Below are positions 1 through 61,134 of a stretch of 61,134 nt of DNA, piece by piece. Made by a program: the position numbers and the translations under genes. The stretch is from Burkholderiales bacterium (GTDB lineage: Bacteria > Pseudomonadota > Gammaproteobacteria > Burkholderiales > Burkholderiaceae_C), in assembly GCA_018971105.1 (NCBI GenBank), contig JAGWVB010000003.1, forward strand, positions 1-61,134, in the 5' to 3' direction. Below the pieces are notes generated by a model. That model searched no databases. It was not told the origin of the DNA and saw nothing but the letters and a program-made list of their open reading frames with translations. Every line of letters begins with the position of its first letter. Position 1 is the first letter of the stretch.

Positions 1-39
1 TAGTGACCTTGCCCCTGGAATCCGTATCCCATAGCCGAG

Positions 40-903
40 TCACGAATTGGCACTCTTGGCCTGAGCCGCATGCCAGTTTTGCTCGAACTGCATCGGGCTG
101 ACGTAGGCCAGCGTCGAGTGCAGTCGGGCATGGTTGTACCAGAGCAGCCAGGCGATGGCCTCGTCCTTGGCCTGGCGCCTCGTGGCGAATCGCTGGCCGT
201 GCAACCGTTCCACCTTCAGCGACCCAAACAGCGTCTCACTGCAGGCGTTGTCCCAGCAGTTCCCGCGCCTGCTCATCGAGGCCGCTATGCCGTACTCCTT
301 CAGCACGGCCCTGTAGTCGTCGCTGGCGTATTGGCTGCCTCGGTCGCTGTGGAAGATCAACCCGGACTGCTTGCTCGGGTGGCGCTTGAACCAGGCCATG
401 CGCAGGGCATCGATGACGATGTCGCGCGTCATGTCCTGCCGCAGCGACCAACCCACCACCTGTCGGCTGAACAGGTCGATGACCACCGCCAGGAACAACC
501 AGCCCTCGTCGGTCGCGATGTAGGTGATGTCGCCGGCCCAGACCCTGTCGGGCTCGGCCACGGTGAACTGCCTGTCCAGCAGGTTGGGCGCAATCGGCAG
601 GTTGTGCTTGCTGTCCGTGGTGACCTTGAAGCGGCGCTTGCCCTTGGCCCGGATGCCATGCTGCTGCATGAGCTTCTGGACCCGATCCTTGCCCACCCGG
701 ATGCCTCTGGCCAGCAGTTCCTTCCACGTCCTCGGCCAGCCGTAGCCGCCGTGCGTTTCTCCGTGGATGGCCTTGATGTGAACCAGCAGCGCGTCGTCGC
801 TGAGGTGGCGTCGCTGGGCAGGGCTGGCCATGCGCACGAAGTGCTCGTGGTAGCCCGCCACGCTCGCCTCGAGCACCCGGCACTGCACCGAGATCGGCCA
901 CAC
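40..903 (-). CDS. IS3 family transposase OrfB (DDE catalytic part)
   Basis: This is the integrase-like half of an IS3 transposase, about 287 aa from the first ATG. The DDE triad is visible: Asp125 in WAGDITYI, Asp187 in FHSDRGSQY and Glu223 in NACSETLFGS, 35 residues apart, the classic DD(35)E spacing. An HTH_21-like segment precedes the core (about residues 35-85). The same reading frame stays open upstream of the ATG toward orfA, so the working product is probably the OrfAB fusion made by -1 ribosomal frameshifting. A candidate slip site is the run of four A followed by G (minus strand) near 965-970. The frame looks intact, so the element may still be active. Confidence 0.9.
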   Translation of the reverse strand: MWPISVQCRVLEASVAGYHEHFVRMASPAQRRHLSDDALLVHIKAIHGETHGGYGWPRTWKELLARGIRVGKDRVQKLMQQHGIRAKGKRRFKVTTDSKHNLPIAPNLLDRQFTVAEPDRVWAGDITYIATDEGWLFLAVVIDLFSRQVVGWSLRQDMTRDIVIDALRMAWFKRHPSKQSGLIFHSDRGSQYASDDYRAVLKEYGIAASMSRRGNCWDNACSETLFGSLKVERLHGQRFATRRQAKDEAIAWLLWYNHARLHSTLAYVSPMQFEQNWHAAQAKSANS

Positions 904-932
904 CTGCCGGTGCCGGTTGATGAAGGCGTACT

Positions 933-1238
933 TCAGCTCTGCGCTTTCGCGAAGTACGCCGTCGCTTTTCCCAGGATGTCGCGCTCCATCTTGACGCGCG
1001 CCAGCTCCGCCCGCAGTCGAGCGATCTCCATCTGCTCGGCGCTCACGGGCTTGCTGTCAGCGCCCTTGAGCTTGCCCTGCCGATCGGCCTTGACCCAGTT
1101 GAAAAGCGTCTGGTCGACCACGCCCAACGTGCGCGCCACCGCCGCGATGCTCTGGCCACCGGCCACCAACCGCACGGCCTCCTGCTTGAACTCGAGCGTG
1201 TAGCGCGCCCTCGTCGATGTCGTCTTTGCCTTCGTCAT
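933..1238 (-). CDS. IS3 family transposase OrfA (helix-turn-helix)
   Basis: This 101-aa protein is the DNA-binding half of the IS3 transposase. An HTH_8-type domain covers about residues 10-55 (YTLEFKQEAVRLV and then QSIAAVARTLGV), followed by a leucine-zipper-like coiled coil (EIARLRAELARVKMERDILG) that is typical of OrfA and mediates multimerisation. The start at 1238 is chosen because AGGAG lies 7 nt upstream; a longer in-frame start at 1274 would lie in the terminal region of the element. It ends about 30 nt before the first ATG of orfB, in a different frame, as usual for the family. Confidence 0.88.
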   Translation of the reverse strand: MTKAKTTSTRARYTLEFKQEAVRLVAGGQSIAAVARTLGVVDQTLFNWVKADRQGKLKGADSKPVSAEQMEIARLRAELARVKMERDILGKATAYFAKAQS

Positions 1239-1298
1239 TTCCGTTCTCCTTGCTTGCATTGAACCACTCAGCAAGGGATACGTTTTTCGGGGGCAAGG

Positions 1299-1916
1299 TC
1301 AGTCGATGCCCGTGAATATCAACTCGCCGAGGCCGCCGCCGCCGATCAGGAAGGCCAGCGGTGCGGTTCCCACGGTGATCGCCAGCGCCGTCCGCACGCC
1401 GGCGAATATGACGTACGTCGCATTGGGCAACTCGACTCTCCAGAGTATCTGCAGGGGCGTCATTCCCATGCCCGTGGCCGCCTCGATCAGAGGACGCGGC
1501 ACGGCACGCAGGCCCTCGTAGGTGTTGAGTGCGATCGGCAGCAGCGTGGCCACCCAAAGGCCGAAGATCGCTGGCGCCGCGCCGATGCCCAGGGCGCTCA
1601 TGGCCAGGGCCAGGAGGGCCAGTTTAGGAATGGCCTGGCCGACATTGAGCACCTGCATCAGCACCGCCGCCCCACGACGTTGCGAGGGCCGGCTGAGGTA
1701 GACGCCCGCCGGCACCGCGACGACGATCGCCAGGACGGCGGCGATCGCGACCATCGACATCATCTGGACGGACTGGTGAATCACGTCGCCGCGGTACTGG
1801 TCGCAACCCGCGAACCAGCCCTCCGCTCGGGCCGCCGTGGAGGTCATCGCCAGCACCAGGGCGATCAGCATGCCTGCAAGCGGCGTCGCGCCGCGCGGGT
1901 GTCGGAAGACGTTCAT
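1299..1916 (-). pseudogene. Osmoprotectant-type ABC transporter permease, 3'-truncated by the IS
   Basis: This is an inner-membrane permease of the OpuBB/OpuBD (glycine betaine/carnitine/choline) type. It has an N-terminal membrane anchor ending in ARA, then BPD_transp_1 segments; the EAA-like loop is GMGMTPLQILWRVELPNA. It runs normally through GGGGLGELIFTGID and then hits a TGA that is the first codon of the IS terminal repeat. Family members continue for roughly 30-50 more residues with at least one more membrane segment, so the protein is probably non-functional. It starts in an ATGA overlap with the ATPase gene upstream, as third gene of the operon. The missing 3' part and any substrate-binding-protein gene are not in the window. 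Confidence 0.85.
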
Positions 1917-3037
1917 GCGACCCCCGTGTGCGGCAATCGCAGCAATTCGATGATGGACTTCTGGCTGACGACCCCGACGTAGCGGCCATCGGCATCGACC
2001 GTGGGCAGCCAGGATGAGTCGATGGCGAACATGGCCGAAACCACCGATCGCAGATCGTCATCGAGCCGGGCAACTCCGGGGACCGGATGGGCATGCGCCA
2101 GGCTCAGCGTCCCGTCGATCTCGTGCAGCTGTGCCGCGGTCAGGTAGCCCTGCGGTCTGTTGGCCGCATCGACGAACACGACGCGCCCACTGCCGCCGCG
2201 TGCCACGATGGTCCGGACCTCGGCGCTGCTGTCCCCGGCGCGTGCCACGCATTCGGCATCCGAAATGGCGTCCTTCGCTCGAACCAGACGCAGCCGCTTG
2301 AGCGCACGGTCCGTGCCGACGAAACCGGCGACGAAAGGCGTTGCGGGGCGCGCGAGGATGTTGTCTGGCGAGTCGAACTGCTCGAGCTTGCCCGCGCGGA
2401 AGATGGCGACCCGGTCGGCCATCTTCACCGCCTCGTCGATGTCGTGGCTGACGAAGATGATGGTCTTCCGGACCTTCTGCTGGATGCGCAGGAATTCGTC
2501 CTGAATCATCTCCCGATTGATCGGATCGATGGCGCCGAAGGGCTCGTCCATGAGCATCAGGGGCGGGTCGGTCGCGAGCGCCCGGGCGACGCCCACGCGC
2601 TGCGCCTGCCCGCCCGAAAGATCCTTCGGATAGCGGGTGAGGTAGACGGCGGGGTCGAGCGCCACGATCTCGAGCAGTTCCGCCGCCCGCCGGCGCGCCT
2701 TGGCCTTGTCCCACCCCAGCAGTCGAGGGACGACGCAGATGTTCTCTTCCACCGTCATGTTCGGAAAGAGACCGATCTGCTGGATCACGTAGCCGATACT
2801 GCGGCGCAATTCAACGACGTCGATGCCATCGGTGTCGCGGCCTTCGAGCAGTATCTTGCCCGAGGTATGCTGTACCAGCCGGTTGATCATCTTGAGCGTC
2901 GTCGTCTTGCCACATCCCGACGGCCCGAGCAGAACGCAGATCTCGCCGGCGCCGACCTTCATGTCGATTCCGTCGACCACAGGCGCAGCGGCGCCCGGAT
3001 ATCGCTTCGTGACGTTCGAAAGCTCGATCATGGTCAT
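1913..3037 (-). CDS. Osmoprotectant ABC transporter ATP-binding protein (OpuCA/ProV-like)
   Basis: This 374-aa ATPase energises import of a quaternary amine or similar compatible solute. Walker A is GPSGCGKTT (about residue 38), the signature is LSGGQAQRVGVARA, Walker B is LMLMDEPFGAID and the switch is VSHDIDEA. After the ABC domain (about 1-240) come CBS-like repeats, including DSSWLPTVDADGRYVGVVSQ near the C-terminus; CBS repeats are typical of OpuA/OpuC ATPases and sense ionic strength. The ATG at 3037 overlaps the stop of the upstream permease (ATGA); a second ATG lies at 3031. It also overlaps the start of the truncated downstream permease, so the three genes are translationally coupled. 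Because that permease is interrupted, the transporter may be dead. Confidence 0.9.
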   Translation of the reverse strand: MTMIELSNVTKRYPGAAAPVVDGIDMKVGAGEICVLLGPSGCGKTTTLKMINRLVQHTSGKILLEGRDTDGIDVVELRRSIGYVIQQIGLFPNMTVEENICVVPRLLGWDKAKARRRAAELLEIVALDPAVYLTRYPKDLSGGQAQRVGVARALATDPPLMLMDEPFGAIDPINREMIQDEFLRIQQKVRKTIIFVSHDIDEAVKMADRVAIFRAGKLEQFDSPDNILARPATPFVAGFVGTDRALKRLRLVRAKDAISDAECVARAGDSSAEVRTIVARGGSGRVVFVDAANRPQGYLTAAQLHEIDGTLSLAHAHPVPGVARLDDDLRSVVSAMFAIDSSWLPTVDADGRYVGVVSQKSIIELLRLPHTGVA

Positions 3038-3759
3038 TGCACCTGTTGGGACCGAAGGCCAAGATCCGTCGGCGTGCCGAGCCGCTGGGCCAATCGGGCC
3101 AGCCAGGATGGACCGCGCAGTCCCTTGGGCGTCAGCAGCCATTGCAGCCAGCCCAATCCGAAGTCGGCCGCTATCGCCAGGATGCTGATGAGCAAGGCGC
3201 CCGCGATCAGCTGACGCGGGTCCGACTGGGAGATGCCGCGGCTGATCAGCTTGCCCAGACCTCCAGCGCCGATGTAGGCCGCGATCGCTGCGATGCCGAC
3301 GTTGATGACGACCGCCATGCGCACACCGGCCATGATGATCGGCAGGGCGATCGGGATCTCCACCTTGCGCAAGCGCTCGCCCGTCTTCATTCCCATCCCC
3401 CGGGCGGCCTCTCGCAATGCCGGGTCGATATTGGTGATTGCGGCGTACGTGTTGCGTACGATCGGCAACTGGGAATAAAAGAACAATGCAATGACCGTCG
3501 GCAGGAATCCGATCCCCTGGCCGATGATCGAAAGCACAGGGATCATGAAGCCGAACAGCGCCACGGACGGAATCGTCACGATGATCGAGGCGATGTACAG
3601 GACGATTTTCGCCGCTCGCTCGTTCGTACTGATGGCAATTCCGATCGGCACGCCGGTAAGAATGGCGAATCCGACGCCGACACCGACGATCTCTATGTGC
3701 TCGACCGTCATCCTGGCGATGCTGGCCAGGTTCTGCCAGATGAATGCAATAGTTTCCAC
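3034..3759 (-). CDS. Osmoprotectant ABC transporter permease (first permease of operon)
   Basis: This inner-membrane permease of the OpuBB/OpuBD family has about 241 aa and five or six hydrophobic segments. The EAA loop is AARGMGMKTGERLRKVEIP and the end has the typical AAYIGAGGLGKLISRGI. I chose the GTG at 3759 because AGGAGAC lies 5 nt upstream and the protein then begins with VETIAFIWQNLASIA, as relatives do; the longest open frame (to 3858) adds an unlikely hydrophilic leader. It is followed by the ATPase with a 4-nt overlap. The two permeases of this operon probably formed the heteromeric channel before the second was cut by the IS. Confidence 0.86.
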   Translation of the reverse strand: METIAFIWQNLASIARMTVEHIEIVGVGVGFAILTGVPIGIAISTNERAAKIVLYIASIIVTIPSVALFGFMIPVLSIIGQGIGFLPTVIALFFYSQLPIVRNTYAAITNIDPALREAARGMGMKTGERLRKVEIPIALPIIMAGVRMAVVINVGIAAIAAYIGAGGLGKLISRGISQSDPRQLIAGALLISILAIAADFGLGWLQWLLTPKGLRGPSWLARLAQRLGTPTDLGLRSQQVQ

Positions 3760-4009
3760 AATGTCTCCTGGACTCTGGAAAGGTCCTGTTTTGAAGTCTT
3801 CTGCTCTGTTCACAGCATAGGCGCAGGACCCAGGATCCTTGTAGCACGGGGCCGACATCGTTTGTCACAGAAACGACACGCCGCTCAGGTGACCGAGTTT
3901 TCTTCTTTTAAATCAATGATCTATCTCCCCGATCTTGATGTTGAAAGCGGCATCTCGGGTGCCGCCGGGGAGGCAGCGGTGGCGGCCGGCAGGACAGCCA
4001 CCGCAACGA

Positions 4010-4990
4010 TCAAAAGCCGTGCGACATGCCCACGCCGTAAGTATTGGCGCTGTTCGCGACATATTGCTTGTGCGCGAAGTCGGCATAGAACGCGGTGCGC
4101 TTGGACAGCGCGTACGACACCCCGACGCTGGTCACCTGCTCCTTGCGTATGCCGTCGACGTTCGCCTTGCCCCAGCCGGCGAGCAGGGTGGTGGCGCCGA
4201 TCGAATAGCGCGCGCCCAGTGTGGTGGTCTTTGCAGTCGATGCGCCAGCCTTGCTGACGTCGTAGACGCCCATCAGCGTCAGGCCGGCAAAGGTACCTTT
4301 CAGGGCGTATTCGCTGTCGGTGTTGCCGACGCTGTTCCTTTCGTTCGCATACAAGGCCTGAAACAGCTCGCCGGCATAGGCGATGGAACCACCCAGCGGG
4401 GTGTTGGTGTCGCCCGCGACCTTCTCCGGCGAACCGCTGAGGTGGAATGTGAAGCCGTTGAAAGTCGGCGAATCGTAGAAGATGCCGTTGTTCAGTCGCC
4501 CATAGTCCGGCTTCCCGCTGTTGGCATGCGGGTCGGACGGGAAGTTCCAGTGCCACAGATCCCAGCCCGGCGAGGTGAGTCGGTCGAAGTAGTTCCAGGC
4601 GTCGAAGGCCCAGTCGCTGCCATACATGGCGTCTAGCGCCCTTCCCATGCGCAGCGTGCCGAAGCCGCCTTTCAAGCCGACGGTCGATTCGGCATGGAAG
4701 AACGGTTTGGTCGCGACGACTTCGGATTGACCGGTATTGAGGTCAAAGCGAGTGCTCAGCTTGAAAGTCGCGCTCAATCCGCCCCCCAGGTCCTCGGCGC
4801 CGCTGAAGGCGAGGTTGCTGCGTTTGATGGTCCCGACGATCCATTGATCGGTCGTGCTTCGAAACACGCCGATGTCAAGATAGCCGCTGACGGTGACGTT
4901 CGACTGCGCCCATGCGGGCGTGCCGACGCAGACCGCGAGGGTGATTCCCAGAGCCGCTTGCGAGCGAATCCGACCTTGGATATTCATCAT
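4010..4990 (-). CDS. General porin, Gram-negative beta-proteobacterial type
   Basis: This outer-membrane trimeric porin (Porin_4/OmpC-like family) has 326 aa, slightly short for the family. The signal peptide ends near residue 28 (VCVGTPAWA followed by QSNVTVSGYLDIGV), and the mature N-terminus is the usual first beta strand. Family landmarks include LAFSGAEDLGGGLSATFKL and a C-terminal phenylalanine (GVGMSHGF) needed for outer-membrane assembly. Two ATG codons stand in tandem at 4990 and 4987; AGGAG lies only 2 nt from the first and 5 nt from the second, so 4987 may be the true start. It is followed by no obvious operon partner; the LysR gene upstream reads in the same direction. Confidence 0.88.
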   Translation of the reverse strand: MMNIQGRIRSQAALGITLAVCVGTPAWAQSNVTVSGYLDIGVFRSTTDQWIVGTIKRSNLAFSGAEDLGGGLSATFKLSTRFDLNTGQSEVVATKPFFHAESTVGLKGGFGTLRMGRALDAMYGSDWAFDAWNYFDRLTSPGWDLWHWNFPSDPHANSGKPDYGRLNNGIFYDSPTFNGFTFHLSGSPEKVAGDTNTPLGGSIAYAGELFQALYANERNSVGNTDSEYALKGTFAGLTLMGVYDVSKAGASTAKTTTLGARYSIGATTLLAGWGKANVDGIRKEQVTSVGVSYALSKRTAFYADFAHKQYVANSANTYGVGMSHGF

Positions 4991-5609
4991 GTCTCCTGAT
5001 TATTGGCGAAGCCCGTGACTCGCGCATGCACGGTTCTCGACCGCGCCACGCATCCGTCAGCAAGTTCGAAACGGGGAATGCAGGTGTCGATCGAGGTTCG
5101 AGGCTGGGTGTCGCCCTGCGCGCAGCGAATGAAGCCTATTCAAGGCTGCAATCGCCCCTCCTCTATCGGCTGCGGACTCCGTTTCGGTGCGCTGTACGAT
5201 GTACGAAGCATAGGCCCCGCCCCGGCGAACGAATTAGCACAGTCACGACATCCTCTGTCATGGAAACGGCATGTCGCGATCGTGATATGCCGATCGCATC
5301 CGTTCCTCGCGTCCCGGGTGCATGGAATTTCGCGGCATTTTTTGCTCTCGATGGCGGTTCCCGCTAAGCAGGAATTCGGCTTCCTGCCTGGGCGGCGAAC
5401 GGGAACTCGGAGCACTGCCCGGATCGACGATGTCCATCGTCGAGTCCAACCTTTTGAATAGTCGACCGGCGATACAGGCGCGTAAGGGTCCTTTTTCGGT
5501 CGGCGTCAATACCTCGTTTGATATTTTTATTGCCAGATTCATCGGGACCAGCAATCCCCGCAGCCGTGGCAGCACGCCCCGTTCGCAGCGTCGGACCCCC
5601 CGCCGAGAC
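4991..5609. other. Intergenic region between LysR gene and porin (619 bp)
   Basis: I see no convincing gene here; the open frames have poor codon use and no family resemblance. It should contain the porin promoter. The clearest structure is an inverted repeat at 5267-5292 with arms CGGCAT and ATGCCG around a 14-bp spacer. AT-rich sequence near 5508-5530 is the lowest-GC stretch locally and may mark the end of the LysR transcript. Confidence 0.5.
5267..5292. promoter_or_regulatory. Inverted repeat upstream of porin, possible operator
   Basis: Perfect 6-bp arms CGGCAT and ATGCCG are separated by 14 bp, about 280 bp upstream of the porin start. The arrangement could suit a dimeric regulator such as the neighbouring LysR protein, but short arms with a long spacer arise by chance fairly often at this GC content. 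Confidence 0.25.
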
Positions 5610-6629
5610 TCAGCCTCCAGCGCCCGTCCGACCGCGCGTAGCCGGTGCCCTGTACGCACGAGTCCCCGTCGGGATGGCCTCCCGCAAAGCCGAGGCCAGA
5701 TGTCTCAGTACCGCGCCGGGGGGCCTGCCCGCCCGCACGGTATAGCCGACGGTGCCGAAGATGCCAATGCTGCCCAGCGGCAGGACGGCCACCAAGTTCG
5801 CGGTGAGAAATGGCTCGATGGCCGAAAGGGGCATCAGCCCGACCATCGGGCGCCGCGTCAGCAGGCCGACATTCGTAAGAATCGATACCGAGTGCACGAT
5901 GCGCCGCGGCAGCGCGAGTCCCTCCTTTTCGAACATCGCACAGGCCGTGCCGTAGGCGACCGAATCGGGCGTCGGCAGGATCCATTCCAGTTCGTGCAGG
6001 TCCTTCAGCGCGAGCTGGCGCCGGCGCCGAATGGGATGGTTGTGGGCAACGACCGCGCACAGTTCCTCGTCATAGAGCTTCACGTGCGTAAGCCGGGAGT
6101 CCTCGTCGCGTCGCGGGCTCGGACTCCGGTCGATCGGCAGGAAGCCGACGACCACGTCCAGATCGCCGCGCGCCAGGGCGGGGAACAAGGAGGCGTTCGT
6201 CCCGACGCGGATATCGACGATGACGTCCGGCGCCGCTTCGAGCAGCCGCGTGATCGCCGCCGGCAGCAGCGTCGTCGATGCGGTCAGCAGCGTGCCCACG
6301 ATCACCTGTCCCGAGGCCCCGGTATGCCACGCGTTGAGCCCGTCGGCGAGGTGCCGCAGTTCGGCGAGCATCGACTTGGCGTACGGCTCGAACTCGCGAC
6401 CGAAGTCGGTCAGCGCCACCCCCCGCTTGCCGCGCACGAACAACGCCGCTGCGAGATGGCGCTCGAGTTCGTGTATCACCTTGCTGACTGCCGGCTGGGT
6501 CATCGCCAGATCGCGCGACGCGGCAAGGATCGAACCGGCCTCGACGACCTTCTCGAAAACGGCCAGTTGCTGCAGCTTGAGCACCCGCGTGAGCGTGAGC
6601 CTGCTGTGCGGACGCACGATGTTGTTCAT
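5610..6629 (-). CDS. LysR family transcriptional regulator (GbpR/CbbR-like)
   Basis: This 339-aa protein has an N-terminal winged HTH (about residues 16-75, containing LQQLAVFEKVVEAGSILAA and AMTQPAVSKVIHELER) and a LysR substrate-binding domain (about 105-305). The GTLLTAS...LLPAAITRLL start and the DLDVVVGFLPID loop resemble GbpR/PcaQ-like regulators of sugar and aromatic catabolism. The C-terminal 25 residues are Arg/Thr/Ala rich and look like an extension beyond the fold. It reads in the same direction as the porin gene about 620 bp downstream and opposite to nothing nearby, so its target cannot be told from divergence. Confidence 0.87.
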   Translation of the reverse strand: MNNIVRPHSRLTLTRVLKLQQLAVFEKVVEAGSILAASRDLAMTQPAVSKVIHELERHLAAALFVRGKRGVALTDFGREFEPYAKSMLAELRHLADGLNAWHTGASGQVIVGTLLTASTTLLPAAITRLLEAAPDVIVDIRVGTNASLFPALARGDLDVVVGFLPIDRSPSPRRDEDSRLTHVKLYDEELCAVVAHNHPIRRRRQLALKDLHELEWILPTPDSVAYGTACAMFEKEGLALPRRIVHSVSILTNVGLLTRRPMVGLMPLSAIEPFLTANLVAVLPLGSIGIFGTVGYTVRAGRPPGAVLRHLASALREAIPTGTRAYRAPATRGRTGAGG

Positions 6630-6685
6630 TGTTATTCCATCGCCGCTGAGGGACCGTTGGTATCGGATTCGCGCATCCCAGCTTC

Positions 6686-6835
6686 CTATCGGGCTTGCGA
6701 CCGCGACTCGAACCTATCACGTGTGTCGTCCTCGTCCAGTTGCCCGAAAGCATAGGAGGACTCGAGCCAGAGCGCGTTGACGATGCCGAAGCCCAGGGCC
6801 AGCCCCAGGCCGAGGATCCAGGTGAAGTACCACAT
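6686..6835 (-). CDS. cydX: Cytochrome bd oxidase small subunit CydX
   Basis: This 49-aa single-span membrane protein is the small accessory subunit that stabilises the haems of the bd-type quinol oxidase. The hallmark start MWYFTWILGLGLA and the motif FGIVNALWLE are both present; the hydrophilic tail (QLDEDD onward) follows. I chose the ATG at 6835 over a longer in-frame start at 6874 because the MWYFTW start is invariant in the family and a G-rich ribosome site (GGGGA) lies upstream. It lies 13 nt after cydB on the same strand, the usual order cydA-cydB-cydX. Confidence 0.93.
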   Translation of the reverse strand: MWYFTWILGLGLALGFGIVNALWLESSYAFGQLDEDDTRDRFESRSQAR

Positions 6836-6848
6836 CTGCCGGTCCCCT

Positions 6849-7988
6849 TCAGTACAGCTTCGAGCCCTGGCCACGGATCTGCTGCACGGTGATCGGCCCG
6901 CGCAGAACGCGATAGACCCATCCCGTGTACAGCACGATCAGCGGCACGAAGAAGGCCGCGGCGATCAACATGATCTGCAGCGTCTTCGGGCTCGAGCTCG
7001 CATTCCACACCGTCAGGTTGCTGGCCGGATCGATCGACGAAGCCAGCAGCACCGGGAACAGGCTCGCAGCCGCTGCGGCCAGCGTCGTCAGTACCGTGAG
7101 CGCGCTGGCGCCGAAGGCCCAGCGCCAGCGCCCTGCCCGACTCAGCAGCGCCGTCGCCACGGCCGCCATCAAGCCCAGCAAGGGCAAGGCGAGCAAGGCC
7201 GGCAGCCGGCTGTAATTGCCGGCCCAGCCGCCGGCGACCGATTGCGGCGGCGGCGGCGCGTTCGCCGCGGGAGCCTGCAGCAGCGGCAAGCCACCGAAAT
7301 CCGGCCCCGGCAGACTCGTGCCGAGCCAGAGCACGCAGCCGCAGAACAGCAATGCGAACAGCAGCGCGGCGGCCGTGGTCCAGCGGGCGATGGCACGCGC
7401 GAACGGTGCCTCGGCGCGCCCCTGCACATAGGCGCCGCCGTGCATCGTGCACAGCACGATCGCGGCGACGGCGACCAGCATCGCGAAGGGATGGAAGAGG
7501 TCGAGGAAGCCGCCGCTGGAAGTGGCGCGGAATTCGGCGTCGAGCCGGAACGGCAGGCCGATGAACAGATTGCCCAGCAGCAGGCCCAGCACCAGCGTCG
7601 GCACGAGGCCGCCGGCGAACAAGGCCCAGTCCCAGGTGGCGCGCCAGCGTGGGTCGGGCAGCTTGCTGCGGTAGTCGAAGCCGACCGGCCTGGCGAACAA
7701 CGCGAACAGCGCCAGCATCATCGCGCCGTAGAGGCTCGAGAAGCTCACCGCATAGACGAGCGGCCAGGCGGCGAAGGTCGCGCCGGCGGCAGTGACCAGC
7801 CAAGTCTGATTGCCCTCCCAGGTGGCGCCCACGGCGTTGAGCACGACACGGCGCTGCTCGTCGGTCTTGCCGACCCAGGGCAGGAGCATGAGCGCGCCGA
7901 GGTCGAAGCCGTCGGTGAGCACGAAGCCCACGATCAGCACGACGATCAGCAGCCACCAGATCAGGCGCAGCGTATCGGGTTCAAGCAT
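6849..7988 (-). CDS. cydB: Cytochrome bd ubiquinol oxidase subunit II
   Basis: This 379-aa integral membrane subunit has about eight or nine transmembrane helices and pairs with CydA. Family landmarks are [20 protein letters not shown] near the N-terminus, [27 protein letters not shown] and the C-terminal [13 protein letters not shown]. Length matches the family. The start overlaps the end of cydA by 8 nt, indicating translational coupling. With CydA and CydX it forms a high-affinity terminal oxidase that reduces O2 with quinol and resists cyanide and NO. Confidence 0.96.
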
Positions 7989-9567
7989 GTCGGCCTCCCG
8001 CCGTCAGGTTGCTCACCGGTGCTTCGAAGTGGTAGCGGCCCTGACCCAGGCTGCTGGGCCCGAGGCGGGCGTACTTGAACATCAGGTAGAGCTCGACGAC
8101 CAGCAGGAGCGTGTAGAAGCCGATGAAGCCGGCAAGGCTGAAGTACAGATCGCCGGTACCGAGGTTCGACGCGCTGAGGAAGGTCGGCAGCACGCCGCTG
8201 ATGGTCCACGGCTGGCGGCCGTATTCGGCAACGACCCAGCCCAGTTCGATCGCGATCCACGGCAGCGGAATCGACCACAGAGCGAGCTTCAACAGCCAGC
8301 GCTGCGGTGCGACGTTGCGCCGCGCCATGAAATAGAAGGCGCAAGCGAAGATGAAAAGGAACCACAGGCCCAGGCTGACCATCACCCGGAAGGCCCAGAA
8401 CAGCGGCGCGACGCGCGGAATGGTGTCGCGCGCGGCCTGTTCGATCTGGGCCTGGCTCGCATCGACGACGGCCGCGGTGTATTTCTTCAACAGCAGCCCG
8501 TAGCCCAGGTCGTCGCCGTGCCGACGCCACGCCGCCATCACGCCCTCGCCGCGGTCCCCGCGCTTCATGGCCTGCAATGCGGCATAGGCCTGCTGGCCGC
8601 TGCGGATGCGCGCCTCGGCCTCGTTGCGCAGCTGCCGGATGCCGGCCACCGGCGTGTCGATCGAGCGCGTGGCGATCAGGCCGAGCAGCCAGGGCACGTG
8701 GATCGCGTAGTCGGAGGACTCGGTGGCTTCGTTCGGGATGCCGAACAGCATGAACGACGCCGGCGCCGGCTGCGTCTCCCATTCCGCCTCGATGGCGGCG
8801 ATCTTGACCTTCTGGACCTCGCCGGCGTTGTAGCCCGATTCGTCGCCGAGCACGATCACCGACAGCACCGAGGCCAGGCCGAAGGCCGCGGCGATCGCGA
8901 ACGAGCGGATCGCAAAGCCGACGTCGCGGCCCTTGAGCAGGTAGTACGAACTGAGTCCGAGCACGAACATCGACGCGGCCACGTAGCCCGCGGCCACGGT
9001 GTGCACGAACTTGGCCTGCGCCACCGGGTTGAAGATCAGCGCGCCGATGCTCGTCAGCTCCATGCGCAGCGTCTCGGTGTTGAATGCGGCGCCCACCGGG
9101 TTCTGCATCCAGCCGTTGGCGATCAGGATCCAAAGCGCCGAGAGGTTGGAGCCGAGCGCGACGAGGAAGGTCACGACGAGATGCTGCACGCGGCCCAGCC
9201 GGTCCCAGCCGAAGAAGAACAGGCCGACGAAGGTCGACTCCAGGAAGAAGGCCATCATCCCCTCGATCGCCAGCGGCACGCCGAACACGTCGCCGACGTA
9301 ATGCGAGTAATAGGCCCAGTTGGTGCCGAACTGGAATTCGAGCGTGATGCCAGTGGTCACCCCCATCGCGAAATTGATGCCGAACAGCTTGCCCCAGAAC
9401 TGGGTCATGTCCTTGTAGACCGCCTTGCCGGTCATCACGTACAGCGACTCCATGATCACCAGCAGCCATGACAGGCCGAGCGTCAGCGGCACGAACAGGA
9501 AGTGGTACAGGGCCGTGGCGCCGAACTGCAGGCGCGACAGGTTGACGACCTCGAGATCGACGCTCAT
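7981..9567 (-). CDS. cydA: Cytochrome bd ubiquinol oxidase subunit I
   Basis: This 528-aa subunit binds haems b558, b595 and d. The haem ligand region [12 protein letters not shown] is at the N-terminus, [13 protein letters not shown] follows, and the GRQPW motif lies at about 430-440 ([12 protein letters not shown]). Its length and the Q-loop region between the central helices place it with the long Q-loop, E. coli-like class, which agrees with the cydX gene. AGGAG lies 8 nt before the ATG. The start overlaps the cydP stop codon (ATGA), so the oxidase genes are probably co-transcribed with cydP and the upstream NADH dehydrogenase. Confidence 0.97.
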
Positions 9568-9758
9568 CTATGGTTCTCCTGCGAGCTCAGCAATTGGCGC
9601 TCGATGAGACGATCGGTGTGCAGCTGCGGGGCCGGGGCGACGGCCTTCACGATGACGATGAGCAGCAGCGTCTTGACCACCAGCACGACTGCGATCTCGA
9701 GCGCCAGGCGCGGCCAGCGCGAGACCCCGCGCCAGCGGCGATCAGTGCAGCTTGACAT
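9564..9758 (-). CDS. cydP: Small membrane protein, CydP-like cytochrome oxidase subunit
   Basis: This 64-aa protein has one membrane helix ([20 protein letters not shown]) after a basic N-terminus and a polar tail (RLIERQL). Size, topology and place directly before cydA fit the putative small subunit family called CydP in beta- and gamma-proteobacteria; the assignment rests on position and topology more than on an invariant motif. It overlaps the end of the NADH dehydrogenase gene by 17 nt and the start of cydA by 4 nt. Confidence 0.75.
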
Positions 9759-11064
9759 GGGATTCCGTGCGGCGCGTGATCAGGCGCGCCAGCGTGTCGA
9801 GTGCCACCTTGGCGTAGCCGTGCAACGCCAGCTCGTGCATCTTGTACAGCGACAGGTACATCATCCGCGCGACCCTTCCTTCGATCATCAGGCTGCCGCC
9901 CATTGCGCCGCCTATCGCACCGCCCATCATGTTGCCGACCGTGCTGTACTCACCCAAGGACACCAGCGAGCCGAAATCGCGATAGCGGTAGTCGCGCAGC
10001 GGCCTGGCGGCGAGCCGGCGCCGGATCTGCGCGGCCACGTGCGAGGCCTGCTGGTGCGCGGCCTGGGCGCGCGGCGGCACCCAGCCGTTCTTCTCGGGCC
10101 AGGCGCAGGCGGCGCAGTCGCCGATGGCGAAGATGTCGTCGTCGCGGCTGGTCTGCAGCGTCGGCCGCACATGGAGTTGATTGGCGCCATTGGTCTCGAG
10201 GCCGGCCAGGTCCGCCAGGAAATCGGCGGCCTTGACGCCGGCGGCCCAGACCACCAGCTCGGCTGCGATGCCGCGGCCGTCGGCCAGGCGCAAGCCGTCG
10301 GCCATCACCTCGGCCACTTTGGCACCGGTGTGCACGCGCACGCCGAGCTTCTCGAGCAGGCGCTGCGCCGACGCCGACAGCCGCGGCGGCAGCGCCGGCA
10401 GCACCCGGTCGGCCGCCTCGATGAGGTGCACGTTCAGGTCCTTGTCGGGATCGATGCGGTCGAGCCCGTAGGCGACCAGCTGGCGCGTCGTGCGGTGCAG
10501 CTGGGCCGCCAGCTCGACACCGGTGGCCCCGGCGCCGATGATCGCGACCTGCAATTGCCCGGGCTGCAGCGGTCCGCCCTGCGCATGGGCGCGAACGCAG
10601 GCATTGATGAGACGCTGGTGGAAACGCCGCGCATCGGCCACCGATTCGAGCTTGAGCGCATGCGTGGCCACGCCTGGCGTGCCGAAATCGTTGCTCTGGC
10701 TGCCCACCGCGATCACCAGCGTGTCGTAGCCGATGCGGCGCTGCGGCGTCACCTGCCGGCCTTCCTCGTCGACGAAGGCGGCGAGTTCGATCTCGCGGCG
10801 TTCGCGGTCCAGGCCGATCATGCGGCCGAGCCGGAATCGAAAGCGATGCCAGTGTGCCTGCGCCAGATAGCTCACGTCGTGCTGGTCGGCATCCATGCTG
10901 CCGGCGGCGATCTCGTGCAGCTTGGGCTTCCAGACATGCGTGCGCACCGCATCGACCAGCGTCACTTCGGCCCTGCCGCGCCTGCCCAGCGATCGGCCCA
11001 GCGCGGTGGCTAGCTCGAGGCCCCCGGCACCACCGCCGACGATGACGATGCGGTGGGCGCTCAT
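9742..11064 (-). CDS. Type II NADH dehydrogenase (NAD(P)/FAD-dependent oxidoreductase)
   Basis: This 440-aa flavoprotein passes electrons from NADH to quinone without proton pumping. An FAD-binding GxGxxG is at the N-terminus (IVIVGGGAGGLELATALG) and a second Rossmann motif is central (VAIIGAGATGVELAAQL). The second FAD contact is DIFAIGDCAACAWPEKNG, and the region after it (PPRAQAAHQQASH) is typical of NDH-2. The C-terminus holds an amphipathic membrane-binding segment (NMMGGAIGGAMGGSLMIEG). I prefer the ATG at 11064 to the GTG at 11067. It heads an operon with cydP, cydA, cydB and cydX, so NADH oxidation and the quinol oxidase are expressed together, a branch that favours redox balance over energy yield. 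Confidence 0.92.
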   Translation of the reverse strand: MSAHRIVIVGGGAGGLELATALGRSLGRRGRAEVTLVDAVRTHVWKPKLHEIAAGSMDADQHDVSYLAQAHWHRFRFRLGRMIGLDRERREIELAAFVDEEGRQVTPQRRIGYDTLVIAVGSQSNDFGTPGVATHALKLESVADARRFHQRLINACVRAHAQGGPLQPGQLQVAIIGAGATGVELAAQLHRTTRQLVAYGLDRIDPDKDLNVHLIEAADRVLPALPPRLSASAQRLLEKLGVRVHTGAKVAEVMADGLRLADGRGIAAELVVWAAGVKAADFLADLAGLETNGANQLHVRPTLQTSRDDDIFAIGDCAACAWPEKNGWVPPRAQAAHQQASHVAAQIRRRLAARPLRDYRYRDFGSLVSLGEYSTVGNMMGGAIGGAMGGSLMIEGRVARMMYLSLYKMHELALHGYAKVALDTLARLITRRTESHVKLH

Positions 11065-11086
11065 CACGCTGCGTCCGCGTTTCGCA

Positions 11087-11875
11087 TCAGCGATGCTCGA
11101 AGACCGGCTTGCGCTTGGCGAGGAAGGCTGCCATGCCTTCCTTCTGGTCGTGCGTCGCGAACAGCGTGTGGAAGAGGCGGCGCTCGAAGCGGATGCCTTC
11201 GGCCAGGGAACCTTCGAAAGCGCGGTTGACGCTCTCCTTGGCCATCAGGATGCTGGGCAGGCTCAGCGCGCAGATCGCGGCGGCGGCGGCCAGCGCCTCG
11301 TTCATCAGCTGCCCGGGTGCGACGACGCGCGAGACGAGCCCGCAGCGCTCGGCCTCGACGGCGTCCATCGTGCGCGCGGTCAGCACCATGTCCATCGCCT
11401 TGGCCTTGCCGACCGCGCGCGGCAGTCGCTGCGTGCCGCCGGCGCCGGGAATGATGCCGAGCTTGATCTCGGGCTGACCGAACTTCGCGTTGTCGGCGGC
11501 GATGATGAAGTCGCACATCATTGCCAGCTCGCAGCCGCCGCCGAGCGCGAAGCCCGCGACCGCGGCGATCACCGGTTTGCGGATGACGCGCAGGGTCTCC
11601 CAGTTGCGGGTGATGAAGTCGCCGCCGTAGGTCTCCTTCAGAGTAAGGGGCGCCATTGCGGCGATGTCCGCGCCGGCGGCGAAGGCCTTCTCGCTGCCGG
11701 TGACGACGACGCAGCCGATGCCTTCATCGGCGTCGTAAGCCCGCAAGGCGGCCCCCAGATCGTCCATCAGGGCATCGTCGAGCGCATTGAGCTGCTTCGG
11801 GCGGTGCAGCGTGATGACGCCGGTGCGCAAGGTGCCGTCACCATGTTCGGCGGTCAGGATGTTGTCGTAGTTCAT
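11087..11875 (-). CDS. Enoyl-CoA hydratase/isomerase (crotonase)
   Basis: This 262-aa soluble enzyme hydrates trans-2-enoyl-CoA to (S)-3-hydroxyacyl-CoA in beta-oxidation. Crotonase motifs are all present: oxyanion-hole segments AAGADIAAM and [16 protein letters not shown], and both catalytic glutamates (in GGGCELA and [13 protein letters not shown]). [10 protein letters not shown] and the C-terminal [17 protein letters not shown] segment are those of short-chain enoyl-CoA hydratases. It lies 22 nt upstream of the NADH dehydrogenase start and 18 nt after phaC, all on one strand, so it may belong to a transcript spanning PHA and fatty-acid genes. Confidence 0.93.
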
Positions 11876-11893
11876 GTATGGCCTCGCCGCATG

Positions 11894-13561
11894 TCAAGTC
11901 GCCCGCACCTGCACATAGCGCCCGGGCGCCGGCTCTATCGGTTTGTGCTTCGCGTTGCCCAGCTTCCTGCGCGCGGCCACCGGCTTGCCGGCCTGCGGCG
12001 CGAGCCATTGCATCCAATGTGTCCACCAGCTGCCCGGCGTCTCGGTGGCGCCGGCCAGCCAGGCCTGGGCGTCCTCGCCTTGCGGCCCGCCGGTCCAGTA
12101 GCTGCGCCTGTTCCTCGACGCCGGGTTGATGACGCCGGCGATGTGGCCGCTGGCGCCGAGCACGAACCGCGACTCGCCACCCACCAGTTGCGTCGTGCCA
12201 TAGGCCGAGCGCCACGGCACGATGTGGTCCCCCTGCGTGGCCAGCACGAAGCTGGGCACGTCGATGCGCCCCAAGTCGACGGGCGTGCCACCTATCGTCA
12301 GCCTGCCGGGGACACGGAGGTTGTTCTCGAGGTACATGTTGCGCAGGTACCAGGCGTACATCGGGCCGGGCAGGTTGGTCGCGTCGGCGTTCCAGTACAG
12401 CAGGTCGAAGGCCGCGGGCGCCTTGCCCTCGAGGTAATTGCTGACCACGTTGGCCCAGATCAGGTCGTTCGCGCGCAAGGTCTGGAACACGGCGCCGAGC
12501 TCCCGCCCCGGGTAGATGCCGCCCTGCCCCAACGTCCTTTCGCGCGCGGCCACGCCCTGCTCGTCGATGAACACACCGAGGTCACCGACGTCGGAGAAGT
12601 CGAGCATCGTCGTCAGCAGGGTCAGGCTGGCCACGCTCTGGTCACCGCGCGCGCGCAGGACGGCGAGCGTCGACGCCAGGATGGTGCCGCCCACGCACCA
12701 GCCCAGCACGTTGACCTTGTCGGCGCCGCTGATCGCGCGCGCCGTGTCGATGGCCCGCTTCGCGCCCAGTTCGACATAGTCGTCCCAGGTCGTGCGCGCG
12801 AGTTCGGCGTCCGGGTTGCGCCAGGACACCAGGAACACCGTCTGCCCCTGCTCGCAGGCATAGCGCACGAACGAGTTCCCGGGCTGCAGGTCCAGGATGT
12901 AGAACTTGTTGATGCACGGCGGCACGATGAGCAGCGGCCGGCTCGCGACCTGCGCGGTCAGCGGCGCGTACTGGATGAGCTGGAACAGCTCGTTCTCGAA
13001 CACGACCGCGCCCTCGGAGGTGGCGACGTTCCTGCCGACCTCGAACGCGGTCTCGTCGGTGATCGAGACGCGGCCGCGTTGCAGGTCCTCGAGCAGGTTG
13101 GTCAGGCCAGCCTTGACGCTCTCGCCCTTGGTTTCGAGCGCAAGCCTGAGCGCGTCGGGGTTGGTCGCCGCGAAATTGGCCGGGCTCATCGCGTCGATGA
13201 ACTGGCGCGTGTAGAAGCGCAACTTGTGCTTCGCCTTGGCGTCGAGGTCGACGGCCTCGACCATCTCGGCGAGCAGGCGCGAATTCAGCAGATAGTTCTG
13301 CTTGAGCAGGCTGTACCAGGGGTTGGCGCGCCAGTCCTCGGCCTGGAAGCGCCGGTCACCGCGATCGGGTGCGATCACCGGCTCGGTGGCCTTGCCGGCG
13401 GCAGCCGCAAGCATTCCGCTCCACAGCGCCGTCTGCTGTTGCAACCAGCGGGCCTGCGCCAGCGCCAGCGGCGCGCTCAAAGGATGGCCCTGCAGCAGGC
13501 TCTGACCGGATTTGTAGATGCCTTGGACGAATTCGTCCGGCAGATGGAATGGCGTCGCCAT
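11894..13561 (-). CDS. phaC: Class I poly(3-hydroxyalkanoate) synthase
   Basis: This 555-aa granule-associated enzyme polymerises (R)-3-hydroxyacyl-CoA. The lipase-like box is GWCVGGTIL with the catalytic cysteine near residue 290; the catalytic histidine is in ASGHIAGVINPAS (about 473) and the aspartate lies in the LLYWNAD region or just after it. The N-terminal PhaC_N domain (about 80-250) and alpha/beta-hydrolase fold are complete. The length is that of class I (PhaC alone, no PhaE or PhaR). It lies 42 nt after the MaoC-like hydratase that can supply (R)-3-hydroxyacyl-CoA. No phaA, phaB or phasin gene is in the window. Confidence 0.93.
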   Translation of the reverse strand: MATPFHLPDEFVQGIYKSGQSLLQGHPLSAPLALAQARWLQQQTALWSGMLAAAAGKATEPVIAPDRGDRRFQAEDWRANPWYSLLKQNYLLNSRLLAEMVEAVDLDAKAKHKLRFYTRQFIDAMSPANFAATNPDALRLALETKGESVKAGLTNLLEDLQRGRVSITDETAFEVGRNVATSEGAVVFENELFQLIQYAPLTAQVASRPLLIVPPCINKFYILDLQPGNSFVRYACEQGQTVFLVSWRNPDAELARTTWDDYVELGAKRAIDTARAISGADKVNVLGWCVGGTILASTLAVLRARGDQSVASLTLLTTMLDFSDVGDLGVFIDEQGVAARERTLGQGGIYPGRELGAVFQTLRANDLIWANVVSNYLEGKAPAAFDLLYWNADATNLPGPMYAWYLRNMYLENNLRVPGRLTIGGTPVDLGRIDVPSFVLATQGDHIVPWRSAYGTTQLVGGESRFVLGASGHIAGVINPASRNRRSYWTGGPQGEDAQAWLAGATETPGSWWTHWMQWLAPQAGKPVAARRKLGNAKHKPIEPAPGRYVQVRAT

Positions 13562-13603
13562 GCTGTCCCTTCGAAATCGGAACGGTGGGAAATGGAGCGG
13601 CTG

Positions 13604-14050
13604 CTACTCTCTCGCTGGTCGCGCGTGGCGCGATGTCGGCATGACGAGCGCGTCGCCCTCGATCACGACCTTGCCGGCCACGGTGCACACCGTGCCGAGC
13701 GAAACGCGGCGCTTCTCGGGCATCAGCTCCTTGACCGTCACCGTCGCGTGCACGGTGTCGCCGGGCCGCACGGGTGCCTTGAAGCGCAGGTTCTGGCTCA
13801 GGTAGATCGTGCCCGGACCGGGCAGCTTGCCGGCGATGGCCGCCGAGATCACGCTGGCGCTGAGCATGCCGTGGGCGATGCGGCCCTTGAATTGCGTGGT
13901 CCGTGCGAACTCCTCGTTGATGTGCACCGCGTTGTTGTCGCCCGAAGCCGCGGCGAACAACACGATGTCGGCCTCGCTGATGGTCTTGGCGAAGGTGGCA
14001 CTCATGCCGGGAGAGAGATCCTCGAAATCGTGACCGTTGAGTTCGTTCAT
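13604..14050 (-). CDS. MaoC-family (R)-specific enoyl-CoA hydratase (PhaJ-like)
   Basis: This 148-aa hot-dog-fold protein has the hydratase-2 motif SGDNNAVHINEEFA with the catalytic Asp and His (about residues 35-45), followed by FKGRIAHGMLSASVISA. PhaJ-like enzymes turn trans-2-enoyl-CoA into (R)-3-hydroxyacyl-CoA, the substrate of PHA synthase. Position directly upstream of phaC on the same strand supports this role. Its ATG overlaps the stop codon of the ferredoxin oxidoreductase gene (ATGA). A function in another acyl-CoA pathway cannot be excluded. Confidence 0.87.
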   Translation of the reverse strand: MNELNGHDFEDLSPGMSATFAKTISEADIVLFAAASGDNNAVHINEEFARTTQFKGRIAHGMLSASVISAAIAGKLPGPGTIYLSQNLRFKAPVRPGDTVHATVTVKELMPEKRRVSLGTVCTVAGKVVIEGDALVMPTSRHARPARE

Positions 14051-17000
14051 GCGGCAACCTTGATGGCGACGGTTTGCGGATTGCGGAAGGCGTGCAGACG
14101 TTGCTCGTACAAGGTCTTCGCTGCCGCGACACTCTTTTCCTTGACGTGGCCATAGCCGCGGATCTCGTCGGGCACGCTGGCCAGCGCCACCGCGGCGCGG
14201 TGGTTGTCGGCGCCGAGCCCGGTGATGATTTCTTCGAGCAGCTTCACGTAGTCCTCGATCAGCTGGCGCTCATGGCGGCGCTCCTCGGTCTTGCCGAAGA
14301 AGTCGAGCGCGCCGCCGCGCAGGCCCTTGAATTTCGCCAGCTGCCTGAAAGCGCCGAGCATCCAGCCTCCGAATTGCCGCTTTTGCAGTTCGCCGCTGAC
14401 CGGGTCGCGCTTGGCGAGAGAGGGCGGCGCAAGGTTGTACTTGACGGTGTAGCCATGCTTGAACTGCGCGTCGAGCTGGGCCAGGAAGGCCGGATCGCTG
14501 TGCAGCCGCGCGACCTCGTATTCGTCCTTGTAGGCCATCAGCTTGTACAGATAGCGCGCGGCGGCCTCGGTCAGGCTGCTCTTGCCGGGCACGGCCCTGT
14601 GCTCGGCGGCGAGCACCCGTTTGACGACCTGCGCATAGCGCTGGGCGTAGGCCTCGTCCTGGTAGGCGATCAGCTCGGGCACGCGAATTTCGAGCAGGCG
14701 CTTGACCTCACCTTGCGCGCCGACGGCGTCGACGATCGCACGTGCCGTGGACGAGCGCTGCGGCGTGCGCTGCATCTCGACCACCCCGCCCGGGCCCTTG
14801 GCGATCTCGGCCTGCACGTAGGCACGATCGATCACCGCCATGCGACCCCAGTTGAAAGCCGCCAACCCCATCTCGACGCCGACGCCGGCGTTCTTGATCG
14901 CGCTCATGATCGACTCGGCCCGCAGCGGGATCGTGCCGGCCTGATAGGCCACGCCGACCATGAAGGTGTTGGTGGCCATGCTGTCACCGAACAGCCCTTC
15001 CGCCAGCGCCTGGCCGTCGAGGAACACGTTGTCGGCCTTGCGCGTGACCTTCTCGATGCCGGCGATGAGGCCCGCGGTCGCCGGGAACGGGACCTGGCGA
15101 TTGGTCACCATCTGGCCGGTCGGCGACTGCGTCGTCGAGACGATCGCGATCGTCCGCGTCGGGTGGCACTTGTCGAGGTTCTTCGGGTCGGTGGCGTTGA
15201 GGATGTCGAAGCCCAGGTAGAGGTCGGCGCGGCCGTCGGAGATCTTGTTCGAGCCGTCGAACGGCTCGTGGGTGATCTTGATGTCGCTGATCACCGCGCC
15301 GCCCTTCTGCGCCAGGCCCGTCTGGTCCAGGCCGATCACCTGCTTGCCCTCGAGCCTTGCGGCGGCCGCCAGTGTCGCCGTCACGGTCACCGAGCCGGTA
15401 CCGCCGATGCCCATGATGTGCACGCCGAAGCCGAAGCTGGCGTCGACCTTGTTCACGGGCTCGGGCAGCGCGCGGTCGAGCGCGGGGATGCGACCCTTCT
15501 TCTTCTTTTTCGGCGCATCGCCGGAAGCCGGTTCGGGGTTCGGCGTGATGGTCAGGAACGACGGACAGAAGCCCTTCACGCAGGAATAATCCTTGTTGCA
15601 CGAGCTTTGATGGATGCGCGTCTTGCGGCCGAACTCGGTTTGCACCGGCTCGACGCTCATGCAATTGGACTTGACGCCGCAGTCGCCGCAGCCTTCGCAG
15701 ACGCGCTCGTTGATCACGATCACTTCGGCCGGCTCCTCGGCCTTGCCGCGGCTGCGCGCGCGGCGCAATTCGGCGGCGCATTCCTGGTCGTGCAGCAGCA
15801 CCGTCGTCCCCGGCGTGGCGGCAAGCGCGCGCTGGGCCTCGTCGAGCCGGTCGCGGTGCCAGACCTCGGTGCCGCCGCCCAGGCTCACGCCCTGGTACGC
15901 AGCGAGATCGTCGGTCGTGACGATGACCTTCTTCACGCCATTGGCCAGCAGGTCGGCCACCATCGCCGCCACCGGATGCGCGCCCATGATCTCCTGCCCG
16001 CCGGTCATCGAGGTGTGGGCGTTGCGCAGCAGCTTGAAGGTGATATTGGCGCCGGCCGACGCCGCGTACCGGATCGCCAGGCTGCCCGAATGCGCGTAGG
16101 TGCCATCGCCCATGTTCTGGAAGATGTGCTTCGTATCGGTGAAAGGCGCCATGCCGATCCACTGCGCGCCTTCGGCACCCATGTGCGTGCCCATCACGAC
16201 GTTGCGGTCCATCCACATCGCCATCGTGTGGCAACCGATGCCGGCCGAGACGATGCTGCCTTCGGGTGCCACCGTCGAGCTGTTGTGCGGGCAGCCCGAG
16301 CAGTACCAGGCCGTACGGGTCGCGGTGGGCAGCTTGCCGCGCGCATGGATCTCGTCCAGCCGCGTCAGCCAGGCCTCGGCCGATTCGACGCGCGCCTTGC
16401 GCGACAGGCGGCTGTGCAGCGCACGCCCGATGACGTCGGACTCGAACTCGCCATAGTGCGGCAGCAGTTCGCTCTCTTCCTCGTCGAACTTGCCGACGAT
16501 GCGCGGCGCATTGGCCATGCCGTAGAGCACGTTCTTGGCGAACATCTCGAGGAATGGGCGCTTCTCCTCGATGACGAAGATCTCCTCGAGCCCGCGCGCG
16601 AATTCGCGCACGATGCCCGGCTCCATCGGGAACAGCATGCCCATCTTGAGGATGCGTATGCCATGGCGCCTGAGCGCGGCGTCGTCCAGACCGAGCTCGA
16701 GGAAGGACTGGCGCAGATCGTTGTAGGTCTTGCCTGCGGTCATGATGCCCAGCCAGGCATCGGGGTTCTCGAACACGACGTTGTTGAGCTTGTTCTCTCG
16801 CGCATAGCGCTTGGCGACTTCGAGGCGGCGCGTGTACAGCGACTGCTCCATCTCAAGCGCCTGCGCTCGCACGTTCATGCCCAGATTCATGTTCGGCGTG
16901 AAGGCCTGGCCATCGAACATCAGATCGGGCGTGACGAAATCCAGCCGTGCCGGGTCGACATGTGCGGTGCCGGATCCGTCGGCGACATTGGTCACGATCT

Positions 17001-17595
17001 TCAGACCGACCCACAGCCCCGACAGTCGCGACAGGTTGTAGCCGTGCAAGCCGAGGTCGAGGATCTCCTGCACGTTGCCGGGGTACAGCGAGGGCATGCC
17101 GAGGTGGAACAGCATCGGCTCCGACTGGCTGGCCAGCGACGACGATTTGCAGCTCGGGTCGTCGCCGACCACCGCCAGCACACCGCCGTTCTTGCCGATG
17201 CCGGTGTAGTTGGCGTGCTTGAGCGCATCACCGCTGCGGTCCACCCCGGGTGCCTTGCCGTACCACAGGCCGGTGACGCCATCGAACTTCTGCTTGCCCA
17301 CGGTGTGCAGCATCTGCGTGCCCCACACCGCCGTGGCCGCGAGGTCCTCGTTGAGGCCGTCGACGAAATGGATGTGATGCTCGAGCAGCAACTTCTGCTG
17401 CTTGATCAGCGCGGCGTCGAGCATGCCGACCGGCGAGCCGCGGTAGCCCGAGACGAACATGCCGGTCTTCAGGCCGCGCCGCGCATCGGTGCGCACCTGG
17501 TCGAGCGTCAGACGCACCAGGGCGTCGATGCCGCCGAGGTGAACGACGCCTTCTTCCTTCGTAAATGCGCTGACTGCGCCTTGCTTCGATGACAT
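14047..17595 (-). CDS. Indolepyruvate:ferredoxin oxidoreductase family protein, fused
   Basis: This 1182-aa protein joins what are separate subunits in archaea. It oxidatively decarboxylates aryl- or branched 2-oxoacids to acyl-CoA with ferredoxin as acceptor. Order: pyrimidine-binding POR_N domain (about 15-230, GYRGSP); TPP-binding domain (about 430-600, SGCPHNSST and NMGDGTYAHSG); cysteine-rich [4Fe-4S] part (about 632, ERVCEGCGDCGVKSNC); gamma domain (about 725-910, HIMGIGGTGSVT and DQTGLAQKGGAV); C-terminal DUF6537-like region (about 930-1182). I chose the ATG at 17595 because MSSKQGA is followed at once by family sequence. Such enzymes usually degrade Phe, Tyr or Trp via arylpyruvates. 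Its coupling to maoC and phaC suggests the acyl-CoA products or reducing power reach storage metabolism (inference). Confidence 0.93.
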   Translation of the reverse strand: MSSKQGAVSAFTKEEGVVHLGGIDALVRLTLDQVRTDARRGLKTGMFVSGYRGSPVGMLDAALIKQQKLLLEHHIHFVDGLNEDLAATAVWGTQMLHTVGKQKFDGVTGLWYGKAPGVDRSGDALKHANYTGIGKNGGVLAVVGDDPSCKSSSLASQSEPMLFHLGMPSLYPGNVQEILDLGLHGYNLSRLSGLWVGLKIVTNVADGSGTAHVDPARLDFVTPDLMFDGQAFTPNMNLGMNVRAQALEMEQSLYTRRLEVAKRYARENKLNNVVFENPDAWLGIMTAGKTYNDLRQSFLELGLDDAALRRHGIRILKMGMLFPMEPGIVREFARGLEEIFVIEEKRPFLEMFAKNVLYGMANAPRIVGKFDEEESELLPHYGEFESDVIGRALHSRLSRKARVESAEAWLTRLDEIHARGKLPTATRTAWYCSGCPHNSSTVAPEGSIVSAGIGCHTMAMWMDRNVVMGTHMGAEGAQWIGMAPFTDTKHIFQNMGDGTYAHSGSLAIRYAASAGANITFKLLRNAHTSMTGGQEIMGAHPVAAMVADLLANGVKKVIVTTDDLAAYQGVSLGGGTEVWHRDRLDEAQRALAATPGTTVLLHDQECAAELRRARSRGKAEEPAEVIVINERVCEGCGDCGVKSNCMSVEPVQTEFGRKTRIHQSSCNKDYSCVKGFCPSFLTITPNPEPASGDAPKKKKKGRIPALDRALPEPVNKVDASFGFGVHIMGIGGTGSVTVTATLAAAARLEGKQVIGLDQTGLAQKGGAVISDIKITHEPFDGSNKISDGRADLYLGFDILNATDPKNLDKCHPTRTIAIVSTTQSPTGQMVTNRQVPFPATAGLIAGIEKVTRKADNVFLDGQALAEGLFGDSMATNTFMVGVAYQAGTIPLRAESIMSAIKNAGVGVEMGLAAFNWGRMAVIDRAYVQAEIAKGPGGVVEMQRTPQRSSTARAIVDAVGAQGEVKRLLEIRVPELIAYQDEAYAQRYAQVVKRVLAAEHRAVPGKSSLTEAAARYLYKLMAYKDEYEVARLHSDPAFLAQLDAQFKHGYTVKYNLAPPSLAKRDPVSGELQKRQFGGWMLGAFRQLAKFKGLRGGALDFFGKTEERRHERQLIEDYVKLLEEIITGLGADNHRAAVALASVPDEIRGYGHVKEKSVAAAKTLYEQRLHAFRNPQTVAIKVAA

Positions 17596-17620
17596 GAAGT
17601 GGGATCCTGTTATGGGGTCT

Positions 17621-17659
17621 CGGTCCGGGTGTCGCCTTGGTCGCCGCACGCCCGGACCG
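17621..17659. terminator. Strong hairpin between MFS gene and ferredoxin oxidoreductase gene
   Basis: Nine-base arms CGGTCCGGG and CCCGGACCG are perfectly complementary, and pairing extends inward with a G-U step. It follows the stop codon of the minus-strand MFS gene by about 20 nt and precedes the start of the oxidoreductase. There is no T-run after it, so it may be a Rho-dependent pause or transcript-stabilising hairpin rather than an intrinsic terminator. Confidence 0.5.
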
Positions 17660-17680
17660 TCTCTCGATCAAACCGTCGGC

Positions 17681-19039
17681 TCAATGGGCATAGGTACCGG
17701 CGCCGCCGAGCGCCGCGTCCTGGGAATCGCCATAGCGAAGGCCCTTGATGGCGATCGCCACACCCGCCAGCAGGCCCGGTACCGCAAGCGCAGCGAAGAC
17801 GCTGCCGATGCCCCAACCGGCACCCAGCATCAGGCCACCGCTGGTGGCTCCGGTGATGGCACCGAAGCGTCCGATACCCAGCATCCACGCCACGCCGGTC
17901 GCGCGCCCCTGGGTGGGATAAAAGGCGGCAGCCAGCGTGCAGATCGAGGTCTGCGATCCGGTCGTGAAGAAGCCGGCGAGAAAGACGAGCGCCTGCAGCA
18001 CCGCCAGCGAGCTCACACCCTTGCCGATGACGAAGACAATGGCGGCGCCGATCAGGTACGCGACGGCCACGGCGTAGTGCGGCTTGGTCTTGTCCATCAC
18101 CCACCCCACCGCCAGGCCGCCCAGGGCGCCACCGAGCATGAAGCCCGCGGCGACGGTTGCCGCCTTTTCCATCGGCTGCCCGGAATCCTTGATCAGGGTC
18201 GGCAACCAGCTCGACAGCAGGTAGATCACGAGCAAACCCATGAAGCAGGCCGCCCACAGCATCAGCGTACCCAGTCCCATGCCGTTGCTGAACAGCGTCC
18301 CCACCGACGAGCGGCTTGCATTGGGCTTCATTTCCGGCAAGGTGAAGGCGGCGTCGGGCTCGAAGCGCACGCCGCTGATGCGCCGCAATGCGCGTGCGAT
18401 GCGCTCGCCGGCCTGCTGCCGAACCACCATGAAGCGGGCCGATTCCGGCAGGGTCCAGGCGACGAGGGCGAACATCAGAAGGGGCAGCACGCCGCACAGC
18501 ACGAGAATGCCCTTCCAGCCTAGCGTCGGCAGCATCGCGGCCGCGATGAAGCCGACGCCGGCCGACCCCAGCGTGAACCCGAGCAGCATCACGGCGATGA
18601 AGCGCGCGCGATCACGCTCCGGCGTGTATTCGGCGAGGATGGTGGTCGCGCTCGGCAGCGCCGCACCCATGCCCAGACCGGTGAGGAAGCGCCAGACCGT
18701 CAATGACGCCAGCGTATCGGCCGAGGCGCAACCCAGGCTGCCGAGCCCGCACAACAGCATCGCGGCCATCAGCATCGTCTTGCGACCGTAGCGGTCGGCG
18801 AGCGGCCCGGCGCACAGTGAGCCGATCGCCAGTCCGAACAAGCCGATGCCGATGACGGAGCCCATTGCCGCCTTGGTCACGCCCCATTCATGCGTCAGGC
18901 TGGGCACGATGAAGCCGATCACGGCGACATCGATCCCGTCCACGGCGGCGACCACGGTGCAGATCAGCAGAATCAGCCATTGGTAGGCCGACAACGGTCG
19001 CTTGTTGATGAAGTCCTGTACGTCGATGCTCTGTTTCAT
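17681..19039 (-). CDS. MFS transporter, aromatic acid:H+ symporter (AAHS) family
   Basis: This 452-aa inner-membrane protein has 12 predicted helices. The AAHS signature GIDVAVIGFIVPSL follows helix 1, and the loop 2-3 motif is GPLADRYGRKTMLMA. Relatives PcaK and BenK import 4-hydroxybenzoate and benzoate. It lies between the oxidoreductase operon and a porin, on the strand of the 3-hydroxyanthranilate genes upstream, so import of 3-hydroxyanthranilate or another aminobenzoate is a reasonable guess. GGAG lies just upstream of the ATG. Substrate is not determined by sequence. Confidence 0.9.
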   Translation of the reverse strand: MKQSIDVQDFINKRPLSAYQWLILLICTVVAAVDGIDVAVIGFIVPSLTHEWGVTKAAMGSVIGIGLFGLAIGSLCAGPLADRYGRKTMLMAAMLLCGLGSLGCASADTLASLTVWRFLTGLGMGAALPSATTILAEYTPERDRARFIAVMLLGFTLGSAGVGFIAAAMLPTLGWKGILVLCGVLPLLMFALVAWTLPESARFMVVRQQAGERIARALRRISGVRFEPDAAFTLPEMKPNASRSSVGTLFSNGMGLGTLMLWAACFMGLLVIYLLSSWLPTLIKDSGQPMEKAATVAAGFMLGGALGGLAVGWVMDKTKPHYAVAVAYLIGAAIVFVIGKGVSSLAVLQALVFLAGFFTTGSQTSICTLAAAFYPTQGRATGVAWMLGIGRFGAITGATSGGLMLGAGWGIGSVFAALAVPGLLAGVAIAIKGLRYGDSQDAALGGAGTYAH

Positions 19040-19108
19040 GATGTCTCCAGTTTCGGCTTGTAGTGACGGGTCAGTGCGGTCTTCCGCCGCACGGCGAATG
19101 CGGGCCGC

Positions 19109-20209
19109 TCAGAACGTATGACGTACGCCGAGGTGCAGTGCGGTCTGCTTGTCGGACGACGACGGCAGGCCGATCAACGACATCGTCAGCGGATGAAATG
19201 CCTTGTCGACGCCATGGGCCACGGTGGCATATACGTCGGTGCGCTTGGACAGCCGGTAGTCGGCCACGGCGGTCCATTGCTGGGCGCTGGCGAAACCGTT
19301 GTTTCGCTGCTGCCGCTGATAGGCCAGGCTGAACGTCATCGGGAGCGTCCAGCGGAAATTCGTCCCGAGGGTGTACGTGGTCGCCGCGTTGGGCGCCGCA
19401 GCGCTGGAAAAGCCGGCGTAGCTGGCGCGGGTGATTTCGGCGAACGGTGTCCACTGGTCGATGCTGTAGTTCGCACCGATGCCCCAGGCTCGGTTGTTCA
19501 CCATGCCGGTCGGATCGGTGGCATCGTAATAGGCCACCACGCCGTTGAATGGTCCGCGCACCAGTTGCATGCCCGCGCTCCAGGTGCTCCCGGCCTTGCC
19601 TGCGCCGGGAACCTCACCGAGGCCGTACATCACACCGAAAGTCAGCCCGCCGAAGCTCGGGCTGTCGTAGCGGATCGAATTGTTGGTGAGTACGCCCAGG
19701 GTCCGGGCACTGAGGCTCGCCGCGCTGCCCAGGATCGGCTTGCCGGTGGCCGCGTTGTTCGCCTTGGTGATGGCAGTGCCCGAGGGCAGCGTGTCACCCA
19801 TCAGCCCGGCCGGTGTCTGCCCGAGGACCGACGAGTTCACGAGCTTGAACATGAAGTCGTACTGACGGCCCAGATTCACCGTGCCGAAGCCGCCACTGAG
19901 GCCGACTGTGGCCTGACGCCCGAAGAACACACCGCCCTGCGTCACGGTGCCGGTGTCGGTATTGAACCCGTTCTCCAGGTTGAAGAGGGCACGCAGCCCG
20001 CCCCCCATATCCTCCGCGCCGCGAAAGCCCAGACGGCTGCCTTGGGCGACACCCGTGTCCATCTGCTCGGCGCGCTGCCCCCCTACGTTGTCGTAGTAGG
20101 TCACACCTGCATCGACGATGCCGTATATCGTCACGGCCGACTGCGCATGTGCCGCGGCACCCATCGTCAGGAATGCAGCGGCGAACCACCACGCGTGATC
20201 TGATTTCAT
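19109..20209 (-). CDS. General porin associated with aromatic-catabolism cluster
   Basis: This 366-aa outer-membrane porin has a signal peptide ending near residue 22 (MGAAAHAQSAVTIYGIVDAG) and the standard beta-proteobacterial start of the mature chain. Landmarks include LGFRGAEDMGGGLRALFNLE, GTVNLGRQYD and the C-terminal phenylalanine (HLGVRHTF). It sits between the decarboxylase gene and the MFS transporter on the same strand, and may be the outer-membrane entry for the aromatic substrate. GGAGAC precedes the ATG by 5 nt. Confidence 0.9.
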   Translation of the reverse strand: MKSDHAWWFAAAFLTMGAAAHAQSAVTIYGIVDAGVTYYDNVGGQRAEQMDTGVAQGSRLGFRGAEDMGGGLRALFNLENGFNTDTGTVTQGGVFFGRQATVGLSGGFGTVNLGRQYDFMFKLVNSSVLGQTPAGLMGDTLPSGTAITKANNAATGKPILGSAASLSARTLGVLTNNSIRYDSPSFGGLTFGVMYGLGEVPGAGKAGSTWSAGMQLVRGPFNGVVAYYDATDPTGMVNNRAWGIGANYSIDQWTPFAEITRASYAGFSSAAAPNAATTYTLGTNFRWTLPMTFSLAYQRQQRNNGFASAQQWTAVADYRLSKRTDVYATVAHGVDKAFHPLTMSLIGLPSSSDKQTALHLGVRHTF

Positions 20210-20258
20210 CCTCTGTCTCCAATCGTTGCCGGCTGCCTCGAATGGACGCCGAGCGAAT

Positions 20259-20274
20259 GGCGCCGGATGGCGCC
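20259..20274. terminator. Short GC hairpin after the decarboxylase gene
   Basis: Arms GGCGCC and GGCGCC flank a GGAT loop between the decarboxylase stop (minus strand) and the porin start. There is no T-tract. It could attenuate read-through into the porin gene, but the arms are self-palindromic and GC only, so chance is possible. Confidence 0.25.
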
Positions 20275-20291
20275 CGCATCTGCCTACGGAG

Positions 20292-22299
<2,008 letters not shown>

Positions 22300-22325
22300 G
22301 ATCGGGGTCTCCTGGTCCATGCGGC

Positions 22326-23291
22326 TCAGTTGTTGTAGGCGGGCGGCAGCACGGCCACGGCGCCGCCTTCACCGATGTCGAACTGCATCAGGTCGGCACC
22401 GACCACGAGCGGGCCGGCGTAGGTCTTGCGCGTCTGCGCGACGATGTCGGCGTCGCTGGGCGGCGGCGTCTTGGCATCGCCATAGCGCGCGATGTGGCTG
22501 TACACCGCCAGCTTCGGCGCGGCACGCGTGAACACCGTGCCGGCTTCCTCGGGTGACGTGTGGTGGCCGAAGATGCGCTGGAACGAGGGCGAGCGCTTGA
22601 GCAGGTCGGGATCGATCACCGCCACCTCGTGGATCAGCAGATCGGCGCCGGTCGCCTGCTTGATGACCTCCTCGGAGAACCGCGTGTCGCCTGAAATCAC
22701 GACGCTGCGGCCCTTGTACTGGATCTTGTAGCCCACCGCCGGTTTGATGTCCTCGCCGTGGTCCACGACGAACGCACTCACCTTGACGCCGTCGCGCTCG
22801 TAGAGGACGGCCGGCGCTTTGAATTCGTGGACGTCGAAGGCGACCCCCTGGGGCGGGTTGTGCTCGTCGGCGATGCGGATCTTGATGTCGTCGGCATAGG
22901 CCTGCTCCAGGCCTTCGGCGAGCTTGCGCACGCCGGTCGGGCCGTAGAGCACGAAGGGCGTCTTGCGTCCGCCGTAATTGGGTTGCAGCCAGCCAGTCAA
23001 CCAGAGGTCGGGCAATCCGACGGTGTGGTCGGAGTGGTAGTGCGTGAGGAAGTGAGCATTGATGCTGCCCAGCGGGATCTTCAGCTGCCACAGGCGGATC
23101 GTGACGCCGCGGCCGATGTCGAACACCAGCCGCTGCGAACCCGCCTCGACCAGCGTGCTCTGGCTGTAGCGGTCGGGCCGCGGGTTGGGAACACCCGAGC
23201 CGAGCAGGCTGACCTTGAAGTCACCGGCCCAGACCAGCGACGAAGATAGAGCCAGCGCGGCAGCCCCGAGGCGGATGAGTCTTCCGATCAT
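22326..23291 (-). CDS. Exported MBL-fold metallohydrolase (RNase Z/AtsA-like)
   Basis: This 321-aa metallo-beta-lactamase-fold protein has a Sec signal peptide ([15 protein letters not shown], cleavage before GDF), so the mature enzyme should be periplasmic. Metal-binding motifs are complete: [13 protein letters not shown] (HxHxDH), a later His after the GDTRFSEE aspartate, and [10 protein letters not shown]. The fold is closest to RNase Z-like and arylsulfatase AtsA-like exported hydrolases. It lies between nbaF and nbaG in the 3-HAA operon, spaced 26 nt from the deaminase start and 41 nt from nbaG, so it is surely co-transcribed; yet all other pathway enzymes are cytoplasmic. Substrate unknown; an ester, amide or lactone precursor released in the periplasm is one idea. 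Confidence 0.87.
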
Positions 23292-23332
23292 GTTGTCTCC
23301 TGTTGGATTGGCGGATAAGCGCGGCCGAGGGT

Positions 23333-24106
23333 TCAGCGCGTGGTGAAAGCGACGCATCCCAGCGCCCCATGGCCGCTGCCGATGCGGCACTGCACGTGCA
23401 GCCCCGGCGTCAACGCAACGGCCGCGGTGGCGCCGCCGGCCATGACCAGCGAACCGGCGGGCAGGCTCATCTGTGCAGCGTGCAGCAGGTGCGAGGCCTG
23501 CACCACCGAGCGCAGCGGCTGGCCGAGGATGGCGCCGGTGGAGCCGACGAGCACGTCGCGGCCGTCGAACTGCACCCGCACGCCGGCGTTGGCGAGACCA
23601 TCGAATTTGCGCGACCAGGCGCCGACCACGAGGCCGGCCGACGAGCAGTTGTCGGCCACCACGCCTTCGAGGCTGAACTTGAAATTGCGATAGCGCGAGT
23701 CGATGATCTCCATCGCCGGCGCCACGGCCTCGAGGTAGTCGGCGGCTTCGAGCGACGTCAGCGGCGCATCGATGACGCGTCGCGTGACGAAGCAGACCTC
23801 CGGCTCGACCCGCGGGTGGATGTAGCGGGCCAGATCAACGCTGCCGCCATCCTCCTCGAGCATGCCGTCCGTCAGCAGGCCCCAGATCAGGCTGTCGACG
23901 CCCATCTGGACCATCTTGGCGCGGCTCGTGAAACCGAGCTTGATGCCCTTGTGGCGCTCGCCGCGTTCGATCCTGCGCTGGATCGATGCACGTTGGATCT
24001 CGTAGGCCTGCGCCAGCGTGAAATGGCCGGCCGGGAATTGATCGATCTCGCGGTGCTCGCGCGCCGCGTCGTCGAGAAGTGCCGCCGCTTCGTGGATGAT
24101 GCTCAT
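23333..24106 (-). CDS. nbaG: 4-Oxalocrotonate decarboxylase
   Basis: This 257-aa member of the fumarylacetoacetase-like hydratase/decarboxylase family converts 4-oxalocrotonate to 2-oxopent-4-enoate. Family motifs: GIKLGFTSRAKMVQMGVDS, then HPRVEPEVCFV with the metal-binding Glu residues, and the SRYRNFKFSLEGVVADNCSS segment that is characteristic of decarboxylases rather than hydratases. The start at 24106 gives MSIIHEAAALLDDA. It follows the hydratase gene on the same strand, and in the meta-pathway these two proteins form a complex. Confidence 0.9.
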   Translation of the reverse strand: MSIIHEAAALLDDAAREHREIDQFPAGHFTLAQAYEIQRASIQRRIERGERHKGIKLGFTSRAKMVQMGVDSLIWGLLTDGMLEEDGGSVDLARYIHPRVEPEVCFVTRRVIDAPLTSLEAADYLEAVAPAMEIIDSRYRNFKFSLEGVVADNCSSAGLVVGAWSRKFDGLANAGVRVQFDGRDVLVGSTGAILGQPLRSVVQASHLLHAAQMSLPAGSLVMAGGATAAVALTPGLHVQCRIGSGHGALGCVAFTTR

Positions 24107-24141
24107 GCGGGTATGTCCTGATCGTCGAATGCTTGGGCTCG

Positions 24142-24939
24142 TCAGCGGCCGAACAGCGCGCTGACCGAGCCGAGACCTTCGATATGGGCCGTGAACACAT
24201 CGCCGGGCTGGGCCACGACCATCGGCCCGAGGGCGCCGGTCATCAGCACATCGCCGGCACGCAAGGGCGTGCCCATGCGCACCAGCACATCGGCGAGCCA
24301 GACGGCGGCATTGAGCGGGTTGCCCAGGCAGGCGGCGCCGCCGCCGACGGAGACCTGGTCGCCGCGCCGCTCCATCACCATGCCGCAATCGGCCAGATCG
24401 AGCCGCGACAGCGCCACCGGCCGCGTGCCCAGCACGAACAGGCTCGACGAGGCGTTGTCGGCCACCGTATCGGCGAGGCGGATGTCCCAATTGGCAATGC
24501 GGCTGCCCACGATCTCGATCGCCGGCAGCGCATAGGCCGTGGCCGAGATCAGATCGGCCACGGTATGGCGCCCATGCGGCAGATCGCGTTCGAGCACGAG
24601 CGCGATCTCGGCCTCGGCCTTGGGCTGCATCAGGCGCGACCAGGCAATCTCCTCGCCGTCACCGACGGCCATGTCGGCGAACAGCGCGCCGAAGTCGGGC
24701 GAATCGACGCCGAGCTGCTTCTGCACCGCCTTCGAGGTCAGGCCGATCTTGCGACCGACGAGGCGCCCGCCGGCATCGATGCGGCGCTGGCTGATCAGCT
24801 GCTGCACCTGGTAGGCGGCAGCCATCACGTCACCGCCGATCGCCGCGGCCTCGATCTCGTCGCGCACCGGCGCGATCGGCTCGCCGCTGGCTGCGGCCTG
24901 CCACAGCCGGTCGGCAATGGGCTGGACACGTTGATTCAA
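24142..24939 (-). CDS. nbaH: 2-Oxopent-4-enoate (2-keto-4-pentenoate) hydratase
   Basis: This 265-aa enzyme hydrates 2-hydroxypenta-2,4-dienoate to 4-hydroxy-2-oxovalerate. It resembles Mhp[49 protein letters not shown] with metal ligands, and [21 protein letters not shown] favour the TTG start at 24939, since GAGGAG stands 7 nt upstream and the protein then matches the MhpD N-terminus; an ATG at 24960 overlapping the preceding gene's stop is the alternative and adds seven residues. Its product normally goes to an aldolase and acetaldehyde dehydrogenase, both absent here. Confidence 0.9.
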
Positions 24940-24956
24940 AGTCGCTCTCCTCAGGA

Positions 24957-25367
24957 TCATGACAAGGCGGTTCCCGCCTGGTGAAAACAGAACTCGATCT
25001 CCACCAGCGCCCCGAGCGGCAAGGCGCTCACGCCGACCGCGGTACGCGCCGGCGGATCGATGCGCGCGAACTGGCGCTCCCAGACCTCGTTGAAATCGGC
25101 GAAGCGATCGAAGCGCGTCGTGTAGACGCGCGCCGCACACAGTTGCTCGAGCGAGAACCCGTAGTCGGGCAGCGCGAGCATCAGGTTGTCGAAGATGCGC
25201 TGCGTCTGTTCGGCCACGCCGCCGTCGACCAGGGCGCCGGTGGCTGGATCGAGCGCGACCATGCCCGAGACGAAGCCGAACGCCCCGCTCCGCACGCAGG
25301 GTGTGTAGCGGAAATGCGGCGCGGCCAGGCGCTTCGAGGTGAGCAGTTCGCGCACGTCGGGCCTCAA
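24957..25367 (-). CDS. RidA family protein (second in the cluster)
   Basis: This 136-aa YjgF/RidA-fold protein has the fold's core ([17 protein letters not shown]), the substrate-carboxylate Arg in [15 protein letters not shown] and the Glu in [11 protein letters not shown]. It differs clearly from the NbaF-like protein of the same operon. It could be a second deaminase, or a damage-control hydrolase that removes reactive enamine or imine intermediates made from 2-aminomuconic semialdehyde. Its start overlaps the stop of the dehydrogenase gene by 4 nt, so the two are translationally coupled. It sits where I recall the unassigned nbaX in the Pseudomonas KU-7 nba cluster. Confidence 0.82.
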
Positions 25368-26848
25368 AGCTTGATGCAGATGTTGGTCGTCTCGGAATAG
25401 AAGTCGAGCGAGTAGCGCCCGCCTTCGCGGCCCAGGCCCGACAACTTGGTGCCGCCGAAAGGCGTGCGCAGGTCACGCAGGTACCAGGTGTTGACCCAGA
25501 CGATGCCGGTGTGGAAGCGCCGCGCAACGCGGTGGGCGCGCGACAGGTTCGTGGTCCAGATCGTCCCGGCCAGGCCATACACCGAGTCGTTGGCCCGGCG
25601 TAGGGCCTCCTCTTCGGTGTCGAACGGCGTGATATGGCAGACCGGGCCGAACACCTCTTCGCGCACGCAGCGCGCGTCGTCCGACAGGCCGGTCCAGATC
25701 GTCGGCTGGATGAAGGCGCCGTTGTCGCGCTCGTCACCGAAGGTCGGCACGCCGCCGCCGGTGACCAGGGTCGCGCCTTCCTCGAGCGCGAGCTTGTAGT
25801 ACGAGAGCACCTTGGCCCGATGCTTGTGCGAAATCAACGAACCCATGTCGACGCCGGGATCGTCGGGCCAACCGATCTTGAGCTTCTCGGTGCGCTTTTT
25901 CATCTCCGCGACGAAGCGCTCGAAGATCGGACGCTCGACGTAGACGCGCTCGGAACACAGGCAAACCTGCCCGGTGTTGGTGAACGAGGAGCGGACCACA
26001 CCGTCGACGGCTGCATCGAAGTCGCAATCGGCAAAGACGATGGCCGCGTTCTTGCCGCCCAACTCGAAGGAAACCTCCTTCATGCCGTCGGCCACGGCCT
26101 TCATGATGGTCGAGCCGGTGCGCGATTCGCCGGTGAAGGTGATGGCGTCGATGCCGGGGTTCTTCGTCATCGCCTCGCCGGCCGAATTGGCGCCGAAACC
26201 GTGCACGAGGTTGAACACGCCCGGTGGCACGCCGGCTTCGTGGAAGGCCTCGGCCAGCAGCGTCGCCGACGACGGCGTCTCCTCGGAAGGCTTGACGACC
26301 ATCGTGTTGCCGCAGATCAGCGCCGGCCCCGCCTTCCAGGTCATCGACAGCAACGGCAGGTTCCACGGCGAGATGCTGGCAACCACACCGAGCGGCTTGC
26401 GCACGGTGTAGTTCATCAGGTTGTCGCCGCCGGCGGTGCGGGTCTCGAAATAGTCGCCATGCGCGTTCTTACCGAGATCGGCGAAGGTGCGCAGGTTCAA
26501 GATGCCGCGGAACACATCGAGCTTCTTCGCCTGCTCCACTGGCCTGCCGGTGTCGCCGACTTCGGCCGCGACGAACTCGTCGAAGCGCCGTTCGATGACA
26601 TCGGCCACGCGATGCATCATCGCCGCGCGCTCGTCCACACTCATGCCGCCCCAGGGTCCCGCAAGCGCCTTGCGCGCGGCCTGCACGGCGCGGTCGACCA
26701 GCGCCGCATCGGCCTCGTGCACCTGCGCCAGCACCCGGCCATCCAAAGGGCTGACATTGTCGAAGCGCTTGTCGGTCGAGACGAACTCGCCATCGACGTA
26801 ATTGCGCAGTGAGCCCAGGGTGGGCGGCAGGGCGAAGCGACCGGGCAT
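25364..26848 (-). CDS. nbaE: 2-Aminomuconic (or 2-hydroxymuconic) semialdehyde dehydrogenase
   Basis: This 494-aa NAD-dependent aldehyde dehydrogenase oxidises 2-aminomuconic semialdehyde to 2-aminomuconate. ALDH motifs are complete: the general base Glu in [11 protein letters not shown], the nucleophile Cys in [12 protein letters not shown] and [33 protein letters not shown] lines the cofactor site. I take the ATG at 26848 ([13 protein letters not shown] 9 nt upstream); the open frame continues upstream without coding character. It is the first gene of the catabolic operon and lies 55 nt after a clear inverted repeat, so it marks the promoter-proximal end. Confidence 0.92.
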
Positions 26849-27312
26849 GAGAAGAGTCTCCGTGACTGTTTGCACGAAGTCTGGGCGGGGTGCCTCGCCT
26901 TGTATAGCGAAAACTTTCGCGCTATCTATAACGTCGGCGACTACTGGAGGCGGCGACACGTTGAGCTGGATCGTCTCGTACGCTTCGCATCGCGAATGGA
27001 CTGCGCCGGATGCTTCCTGTAGCTGCCATAGGCAGATCACAGGCTTGCCCTCAGTCACCCCAACGCTCGACGCGGCGAGGCCAGCTCGCCAATTGCCGTG
27101 CGCTGATCGTTTTGATTGAGAAATGCGTCGAAGTTGGACTTACACCCTGCGCGCAGGCACATCGCTCGCTTGGCGATGATCGCAAATCCCTTCCGTTGCG
27201 CAGCGAGTGCAATCGGTCGTGCCATCCGATCGAGAATCGCGACGGCCCCCAGAACAAGCCATGCACCCGCCGAAATGATGAGTGACCACCGTGCCTCGGC
27301 GATCCATCGGTA
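26849..27312. other. Intergenic region upstream of the 3-HAA operon (464 bp)
   Basis: There is no supported gene; the few short open frames lack ribosome sites and family resemblance. The segment lies between the end of the PatB-like gene and the first gene of the 3-hydroxyanthranilate operon, both on the minus strand. It holds the operon's promoter and the inverted repeat at 26904-26925. No regulator gene is beside the cluster, unlike nbaR in the Pseudomonas system. Confidence 0.55.
26904..26925. promoter_or_regulatory. Inverted repeat, likely operator of the 3-HAA operon
   Basis: ATAGCGAAA and TTTCGCGCTAT form a dyad in which the six outer bases (ATAGCG and CGCTAT) match perfectly and the inner AAA/TTT pair too, with a two-base offset. 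It is AT-rich against a GC-rich background and ends 55 nt before the dehydrogenase start, where a repressor or activator of MarR, TetR or Lrp size would bind. The minus strand also has TATAC at the proximal edge that could serve as part of a -10 element. Confidence 0.5.
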
Positions 27313-28497
27313 TCAGGCCCAGCCCGCGCGCAGCCTCTCGATCGCTTCAGTCACCGTGGCGCGCGGACAGCCGATGTTGGCGCGCATGAAGCCGGCGCCT
27401 TCCGCGCCGAATTTCGTTCCCTGATCGAACCAGACCCGGCATTTCGTCAGCAGATGGTCTTCGAGCGCAGCGGGGTTCATGCCCGTTCCGCGGCAGTCGA
27501 TCCACGCCAGGTAGAGCGAGTCCATCTCGATCACCCGCAGCCCGACCCCGAGCGCGAGGACGCCGGCGGCGAAATGGCGCTGGTTGGATGCGACGTGGCG
27601 CACGAGTCCGTCGACCCAATCGGCGCCATGCCGGTAGGCGGCCTCGGTGGCCACCATGCCCAGCAGGTTGACGCGGCTGACCTGGTTGCGATCGATCCGC
27701 CGCGCGAACGCCTGCCGCAGCCGCTGGTTCGGGATGATGGCGTTGGCACATTGCAGGCCCGCCAGGTTGAAGGTCTTGCTCGCCGAAACGCAGGTCACGC
27801 TGGCATCGGCGAATGCCGGGGACAGCGACGCGAAAGGTATGTGGCGTCGGTCCTTCGCCAGCACGAAGTCCTGGTGGATCTCGTCGGCCAGGACGAGCAC
27901 GCCGCGGCGCAGGCAGATCTCGCCCATCGTGCGCAGTTCGGCCTCCGACCAGACGTTGCCGGTCGGGTTGTGCGGGTTCGACAGGATGAAGATCCTCGTG
28001 TCGTCGCCCAGGGCACGTTCGAAGGCCTGCGCGTCGAAGCGGTAGCGCATGCCGTCGAAGGCCAGCGGCGCGGCGCTGACGCAGCGTCCGTTGATCAGCG
28101 GGTCGTTGTGGAAATGGACGTAGACCGGCGTCTGGATCAGCACCGTGTCGCCCGGCGACGAGAACGCCTGGATGACGGTCTTCAGCGCGGTGATGACACC
28201 CGAGACGGGGACGACCCAGGCCGGATCGACGCTCCAGCCGAACCGACGTGCCTGCCAGCCGGTGACCGCGGCCAAGTAGGTGGGCGTGGCGCCCAGCGCG
28301 TAGCCGAAGACACCGTCGGCCACCGCGTCCTGCAGCGCCTGCAGCACCGGCTCGGGCGCGCGGAAGTCCATGTCGGCAAGCCACATCGGCAATGGATCGG
28401 CCGCGGCCTGCGCCGGGCTCAGCAGCAGGCTCGCGCCGGCCCACTTGAGGGAATTGCTGTCCCGGCGGTCGACCGGCGTCTCGAAGTCGAAGCTCAT
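27313..28497 (-). CDS. PatB/MalY-like PLP-dependent aminotransferase or C-S lyase
   Basis: This 394-aa fold-type I PLP enzyme resembles PatB/MalY cystathionine beta-lyases. Motifs: PMWLADMDFRAPEPVLQAL near the N-terminus, SNPHNPTGNVWSEAEL, VLADEIHQDF (PLP-ring Asp) and the Schiff-base Lys in CVSASKTFNLAGLQ. The ATG at 28497 with GGGGA upstream is preferred; a TTG at 28560 overlapping the ABC ATPase stop would add 21 residues without family resemblance. Joint operon with the AapQMP transporter suggests it acts on an imported amino acid, possibly a cystathionine-like or S-substituted cysteine. A plain aminotransferase role cannot be excluded. Confidence 0.87.
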   Translation of the reverse strand: MSFDFETPVDRRDSNSLKWAGASLLLSPAQAAADPLPMWLADMDFRAPEPVLQALQDAVADGVFGYALGATPTYLAAVTGWQARRFGWSVDPAWVVPVSGVITALKTVIQAFSSPGDTVLIQTPVYVHFHNDPLINGRCVSAAPLAFDGMRYRFDAQAFERALGDDTRIFILSNPHNPTGNVWSEAELRTMGEICLRRGVLVLADEIHQDFVLAKDRRHIPFASLSPAFADASVTCVSASKTFNLAGLQCANAIIPNQRLRQAFARRIDRNQVSRVNLLGMVATEAAYRHGADWVDGLVRHVASNQRHFAAGVLALGVGLRVIEMDSLYLAWIDCRGTGMNPAALEDHLLTKCRVWFDQGTKFGAEGAGFMRANIGCPRATVTEAIERLRAGWA

Positions 28498-28556
28498 GTA
28501 TTTCCCCGGGTCTCGGTGCCCGATGGAGTGGAGGTCGGCGCCGGCGGCTGGCGAGG

Positions 28557-29293
<737 letters not shown>

Positions 29294-29297
<4 letters not shown>

Positions 29298-30403
29298 TCG
29301 CGTCGGGTCCCGGTGAATAGATGGGCTTCGAGCCAGCGGCTGTAGTGCGACATCGCGAAGCAGGCGATGAAATAGATCGCCGCCACGAAGAGCTGGCCCT
29401 CGAGGAAGAAGCGGCGCCAGTCGGCGTCACCCAGCGCCAGCTGCACGGCGCCGGTGAGGTCGTACAGGCTCACGATGGTGACGAGCGAGGTGTCCTTGAA
29501 GGCGCCGATGAAGGTGTTGACGATCGCCGGGACCGACAGTCGCAACGCCTGCGGCAGGACGATCTTGCGCTGCGTCTGCCAGTAGCCCAGGCCCAGCGAC
29601 TGTGCCGCCTCGACCTGGCCCTTGGGCACCGCCTGCAAGCCGCCGCGCAAGGTCTCGGCGAGGTAGGCGGTCACGAACAGCGTCATGCCGACGAGCACGC
29701 GCACGACCACGTCGATGGTGCTGCCCGTCGGCATGAACAGCGGCAGGATGAACGAGGCCATGAAGAGCACCGTGATCAGCGGCACCCCGCGCACGAGCTC
29801 GACATAGACGGTGCACAAGGTGCGGATCGCCGGCAGTTGCGAGCGCCGGCCGAGTGCGACCAGTACCGCGAGCGGAAAGGCGATGACGAGGCTCACGGTC
29901 GCGAGCAGCAGCGTCAGCGGCAGGCCGCCCCAGAGGTCGGTGCCGACCTCCTCGAGCCCGAAATACCCGCCGCGCATGAGCACGTAGCAGGCGCCGACGA
30001 CGATCACCCAGGCTGCCACCAGCGCCGGTCGCCAGCACGCCCGCATGCTGCTCGCCACCAGCAGCACGACGAGCAGCGCGCTCGCGAGCAGGGCCCGCCA
30101 CTGGTCTTCGTAAGGGTAGCGGCCGAAGAGGATGAGGCGGCCCTTCTCGGCCACCACGCCCCAGCAGGCGCCGTGGCCATGTGCCGCCCTGCAGGCGGCG
30201 TTGTCGGCGGTGGGCACGGCGTACAGCACGGCCCAGTCGAACAGCGGCGGCAGCACGATCACGAGCAGGGCGATGACGGCCAGGGTCAGCAGGCCGCTGG
30301 CCCAGTTGGGGAAGAGCTTCCTCTGGACCCAGGCCAGCGCTCCCAGGCGCGAGCGCGGCGCGGCGCGCGCGGCGATGGGCACGAACGTGTCGGCGGCTTC
30401 CAT
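29294..30403 (-). CDS. aapM: General L-amino acid ABC transporter permease AapM
   Basis: This 369-aa permease has the long N-terminal extension that marks AapM: a first helix (LLTLAVIALLVIVLPPLFDW), a periplasmic loop with two Cys (ADNAACRAAHGHGACWG), then two or three further helices before the His/Glu-type permease domain (about 150-365). The EAA-like loop is EAAQSLGLGYWQTQRKIVLP. It begins in a TGATG overlap with the aapQ stop and overlaps aapP. Together the genes form an aapJ-Q-M-P operon of the Rhizobium type that takes up a broad range of L-amino acids. Confidence 0.93.
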
Positions 30404-31578
30404 CAGCGCTCCTTCAGGCGCGCGCGCCGGTTGTACCAGCCCATCAGCGCGCTCGTGAGCAGCGACAGCATGAGGTAGATGGCCATCACGATCGTGATGC
30501 ATTCGACGGCGCGTCCGGTCTGGTTCAGCGAGGTCTCGCTGATCGAGACCAGGTCGGGGTATCCCACCGCGACCGCGAGCGACGAGTTCTTGGTCAGGTT
30601 CAGATACTGGTTGGTGAGCGGCGGGATGATCACGCGCAGCGCCTGCGGCAACTGCACCAGCCGCAGCGAGAGCGCGCGCGAGAGGCCGAGCGCCGAGGCC
30701 GCCTCGATCTGACCGAACGCGACCGACTGTATGCCTCCGCGCACCACCTCGGAGATGAAGCCGGCCGTGTAAATCGTCAGGCCCAGCAGCACCGTGAGGT
30801 ACTCGGGCGTGACCGCGCCGCCGCCGTTGATCGCAATCTGGCTGCGCACGGGCACGTCCAGCGCGGTCGGCGCACCGTCGGCCCACCAGCCAGCGAGGCC
30901 GCCCAGCACCCAGAGCGCGATGACGGGCAGCGCCAGCGGCAGCGCCCGGCCAGTGGCTTCGCGCCGCGCCCGCGCGAAGCGCAGCCAGCCCCAGGAAGCC
31001 GGGATGCCCAGCAAGAACCCGATGCCGGTATAGAAGTGGCTCGCGCTCTCGTCGGGCAGCGGAAACTGCAGCCCCGCCTTGCTGAGGAAGACATGCGGCA
31101 GCGGCTGCAGGGCGCCATCCATCGAAGGCAGGAACTCGGTGATGGCGAAGTACCACATGAAGAGCTGCAGCAGCAGCGGCACGTTGCGCGTCGCCTCGAC
31201 GTAGGCGCGGCACAGCCCGCGCACGAGCGGATTGCGCGAAAGCCGGCCGACACCGACCATGAGCCCGATCGCGGTTGCCAGGACGATGCCCACGAGCGAC
31301 ACGCGCAGCGTGTTCGACAAGCCGACGAGGAAGGCCTTGGCATAGCTGTCGGACGAATCGAAGGGGATCAGGCTCTCGCCGATCGCGAAGCCGGCCGGCT
31401 GGGTGATGAAGTCGAAGCCGCTCTGGATGCCGCGCGCCCGCATGTTGGCGAGCGTGTTGTGGGCCAGGTAGCCGATGGCCGCCGCCAGCAGGGCGACGGC
31501 CAGCACCTGGTAGACCACGCCGCGCAGCGCCTGGCTGCGCCAGGACCAGCGGCGTTGCTTCGGTGGAAGAACGGCCAT
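30403..31578 (-). CDS. aapQ: General L-amino acid ABC transporter permease AapQ
   Basis: This 391-aa inner-membrane permease has an N-terminal helix (VYQVLAVALLAAAIGYLA), a loop with NMRARGIQSGFDFI that is conserved in AapQ, a large central insertion (about 165-250) and then the C-terminal part of the permease domain with EAASALGLSRALSLRLVQLP and NLTKNSSLAVAVGYPDLV. It lies 10 nt downstream of aapJ and shares one base with the aapM start. It forms a heterodimer with AapM. Confidence 0.93.
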   Translation of the reverse strand: MAVLPPKQRRWSWRSQALRGVVYQVLAVALLAAAIGYLAHNTLANMRARGIQSGFDFITQPAGFAIGESLIPFDSSDSYAKAFLVGLSNTLRVSLVGIVLATAIGLMVGVGRLSRNPLVRGLCRAYVEATRNVPLLLQLFMWYFAITEFLPSMDGALQPLPHVFLSKAGLQFPLPDESASHFYTGIGFLLGIPASWGWLRFARARREATGRALPLALPVIALWVLGGLAGWWADGAPTALDVPVRSQIAINGGGAVTPEYLTVLLGLTIYTAGFISEVVRGGIQSVAFGQIEAASALGLSRALSLRLVQLPQALRVIIPPLTNQYLNLTKNSSLAVAVGYPDLVSISETSLNQTGRAVECITIVMAIYLMLSLLTSALMGWYNRRARLKER

Positions 31579-31588
31579 GACCGGCGGA

Positions 31589-32617
31589 TCAGCGGATCGG
31601 CGGCGCGTACATGATGCCGCCCTGGTTCCACAGCCGGTTGAGCCCGCGCGGCAGCTTGAGCGTCGAATGCTCGCCCAGGTTGCGGTCGAAGATCTCGCCG
31701 TAGTTGCCCTCGGCCTTGATGGCGCGGTAGGCCCAGTCCTTGTCCAGTCCGAGCAGCTTGCCCATGTCCTCGCCGCTGCCGAGGATGCGCTGCACCGCGG
31801 GGTTGTCGCTCTTGGCCTTCATCTCGTCGACGTTGGCCTGGGTGATGCCGTACTCCTCGGCATTGACGAGGGCGTAGAAGGTCCACTTGACGATCGCGAA
31901 GAACTCGTCGTCGCCGCGCCGCACCGCGGGGCCGAGCGGCTCCTTGGAGATCAACTCGGGCAGGATGACGTGGTCCGCCGGATTCGTGGCGTCCTTGCTG
32001 CGAATCGAAGCCAGCGCCGAAGAGTCGGTCGTGTAGGCCTGGCAGCGACCCGCGAAGTAAGCCTTGTTGGCGGCTTCCTGGGTGTCGAAGACGACCGGCT
32101 TCAGGTTGAGCTGGGCCTGCTTGGAGAAGTCGCTGAGGTTCTTCTCGGTCGTCGTGCCCGACTGCACGCACACGGTGGCCCCTTTCAGCTGCTTGGCGCT
32201 CGTGACCTTGAGCTTCTTGGGCACCATGAAGCCCTGGCCGTCGTAGAACGAGATGCCGGTGAAGTTCAGCCCGAGCGACGCGTCGCGCGTAAGCGTCCAA
32301 GTGGTGTTGCGCGAGAGCAGGTCGACCTCGCCCGACTGGATCACCGCGAAGCGTTGCGCGGCCTCGATCGGCACCCACTTGACCTTGTTGGCATCGCCCA
32401 GGATGGCGGCGGCGATCGCGCGGCAAACGTCGACATCGAGCCCGCTCCAGTGGCCCTGGCTGTCGGCGACGGCAAAGCCCGGCAGGCTGGGGTTGACGCC
32501 GCAGTTCAGCTCGCCGCGCTGCTTGATCGCGTCCAGGGTCTTGCCGGCATATGCGGGCAGCGCAGCGGACAGGGCCAGCGCCGCGACGGCGGCGATTCGG
32601 ATCGAGTTCTTTCTCAC
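31589..32617 (-). CDS. aapJ: Amino acid ABC transporter substrate-binding protein
   Basis: This 342-aa periplasmic binding protein has a signal peptide ending at ALPAYA, then GKTLDAIKQRGELNCGVNPS as in AapJ. SBP_bac_3 features follow: GLDVDVCRAIAAAILGD, NTTWTLTRDASLGLNFTGIS and DNPAVQRILGSGEDMGKLLG. The start is a GTG at 32617 with GAGAGG 6 nt upstream; the nearby ATG is out of frame and meets a stop at once. It is first in the aapJQMP-patB operon. Confidence 0.94.
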   Translation of the reverse strand: MRKNSIRIAAVAALALSAALPAYAGKTLDAIKQRGELNCGVNPSLPGFAVADSQGHWSGLDVDVCRAIAAAILGDANKVKWVPIEAAQRFAVIQSGEVDLLSRNTTWTLTRDASLGLNFTGISFYDGQGFMVPKKLKVTSAKQLKGATVCVQSGTTTEKNLSDFSKQAQLNLKPVVFDTQEAANKAYFAGRCQAYTTDSSALASIRSKDATNPADHVILPELISKEPLGPAVRRGDDEFFAIVKWTFYALVNAEEYGITQANVDEMKAKSDNPAVQRILGSGEDMGKLLGLDKDWAYRAIKAEGNYGEIFDRNLGEHSTLKLPRGLNRLWNQGGIMYAPPIR

Positions 32618-32726
32618 TTCATACCTCTCACATGGAAGGTTGGGCCCTGATCGGGCGTGACGGGGACTGCGTGGACGTCGTGCGTTTATTCCATCGGCGC
32701 GGCTCCCTGGACGAGTGATCTGTCAA

Positions 32727-35021
32727 TCAAACCGGGACGGGCGGGTCGTAGGCGCGTATCGGCGGCAATTCGCCCGCCCACCGCTCCACCTGAACAGCGG
32801 TGAGCTGACCGCTGCAACCTTGGCCCAGCGATGACGTGCCGACATCGCGGGTCAGCATGTTCGGGTTGCCATGAACGCACATCGGGCTCCTGGCGGCCGG
32901 GTCTTCGGGGTCGTACCAGGCGCCGGTGGGCAGTTGCACGACGCCGGCCATCACCTCTTCCGTGACACGTGCTGCCGCCAGGCAGGCCCCGCGGTGGTTG
33001 AAGAGGCGAACGATGTCGCCGTCGGCAATGCCGCGCGAGCGCGCATCCGCTGGGTGCAGGCGGCAGACCTCACGCCCTCGGTGCTTGGCGGACTGGCTGT
33101 GGCCGCCGAAGTCGAGCTGGCTGTGCAACCGCGTCGCCGGCTGGTTGGCGACGAGAAAGAGCGGATGTCGCGCATCCGGCACGTCCGCGCGCGCCAGCCA
33201 GGCCGGGTGCCCCGGGCAATCGGCATAGCCGAAGCCGGCGATCACCGGCGAGCTGATCTGCACGCGGCCGCTGGGCGTCGGCAAGGGGTGGCCGGCCGGG
33301 TCTTCGCGGAAGGCGCGCAGCATGCCGCCGTCGTCGGGATGTTGCGGCAGCAGCAGTTCGCCGCGCGCCCAGAAGGTTTCGAAATCGGGCGCCTCGTCGC
33401 CGCGCGCCTGCAGCGCGGCGCGCGTCATCTCGTAGAGATGGACCAGCCATTCGCGGGCCGTGCGGCCTTCGGTGAAGGCTGCGCGGCGGCCGAGTCTTTC
33501 AGCGAGGTCGGCAAAGATCTCGTAGTCGTCGCGCGCTTCGCCGACGGGCTCGGCGATGCGGTGCATCGCCACCATCAGCGGGTCGGTGGGCGCGGCGCCG
33601 ATGTCCTCGCGCTCGAGCGTCATCGTGCAGGGCAGCACGATGTCGGCATGGCGCGCGGTCGCGGTCCAGGCGCTTTCGTGCACGACCAGCGTGTCCAGGC
33701 GCCACAACGCTTCGCGCAGCCGGTTGATGTCCTGGTGGTGGTGCAGCGGATTGCCGCCGGCCCAGTAGACGAGGCGGATGTGCGGATAGGCCAGGCGCTG
33801 GCCGTCGTAATCGAAGGACTCGCCGGGATGCAGCAGCATGTCGGCGATGCGTGCCACCGGGATGAACGCGTCGACGCCATTGGTGCCTTGCGGCAGCGCG
33901 GCGCCGGCCACCGCGTTCGCGCGCTTGCCGTAATGCGCCATCGTGCCCAGCGCGTAGGCGTAGCCGCCGCCGGGCAGGCCGATCTGGCCGAGCACCGCCG
34001 CCAGCACCGCGCCCATCCACACCGGCTGCTCGCCATGCTCGGCGCGCTGCAGCGCATGGGCGACGACGACGAGCACACGCTTGCCCGGCAGCGAGCGCGC
34101 GAGCGCGGCGATGCGCCCGGCGTCGAGGCCGCAGAGGGCGGCGGCCCAGGCGGCCGTCTTGGGCTGGCCGTCGGCGCGGCCCATCAGGTAATCCTCGAAC
34201 ACCGGCCAGCCGTCGCAGAAGTCGCGCAGGAAGGCGCGGTCATGCAGCCCTTCGGCGACGAGCGTGTGCACGAGGCCCAGCATGAGCGCGGTATCCGTGC
34301 CGGGCTGCGGGGCCCACCATTCGGCGCGCGCCTCTTCGGGGAGGTCGGGCCGCAGCGGGCTGATGTTGATGAAGCGGCAGCCGCGCTCGGCCGCCTGCCG
34401 CATCGACTCGCGCTCGATGTGGCGGCTGATGCCGCCCGAGGCCACGCGCATATTGCGCAGCGCCATGCCGCCGAAGGCCAGCACGACCTCGCTGTGCTCG
34501 ACGATCTGCTCCCAGGTCACGTTGCGCCGCGCCACGTCCTCCAGGCTGCCCAGGATGTGCGGCAGGATCGCCGCCGAGGCCCCTGCGCTGTACGAATAGA
34601 CCGAGCGCACATAGCCGCCCAGTGCGGTGTTCAGGAAGCGGTGCACCTGGCTTTGCGCGTGGTGGAAGCGCCCCGCGCTGGACCAGCCGTAGGAGCCGCC
34701 GAAGAGGGCCTGCGCGCCATGCGCCTGCTGCACGCGGCGCAGCTCGGCGGCCACGCGGTCCAGCACCTCGGGCCAGGGCATGGCGACGAAATCGTCGCAG
34801 CCGCGCCGCTCGTCCGGCCCCGGTCCGCGTTCGAGCCAGCCGCGCCGCACCATCGGCTGCCTGACGCGCGCCCGGTGGCGCAAGGCCGCGGGAAAATTCT
34901 CGATCAGCGGGTTCGGGTCGGGATCCTGCGGGTGCGGTCGAACCGTCAGCGCTTCGCCTTGCCAGGCGGCGGAGAAGGCGCCCCAGTGGGCACTGTGGGA
35001 CAGCCAGCGTTCTTCGCTCAT
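32727..35021 (-). CDS. Molybdopterin oxidoreductase, DMSO/biotin sulfoxide reductase family
   Basis: This 764-aa enzyme of the DMSO reductase family binds bis-MGD molybdenum and has no N-terminal [4Fe-4S] cysteine motif and no Tat signal, as in cytoplasmic BisC. The molybdenum-ligand region FGGSYGWSSAGRFHHAQSQ closely matches BisC/TorZ, where a serine binds Mo. GAMMA-type family segments follow (VYWAGGNPLHHHQDINRLR, WTATARHADIVLPCTMTLER, and the C-terminal molydop_binding domain with GDIVRLFNHRGACLAA). BisC reduces biotin or methionine sulfoxides. No membrane or haem partner gene lies beside it. It is 7 nt from the AcuI-like gene on the same strand. Confidence 0.88.
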   Translation of the reverse strand: MSEERWLSHSAHWGAFSAAWQGEALTVRPHPQDPDPNPLIENFPAALRHRARVRQPMVRRGWLERGPGPDERRGCDDFVAMPWPEVLDRVAAELRRVQQAHGAQALFGGSYGWSSAGRFHHAQSQVHRFLNTALGGYVRSVYSYSAGASAAILPHILGSLEDVARRNVTWEQIVEHSEVVLAFGGMALRNMRVASGGISRHIERESMRQAAERGCRFINISPLRPDLPEEARAEWWAPQPGTDTALMLGLVHTLVAEGLHDRAFLRDFCDGWPVFEDYLMGRADGQPKTAAWAAALCGLDAGRIAALARSLPGKRVLVVVAHALQRAEHGEQPVWMGAVLAAVLGQIGLPGGGYAYALGTMAHYGKRANAVAGAALPQGTNGVDAFIPVARIADMLLHPGESFDYDGQRLAYPHIRLVYWAGGNPLHHHQDINRLREALWRLDTLVVHESAWTATARHADIVLPCTMTLEREDIGAAPTDPLMVAMHRIAEPVGEARDDYEIFADLAERLGRRAAFTEGRTAREWLVHLYEMTRAALQARGDEAPDFETFWARGELLLPQHPDDGGMLRAFREDPAGHPLPTPSGRVQISSPVIAGFGYADCPGHPAWLARADVPDARHPLFLVANQPATRLHSQLDFGGHSQSAKHRGREVCRLHPADARSRGIADGDIVRLFNHRGACLAAARVTEEVMAGVVQLPTGAWYDPEDPAARSPMCVHGNPNMLTRDVGTSSLGQGCSGQLTAVQVERWAGELPPIRAYDPPVPV

Positions 35022-35028
35022 GCCGGCC

Positions 35029-36024
35029 TCAGTCGATGATCCGCACCACGGTCCGCCCCTTGACGCGGCCCTGGATGAAGTCCTCGAAGGCGCCCGGCAG
35101 GTCGTCGAACCCGATCACCCGCGTCATCGCGTCGAGATGGCGGGGCGCGAGGTCGCTCGCGAGCCGGTCCCAGACATGCTGCCGCGTGGGGAACCCCATG
35201 TAGCCCGAATCGACCCCCAGCAGGCTGACGCCGCGCAGGATGAAGGGGAACACGGTCGTGTCGATCTTGAAGCTCGCGGCGTTGCCGATGCTGGCCACGG
35301 TGCCGGCCTGCTTCATCGTCGCGAGCACCCAATGCAGGATCTGGCCGCCGACGTTGTCGACCGCGCCGGCCCACAGCCCTTCTTCCATCGGACGCGTCCT
35401 GGCGAGGTCGATGGTTTCGAGCAGCTTGATCTCGGCCGCGCCCAGGCTCTTCAGATAGTCGGCCTGATCGGCCTTGCCGGTGAGCGCGACGACGCGGTAG
35501 CCCCGGGTGGCCAGCATGTCGATCGCCAGGCCGCCAACGCCGCCGGTGGCGCCCGTCACCAGCACCGGGCCGGTGTCCATCGCCAGCCCGTTGGCTTCCA
35601 TGCGCACGATGCCCAGCGCCGCAGTGAAGCCCGCCGTGCCCAGCGCCATGGCCTGCAGCAGGCTCATGCCCGCCGGCAGGCGCAGCACCCATTGCGCTGG
35701 CACGCGCGCCATCTCGGCGTAGCCGCCGTGGTGGGCCACGCCGAGATCGAAACTCGTGGCGATGACCTCGTCTCCGGGTGCGAAGCGCGGGTCCTGGCTT
35801 GCGGTGACGACGCCCGCCATGTCGATGCCGCCGACGCAGGGGAAGCGGCGGATGATCTTGCCCTTGCCCGTCGCGGCCAGCGCGTCCTTGTAATTGATGC
35901 TGGAGTAATGGATCCGCAGGGTCACTTCGCCCGCGTCGAGCTGGTCCCGGCGCATCGTCGACATGTGGCCCAGGCCCAGGCCCTTTTCGGTGGGGCGGAT
36001 CTCCAAAGCTTTGAATGAGGTCAT
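35029..36024 (-). CDS. acuI: MDR-family NADPH oxidoreductase, AcuI-like acrylyl-CoA reductase
   Basis: This 331-aa zinc-free medium-chain reductase resembles AcuI/YhdH: the N-terminus has LHIRL-type GroES fold with INYKDALAATGKGKI, the family motif FPCVGGIDMAGVV, and the Rossmann motif VLVTGATGGVGGLAIDML. AcuI reduces toxic acrylyl-CoA to propionyl-CoA with NADPH, in 3-hydroxypropionate and DMSP metabolism. It lies between the molybdoenzyme and an acyl-CoA ligase of the DmdB-like class on the same strand. The assignment is by fold and motif; general quinone reductase activity is the alternative. Confidence 0.85.
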   Translation of the reverse strand: MTSFKALEIRPTEKGLGLGHMSTMRRDQLDAGEVTLRIHYSSINYKDALAATGKGKIIRRFPCVGGIDMAGVVTASQDPRFAPGDEVIATSFDLGVAHHGGYAEMARVPAQWVLRLPAGMSLLQAMALGTAGFTAALGIVRMEANGLAMDTGPVLVTGATGGVGGLAIDMLATRGYRVVALTGKADQADYLKSLGAAEIKLLETIDLARTRPMEEGLWAGAVDNVGGQILHWVLATMKQAGTVASIGNAASFKIDTTVFPFILRGVSLLGVDSGYMGFPTRQHVWDRLASDLAPRHLDAMTRVIGFDDLPGAFEDFIQGRVKGRTVVRIID

Positions 36025-36048
36025 CGTCGGTCGTTCCTGCGTGGGTGT

Positions 36049-37710
36049 TCAGACGTCGATCGCGGCTTGTGACGCGAGACGTTTGCGCAATTCGAATTTC
36101 TGCAATTTGCCGGTGCTCGTCTTGGGCAGTTCGCCGAACACCACGCTGCGCGGCACCTTGAAGCCGGCCAGGTGCTTGCGGCAATGCCCGATGATCTCGG
36201 CCTCGCTCGCCTGCGCACCGGGCTTGAGTTCGACGAAGGCGCAGGGCGATTCGCCCCATTTCGGGTCCGGCCGCGCGACGACTGCGGCGGCGAGCACCGC
36301 GGGATGCAGGTACAGCACGTCCTCGACCTCGATCGACGAGATGTTCTCGCCGCCGGAGATGATGATGTCCTTGCTGCGGTCGCGAATCTTGATGTAGCCG
36401 TCGGGGAACTGCACCGCCAGGTCGCCGCTGTGAAACCAGCCGCCGGCAAAGGCGTCGGCGGTGGACTTGGCGTTCTTCAGATACCCCTTCATCGCGAGGT
36501 TGCCGCGCATCATCACTTCGCCGATGGTCTCGCCGTCGGCGGGCACGGGCTGCAGGGTATCGGGGTCCAGCACCTGCACGGCATGCTGCAGGTGGTTGCG
36601 CACGCCCTGGCGCGCGTTCAGGCGGGCGCGCTCGTCGGCGCCCAGCGCATTCCACGCTTCCTGCTTGGCGCAGGCGGTGACGGGGCCGTAGGTTTCGGTC
36701 AGGCCGTAGACATGGGTCAGCTCGAAGCCGATTTTCTCCATCGCCTCGATCACCGCCGCCGGCGGCGGTGCGCCGGCGACCATCGCCTTGATGCCGGTCG
36801 GCAGGCCGGTCTTCATTTCGGCCGGCGCATTGGCGAGCATGCTCTGGACCAGCGGTGCGCCGCAGAAATGACTCACGCGATGTTCGCGCATCAAGTCGAA
36901 GATGGTCTGCGGATCGACCTTGCGCAGGCAGACGTTGACCGCGGCGCGCGCCGCCAGCGTCCACGGGAAGCACCAGCCGTTGGCATGGAACATCGGCAGC
37001 GTCCAGAGGTAGACGGCATGCTTGGGCATGTCCCATTCGAGGATGTTGGCCACCGCATTGAGCGCCGCGCCGCGGTGGTGATAGACGACGCCCTTGGGGT
37101 CACCGGTGGTGCCGCTGGTGTAATTGAGCGAGATCGCGTCCCATTCGTCGGCCGGCAGCGGCCATTCGAATTGCGGGTCGCCGCCGGCGAGGAAGTCTTC
37201 GTAGTCGATGCCGCCCAGCCGGTCCGCCGTCATGCCGGGCGGGACGTCGCGCGTCTCGATCAGCGTCAGCGGTGTGTCGGCCTTGCGCAAGGCCAGCGCC
37301 TTGCGGATCACGGCGGCATATTCGGGGTCGAGCACCAGCACCTTGCTCTCGCTGTGGTCGAGCATGAAGGCGATCGTGCCGGCGTCGAGCCGGGTATTCA
37401 ACGCATTGAGCACGGCGCCCGCCATCGGGATGCCGAAATGTGCCTCGACCATCGCAGGCGTGTTGGGCAGCATCACCGCCACGGTGTCGTTCTTGACGAT
37501 GCCCAGGCCCTGCAGCGCGCTGGCGAGGCGGCGCGAGCGCTCGTAGGTCTGGCGCCAGGTCCAGCGCTGCGCATCCGGGCCCAGGCCCTGGACGACGGAG
37601 AGCCGGTCGGGATAGACCTCGGCCGCGCGCTGCAGGTAGACCAGGGGCGTCAGCGCGCAGTGGTTGGCCGCGTTGCGGTCGAGGTGCTGGTCGTAGATGG
37701 ACGCGGGCAT
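36049..37710 (-). CDS. Acyl-CoA synthetase (AMP-binding, DmdB-like)
   Basis: This 553-aa adenylate-forming ligase makes an acyl-CoA from an acid, ATP and CoA. Core motifs: the P-loop-like LNYTSGTTGDPKGVVY, MFHANGWCFPW, the A5 motif HVYGLTETYGPVTAC, A7 HSGDLAVQFPDGYIKIRDRSKDII and the A10 lysine in KTSTGKLQKFELR. The close similarity in pattern is to medium-chain/3-methylthiopropionate CoA ligases (DmdB-like) and related enzymes. The ATG at 37710 is chosen because MPASIYDQHLDRNAANH is the family start; the open frame runs on into the DUF169 gene. Substrate unproven. It sits with AcuI and a DUF169 protein. Confidence 0.9.
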   Translation of the reverse strand: MPASIYDQHLDRNAANHCALTPLVYLQRAAEVYPDRLSVVQGLGPDAQRWTWRQTYERSRRLASALQGLGIVKNDTVAVMLPNTPAMVEAHFGIPMAGAVLNALNTRLDAGTIAFMLDHSESKVLVLDPEYAAVIRKALALRKADTPLTLIETRDVPPGMTADRLGGIDYEDFLAGGDPQFEWPLPADEWDAISLNYTSGTTGDPKGVVYHHRGAALNAVANILEWDMPKHAVYLWTLPMFHANGWCFPWTLAARAAVNVCLRKVDPQTIFDLMREHRVSHFCGAPLVQSMLANAPAEMKTGLPTGIKAMVAGAPPPAAVIEAMEKIGFELTHVYGLTETYGPVTACAKQEAWNALGADERARLNARQGVRNHLQHAVQVLDPDTLQPVPADGETIGEVMMRGNLAMKGYLKNAKSTADAFAGGWFHSGDLAVQFPDGYIKIRDRSKDIIISGGENISSIEVEDVLYLHPAVLAAAVVARPDPKWGESPCAFVELKPGAQASEAEIIGHCRKHLAGFKVPRSVVFGELPKTSTGKLQKFELRKRLASQAAIDV

Positions 37711-37730
37711 GGCGATGCTCCTGCGACGGG

Positions 37731-38573
37731 TCAGCGGCCGGCCGCTTTCGGGGTCGGGTAGCTGGCCGCCATGCCGGCGCGGGCGTCCTGCTGGATGCCG
37801 TAGTTCGGGAAGGGGTAGCGCAGCCCGCTCTTGGCCAGGGCCTGCATGCCCTGCAAGGCCTTGGCGAAGTACTCGACCGGTGCCGCCATCAGCATCTCGT
37901 CGTCGGTGACGCCGCCGTAGCGGCGCTCGGCAAAGCAGGGGATCGAGAGGCTGGGCTCGCGCGTCTTCAAGGCCCGGCCCCAGGAGTCGGCGCAGGCCGA
38001 CTCGCCGACGCAGGACCAATCGAAGCGCTTGTAGCCCTGCCATTGCAGGCCGTTGATGAAGTACATCATCGCGCCGGGCGTGGCGTAGAACAGGGCGATG
38101 TCGGGCTGGTCCATCGCCGCGGGCGTCGCCGACCCGGCCGTCCCCCACTTCGCGAGCGGGGCGATGATCAGCGACTTGTAGCGGCCCGCCGGTACCAGGT
38201 TCATCGCAGCCTGGTGCGCGGCGCTGTCGGGCTGGGTCGCGTACCACACGCCGACCAGCGGCTGGCCGGCGAACCAGGCGGGGTCCTGCCCGCCCAGGCC
38301 GACGACCGAGCGGCATTGGTCACCCACCAGGTCCTCGGTCGTGACGCCCAGCGTCCAGCCCAGGCGGGCCGACTGCGCCACCAACTGGTCCAGGGTGTGG
38401 ACGGCCTGCGGACGGCGGATGCGCGGCACGGCCTGCATCTCCTCCACGGTCGGGCACAGCTTCATGCCGAAGGGGATGGCGCGCAGGCGCAGGACTTTTT
38501 CGAGTTCGGCGGCGACGGCGGCGAATTCGGCGGGTGTCGTCACCGCAGGGGCGATCGAGGTGGACGTGTTCAT
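37731..38573 (-). CDS. DUF169 family protein
   Basis: This 280-aa soluble protein matches the DUF169 pattern: an early PFGMKLCPTVEEMQAVPRIR, a Cys in LVGDQCRSVVGLG, a C-rich stretch in SCVGESACADSW and SLSIPCFAERRYGGVTDDEM. No signal peptide or membrane segment. The biochemical role of the family is not established to my knowledge; conserved cysteines and its frequent pairing with dehydrogenases and ligases suggest a redox or C1/acid-metabolism role. AAAGGAAGC precedes the ATG. It lies 20 nt before the acyl-CoA ligase, in one transcript with it. Confidence 0.82.
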   Translation of the reverse strand: MNTSTSIAPAVTTPAEFAAVAAELEKVLRLRAIPFGMKLCPTVEEMQAVPRIRRPQAVHTLDQLVAQSARLGWTLGVTTEDLVGDQCRSVVGLGGQDPAWFAGQPLVGVWYATQPDSAAHQAAMNLVPAGRYKSLIIAPLAKWGTAGSATPAAMDQPDIALFYATPGAMMYFINGLQWQGYKRFDWSCVGESACADSWGRALKTREPSLSIPCFAERRYGGVTDDEMLMAAPVEYFAKALQGMQALAKSGLRYPFPNYGIQQDARAGMAASYPTPKAAGR

Positions 38574-38583
38574 GAGCTTCCTT

Positions 38584-39531
38584 TCATGGCGATGGGATCG
38601 GGGTGATCACTCCACGCCCCGAAAGATGGCTGTCGATATTGCGCAGGACGAGGTCCACCATGGCCTGCATGGATTCGGGCGAGCGTCCCGCGATGTGCGG
38701 CGATAGCAGCAGGTTCGGGCAGGCCGCGAGCTCGCGCATCGCGGCGGGATCGTCGTCGTAGACATCGAGCGCGGCGGCGCGGATGACCTGGGTGGCAAGC
38801 CCGTGCACCAGCGCGGCCTGGTCGACCAGGCTGGCCCGGGCCACGTTGACCAGGCACCCCTCGCTGCCCAGGGCGGCGAGGACCTCGGCATCGACGATGT
38901 GCCGCGTCGCCGCACCGCCCGGTGCGGCCAGCACCAGCACGTCGCACCACCGTGCCAGTTCGAGCAGCTGGTCGAAATACGCATAGGGCAGGTCGTCGCG
39001 CCGGTGTCGCGCGTGGTAGGCCACCTGCATCTCGAAGCCCTGGGCACGCCGCGCGATGCGGCCGCCAATTTGACCCATCCCAAGCAGGCCCAGGCGCTTG
39101 CCGTGGATCTGGTCGGACATGCCCACCTTGCTGCGCACCACGGCCGCCTGCGCGGTGGCGTGGTGGCTCAATAGCCGACGCCGGGCGCCGAGGATCAGCG
39201 CGAGTGCATGGTCGGCCACGGCCTCGGCATTGGTGTTGGGGCCGTAGGACAGCGCGATCCCTTTACGGCGCGCGTGTTCCAGGTCGATCGCTTCCCAGCC
39301 CGCGCCGAGGCTGCACACCAGCTGCAACGCCGGCAACGCGTCGATCTCGGCGGCGCTCAATCCGTCCAGCCCGGTGGTCACGACGATGCGGACGGCGGCA
39401 CCTTGTTCGGCCACCAGCCGGCGCCTGTGCTCCGGCGTTTCGACCCGTAGCAGCGGGCCGCGGGTTTCCAACTGCTGCTCGGCGGCCTCCGGCAAGCGCG
39501 ACAGCAGCAGGATGGAGGTGGCGCCGGTCAT
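38584..39531 (-). CDS. D-2-hydroxyacid dehydrogenase
   Basis: This 315-aa NAD(P)-dependent enzyme reduces 2-oxoacids or oxidises D-2-hydroxyacids. The Rossmann motif is LGLLGMGQIGGRIARR (about 150) followed by AYHARHRRD, the basic residue run suggesting NADPH. Catalytic residues: the Arg in NVARASLVDQAAL, Glu near YDDDP and His in LLSPHIAGRSPESM. The family includes hydroxypyruvate/glyoxylate reductases. It is 7 nt downstream of a Bug-type binding protein and 10 nt before the DUF169 gene, in an operon that seems to take up and process an organic acid. Confidence 0.9.
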   Translation of the reverse strand: MTGATSILLLSRLPEAAEQQLETRGPLLRVETPEHRRRLVAEQGAAVRIVVTTGLDGLSAAEIDALPALQLVCSLGAGWEAIDLEHARRKGIALSYGPNTNAEAVADHALALILGARRRLLSHHATAQAAVVRSKVGMSDQIHGKRLGLLGMGQIGGRIARRAQGFEMQVAYHARHRRDDLPYAYFDQLLELARWCDVLVLAAPGGAATRHIVDAEVLAALGSEGCLVNVARASLVDQAALVHGLATQVIRAAALDVYDDDPAAMRELAACPNLLLSPHIAGRSPESMQAMVDLVLRNIDSHLSGRGVITPIPSP

Positions 39532-39538
39532 CTTGGGG

Positions 39539-40489
39539 CTACTTCAGCGAGCCGATGCTGGGGAGAATCTCTTTGTAGCTGTCGTAGTCGGCCCAGAGCG
39601 CCTTCCTCGCGGTGGGCCCGTCCTGGTACTCGACCTGGGTTCCCCGCTCGTTCAGGTAGTTCTTGAAGTCCGTCGTCTCCATCGCGGCCTTGAAGGCATC
39701 GTGCAGATACTTCACGGTGGCCGCGGGCGTGCCATTGGCCACGGCGACCAGGTAGCGGGCCTCGAAAGCGACGTTGTAGCCTTGCTCCTTGAAGGTCGGC
39801 ACCTCGTCGAGGCCGGGTTGGCGCTTGTTGCTGAAGGAGCCGAGCGCGCGAAGCTTGCCGGCTTCCAGCATTTGAGTGACTTCGATCGGCTGGGCGATGG
39901 ACGCGGAAATCTGTCCGCCCAGCAGCTGCGGCGCGGCCTGACCCCAGCCGGTGAAGGGAACCGGGATGAACTTCGCGCCGCTGGCGCGCTCCAGGCCGAC
40001 GACGTTGAGGTGGCTGATCGTGGCCACGCCGGGAAAGCCGATGCTGATGGCGGCGCCCGGCTTCCTGGCGGCCTCGACAAGGTCCTTGGCGGTCTTGATG
40101 GGCGAATCCTTGGGCACGACCAGCAACGGCGCGAAGCTCGCGACGTTGATCACCGGCGTGATGTCGTCGGGGTTCTTGTAGGGCAGCGCGTTGACCTGGG
40201 GTGCTAGCGCGACGTTGCTGTTCGGCGCGAAGATGAACTGGGATCCGTCGGGCTTGCCCGTCGCAACGGCGGCCAGCGCGGTGGCGCCGCCCGCCCCCGG
40301 CTTGTTGATGACGATGAGCCCGGCGGGAAACTTCGGCTGCATGAGCATCGCCAGCTTGCGCATCATCAGGTCGGCCGCACCCCCTGGCGCGTAACCGACG
40401 ATGGCGGTGACGGGATGCTCCGGCGCACCCTGGGCCATCGCCAAGCTACGGGCGCCGGCCAGGCACAGGATCGCTATGAGTCGCTTCAT
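39539..40489 (-). CDS. Tripartite tricarboxylate transporter substrate-binding protein (Bug)
   Basis: This 316-aa periplasmic receptor has a signal peptide ending in ARSLAMAQG and the Bug fold: VTAIVGYAPGGAADLMMRKLA, VINKPGAGGATALAAVATGKPDG and an Asp-rich binding pocket region around NVASFAPLLVVPKDSPIKT. Bug proteins bind carboxylates with high affinity. It lies in the same operon as the hydroxyacid dehydrogenase and just downstream of an enolase-superfamily gene, while tctB and tctA start 2.5 kb away on the opposite strand and probably complete the transporter. AAGGAGAC lies 4 nt before the ATG. Confidence 0.92.
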   Translation of the reverse strand: MKRLIAILCLAGARSLAMAQGAPEHPVTAIVGYAPGGAADLMMRKLAMLMQPKFPAGLIVINKPGAGGATALAAVATGKPDGSQFIFAPNSNVALAPQVNALPYKNPDDITPVINVASFAPLLVVPKDSPIKTAKDLVEAARKPGAAISIGFPGVATISHLNVVGLERASGAKFIPVPFTGWGQAAPQLLGGQISASIAQPIEVTQMLEAGKLRALGSFSNKRQPGLDEVPTFKEQGYNVAFEARYLVAVANGTPAATVKYLHDAFKAAMETTDFKNYLNERGTQVEYQDGPTARKALWADYDSYKEILPSIGSLK

Positions 40490-40507
40490 GGTGTCTCCTT
40501 CGGGTGA

Positions 40508-41719
40508 TCAGGCGTCGCGACGGACCGATGTCCTGGTCATGCGGGCTTCGGCACCGGGCGACAGGGTCATCCCCAGCCCAGGGCTTTGCGGGACCTGGAA
40601 TCGGCCCTGAAGCGGCTGCAAGTCCTCGACGAACAAATCGCGGTTGCAGGACTTGAGCGCGTAGGTGTGGTGCTCGTGGATCTCGAAATTGGGGATCGCG
40701 GCTTCGAACTGCAGCGCCATCGCCGTCGCCAGGGGCGAGCCGCAGACATGGGCCTGCACGCCGACGTCCCAGGCGTGCGCCAGGTGGGCGATCTTGAAGG
40801 CCTCGCTGATGCCACCGACGAGCCCGACATCGGGTTGCACCAGGTCGATCGACCCGGCCTGCAGGTAGGGCAGGAAGCCCCAGCGCGTGTACAGGCGTTC
40901 GCCGGCGGCGATCCGCACGGGGGACTTGGACGCCGCCCGGTCGTGGGCCATCGCGCCGTTGTAGTGCGTGGGCTCCTCCATGTAGAGGATGTCCAGGTCC
41001 TCGACGAGCTCGGCGATCTGCAGCGCACCGGCCATCGAGGTGAACGAGTGCAGTTCCAGGATGATGTCGGCATCGCCGCCGAGGCCTTCGCGGATGCCTT
41101 CCATGCGCGCACGGACCATGCGGCGCTGCAGGGGCGTGAGGATGCCGCGCAGCTTGGCGGCACGGCTGCCGTCATCGGCAATCATCCAGGGATCGACCTT
41201 GATGCAGTCGTAGCCTTGGGCGCGCGCGCGTCGCGCCGCCTCGCGGTATTGCGAGGGGTCGGTCAGGTTGGTCGTCTTGTCGGTCCAGTCGAACTGAAGC
41301 TGGCTCGCGTAGCAGCGCAGGGGCGGCGGCGTCTGCGCGCCCAGCAGGCGGTGCACCGGCAGGCCCAGCGCGCGGCCCTTGATGTCCCACAGCGCCGCAT
41401 CGATCGCGCTCATCGCGCCGAACACCACCGGCCCGCCGCCTTCGGCCCAGAAGGACTTGCGCAACATGCACTCCCAGATGGTTTCAGTGGCGAACGGATC
41501 GCTGCCGAGCACGAACCTCTCGCCCAGCGCCAGCACCATGGGGCCGGCCGCGGGCGCACCGGTGCCGTAGGCCATGCCGACTTCGCCGAGCCCGCTGATC
41601 CCCTCGTCCGTATGAACACGGGTGAAGACGTGGTGCCACGAGGCGATGCCGTCGCGACCCGACAACTCGGCTTCGAGCACTTCGATTTCGGTGATCTTCA
41701 CAGCATCAGTGTATTGCAT
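40508..41719 (-). CDS. Mandelate racemase/muconate lactonizing enzyme family protein (sugar-acid dehydratase-like)
   Basis: This 403-aa enolase-superfamily enzyme has the N-terminal capping domain (VKITEIEVLEAELSG) and the TIM barrel with metal-binding acids: in DIILELHSFTSM, in DILYMEEPTHYN and in IAAGERLYTRWGFL. The KVDPW strand supplies the Lys and the C-terminal QAHVCGSPLATAMALQFE is as in sugar-acid dehydratases of the galactonate type. The likely reaction is dehydration of an aldonic acid to a 2-keto-3-deoxy acid. I place the start at the ATG 41719; a GTG at 41701 is possible and matters because a GntR-type operator overlaps 41712-41725. Divergent from the GntR gene; downstream genes are the Bug protein and a 2-hydroxyacid dehydrogenase. 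Confidence 0.85.
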   Translation of the reverse strand: MQYTDAVKITEIEVLEAELSGRDGIASWHHVFTRVHTDEGISGLGEVGMAYGTGAPAAGPMVLALGERFVLGSDPFATETIWECMLRKSFWAEGGGPVVFGAMSAIDAALWDIKGRALGLPVHRLLGAQTPPPLRCYASQLQFDWTDKTTNLTDPSQYREAARRARAQGYDCIKVDPWMIADDGSRAAKLRGILTPLQRRMVRARMEGIREGLGGDADIILELHSFTSMAGALQIAELVEDLDILYMEEPTHYNGAMAHDRAASKSPVRIAAGERLYTRWGFLPYLQAGSIDLVQPDVGLVGGISEAFKIAHLAHAWDVGVQAHVCGSPLATAMALQFEAAIPNFEIHEHHTYALKSCNRDLFVEDLQPLQGRFQVPQSPGLGMTLSPGAEARMTRTSVRRDA

Positions 41720-41745
41720 ACAATAGACCCCACGCAATATGCAAT
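41712..41745. promoter_or_regulatory. Candidate operator pair of the GntR regulator
   Basis: The 14-bp near-palindrome TATTGCATACAATA (41712-41725) has 12 of 14 positions symmetrical and resembles ATTGTATACAAT-like sites bound by FCD-type GntR proteins. The octamer ATTGCATA occurs there and again, inverted, at 41738-41745 (plus strand TATGCAAT). Both lie in the 74-bp gap between the divergent dehydratase and gntR start codons, and the first overlaps the dehydratase ATG, which fits a repressor that blocks both promoters. Confidence 0.6.
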
Positions 41746-41793
41746 GTTTGGGGCGCAATGTTTCCTGGTCTACACTAGCCTTAGAGGTGAAAC

Positions 41794-42474
41794 GTGGAGC
41801 GTGTCGTCAGGAAGTCAGCCGCCGAGGTGGTGGCCGATCAGTTGCGAGAGGCGATCGTCTTCGGCGATCTGGAGATGGGTGCGACCTTGTCCGAGGCGGC
41901 GATCGCCGAGACGCTGGGCACGAGCCGCACGCCAGTGCGCGAGGCGTTCAGGGCGCTGGCGCAGGAAGGGCTGGTCGTCCTGCGCCCCTATTCGGGCGCA
42001 TCGGTCTTCATGCTGTCGCCCGGCGAGGTCCGCGACCTGCTCGAGTTCAGGGCGGTGCTCGAATTGGCGGCGCTGCAAAAGGCGTTCGCGACTGGCGCCC
42101 AGGGACTGCGGGCGACGCTGGCGCCGCTGGTAGCCGGCATGTCCGAGGCGGTGGAGCGCGCCGACATCCGCCAATACATGACGCTGGACTCGCAGTTCCA
42201 CCGCGCGATCGTGGCCGCTTCCGGCAACGACCATCTGGCGGATGCACACGCCCGCATCTCGCCCAAGGTGGCCGCGATCCGGAACCTGATCAACCGGGCG
42301 CCTTCGCGGCTCGGCAACAGCATGGCCGGGCACCAGGCGATCCTGAACGGCATCGCGGCCGGGGATCTCGAAGGCACGGCGGCCATCCTGAAGCAGCATC
42401 TTCACAACCTCACCGAGGTCGTCATCGCCTGCCTGGCTGGGGCTCCGACCTTGGAATCCGAGCCGGCGACGTGA
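41794..42474 (+). CDS. GntR family transcriptional regulator, FCD type
   Basis: This 226-aa regulator has an N-terminal winged HTH (about residues 7-75; LSEAAIAETLGTSRTPVREAF is the recognition region) and a C-terminal all-helical FCD domain with the metal-binding residues expected (DSQFHRAIVAASGN, and the later His in AGHQAILNGIAAGD). FCD proteins bind small carboxylic acids and usually repress their catabolic genes. Start is a GTG at 41794 preceded by GAGGTG. Divergent to the dehydratase, with a matching palindrome in between. Substrate unknown; a sugar acid or hydroxyacid is likely given the neighbours. Confidence 0.92.
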   Translation: MERVVRKSAAEVVADQLREAIVFGDLEMGATLSEAAIAETLGTSRTPVREAFRALAQEGLVVLRPYSGASVFMLSPGEVRDLLEFRAVLELAALQKAFATGAQGLRATLAPLVAGMSEAVERADIRQYMTLDSQFHRAIVAASGNDHLADAHARISPKVAAIRNLINRAPSRLGNSMAGHQAILNGIAAGDLEGTAAILKQHLHNLTEVVIACLAGAPTLESEPAT

Positions 42475-42956
42475 GCTCGCGAGCGATGGCGACGCGGCCG
42501 GATCCGGTCGGTGCCCATGGCGGCCTCGGCGAGGTGCCCAAGAGTCGAACCCAGGCTCTCCTCCAATCGAAGCGGCACTGCACTGCCTAGAGGTAGCGCA
42601 CCGCCTGCTTGATCGATCCGATTGCACGGCAGCGGCCGAGCATGGCGGCATTGAGGTAGCCGATCGGGACATCGACCGCGCCTGCCCCCGGCGTGGCGCC
42701 CGCCCCAGCAACGGGTCATCACGGACGCCGCCCGATCAGCGCCCGTGACCACCGCCTGCCCGCACCTCTCGTCGAATCCAGCCGGGCTTCCAAATTGCAT
42801 CGAGTGCATTGGTAATTGCAGGGTCCTGAATTAAGGGTGTAACTTGCCCTACCCTCGTATCTACCGGTATTCTCTCCGCAGGCGATATGGTGGAATTGCC
42901 GCATTGAAAGCCAAGACGCACTGCACAGCGCAATGGAGTGACAGGGAAAGAATGCC
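42475..42956. other. Intergenic region between gntR and tctB (482 bp)
   Basis: I find no gene; short open frames on both strands have no family resemblance. The last 150 bp are more AT-rich than the rest and carry a likely promoter (TTGCCC, 18-bp spacer, TATTCT at 42844-42873) for tctB. A short dyad TGCA-N5-TGCA lies at 42796-42808. A T-arm-like fragment near 42540-42555 does not fold as a tRNA. Confidence 0.5.
42844..42873 (+). promoter_or_regulatory. Possible sigma-70 promoter of tctBA
   Basis: TTGCCC and TATTCT are separated by 18 bp, about 84 nt upstream of the tctB ATG, within a locally AT-rich stretch. This is the best -35/-10 pair in the gap. Confidence 0.35.
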
Positions 42957-43415
42957 ATGAAGACCGATTACCGAGAACTGACCGCAGGATTGCTTTTCAT
43001 TGCATTAGGGGTATTCGTAGCGCTCTATGCATCGAGCCACTATGAAGTCGGTGAGCCGGCACGCATGGGACCCGGCTTCTTCCCAGTAGCGGCCGGCTGG
43101 GTGCTGGCGCTGCTGGGCGTGGGCGTGATCATTCCCGCCCTGCGTGGAAAACCGAACTCCCAAACTGCACAGACCAAATTCGGGCTGAGACCACTGCTGG
43201 CGGTGCCGGCGGCGGTCCTGGCCTTCGGCCTGATTGTCGAGCCACTGGGGTTGATTCCGGCCACGCTGGCGCTCACCGCCGTAGTCGTATTTTCCGAACG
43301 CCCCATTCGACTGCGCCGAACAATACTTCTCGGAATCGGCCTGGCCGCCATCTCGTGGTTGGTCTTCATCGTCGGATTGAAGATGACGTTGCCTGCCTTC
43401 AATCTACCGGGCTGA
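42957..43415 (+). CDS. Tripartite tricarboxylate transporter TctB family protein
   Basis: This 152-aa membrane protein has four helices, the standard TctB topology: LTAGLLFIALGVFVALYAS, GFFPVAAGWVLALLGVGVII, the VPAAVLAFGLIV segment and the ILLGIGLAAISWLVFIVGLK helix near the C-terminus. The ARMGPGFFP motif after helix 1 is highly typical. It is the small membrane subunit of a TTT importer and is followed after 3 nt by tctA. No Bug gene is immediately upstream; the one at 39539 on the other strand is the natural partner. Confidence 0.92.
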   Translation: MKTDYRELTAGLLFIALGVFVALYASSHYEVGEPARMGPGFFPVAAGWVLALLGVGVIIPALRGKPNSQTAQTKFGLRPLLAVPAAVLAFGLIVEPLGLIPATLALTAVVVFSERPIRLRRTILLGIGLAAISWLVFIVGLKMTLPAFNLPG

Positions 43416-43418
43416 GCC

Positions 43419-44936
43419 ATGGAATTGCTCAATACCGTATTCGCCAACCTCTCGATCGGCATCCATGAGGCGGTCACGCTCGCCAACCTGGGCTATTGCT
43501 TCATCGGCGTCTTCCTCGGTTGCCTGGTCGGCGTGCTGCCGGGCCTGGGATCGCTGATCGCGATCTCGCTGCTGCTGCCGATCACGTACCACCTCCCGGC
43601 CAGCGGCGCGCTGATCATGCTCGCGGGGGTCTACTTCGGTGCCGACTACGGCGGCGGCACCTGCTCGATCCTGCTCGGCGTGCCCGGGCATGCGGCGGCC
43701 GCGGTGGACGTGCTCGATGGCTACCCGATGTCGCGCCAGGGCCGCGGCGGCGTGGCGCTGTTCATGAAGTGCGTCGCCTCGTTCTGGGGCTCGGCGGTCG
43801 GCATCGTGTTGCTGATGCTGTTCGCACCGGTATTGGCCGAAGCCGCACTGCAGTTCGGCCCTGCCGAATACGCGTCGCTCATGCTGCTGGGCCTCATGGC
43901 GGCATCCACGGTCGGCCAGGGCTCGCCGGTCAAGGGCGTGGGGATGATGGTCATCGGCCTCATCCTGGGCGTCGTCGGCACCGACGTGAACAGCGGCGTC
44001 GTGCGCTTCGGCTTCGGCCTGCCGGCACTCACCGACGGCGTCAGCCTCATCGCCCTGGCGATGGGCGTGTTCGCAATCACCGAGGTCATCAAGGGCGCCG
44101 GCTCGGAGCGCGTCTCGACGGTGAAGATGAAGTTCGGCCTGCGCGACCAGCTGCCCACGCGCGAGGACTGGCGCCGCTCAATCGCCCCGATGCTGCGCGG
44201 CTCGGGCCTGGGCGCCTGCTTCGGCGCCCTGCCCGGCACCAGCGGGGGCATGGCCACCTTCCTGGCGTATGCGATCGAGAAACGCGTCTCCAAGCATCCG
44301 GAGCAGTTCGGCAAGGGAGCGATCGAAGGCATTGCGGCACCCGAGGCCTGCAACAACGCCGGTGTCGGCACGGCCTTTATCCCGACCCTGACCCTGGGCA
44401 TCCCGGGCGACGCGATCATGGCGCTGATGCTCGCGGCGCTGGTGATCCACGGCATACAACCCGGCCCGCAGGTGATGACGAGTCACCCCGACCTGTTCTG
44501 GGGCCTGATCGTGAGCTTCTGGATCGGCAACCTCCTTCTCGTCATCCTGAACATTCCGCTGATCGGCATCTGGGTACGGCTGCTGCAGATTCCCTATCCG
44601 CTGCTCTACCCCGGCATCGTGCTGTTCACCTGCATCGGCGTGTACAGCACCCAGAGCAGCACGTTCGACATCTGGGTCCTGCTGTTCTTCGGAGTCGCCG
44701 GCGCCGCCATGCTCGCGCTCCGTCTGGAGGCGGTGCCGCTGCTGCTGGGCCTGATCCTGGGTTCACCCTTCGAAGAGAACCTGCGCCGCAGCCTGCTGCT
44801 CTCGCGAGGCGATTTCATGATCTTCGTGGAACGCCCCATCAGCGCCAGCGCGCTGGGTGTCGCGGCCTTCCTGCTGCTTCTGTCGCTGCGCGCGCAATGG
44901 CGCGCCAGGATACGTGCACGCGAGCAGGCCGCGTAG
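43419..44936 (+). CDS. Tripartite tricarboxylate transporter permease TctA
   Basis: This 505-aa permease has about 11-12 helices. Hallmarks: GCLVGVLPGLGSLIAISLLLP and, in the second half, GALPGTSGGMATFLAYAIEKR, which are the two inverted-repeat PGLG/PGTSG loops, plus YFGADYGGGTCSILLGVPG and NNAGVGTAFIPTLTLGIPGD. Length is normal. It couples carboxylate uptake to the ion gradient with TctB and a Bug protein. Open frames on other strands here are shadows. Regulation by the nearby GntR protein is plausible. Confidence 0.95.
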   Translation: MELLNTVFANLSIGIHEAVTLANLGYCFIGVFLGCLVGVLPGLGSLIAISLLLPITYHLPASGALIMLAGVYFGADYGGGTCSILLGVPGHAAAAVDVLDGYPMSRQGRGGVALFMKCVASFWGSAVGIVLLMLFAPVLAEAALQFGPAEYASLMLLGLMAASTVGQGSPVKGVGMMVIGLILGVVGTDVNSGVVRFGFGLPALTDGVSLIALAMGVFAITEVIKGAGSERVSTVKMKFGLRDQLPTREDWRRSIAPMLRGSGLGACFGALPGTSGGMATFLAYAIEKRVSKHPEQFGKGAIEGIAAPEACNNAGVGTAFIPTLTLGIPGDAIMALMLAALVIHGIQPGPQVMTSHPDLFWGLIVSFWIGNLLLVILNIPLIGIWVRLLQIPYPLLYPGIVLFTCIGVYSTQSSTFDIWVLLFFGVAGAAMLALRLEAVPLLLGLILGSPFEENLRRSLLLSRGDFMIFVERPISASALGVAAFLLLLSLRAQWRARIRAREQAA

Positions 44937-45313
44937 GGGCGTGGGCTGAGGGTTCACCGAGAAAGGCATGCGGTGCAGACGAGGATGCCGTCGGGGGTCT
45001 TCAACCAGGCGAACGGTCCTGCATCGTCGTTGTCGACCTCGATGCAGTGCCACTCGCCTGCTCGAGTCGGCGTCGTGGACCTGGAATCGTCGAAGCCTTG
45101 TGAGCCGGTCCGTGATTCCCGGCGCTCTGCGGGTCCCGCAGGCGTCCATCACCAAGCGCCTATCGAGCAGGGCCGGCAGGCTGGCATTGATGGATCGCAC
45201 GATTTGCACGAACCCGTGCCGTCGTGCCGTCGGGGCCGATCACGCATGAAGACTCCATCCGCATTGCGCGGATGCGAGTCAGATGGGCTCAGAACATACC
45301 TGAATCGCGATAC
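44937..45313. other. Convergent intergenic region (377 bp) after tctA
   Basis: No gene can be supported between the converging tctA and CMD-family genes. One minus-strand frame of roughly 64 codons ends at about 44963 with a coding-like tail (GEWHCIEVDNDDAGPFAW followed by LKTPDG), but it has no start codon, so it may be the eroded end of a lost gene. No terminator hairpin with a T-run is visible. Confidence 0.4.
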
Positions 45314-45664
45314 TCATGCATTTTTCGCCCCCAATTCACTGAACGCCTCCATGGCGCGCAGCGAATAGACATAAGCCGCGCCCGCATTGAGGGCGATGGC
45401 CACTCCCATCGCATCGGCCATTTCGGCCTCGGTCGCACCGGCCTTCGCCGCTGCTGCCGCATGCGAAGAGATGCAACCATCACAGCGCGTCGTGACGGCT
45501 ATGGCGATGGCGATCAGCTCGCGGGTCTTCGCATCCAATGCGCCGTTCGCGCCCTGCGCAGCGGCCACCGACCGGTAGGCCTCCAGCATCCTTGGATGGG
45601 TCTTGCCCAGACGGGTGTAGGAACGCTTCAGGGTGCCAAGCAATTCGGTCCAGTTCATGAACAT
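45314..45664 (-). CDS. Carboxymuconolactone decarboxylase family protein (AhpD-like)
   Basis: This 116-aa all-helical protein of the CMD/AhpD fold has the redox-type motif RCDGCISSHAAAAAKAG (CxxC followed by SH) and ELIAIAIAVTTRC before it. With CxxC it is more likely an AhpD-like peroxidase or thiol protein than a lactone decarboxylase. The ATG at 45664 has GAGG 5 nt upstream; 45658 is an alternative and the longer frame to 45751 is unsupported. It is downstream of the acyl-CoA dehydrogenase on the same strand. Confidence 0.83.
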   Translation of the reverse strand: MFMNWTELLGTLKRSYTRLGKTHPRMLEAYRSVAAAQGANGALDAKTRELIAIAIAVTTRCDGCISSHAAAAAKAGATEAEMADAMGVAIALNAGAAYVYSLRAMEAFSELGAKNA

Positions 45665-45760
45665 GGGGACCTCATCTCCGTTGGGAGTGAAAGAAACGCT
45701 GGCTCCGCGGTCGCGATCAAGTCGTCCCAAGGGGAACGATCGATCCGGCACCAGCGCAAA

Positions 45761-46969
45761 CTACGTATGCGCCAGGCGCTCCGCCAACTCCGCATACCCG
45801 GTCCGCGTCTGCGGAAGCTTCGAGCCGAGGATCGCGCTCGCCACCTGCGTGCGCAGTATCTGCGCGGTGCCGCCCGCGATCGTGAACATCCGCGCATCCC
45901 GAACATGCCGCTCCATCGGCAGGTCCCGGCCGTAGCCTGCCGAGCCGAACATCTGCAGCGCGTCGCTGGACACCTTGAAGGCCATCTCGGCCGTGAAGAT
46001 CTTCGCCTGTGCCGCCTTGTCCATGTCGGGAAAATCGCCGCCGCTGAGCGCGGCACGGTAGATCAACATCCGGGCTGCCTCGAGCTGCACCGACATGTCC
46101 GCCAGCATCCATTGCAGGCCCTGGAACTCGGCGAGCGGACGGCCGAATTGTTCGCGGGTCTTGACACGCGCGACAGCTTCCTCGAATGCGCCCTGCGCGA
46201 TCGCAAGCGCCACCGTGCCCGCCCCGACGCGCTGCGAGTTGTAGGCCGTCATGAGGGCGGCGAAGCCGCGCTTGAGGCCGTGCGGCGGCATCAGGAGCAT
46301 CGACTGGTGGACCTCCACGTTCCGCAGGTGGATGTGCGTTTCCGGTACACCGCGGACACCCATGGCATAGATCCTGTCGCCGACGGTGAATCCGTCCGGC
46401 TTGCCTTCGTCGCGCACCACGATGAACCCACCGATCCCCTGCTCGACGCCCTCATCGAAGACACGCGCGAACACGAGATGCAACCGGGACACACCGCCGC
46501 CCGTGATCCAGTACTTCTCGCCGTTGAGCACGTAGGTGTCGCCATGGCGATCGGCGCGCGTCGTCATGGAGGTGGCCGCACTGCCGGTGTTGGGCTCCGT
46601 GATGCAAAGCGCGGGCTTGTCGCCGGATTTCAGCAGGTCCGCAGCCAACCGGAACTGCTCCTTCGTGCCGTACTTGTGAATTGCGCCGATGCACCCCATG
46701 GTCGCGTCCACCGTGATACGGCCCATCGCGGCGCAAGCCTTCGCCACTTCCTCGATGACGAGTACGGCGTCGAAATACGACAGACCCATGCCGCCCACTT
46801 CCTTCGGAAGCGTCATGGTCATGAAGCCGGCATCGCGCAGCCGGGCCACGTTCTCCCAGGGATACGCCTCGGTCCTGTCGACCTCGGCGGCCTGCGGCGC
46901 GAAGTGGACCTGCGCAAGTTCTCGGGCCCTCTGCTGCAAGGCGCGCTGTTCGGGAGTCAATTGAAACAT
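45761..46969 (-). CDS. Acyl-CoA dehydrogenase
   Basis: This 402-aa FAD enzyme has the three ACAD domains: N-terminal helices (LTPEQRALQQRARELA), the beta domain with FAD/substrate motif ALCITEPNTGSAATSM and WITGGGVSRLHLVFA, and the C-terminal helices with RVGAGTVALAIAQGAFEEA, REQFGRPLAEFQGLQW and QMFGSAGYGRDLPMERHVRD. The C-terminal site that carries the catalytic Glu in short-chain enzymes (YEGT) reads IAGGTAQI, so the base must lie elsewhere, as in isovaleryl-CoA dehydrogenase. Start at 46969 gives MFQLTPEQ. It lies in one strand run with the Bug protein and the CMD-family protein; substrate unknown. Confidence 0.92.
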   Translation of the reverse strand: MFQLTPEQRALQQRARELAQVHFAPQAAEVDRTEAYPWENVARLRDAGFMTMTLPKEVGGMGLSYFDAVLVIEEVAKACAAMGRITVDATMGCIGAIHKYGTKEQFRLAADLLKSGDKPALCITEPNTGSAATSMTTRADRHGDTYVLNGEKYWITGGGVSRLHLVFARVFDEGVEQGIGGFIVVRDEGKPDGFTVGDRIYAMGVRGVPETHIHLRNVEVHQSMLLMPPHGLKRGFAALMTAYNSQRVGAGTVALAIAQGAFEEAVARVKTREQFGRPLAEFQGLQWMLADMSVQLEAARMLIYRAALSGGDFPDMDKAAQAKIFTAEMAFKVSSDALQMFGSAGYGRDLPMERHVRDARMFTIAGGTAQILRTQVASAILGSKLPQTRTGYAELAERLAHT

Positions 46970-47013
46970 GATGCCTTTCGCTGCTGATGCGTCGCCGACC
47001 GCTCGATTCGAGG

Positions 47014-47982
47014 TCAATCGGCGGTGATCTTGTTGTCCTGGATGATCTTCTTGAATTTCGCCCCCTGCGAGGCAATCCACTGACGGGTCTTCTCGATGTT
47101 CATCGTCGGATCGACGTAGTTGCCGAGTTGCTCGAGGCTGTCGTGCACGCTCGGCTTGGACATCGATTCGAGCGCCGCGCTGGCGAGCAGTTCCTGGACG
47201 CGCGCGGGCGTGCCCCCCGGTGCGCACAGCGCCGTCCAGGCGACGCACTCGTAGCCCGGCACGAGCTCGGCGACTGCCGGGATTTCCGGAAAATTCCGAA
47301 GTCGCTTGGAGGAGGACACGGCCAATGCCCGCAACCGCCCCGCCTTGATTTGGGCCACGGAAGACGGGATGCTGTCGAACATCAGGTCCAGTCGTCCTCC
47401 GAGCAGATCGTTCATCGCCGGCACCGAACCCTTGTAGGGAACGTGGAACAGCTTGGCGCCTGTCATGCCCCGCAGCAGCTCCATGCCCAGATGATTCGTC
47501 ACACCGCTGCCGCCCGACCCGTAGTTCAGAGTCGTCTGTTTGGCCGCCTGCAGCAGCTCCGCCAGCGTGTGGTATTTCGAATCCGCGCGAACCGTCAGCA
47601 GCATGGGTGCATAACCTCCCATGGTCAGCGCCTCGAGATCCTTGAGCGGATCGTAGGTCGCGAACTTGTAGAGATACGGGGCGATTGCGAGATTTCCGCT
47701 GCCTCCCCACAGCAGGGTGTAGCCATCCGGCTTGGCCCGGGTCACGAGGCCGACCGCGAAGGTGCTGCCCGCGCCCGGCCGGTTGTCGACGACGAACGAT
47801 TGCCCCAGCGACGTGGACATATCCTGCACGATCGTACGGGCGACGATGTCGGTGGTCTGGCCGGCAGGGAATCCGACCACGACCGTGACTGGACGCGTGG
47901 GAAAGCCGTCTTGCTGTCGGCCGATGGCCACCAACGGCGCCAGGCCCACTGCCGCCAAGATGGTACGTCGCGTGGAATTCAT
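47014..47982 (-). CDS. Tripartite tricarboxylate transporter substrate-binding protein (Bug)
   Basis: This 322-aa periplasmic receptor begins with RRTILAAVGLAPLVAIG, a signal sequence with a twin Arg start. Bug motifs: FPTRPVTVVVGFPAGQTTDIVART, VVDNRPGAGSTFAVGLVTRAKPDG and GSGGSGVTNHLGMELLRG. The ATG at 47982 has GGAG 5 nt upstream. It is upstream of the acyl-CoA dehydrogenase on the same strand, so it probably imports the acid that the dehydrogenase and the CoA-transferases nearby process. No TctAB genes lie next to it. Confidence 0.92.
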   Translation of the reverse strand: MNSTRRTILAAVGLAPLVAIGRQQDGFPTRPVTVVVGFPAGQTTDIVARTIVQDMSTSLGQSFVVDNRPGAGSTFAVGLVTRAKPDGYTLLWGGSGNLAIAPYLYKFATYDPLKDLEALTMGGYAPMLLTVRADSKYHTLAELLQAAKQTTLNYGSGGSGVTNHLGMELLRGMTGAKLFHVPYKGSVPAMNDLLGGRLDLMFDSIPSSVAQIKAGRLRALAVSSSKRLRNFPEIPAVAELVPGYECVAWTALCAPGGTPARVQELLASAALESMSKPSVHDSLEQLGNYVDPTMNIEKTRQWIASQGAKFKKIIQDNKITAD

Positions 47983-48078
47983 CTTGTCTCCGAGGTGAAC
48001 GTCGGCTGCGGACAGCACGACAGGACCCCCACTATAGGGAGCACACCGCGGAGGCGGAATTCGTATTTCGCGACCAGC

Positions 48079-48131
48079 CCGTTCGCCTGAACCGAAAGCG
48101 AACGGTCTGATTAGCTCGAATCGTCAGACCG
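48079..48131. promoter_or_regulatory. Two overlapping inverted repeats between LysR 3' end and Bug gene
   Basis: Two perfect 8-bp dyads stand in tandem: CCGTTCGC (48079-48086) with GCGAACGG (48098-48105), and CGGTCTGA (48103-48110) with TCAGACCG (48124-48131). They share three bases, so as RNA hairpins they would compete. The second includes the stop codon of the minus-strand LysR gene; both lie 97-149 bp upstream of the Bug start. They may terminate the LysR transcript, act as operators for the Bug-acyl-CoA dehydrogenase operon, or both. No T-run is present. Confidence 0.5.
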
Positions 48132-49047
48132 AAGATGTCTCCAGCTCGGGCTGCGGCTGCACGGCGATCAGGGTGTCGATAAAGGCGCGCGCGCAAAACG
48201 GCAGCGCGTCCAGATCACGGTAGATCACGTACCTTTCGCGCTGCGACCAGGTGTCCGACAGGCCGAGCACCTGCAGACGCATGCCGGCGCGGATATATCG
48301 TCTAGCGCAGCTCTCGGGCAACACGCCGACCCCCACCCCTGCGGCGATCATCGTGCACATTGTCTCGTAGCTGCTCATGAGGACGCGCATGCCTAATTTC
48401 CGATTCAAGGCGCCGGCACGTTCCACGATGTAGCCTTGCAGCGTGCTGTCCCGCAGTCCCACATGCGCCAGGTCGATGCACTCTTCGAAGCTCAAGACCT
48501 CGCGATCACCCAGTTCGTGACCGCTCGGTACGACCAGGACGAGTCGGTCCGTGCTGTAGAGCCGGGTCTGGAGATCGGCGGTCTCGAAGTGGCAGGGTAC
48601 CGACAGCAGCCCCACGTCGGCTGAACTCTCGACGACGCCCCGGACGACATCACGCGAATTCCGTTCCTGGATGTCCACCGTGACATTCGGGCGGCCCTTC
48701 ATGAAGGTGACGAGAGCGGCCGGCAGCGATTCGGTGATCGGCGTGGTATTGGCGAATATGCGAAAGTGACCGGCGCTGTCGCTCGAAAGTGCGAGGAAGT
48801 CATTGCGCACATGCTCGATCTGGCGCAGGACCGCGCGCGCATGGCGTTGCAGCATCTCGCCCGCGTGTGTCAACGCCAGTCCGCGGCTGTCCCGGTAGAA
48901 CAGCCGGGCATTCAGCTGCCCCTCGAGCGCTTTCAGCCGACCGCTGGCTGCAGCGGGAGACAGCGATGCGGCCTTGGCCCCGCGTGTCAGGTTCTGGCAC
49001 TCCGCGAGGTGCAGGAACAGCCTGAGGTCCGCGAGATCGAAATGCAA
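48124..49047 (-). CDS. LysR family transcriptional regulator
   Basis: This 307-aa regulator has the winged HTH (about residues 4-62; LADLRLFLHLAECQNLTRGA, SLSPAAASGRLKALEG) and the substrate-binding domain (about 90-290; HFRIFANTTPITESLPAALV, DVGLLSVPCHFETADLQTRL). I choose the TTG at 49047 because AAGG lies 7 nt upstream and the HTH then starts at the usual place; a TTG at 49089 is the longer alternative. It is divergent from the IclR gene across a perfect dyad, and upstream of the Bug/acyl-CoA dehydrogenase operon on its own strand, which it probably controls. Confidence 0.87.
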   Translation of the reverse strand: MHFDLADLRLFLHLAECQNLTRGAKAASLSPAAASGRLKALEGQLNARLFYRDSRGLALTHAGEMLQRHARAVLRQIEHVRNDFLALSSDSAGHFRIFANTTPITESLPAALVTFMKGRPNVTVDIQERNSRDVVRGVVESSADVGLLSVPCHFETADLQTRLYSTDRLVLVVPSGHELGDREVLSFEECIDLAHVGLRDSTLQGYIVERAGALNRKLGMRVLMSSYETMCTMIAAGVGVGVLPESCARRYIRAGMRLQVLGLSDTWSQRERYVIYRDLDALPFCARAFIDTLIAVQPQPELETSSV

Positions 49048-49105
49048 GACGCCACCTTGGGAGCACGGGTCCGCGGGAAAGACCCGCAAAATCTGCTGGG
49101 CAGAC

Positions 49106-49121
49106 TACTATATGGATAGTA
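49106..49121. promoter_or_regulatory. Perfect inverted repeat between divergent lysR and iclR genes
   Basis: Arms TACTAT and ATAGTA flank ATGG. The dyad overlaps TATACT on the minus strand (a perfect -10 hexamer pointing to the LysR gene) and TATAAG on the plus strand. It stands 29 bp before the iclR start and 59 bp before the lysR start, so binding would affect both promoters; either regulator could be the ligand. Confidence 0.6.
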
Positions 49122-49150
49122 TAAGTTCAGCGTAGTCCACAGGGCAGACT

Positions 49151-49927
49151 TTGACCGCACTTACCCGGAATCAGATCATCGCGTCCGCCGCGGGGACCCT
49201 TCAGGTTCTCGAAGCGCTCAGCCGCGGCGAGGCATCGATGACCCTGGCCGAAGTCGTCCAGGCCACGGGCAGGCCGAAGGGCACCGTGCACCGCATGCTC
49301 TCCACCCTGGTGAACACGGGGTTCGCAAGTTACTCCCGGGCCACCGGCCTGTACGCACTGACGCTCAAGGCCTGGCGCATCGGTTCCAGCGCCCTGCGGG
49401 ACTTCGACATCGCGAACCTTGCAAGGCCTGCGCTCGACCGCCTTTGTTCGGAGACCGGCGAAACGGTGCACCTGTCGGTGCTCGAGCCGTCCGGCGAGAT
49501 CGTCTACGTGGCCAAGGTCGTCAGTCCGAAGTCGATCGTGGTGCAGACCCGCCTGGGCCAGCTGAGCCCGGCCTGGTGCACGGCCACCGGGCGTGCGGTC
49601 CTGGCCCATGACGACAGAAGCGCTGAACTGATACTGGCCGGTCGTCTGCTGCCGCGCACGCCCCGGACGGTCACGGATGTCCAGGAACTGCGGCGCATCC
49701 TGATGCGGGTACGCGAGACCGGCTACGCCGTGACCCGCGGCGAGAATCACCCTGAAATGGGTGGCGTGGCAGCCCCGATATGGGATCACGACGAAAAGGT
49801 GGTCGCGGCAGTCGGGGTTGCCATGCCGGTCTACCGCATGACCGCCGATGTCGTCCGCATCACGATTCCACGCGTCGTGCAGACCGCGCAGGCGATCTCC
49901 CATGAATTGGGGTACCACGCTCCGTAA
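49151..49927 (+). CDS. IclR family transcriptional regulator
   Basis: This 258-aa protein has an IclR winged HTH (about residues 12-75; LEALSRGEASMTLAEVVQAT, RPKGTVHRMLSTLV) and the C-terminal effector domain (about 90-250; GETVHLSVLEPSGEIVYVAK, PAWCTATGRAVLA, GVAAPIWDHDEKVVAAVGV). Start is a TTG with AGGG upstream. It precedes the two CoA-transferase genes on the same strand and likely controls them in response to an acid or aromatic compound. Confidence 0.92.
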   Translation: MTALTRNQIIASAAGTLQVLEALSRGEASMTLAEVVQATGRPKGTVHRMLSTLVNTGFASYSRATGLYALTLKAWRIGSSALRDFDIANLARPALDRLCSETGETVHLSVLEPSGEIVYVAKVVSPKSIVVQTRLGQLSPAWCTATGRAVLAHDDRSAELILAGRLLPRTPRTVTDVQELRRILMRVRETGYAVTRGENHPEMGGVAAPIWDHDEKVVAAVGVAMPVYRMTADVVRITIPRVVQTAQAISHELGYHAP

Positions 49928-49982
49928 GCGTCCGCGCCTCGGTCGAGGAAGGCTTCGTTTGGCGAGGCCGAACAAGATGTTT

Positions 49983-49998
49983 GGAATATTCGAATTCC
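49983..49998. promoter_or_regulatory. AT-rich inverted repeat upstream of CoA-transferase gene
   Basis: Arms GGAAT and ATTCC around a 6-bp centre lie in a rare AT-rich stretch, 52 bp before the CoA-transferase ATG. It may be the IclR site or part of the promoter. Confidence 0.35.
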
Positions 49999-50049
49999 GA
50001 ATTGCTGGCGAGCAAGCCATCATCGCTGATCATCGATGGCCCACTGTTC

Positions 50050-51297
50050 ATGAACTCCCAAGCCACCACCCCATTGCCTGGCGCCAGCGGGCCGCTCGGC
50101 GGATATCGCGTTCTGGAGCTCGGTTCCACGGCCTCCGGGCCCTTCTGCGCGCGGCTGCTGGCGGACTTCGGTGCCGAGGTCGTCAAGGTCGAGGCGCGCG
50201 AAGGCGACCCGATCCGCGGCCTCGGCGAGACGGTGGACGGCAAGTCGCTGTACGCGGCAACCATCTGCCGCAACAAGCAGATCATCTCCATCGACCTGCG
50301 CACGTCGAAGGGTCGCGATCTGCTGCGCAGGATGCTGCCGCACTTCGATGCCGTCGTCGAGAACTTCCGCCCGGGAACCTTGGAGAAGTGGGAGTTGGGA
50401 TTCGACGTGCTTGCCTCGCTGAGGCCGGGCATCGTGCTCACGCGCGTCAGCGGCTATGGGCAGACCGGCCCCTACACCGCGCGGCCGGGCTACGGCGTGA
50501 TCGGCGAGGCGATGAGCGGCTTGCGCCACCTGATAGGCGACGCGGACCGTCCACCGTCGCGCGTCGCGATGCCCTTGACGGACTACATCTCGGGCCTGTA
50601 TGCCGCGCTGGGCACGCTGATGGCCTTGCTGCACCGCGAGCGCACCGGCGAAGGCCAGGTCGTCGACGTCAGCCTGATCGAGTCGGCGTTCAGTTTCATG
50701 GAAGCCCATGTCCCGGCGTTCGAGAAGGCCGGCATCGTCGGCATGCGCGCCGGCCCGCGGCTGCCCAACAGCGCGCCCAACACCTTGTTCCCCACCGGCG
50801 ACGGCTCGCACATCCATATCGCGGCGCTGGCCGATGCCGTGTTTCGGCGTCTGGCGGTCGCGATGGATCGACCGGAACTGGCCACGGACCCGCGCTTCGC
50901 CTTGCAGGCGGTCCGCAACGAGAACGAGGTCGAACTGGAGGCTTTGATCGGCGAATGGACCCGCGCACACGATCTGGCCCACCTCAAGTCGGTTCTGGAA
51001 GCGGCCGACGTGCCCGCCACCAACGTCTACACGGTGGCCGACATCTTCGATGATCCGCACTTCAAGTCGCGCGACATGCTGGTGCCCACACCCGACGACG
51101 ACCTGGGCGAGGTCACGCTGGCCGGCGTGGTGCCGAAGATGTCGGCTTCACCTGGGCGCATACGCTGGGCCGGCCATCGCGTGGGTCAGGACACGCGCGA
51201 CGTGCTGCAGAAGCTGGCCGGGCAATCGCCGGCAGAGATCGACGCCTTGGAGGCCGAAGGCGTCATTGCTTGCGATCCGCGGCGGCCCGGCCGATGA
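50050..51297 (+). CDS. CaiB/BaiF family (class III) CoA transferase
   Basis: This 415-aa enzyme of the CoA-transferase III family moves CoA between acids. The N-terminal part has GGYRVLELGSTASGPFCARL and LADFGAEVVKVEAREGDP, and the nucleophilic Asp is in RVAMPLTDYISGLYAALGT (Asp178). ENFRPGTLEKW, VSGYGQTGPYTARPGYGV and ASRDMLVPTP-type C-terminal segments are typical. I take the ATG at 50050; no strong ribosome site is seen, and the frame is open to 49981. Its stop overlaps the next gene's ATG (ATGA), so two class III proteins are coupled and may be a pair acting on the same substrate. Confidence 0.92.
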   Translation: MNSQATTPLPGASGPLGGYRVLELGSTASGPFCARLLADFGAEVVKVEAREGDPIRGLGETVDGKSLYAATICRNKQIISIDLRTSKGRDLLRRMLPHFDAVVENFRPGTLEKWELGFDVLASLRPGIVLTRVSGYGQTGPYTARPGYGVIGEAMSGLRHLIGDADRPPSRVAMPLTDYISGLYAALGTLMALLHRERTGEGQVVDVSLIESAFSFMEAHVPAFEKAGIVGMRAGPRLPNSAPNTLFPTGDGSHIHIAALADAVFRRLAVAMDRPELATDPRFALQAVRNENEVELEALIGEWTRAHDLAHLKSVLEAADVPATNVYTVADIFDDPHFKSRDMLVPTPDDDLGEVTLAGVVPKMSASPGRIRWAGHRVGQDTRDVLQKLAGQSPAEIDALEAEGVIACDPRRPGR

Positions 51298-52379
51298 GCG
51301 GCCCGCTCGCCGGGCTGCGCGTCCTCGAATTCGCGGCCATCGGTCCGGTTCCCTGGAGCTGCATGATCCTGGCCGATCTCGGCGCCGACATCATTCGCAT
51401 CGAGCGTCCAGGCAGCGAACGCGAGCCCGACACGCTGGGTGCCGTCCGTCGCGGCCGCCGGCTCCTGACCCTGGATCTGAAGTCGCCGCAGGGCCGCGAC
51501 GCGGCGCTGCAACTGGCCGCGCGTGCCGACGTGCTGGTCGAAGGCTTGCGGCCGGGCGCGATGGAGCGGCTGGGCCTGGGTCCCGAAGCGGCGATGGCCT
51601 GCAATCCCCGGCTGATCTACGGCCGCATGACGGGCTGGGGTCAGACCGGCCCGCTGGCCGACCGGGCGGGCCACGACATCAATTACATCGCCCTGGCCGG
51701 TGCGCTGCATGCCATCGGCCCTGCGGATCGGCCGGTGCCACCGCTCAATCTGGTCGGTGACTTCGGCGGAGGGGGCGCGTTCCTGTTGATCGGGTTGCTC
51801 TCGGCACTCTGGCAGCGGGCTTCCTCGGGCCGCGGGCAGGTCGTCGACGCCGCCATGGTGGACGGCACGGCGGCGCTGATGGCCATGATCTGCAGCCGCC
51901 TGCAGATGGGTCAGTGGAAGGACGAGCGGGCAAGCAATCCGCTGGACGGCGGCGTTCCCTGGTACGGCACCTACCGCACCTCGGATGGCCGCTTCGTTGC
52001 CGTGGGCGCCCTGGAGCCGCAGTTCTACGAGGAGTTGCTCGATCGCCTGGGCCTGACGGGGCAGGTCCCGGATCGCAGGGAGCCTGCGCGATGGCCCGAA
52101 CTCCGCGACAGATTCGCCGAGATCTTCGCGACTCGAACCCGTGATGAGTGGGCCGCCCACTTCAGCGGCAGCGACGCCTGCGTCAGTCCGGTGTTGTCGC
52201 TCTCCGAGGCGCCTGGGCATCCGCACCTTGCACACCGGGGCACTTTCGCATCCGGAACATCGGGTGCTGTTCCCGGCGCGGCACCCGTATTCGATGGCGT
52301 TCGCGCGCCGATGGCCAGTCCCTCTCGCGCGGCGACTTGGCAAGAGGCGGCTGCGGCATGGAGCGCCGATAGCCGGTAG
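51294..52379 (+). CDS. Alpha-methylacyl-CoA racemase-like CoA transferase III
   Basis: This 361-aa protein of the same family is closest to AMACR, which epimerises 2-methylacyl-CoA so that it can enter beta-oxidation. The three active-site residues of that enzyme match in place: His127 in RAGHDINYIALAG, Asp156 in NLVGDFGGGG and Glu241 in VAVGALEPQF. Length is typical. The gene follows the CoA-transferase with a 4-nt overlap. With the nearby acyl-CoA dehydrogenases and IcmF this fits metabolism of methyl-branched acids. C-terminal residues are somewhat atypical and end in Ala-rich sequence. Confidence 0.9.
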   Translation: MSGPLAGLRVLEFAAIGPVPWSCMILADLGADIIRIERPGSEREPDTLGAVRRGRRLLTLDLKSPQGRDAALQLAARADVLVEGLRPGAMERLGLGPEAAMACNPRLIYGRMTGWGQTGPLADRAGHDINYIALAGALHAIGPADRPVPPLNLVGDFGGGGAFLLIGLLSALWQRASSGRGQVVDAAMVDGTAALMAMICSRLQMGQWKDERASNPLDGGVPWYGTYRTSDGRFVAVGALEPQFYEELLDRLGLTGQVPDRREPARWPELRDRFAEIFATRTRDEWAAHFSGSDACVSPVLSLSEAPGHPHLAHRGTFASGTSGAVPGAAPVFDGVRAPMASPSRAATWQEAAAAWSADSR

Positions 52380-52383
52380 TCCG

Positions 52384-53776
52384 CTACGGCGCCGATGTCG
52401 GCGTTCCGGCGATGACCGGCAGCGGCAAAGACCTGCATTCCTCGAACACGCGCAAGGCGCAGTTCGCGCAGAACCCGTGATCGAGCCGGTCGAAGATCGT
52501 CGCGATGGCGATGCGCTTGCCCGCGAAGCTGTGATCACCCCCAGCGCTTGCGTGCAGCCGACGCGTCGCCACAGTTCGAGCACCGGCGGGCGCGGACGAT
52601 GGAAGTACAGGTCGCCACCCGCGGCGCGGCGCGCGCTCAGCTCGTCGCGCCAGAGTTCGGCCGCCGGCAGGTCGATGAAGTTCATGTTCTTGACCCTCAC
52701 CAGCCGATGCGTCGCGGGCTTCTGGCGCAGCTCGCGCAGCTGATCGGCCACATGCTGCACCGCGCCGAAGCAGACCTCGCCCGCCATCCGGATCAGCTTC
52801 AGCTGCGGGCATTGCGGCAGGATCGCGGGCACGTCGGCGCGCACCACGAACGGCCGGCCGGGCCCGGCGCTGTCGAAGCCCATCACGCGCATGAACGGAC
52901 ACGACGTGCGATAGCGGTAGGTCACCCGCGCCAGGATCGTGCCGAGCAGGATCGCCATCTCGATGCGGATCGTCATCGTCGCCAGCCCGGTCAGCAGCGC
53001 GATGGTGAAGTCCTGCCGGCCGCAGGTCCACAGACGCCGCCAGCCCGGGAGGTCGAACAGCGACCCTGCGATCACCAGCAGCAGACCGACGATCGCCGGC
53101 AGGGGGATCAACGCCAGCAGCGGCGACGCGAACGCGATCAGCAGCAGCAGCAGCCACGACGAGGCGAACACCGCCGCGAGCGGCGTGCGCGCCCCGGCCT
53201 CGAGGTTCGGCATCGAACGGTTCAGCGAGCCGCACGACACGTAGGAAGAGAAGAAGCTGCCCGCGATGTTCGACAGGCCCAGCCCGCCAAACTCGTGGTT
53301 CGCGTCGATGGCTTGGCCGGATCGCGCCGCGACCGCCTTCGCGATCGAGACCGACTGGCCGCGCCCGACGATCGTCAGCGCGAATGCGATCGACAGCCCA
53401 TCGGGGATGCATGCTCCATGCGACCCCCGGCCAGTGAAAGCGCGGCACGATCGGCAGGATGGCGCCGACCACCGCCACCCCGCCCCAGCGTGACGACGGT
53501 GACGCGCCGTTGAGCGGCGCGGTGCCGACGGCCAGGCCCATCAGCATCGACGGCCACTTCGGAAGAACGCGCCTGCGTACGGGTGCGACGGCGAGCGTGA
53601 CCATGCCGACGAGCAACGCGCCGGGCCGTATCGAGTCGAGATGCCGGCCGATCTGCAAGAACAACGCGCCGCTGTCATGCGCCTTGGGGCCCGTCAGGCC
53701 GAGCAGGTCGGCCAGCGTCTGCACCGCGATCAGCGCTGCCGCACGGCTCAGGAAGCCGGGCAGAGGCAACGGCGGA
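52384..53776 (-). pseudogene. SulP-family anion permease, 5'-truncated and frameshifted
   Basis: Pieces of a SulP transporter with C-terminal STAS domain can be read in order on the minus strand but in changing frames. A membrane part from about 53776 (LPGFLSRAAALIAVQTLADL, VLPKWPSMLMGLAVGT) shifts frame near 53403-53420; the next piece reads LTIVGRGQSVSIAKAVAARS, EFGGLGLSNIAGSFFSSYV and on into the STAS part (VKNMNFIDLPAAELWRDEL). It shifts again near 52538-52542, in a run of five C, into the conserved ending DHSFAGKRIAIATIFDRLDH and CANCALRVFEECRSL. The first few membrane helices and the start are missing. It abuts a 5'-truncated LysR gene at the other end, so a deletion has removed the shared promoter side. 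Confidence 0.82.
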
Positions 53777-54295
53777 ATGGAATTGGCGATCGGCCACACC
53801 AGCGACGTGATCGAAGCCGTCGTGGCCTTCGACGTCGACGTCGGGTTCATCGAAGGCTCGCAGACGCACCCCGATCTGACCGTGCGGCCGTGGATGAAGG
53901 ACGAACTGGTAATCGTCGCATCGCCGCGCCACCCGCTGGCGGGGCGCACGGCGCCGCCGCGCCCGTTGCGCGACGCCGAGTGGGCATTGCGCGAGATCGG
54001 CTCGGGCACCCGGGAGGCGGCCGATCGCTGGCTGGTCGAACACCTGGGGCACGCCAACGTCGCCCACGAACCCGGCGGTCCCGAGGCCATCAAGCGCCTG
54101 CTGGTCGCTGGTTCCGCGCTCGGATTCCTCTCGCGCCATGCCGTCGCGCAGGAGCTCGCGCAAGGATCGCTGGTCGAATTGAAGACGCGCTTCCCCGTGG
54201 CCCTGCGGCGCCTGGCGATCGTCCTGCATCGCGGCAAGCGGCTCGGCTCAGGCGCCCAGGACTTCGTGCGCCATTGCGTGGCGGCCGGCAAGTAA
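53777..54295 (+). pseudogene. LysR-type regulator remnant, HTH lost
   Basis: Only the C-terminal half of a LysR substrate-binding domain remains (about 170 residues: AIGHTSDVIEAVVAFDVDVG, DELVIVASPRHPLAGRTAP, REIGSGTREAADRWLVEHLG, GGPEAIKRLLVAGSALGFLS). The HTH and dimerisation helix are gone, and the upstream frame runs into antisense SulP sequence. The remnant and the SulP relic are arranged back to back, as in the usual divergent regulator-target pair. It cannot be a working regulator. Confidence 0.85.
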
Positions 54296-54301
54296 ACCGG
54301 G

Positions 54302-55324
54302 CTACGTCCCTCCCCCGACCGCTTGCGATTGCAGCATCCGGTACTCACCGGGCTGTATGCCGCTCCAGGTCTTGAATGCCCGCCTGAACGCGCTGGGCTC
54401 CTGGAACCCCACCAGCGCCGCGATGTCCGGAACGCTGAGTCCGGTACTGCACAGGTAGTGGACGGCGGCATCGCGCCGTACGTCGTCCTTGACCGCCTGG
54501 TAGGTCGTCGATTCCGCTTCCAGGCGACGGCGCAGCGTGGTCGGCGAGACGTTGAACTCGCCTGCAATCGCCTCCAGCACCGGCCACTCGTCCTGGCCGA
54601 GGCAGCGCCGCAGCCGCCGGCGCAACCTGGCCGTCACGCTGGCCTCGTTCTTGTACTTCAGGAAGACCGACTGCGGCGCCTTGCGCAGGAAGGTCTTCAA
54701 CGTCTGGGGCCCTTGGACCACCGGCAAGCCCAGCAGGCTGGCATCGAAGCGTATGGCCGTGCCCGGTGCGTCGAAGGTCAGATGCTGGGAATACATCGTC
54801 GTGTATTCGCCGGCATGGTCCGGCCTGGGATAGGCGAACGCGGCCGACGCCAAGGGGATACGCCGCCCGGCCAGCCAACACGCGAGGCCGTGCACCATCA
54901 CCAGGAAGGTCTCGTCGGCGAACCTGCGCGCGGCAGGCTCCTCGATCCGATTCGCGATGGTGACGACGCCATCCCCACCCTCGAGGTGGAGCTCGCCGTG
55001 AACATCGTCGAGCAGGACGTCGAATCCGCGCAGCATCTGCTTCAGCGCCCGATCGAGATGGGCGCTGCCGAGCACCGCATGGGACAGCAGCGCAAAGCTG
55101 CCCACCTTCATGCGGCGGCTGTCCAGGCCGAAGAACTCGTCGTCCAGCTCGCGCGAAACAGCCAGCCAGAGCGCCGAGAACGACTGCGCGGTCACGCGCG
55201 AATGCGGGGCCGCCAGCAGGGCTTTCGGGATGCCGGCGCTGCGCATGACGCGCTCCCGCGCCGCCCGGTCGAGTCGCGCCATGGCCGCGCCCACGAAGTG
55301 CATCGAGACGGTGTCTCTTTCCAT
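54302..55324 (-). CDS. AraC family transcriptional regulator
   Basis: This protein of about 340 aa has an N-terminal Arabinose_bd-type domain (about 20-210; [38 protein letters not shown]) and a C-terminal AraC HTH pair (about 240-335; [55 protein letters not shown]). I prefer the ATG at 55324: the TTG at 55348 would put the start inside the perfect dyad at 55340-55360. It is divergent from icmF, and that dyad lies in between, so it very probably controls the icmF operon in response to a short acyl compound. Confidence 0.9.
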
Positions 55325-55339
55325 CGTCCAGGCCCCAGG

Positions 55340-55360
55340 GGGTGGCAAAAAATGCCACCC
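55340..55360. promoter_or_regulatory. Perfect 8-bp inverted repeat between araC-type gene and icmF
   Basis: Arms GGGTGGCA and TGCCACCC flank five A residues. The site is 16 bp before the AraC-family start and 71 bp before the icmF start, in the only gap of the operon pair. The TGGCA/TGCCA core is a common regulator half-site. As RNA it would form a stable hairpin on either strand. Confidence 0.65.
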
Positions 55361-55431
55361 ATGATGGCGGCATCCGATCTCGTCTCAGGCCGGCCAAGAT
55401 ACCAGAATTCCGCAACCGAAAGGAAGCGACG

Positions 55432-58400
55432 ATGACCGACCTGTCCGCAGACGCCAAGGCCCTTGCCAACTACCGCCCGACGCACAAGGTGCGCTTCGTC
55501 ACCGCGGCCGCCCTGTTCGACGGCCACGACGCGGCGATCAACATCATGCGCCGCATCCTCATGAGCATGGGCGCCGAGGTGATCCATCTGGGCCACAACC
55601 GCTCGGTCGACGAGATCGTCACCGCGGCGCTGCAGGAGGACGCCCAGGGCATCGCGATCAGCTCCTACCAGGGCGGCCACGTCGAATACTTCAAGTACAC
55701 GGTAGATCTGCTCAGGCAGCGCGTCGGCGAACAGATCCAGGTGTTCGGCGGCGGTGGCGGCGTCATCGTGCCCGCCGAAATCCGCGAACTCCACGACTAC
55801 GGCGTCGCGCGCATCTACAGCCCCCAGGACGGCCAGCGCATGGGACTGCAGGGCATGATCGGCGAGATGGTGATGCGCTGCGACCACGATCTGTCGCGCC
55901 ATGCGCCGACGTCGCTCGACTCGATCACCGGCCACTCCCAGGCCGCCTGGCGCGCGCTGTCGCAGCTGATCACGGCGCTGGAAAACGGCAAGGCCGAGGC
56001 TGCGTTGCTCGCCGCGCTGCACGATCGCGCCCGCGCCGTGCGCACCCCGGTGCTGGGCATCACGGGCACCGGTGGCGCCGGCAAGTCCAGCCTCACCGAC
56101 GAGCTGATCCGCCGCCTGCGGCTCGACCAGCACGACGCGCTGCGCATCGCCGTCGTCTCCATCGATCCATCGCGCCGCAAGAGCGGTGGCGCGCTGCTGG
56201 GCGACCGCATCCGCATGAACGCGATCGGGCCCTGGCCGAACCCGGCCCCGGGGAAGGCCGCTTCGGACTCCGGCGCGCGGGTCTACATGCGCAGCCTCGC
56301 CACCCGCGACACGGGCAGCGAACTCAGCGCCGCCCTGCCCGACGTGGTCGCGGCGTGCAAGGTCGCCGGCTTCGACCTCGTCATCGTCGAGACCTCCGGC
56401 ATCGGCCAGGGCGATGCGGCGATCGTGCCACTCGTGGACGTGCCGATGTACGTGATGACGCCCGAGTTCGGCGCCGCCAGCCAGCTCGAGAAGATCGACA
56501 TGCTGGACTTCGCCGAGTTCGTCGCCATCAACAAGTTCGACCGCAAGGGCGCTGCCGACGCGCTGCGCGACGTGGCCAAGCAGGTGCAGCGCAACAAGGA
56601 AGCCTTCAAGAAGAAGCCGGACCAGATGCCGGTATTCGGCACGATGGCCAGCCGCTTCAACGACGACGGCGTCACGGCGCTGTACCAGGCCTTGAAGCCG
56701 CGCCTGGGCGAGCTGGGGCTCGTCTTGTCAGAAGGCCGGCTGCCCCGGGTCCACACGCGCCACAGCACGCATCAGGTGCCCATCGTCCCTGCTGCGCGGT
56801 CGCGCTACCTGGCCGAGATCGCCGACAAGGTGCGCCAGTACCAGCGCCATGCGCTGGAGCAGTCCCGGATCGCCCGCGAGGCGCAGCAGCTCGATGCGGC
56901 GATGCGCATGCTCGCCGAAAGTGCCGAGCCTGCCGATCCGTCGGGCCAGGCCGGTAGGGTCGACGCGGCGCTGCACCGCCTGCGCCAGGATCGCGAAGCG
57001 CGCCTGGACCGCGCGGCGCGCAAGCTGCTCGCCCAGTGGCCCGACCTGCAGCGTGCGTACGCCGGCGACGAGTACGTGGTGAAGATCCGCGACAAGGAGA
57101 TCCGCACCGCGCTCACGCACACCTCGCTGTCGGGCACGAAGATCCGCAAGGTCGCGCTTCCGCGCTACGAGGACCAAGGCGAGCAGCTTAGGTGGCTGAT
57201 GCTGGACAACGTGCCGGGCAGCTTCCCCTACACCGCCGGCACCTTCGCATTCAAGCGCGAGGGCGAGGACCCGACGCGGATGTTCGCCGGCGAAGGCGAT
57301 GCCTTCCGCACCAACCGACGCTTCAAGCTCGTCTCCGAGGGCATGCCGGCCAAGCGGCTGTCGACGGCCTTCGACTCGGTGACCCTCTACGGCGCCGACC
57401 CGGACCCTCGACCCGACATCTACGGCAAGGTCGGCAACTCCGGTGTATCGATCGCCACGCTGGACGACATGAAGGTCCTGTACTCGGGCTTCGACCTGTG
57501 CTCGCCGACGACTTCGGTGTCGATGACGATCAACGGTCCGGCACCGACCATCCTCGCGATGTTCATGAACACCGCGATCGACCAGCAGCTCGAGAAGTTC
57601 GAGGCCGACAACGGCCGCGGGCCGACCGATGACGAGGTGCAGAAGATCCGCGAGTGGGCCCTGGCGAACGTGCGCGGCACCGTCCAGGCCGACATCCTAA
57701 AGGAGGACCAGGGCCAGAACACCTGCATCTTCAGCACCGAGTTCAGCCTCAAGGTGATGGGCGACATCGCCGAGTACTTCGTGCACCACCAGGTGCGCAA
57801 CTTCTATTCGGTGAGCATCTCCGGCTATCACATCGCCGAGGCCGGCGCCAACCCGATCTCGCAGCTCGCCTTCACGCTGTCCAACGGCTTCACGTTCGTC
57901 GAGGCGTACCTGGCGCGCGGCATGCATATCGACGACTTCGCGCCCAATCTCTCGTTCTTCTTCTCCAACGGCATGGACCCGGAGTACACGGTGCTGGGAC
58001 GCGTGGCGCGGCGCATCTGGGCGGTGGCGATGCGCGACCGCTATGGCGCCAACGAGCGCAGCCAGAAGCTGAAGTACCACGTGCAGACCTCGGGCCGCTC
58101 GCTGCACGCCCAGGAGATCGCCTTCAACGACATCCGCACGACGCTGCAGGCGCTGATCGCCATCTACGACAACTGCAATTCGCTGCACACCAATGCCTAC
58201 GACGAGGCGATCACCACGCCCACCGAGGAAAGCGTGCGCCGCGCGATGGCGATCCAGCTCATCATCAACCGCGAATGGGGGCTGGCGAAGAACGAGAACC
58301 CGAACCAGGGCGCCTTCATCATCGACGAGCTGACCGACCTCGTCGAGGAGGCGGTGCTCAAGGAATTCGAGGCCATCGCCGAGCGCGGCGGCGTGCTCGG

Positions 58401-58773
58401 CGCGATGGAGACCGGCTACCAGCGCAGCCAGATCCAGGAGGAGAGCATGCATTACGAGATGCTCAAGCACACCGGCGAGCACCCGATCATCGGCGTGAAC
58501 ACCTTCCGCAACCCGCACGGCGACCAGACGCCCGAAACCATCGAGCTGGCGCGCTCGACCGACGAGGAAAAGCAAAGCCAGCTCTGCCGCCTGCGCGACT
58601 TCCACGAGCGGCATGCCGACGCATCGGGCCCCATGCTCGAGCGGCTGCAGCAGGCCGTGATCGACAATGGCAATGCCTTCGACGTGCTGATGGACGCGGT
58701 GCGCGTGTGCTCGCTGGGGCAGATCAGCCATGCGCTGTTCGAAGTCGGCGGCCAGTACCGCCGCAGCATGTGA
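55432..58773 (+). CDS. icmF: Fused isobutyryl-CoA mutase IcmF
   Basis: This 1113-aa adenosylcobalamin enzyme interconverts isobutyryl- and n-butyryl-CoA. Order: B12-binding domain (about 18-150, Asp30 and His32 of the DxH motif, GGGGG at 106-110); G-protein chaperone domain (P-loop GTGGAGKSS at 212-220, to about 550); mutase substrate domain (about 570-1113). The substrate-determining pair of isobutyryl-CoA mutase is kept: Phe598 in PGSFPYTAG and Gln762 in DQGQNTCIF, whereas methylmalonyl-CoA mutase has Tyr and Arg. The protein has about 20 extra residues between these sites compared with the 1093-aa Cupriavidus enzyme. An intact P-loop suggests self-chaperoning. Divergent from the AraC gene. 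Confidence 0.96.
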
Positions 58774-58784
58774 GGGCCGCGGCG

Positions 58785-59081
58785 ATGTCGCGGGACGCGC
58801 TGCGCGCGATGAAGCGGACACTGCGCATCGGCAGGCGTTCGCAGGCCGGCGATCTGCGCCACGCCCCGGCCGTGGAGGCCGCGCTGTCCCTGCTGGAGCG
58901 CAGCGTGCGCATGCGCCACCGTCGCCTGGCGGTGCAGCGCCTCAACGAGGCCGTGGCCATCGGTGCCCGCGTCCCGGACGCGCACTGGCAGTACTGCCGC
59001 GAGACCGCGGCAGCCAGCCGCAATAGCGAATTGCAGCAGTTGTTCATGCAGTGCGCGCGCGGCTACAACGCATACGAGTGA
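58785..59081 (+). CDS. Hypothetical protein, icmF operon (98 aa)
   Basis: I do not recognise this protein. It has good coding signs: strong GC3 bias, a ribosome site GAGG about 9 nt before the ATG, position 11 nt after icmF and 4 nt before the next acyl-CoA dehydrogenase ATG. It is basic and helical (RSVRMRHRRLAVQRLNEAVA), with no signal peptide or membrane helix, and two cysteines late in the chain (HWQYCRETAAASRN, LFMQCARGYNAYE). A regulatory or accessory role for IcmF or the dehydrogenase is possible but not shown. A second open frame through the same DNA (58730-59026) lacks these features. Confidence 0.6.
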   Translation: MSRDALRAMKRTLRIGRRSQAGDLRHAPAVEAALSLLERSVRMRHRRLAVQRLNEAVAIGARVPDAHWQYCRETAAASRNSELQQLFMQCARGYNAYE

Positions 59082-59085
59082 AGCG

Positions 59086-60882
59086 ATGAGCGAATACTTT
59101 CCACCGATCAAGGACATGCAGTTCGTCCTGCAGGCCATCGCGCCACTGGACGAGCTGACCTCGCTGCCCGGATTCGACGAGGTCACCCACGACCTGGCAG
59201 CGGCCATCCTCGAGGAGGCCGGCAACTTCGCGGGCGGGGTGCTGTCCCCGCTGAATCGCGTCGGCGATCGCGAAGGATGCGCGTGGTCGCCGGACGGGGT
59301 CCGCACCGCGACCGGGTGGCGGGACGCCTACCGCCACTACACCGAAGGCGGCTGGAACGCGCTCGCCTGCCACCCCGACTACGGCGGACAGGGGTTGCCG
59401 CGCGTCGTGTCCGCCTTGGTGGAGGAAATGTGGAACGGCGCGAACATCGCCTTCGCGCTGTGCCCGATGTTGACGCACGGCGCCATCGAGGCGCTGGAGC
59501 TGCGCGGCTCCGAGGCGCAGAAGCGCATGTACCTGCCCAAGCTGGTCAGCGGTGTATGGACCGGCACGATGAATCTCACCGAGCCCCAGGCAGGCTCCGA
59601 CCTCTCTGCCGTGCGCGCCCGCGCCCTGCCCCAGGCCGACGGCAGCTACCGGCTCCACGGCCAGAAGATCTTCATCACCTACGGCGAGCACGACCTGACG
59701 GACAACATCGTGCATCTCGTGCTGGCGCGCACGCCGGGCGCGCCGGAGGGCGTGAAGGGCATCTCGCTCTTCGTCGTGCCCAAGTTCCTCGTCGGCGACG
59801 ACGGCAGCCTGGGCGCTCGCAACGACGTGCGCTGCGTCTCCATCGAGCACAAGCTCGGCATCCACGGCAGCCCGACCGCGGTCCTGGCCTTCGGCGACAA
59901 CGAAGGCGCCATCGGCTGGCTCGTCGGCGAAGAAAACCGGGGCCTCGAGACCATGTTCATCATGATGAACGCGGCCCGCTACTCGGTCGGTCTCGAGGGC
60001 GTCGGCCTGTGCGAGCGCTCGACCCAGCGCGCCGTGGCCTACGCGCGCCAGCGGACCCAGGGCAGCGAGCTCGGCGGCCCGGCGCGCGACAAGGTGGCCA
60101 TCGTGCGTCACCCCGACGTGCGGCGCATGCTGATGCTCATGAAATCACGCACGGAGGCCCTGCGCGCCGTGGCCGCCGTCGTGGCGCTGTCGATGGATCT
60201 CGCGCATCACCATCCTTCGCAGGACTTGCGCCGGGAACACCAGGCCTTCGTCGATCTGATGATTCCCGTGGTGAAGGGCTGGAGCACCGAGAGCGCCGTG
60301 GAGCTGGCCTCGCTGGGTGTGCAGGTGCACGGCGGCATCGGGTACGTCGAGGAGACCGGAGCCGCCCAACATCTGCGCGATGCGCGCATCACGCCGATCT
60401 ACGAAGGCACGACGGGCATCCAGGCGGCAGACCTCGTCGGACGCAAGATCGCGCGCGACCGCGGCGCGGCCGCGCGCGCCTTGATGTTGCGCATGCAGCG
60501 GGTGATGGATGCGCTGGCCCGCAGCGGCGATCCGCAGCTCCACGCCATCGCAGCCGCCTTGTCCGATGGCGTCGCAGCGCTCGGCAGCGCGGTGGAATTC
60601 GTCGTCTCGACCCACGACGCCGACATCCGCCGCACCGCCGTCGGCGCAGTGCCGCTGCTCGAGCTCTTTGGCGTGGTGGCCGGTGGCTGGCAGATGGCGC
60701 GCGCGGCGCTGGCCGCACACCGAGGACTCGCCGCGGCGGAAGGCGACCGGGGATTCCTGCGGGCGAAGTTGCTGACGGCACGCTTCTACGCGGACCATGT
60801 GCTGTCCCGATCGCGCGGCCTGAGCCACGCGGTCATGCGCGGAGCCGAAGCCGCACTGGCCATGGACGACGATCAGTTCTGA
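59086..60882 (+). CDS. Acyl-CoA dehydrogenase, large DmdC-like type
   Basis: This 598-aa flavoprotein has an ACAD core plus an extra C-terminal domain (AcylCoA_DH_C, about 470-590) as in DmdC and long ACADs of Burkholderiales. Motifs: PDYGGQGLPRVVSALVEEM, MNLTEPQAGSDLSAVRA, HKLGIHGSPTAVLAFGD and the catalytic Glu in ITPIYEGTTGIQAADL. The early MSEYFPPIKDMQFVL is the family start. It is 4 nt after the 98-aa gene, so isobutyryl- or butyryl-CoA from IcmF is a likely substrate; a 3-methylthiopropionyl-CoA role, given by homologues, would fit the DmdB-like ligase elsewhere in the window but is unproven. Confidence 0.93.
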   Translation: MSEYFPPIKDMQFVLQAIAPLDELTSLPGFDEVTHDLAAAILEEAGNFAGGVLSPLNRVGDREGCAWSPDGVRTATGWRDAYRHYTEGGWNALACHPDYGGQGLPRVVSALVEEMWNGANIAFALCPMLTHGAIEALELRGSEAQKRMYLPKLVSGVWTGTMNLTEPQAGSDLSAVRARALPQADGSYRLHGQKIFITYGEHDLTDNIVHLVLARTPGAPEGVKGISLFVVPKFLVGDDGSLGARNDVRCVSIEHKLGIHGSPTAVLAFGDNEGAIGWLVGEENRGLETMFIMMNAARYSVGLEGVGLCERSTQRAVAYARQRTQGSELGGPARDKVAIVRHPDVRRMLMLMKSRTEALRAVAAVVALSMDLAHHHPSQDLRREHQAFVDLMIPVVKGWSTESAVELASLGVQVHGGIGYVEETGAAQHLRDARITPIYEGTTGIQAADLVGRKIARDRGAAARALMLRMQRVMDALARSGDPQLHAIAAALSDGVAALGSAVEFVVSTHDADIRRTAVGAVPLLELFGVVAGGWQMARAALAAHRGLAAAEGDRGFLRAKLLTARFYADHVLSRSRGLSHAVMRGAEAALAMDDDQF

Positions 60883-60932
60883 CCCGGCAGGGCCACCGGA
60901 CCGGCGCGACGCTCGAACGCTTTGAGCTTGCG

Positions 60933-61134
60933 CTATTCGGCTGCGAACCCACGGTTCTGCGCCGCCTCTGCCGCCCGCAGCCGTTTGCGCGCATAGGCGA
61001 CGAGCTGGGCCACGACGAGCAGCGTGCTCGCGCCGATGAACCAGGCGCTGATCGGCCGCGTCAGGAACACCGTCAGGTCGCCGCCCGAGAGCAGCATCGC
61101 GCGGCGGAAGTTCTCCTCCAGCATCGGCCCGAGC
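60933..61134 (-). CDS. TctA family permease, partial (C-terminal end)
   Basis: The right edge cuts a minus-strand gene; only its last ~66 codons are here. The sequence GPMLEENFRRAMLLSGGDL and TVFLTRPISAWFIGAS is the characteristic TctA ending, as in the complete TctA at 43419 (EENLRRSLLLSRGDF). One last helix and a short basic tail follow. It converges on the acyl-CoA dehydrogenase with a 50-bp gap. The rest of the transporter must lie right of the window. Confidence 0.88.
   Translation of the reverse strand, partial: LGPMLEENFRRAMLLSGGDLTVFLTRPISAWFIGASTLLVVAQLVAYARKRLRAAEAAQNRGFAAE

What the first reader, a model, noticed from the sequence alone, without database searches (positions are those of the whole stretch)
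22326..23291. Exported MBL-fold hydrolase embedded in a cytoplasmic aromatic-degradation operon
The protein has a complete HxHxDH metal site and a clear Sec signal peptide, yet lies in the middle of a run of cytosolic pathway genes with short gaps. A periplasmic step is not part of the known 3-HAA pathway. It could release the aromatic from an ester, amide or conjugate, detoxify a lactone by-product or cleave a phenoxazinone-type oxidation product of 3-hydroxyanthranilate. This is the best candidate here for an undescribed biochemical activity.
Basis: partly seen in the sequence, partly recalled or inferred. Interest (0 to 1): 0.7.

Follow-up and report, generated by a model that had tools for sequence, protein, structure and literature searches.

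The report
Exported hydrolase in 3-hydroxyanthranilate operon
A bacterial operon that breaks down the aromatic acid 3-hydroxyanthranilate also carries a zinc-type hydrolase that is probably sent outside the inner membrane, where it may free the acid or a relative from a larger precursor; its substrate is unknown.

Summary
Window 22326-23291 (minus) encodes a 321-aa metallo-beta-lactamase-fold protein with a complete metal site and a Sec-like leader, behind a good ribosome-binding site, in a tight operon of 3-hydroxyanthranilate (3-HAA) genes. A porin and an aromatic-acid symporter gene follow closely, so the run is not purely cytosolic.

The protein lies in an RNase Z/PNGM-1/S4-arylsulfatase-like branch but reaches the cut-off of none of the 15 NCBIfam models it hits. 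The same genome has a second 3-HAA operon without it, so the core route does not need it. The wider family is rarely beside 3-HAA genes (3 of 80 loci). Its closest clade is: Polaromonas (73% identity) at the same operon junction, Oligella (63-66%) about 5 kb away. A distant homologue (45-47%) sits between kynureninase and a flavoprotein monooxygenase in an Acidobacteriota kynurenine operon, a separate second linkage.

Best explanation: a periplasmic accessory hydrolase that releases 3-HAA, or a close relative, from an ester- or sulfate-type conjugate or ring-closed precursor before uptake. The linkage is shown; export is predicted; substrate and reaction are inferred, without biochemical evidence.

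The parts
22326..23291 (-). Metallo-beta-lactamase-fold hydrolase with export leader, 321 aa, HYHSDH at residues 84-89, leader about residues 1-22
25364..26848 (-). 2-aminomuconate (2-hydroxymuconic) semialdehyde dehydrogenase; longest ORF runs to 27058, ATG at 26848 chosen by homology
   Evidence: TIGR03216 849 bits against cut-off 693
24957..25367 (-). RidA-family protein 1 (candidate 2-aminomuconate deaminase)
   Evidence: TIGR00004, below its cut-off; 61% to Polaromonas L053
24142..24939 (-). 2-oxopent-4-enoate hydratase family; start TTG 24939 behind AGGAGA, or ATG 24960
   Evidence: NF008461, 332 against cut-off 350 bits
23333..24106 (-). 2-oxo-3-hexenedioate decarboxylase family, ends 41 bp before the MBL start
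   Evidence: 69% to L053. The family scan used the longer ORF 23333-24490 and stayed below cut-off
21877..22320 (-). RidA-family protein 2, starts 5 bp after the MBL stop
21290..21859 (-). 3-hydroxyanthranilate 3,4-dioxygenase (HAO)
   Evidence: TIGR03037 and NF009763 above cut-off
20292..21293 (-). ACMSD-type amidohydrolase, overlaps the HAO stop by 4 bp
   Evidence: PF04909; 68% to L053 ACMSD; start read
19109..20209 (-). Gram-negative porin, 82 bp after ACMSD
   Evidence: PF13609 193.5 bits
17681..19039 (-). MFS transporter of the aromatic acid/H+ symport group (PcaK-like), 69 bp after the porin
   Evidence: NF053517 470 bits, TIGR00895 386 bits, both below cut-off
5610..6629 (-). LysR regulator, 55% identical to the one at the head of the Polaromonas cluster; possible regulator of this operon

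Best explanation
An accessory, periplasmic, dinuclear-metal hydrolase of the RNase Z/PNGM-1/S4-arylsulfatase branch. It cuts an exogenous conjugate or ring-closed precursor (aryl ester, most plausibly O-sulfate or carboxylic ester; less likely a lactone or cyclic carbamate) and so releases 3-hydroxyanthranilate or a close o-aminophenol-carboxylate or kynurenine relative. The substrate would enter through the operon's porin and the freed acid would be taken up by the PcaK-like symporter. HAO, ACMSD, AMSDH, RidA, decarboxylase and hydratase then degrade it. Shown: gene, metal-site residues, fold class (by model), operon position, shared synteny with Polaromonas, absence from the genome's other 3-HAA operon. 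Predicted: export. Inferred: co-transcription with porin and MFS, substrate class, reaction, direction of flow.
For: Tight operon position. Same decarboxylase|MBL junction in Polaromonas, there with a 4-bp overlap, followed by a PF00884 sulfatase, kynureninase, a TctC receptor, RidA2, an alanine-racemase-family protein, HAO and ACMSD. The window gene and its two closest named homologues are all within 6 kb of HAO and form one supported clade. A second, phylogenetically separate case inside an Acidobacteriota operon HAO-ACMSD-kynureninase-MBL-flavoprotein monooxygenase-cyclase family. Chance expectation of HAO within 10 kb in 80 loci is about 0.03; 3 seen. The paralogous 3-HAA operon of the same genome lacks the gene. 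The genome has TDO, kynureninase and a cyclase on another contig and no hit to the one KMO query tried, so 3-HAA is probably not made here from tryptophan. Metal ligands and the PNGM-1 H257 equivalent (H244, 42 of 44) are conserved. Twenty residues shared by the three clade members and found in at most 4 of the other 41 homologues, among them R269-Y270 just after metal ligand H266, fit a changed pocket that could bind an acid.
Against: No substrate or activity evidence. The clade with the linkage has only three members. In Oligella the gene is about 5 kb away on the opposite strand, outside the operon. In the family of the Acidobacteriota genome only 1 of 7 homologue-bearing genomes (of 80 searched) shows the kynurenine linkage. 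13 of 87 loci show no leader by a simple rule, eight of them clearly, so export is not constant in the family. Family contexts are diverse. The KMO negative has no positive control.
Confidence: 0.5

Rival explanations
1. Detoxification: the periplasmic enzyme destroys a toxic by-product of o-aminophenols, such as a phenoxazinone or lactone, and makes no growth substrate.
For: MBL-fold enzymes are known that act in o-aminophenol chemistry: BxdA acts on MBOA, and deletion of Fusarium MBL1 abolishes BOA breakdown (passages read). 3-HAA autoxidises (recalled).
Against: The second 3-HAA operon in the same genome has no such gene. In the order sample 25 of 399 genomes have HAO; 5 of the 25 also have the MBL at 1e-50, and only in 2 (G000, G470) are they on one contig.
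Confidence: 0.12
2. Passenger: a general exported hydrolase with an unrelated substrate that was carried into the operon by chance and spread with it.
For: Only 3 of 80 homologue loci are near HAO; family contexts are diverse; the linked clade has three members.
Against: Tight position in the operon in two genera, retained metal site, and a separate second linkage to kynurenine genes in another phylum. Expected by chance: about 0.03 loci.
Confidence: 0.2
3. It acts at the kynurenine level (kynurenine, 3-hydroxykynurenine or xanthurenate conjugates, or N-acyl forms) rather than on 3-HAA conjugates.
For: In the Acidobacteriota operon kynureninase is directly beside the MBL, and in Polaromonas one gene away.
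Against: No kynureninase was found in the window's genome other than the one beside TDO on another contig. Oligella's 20-kb loci showed none in the tblastn.
Confidence: 0.15
4. A ribonuclease Z or nucleic-acid phosphodiesterase.
For: NCBIfam RNase Z models and RNase Z structures match; the HHT motif is retained.
Against: Scores far below the curated cut-offs (142 against 363, 106 against 293 bits); a leader; operon context.
Confidence: 0.03

Closest known systems
PNGM-1 (RNase Z-like metallo-beta-lactamase, PDB 6j4n)
   Same: Best hit by sequence (2.4e-26) and by fold (Foldseek 1.9e-26, TM 0.81 by query length); metal ligands and the H257 equivalent are kept.
   Different: 27% identity; sits in a 3-HAA operon; no evidence that it opens beta-lactams.
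S4 arylsulfohydrolases (AtsA of Pseudoalteromonas carrageenovora; P. atlantica arylsulfatase 8gyg)
   Same: ElaC-related branch of the MBL superfamily (passages of PMC5066984); 8gyg aligns over nearly the whole length. That 8gyg is an S4 member is my reading.
   Different: 23-24% identity to 8gyg; the paper's criterion for this group is at least 30% to AtsA, which was not compared directly.
GntH (NCBIfam NF041257)
   Same: Best NCBIfam hit, 176.5 bits over residues 23-306.
   Different: Cut-off 333 bits not reached; different gene context; no paper found.
BxdA and Fusarium MBL1 (benzoxazolinone-degrading MBL enzymes)
   Same: MBL-type enzymes whose action yields an o-aminophenol (passages).
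   Different: Annotated as AHL-lactonase family or class B type; no AHL-lactonase model among the 15 NCBIfam hits here; no direct comparison made; export not mentioned in the passages seen.
3-HAA lower pathway (onb cluster for 2-nitrobenzoate, Cupriavidus sp. ST-14)
   Same: Dioxygenase, decarboxylase, dehydrogenase and deaminase of the same route (passages of PMC5817917).
   Different: The word hydrolase does not occur in that paper's main text; onbX1-X3 are not described in the passages seen. Here an MBL and a porin/MFS pair are added.

Membership tests
Ribonuclease Z | Curated NCBIfam model score (NF000806, TIGR02651) | tested here: not met
   142.3 against 363 and 106.2 against 292.95 bits
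Ribonuclease Z | HxHxDH plus H, D, H ligands and the HxT loop (feature recalled) | tested here: met
   H84 H86 D88 H89 H178 D202 H266, H244-T245
Ribonuclease Z | Cytosolic protein without export leader (recalled) | tested here: inconclusive
   A leader-like N-terminus is present, but no predictor was run
S4 arylsulfohydrolase | HxHxDH and ElaC-like fold | tested here: met
S4 arylsulfohydrolase | At least 30% identity to AtsA (criterion in PMC5066984) | tested here: inconclusive
   Only 23-24% to 8gyg; AtsA itself was not compared
S4 arylsulfohydrolase | Hydrolysis of aryl sulfates | not testable with these tools
   Needs an assay
GntH (NF041257) | Curated score 333 bits | tested here: not met
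   176.5 bits
PNGM-1-like metallo-beta-lactamase | Metal ligands and substrate-binding His of PNGM-1 | tested here: met
   residue names from PDB titles (chain index plus one)
PNGM-1-like metallo-beta-lactamase | Beta-lactam hydrolysis | not testable with these tools
   Needs an assay
Core 3-HAA catabolic operon component | Present wherever the core 3-HAA operon is present | tested here: not met
   Absent from the second 3-HAA operon of the same genome; no MBL at the cut-off used in 22 of 26 HAO-bearing genomes of the family sample and 20 of 25 of the order sample
Accessory 3-HAA/kynurenine gene (3-HAA clade of the MBL) | Closest homologues beside HAO genes | tested here: met
   3 of 3 members at 63% identity or more, the window included; Oligella's outside the operon

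The most novel reading that the evidence does not exclude
A dedicated periplasmic entry step of kynurenine/3-hydroxyanthranilate catabolism that arose at least twice (Burkholderiales and Acidobacteriota): an exported RNase Z-branch metallohydrolase that removes a sulfate or other ester from excreted aromatic tryptophan metabolites, or opens a cyclic precursor, so that bacteria can feed on conjugates that the known pathway cannot use.
Probability: 0.2. Interest if true: 0.65.

Novelty: new variant of a known kind. Interest (0 to 1): 0.42.

Why it matters
If right, it adds an upper step outside the cytoplasm to a well-known aromatic pathway and gives a substrate class to a metallohydrolase family that is usually named only 'MBL fold metallo-hydrolase' (24 of 27 plasmid records). 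The same genome carries a matched operon without the gene, so the question can be put to a simple test.

Tried and rejected
Viral contigs: no relative. Literature, all in an open-licence library: '3-hydroxyanthranilate' with 'metallo-beta-lactamase' and 'gene cluster' gave 1 paper, on a Pseudomonas genome (listing only); 'kynurenine' with 'MBL fold' and 'bacteria' gave 0; guanitoxin/GntH 0; periplasmic MBL and aromatic degradation, 15 of 50 listed, nothing on point by title; 3-hydroxyanthranilic acid and periplasmic, 8 of 180 listed, none of the 8 holding that compound's name. Those searches found no description of this gene. Other listings.

The first ACMSD query (20284-21135) was in a wrong frame and gave a misleading 42% identity; the true ACMSD is 20292-21293 and 68% identical to L053. 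In one search the reference 20295-21299 was not the true gene start and gave no family hit at 1e-20.

A first leader count (70 of 82) misjudged some loci, L063 for one; it is replaced: 74 of 87 leader-like, 13 not. Of the 13, eight have only 4-8 residues before the core (L055, L056, L058, L066, L067, L071, L075, L113; L056 is near a contig end) and five are unclear (L057, L089, L108, L127, L138).

Idea that TctC receptors are general partners: 15 of 73 operonic neighbours against 5 of 100 distal genes carry TctC (Fisher p 0.003), but 5 of the 13 TctC-linked loci have leaderless MBLs and relatives are not independent; a stricter local count gave only 4 of 87 loci with TctC within 400 bp on the same strand. 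I do not lean on it. The 73 were picked by hand from 100 operonic neighbours of 80 of 87 loci (32 of the 80 had none); the 100 controls were drawn at random from 307 genes of at least 120 aa in 41 loci.

Idea of a shared sulfatase partner: seen mostly with a different MBL group (35-38% identity), not relied on. Genome co-occurrence of HAO and MBL (order sample 5 of 10 MBL genomes against 25 of 399 overall, Fisher p 0.0001; family sample 4 of 13 against 26 of 299, p 0.02) is confounded by lineage and lifestyle.

Full report
What is there. The minus strand of 22326-23291 is a 321-aa open frame whose ATG follows AGGAGA at a normal distance. Pfam places it in Lactamase_B_2 (2.7e-15, 56.9 bits against a cut-off of 27). 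The N-terminus [27 protein letters not shown] reads as a Sec leader; this is by eye, as no predictor was available. AlphaFold with an alignment of 44 sequences gives mean pLDDT 92.7, with low values at the leader and the last residues.

Operon. On the minus strand the order is AMSDH, RidA1, hydratase, decarboxylase, MBL, RidA2, HAO, ACMSD, porin, MFS, IFOR, with gaps of -4, 17, 35, 41, 5, 17, -4, 82, 69 and 31 bp (families). The AMSDH and HAO models pass their NCBIfam cut-offs; the Rid, hydratase, decarboxylase and MFS assignments are best hits below cut-off. Because a porin and a PcaK-like aromatic-acid symporter follow, the run itself offers a route outer membrane - periplasm - cytosol. That route, and co-transcription with the porin and MFS, are my inference.

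Same genome, second operon. The window's genome (4.82 Mb, 499 contigs) has two HAO genes. The second, on contig C252 (L152), lies in AMSDH, hydratase, acylating aldehyde dehydrogenase, aldolase, decarboxylase, RidA2, HAO, ACMSD, with decarboxylase and RidA2 directly adjacent and no MBL (the two extra enzymes named through their L053 homologues). The MBL is therefore not needed for 3-HAA breakdown as such. Tryptophan 2,3-dioxygenase, kynureninase and a cyclase-family gene are on a third contig, C289; a kynurenine-monooxygenase-like query from the Acidobacteriota locus found nothing (the tool warns that this empty answer has no positive control). So the window operon is more likely fed by something taken up.

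Conservation. Same family: the MBL (E at most 1e-20) is in 13 of 299 genomes, HAO (E at most 1e-20) in 26 of 299; of 12 homologue loci other than the window's none has HAO within the 6 to 20 kb held. Family of Oligella: 9 of 250 at 1e-60; genus of Polaromonas sp. OV174: 4 of 87, the other three at 52-53%; family of the Acidobacteriota genome: 7 of 80. The neighbourhoods fetched for further matches (26 MBL loci, several duplicates of named contigs; not every match was fetched, the three new ones not at all) showed no HAO or kynureninase at E at most 1e-12. Some of the 80 are cut short by contig ends. Expected by chance about 0.03, from 26/299 genomes and 20 kb in 4.5 Mb.

The linked loci. L053: LysR, AMSDH, RidA1, hydratase, acetaldehyde dehydrogenase, DmpG-type aldolase, decarboxylase, MBL (4-bp overlap, 73% identity), PF00884 sulfatase, kynureninase, TctC receptor, RidA2, an alanine-racemase-family protein with a leader-like N-terminus, HAO, ACMSD, periplasmic binding protein, alpha/beta hydrolase. 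L054: the 3-HAA operon, then a TRAP transporter (DctP, DctM) and a glutathione-transferase-family gene, then the MBL on the other strand, about 5 kb from HAO. L131: HAO, ACMSD, kynureninase, MBL (overlapping its end), a flavoprotein monooxygenase that I take for KMO, a cyclase-family gene; two other short open frames lie between, one on the opposite strand. In a tree of 44 homologues the window, Polaromonas and Oligella proteins form one clade (95/91) and L131 lies elsewhere; two changes of the label are needed.

What kind of enzyme. Closest solved proteins by sequence and fold are PNGM-1, then RNase Z and an arylsulfatase of the same branch. All metal ligands are retained, with H244 matching PNGM-1 H257. 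No NCBIfam cut-off is reached (15 hits). The three clade members share 20 residues found in at most 4 of the other 41 homologues, among them S43-Q44 and R269-Y270, the latter three and four residues after metal ligand H266; that these line the pocket is inference from sequence. By a hydrophobicity rule 74 of 87 loci carry a leader; 13 do not, eight of them clearly, mostly Bradyrhizobium and Xanthobacteraceae loci.

Wider contexts. Plasmid homologues (27 records, at most 55% identity; 7 looked at) lie in clusters with a BKACE and a cyclase-family gene (two Alphaproteobacteria), in a hydroxylase/FAH/VOC/BKACE cluster (Peribacillus), about 3 kb from a gallate-type dioxygenase on the other strand (Sphingobium pPDL2), about 3 kb from protocatechuate 3,4-dioxygenase genes across a transposase (Paracoccus), and in two contexts with no evident catabolic link (Leisingera, Roseateles). 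The Peribacillus set recurs in G176, with a weak VOC match. The family thus looks like an accessory hydrolase recruited to various catabolic clusters.

Mechanism. I take the most likely one to be metal-activated water attacking an ester-type bond of an exogenous precursor in the periplasm, then uptake and ring cleavage. Sulfate or carboxylic esters are put first because of the fold branch and the sulfatase next to the Polaromonas gene; ring-closed precursors are kept open because other MBL enzymes, BxdA and Fusarium MBL1, make o-aminophenols that way (passages read). None of this is tested.

Limits. Three linked clade members only; export unproved; substrate unknown; gene calls in relatives are from a simple ORF rule; named-genome scan truncated.

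Noticed in passing
window 20292-26848 and G000 contig C252 (L152 4398-11568): The genome carries two distinct 3-HAA operons; the C252 one has the acylating aldehyde dehydrogenase and aldolase that the window operon lacks, so the two may share lower-pathway enzymes.
   Followed up: partly
L017-L024: In 8 of 12 same-family loci, those with an MBL of 35-38% identity, a sulfatase-like gene (27-32% to the Polaromonas sulfatase) lies within about 3 kb of the MBL; Polaromonas L053 has one directly downstream.
   Followed up: no
L016 (G176) and L139 (Peribacillus asahii plasmid): A shared set of MhpA-like hydroxylase, FAH, VOC protein (weak match), BKACE and MBL in a Burkholderiales genome and a Bacillota plasmid, FAH and VOC in swapped order: possibly an undescribed aromatic route.
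   Followed up: no
L055, L056, L058, L066, L067, L071, L075: Members of the same MBL family without leader peptides, several with a TctC receptor gene close upstream: localisation changes within the family.
   Followed up: partly
L053 15236-16474: An alanine-racemase-family protein with a signal-like N-terminus between RidA2 and HAO in Polaromonas; might act on D-amino acids such as D-kynurenine.
   Followed up: no
window 27313-32617: Just upstream of the operon: polar amino-acid ABC transporter genes and a PatB-family C-S lyase (above its cut-off).
   Followed up: no
window 6849-17649: Cytochrome bd oxidase genes, a pyridine-nucleotide oxidoreductase, enoyl-CoA hydratase, PHA synthase, MaoC-type dehydratase and a fused indolepyruvate ferredoxin oxidoreductase follow on the same strand.
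   Followed up: no
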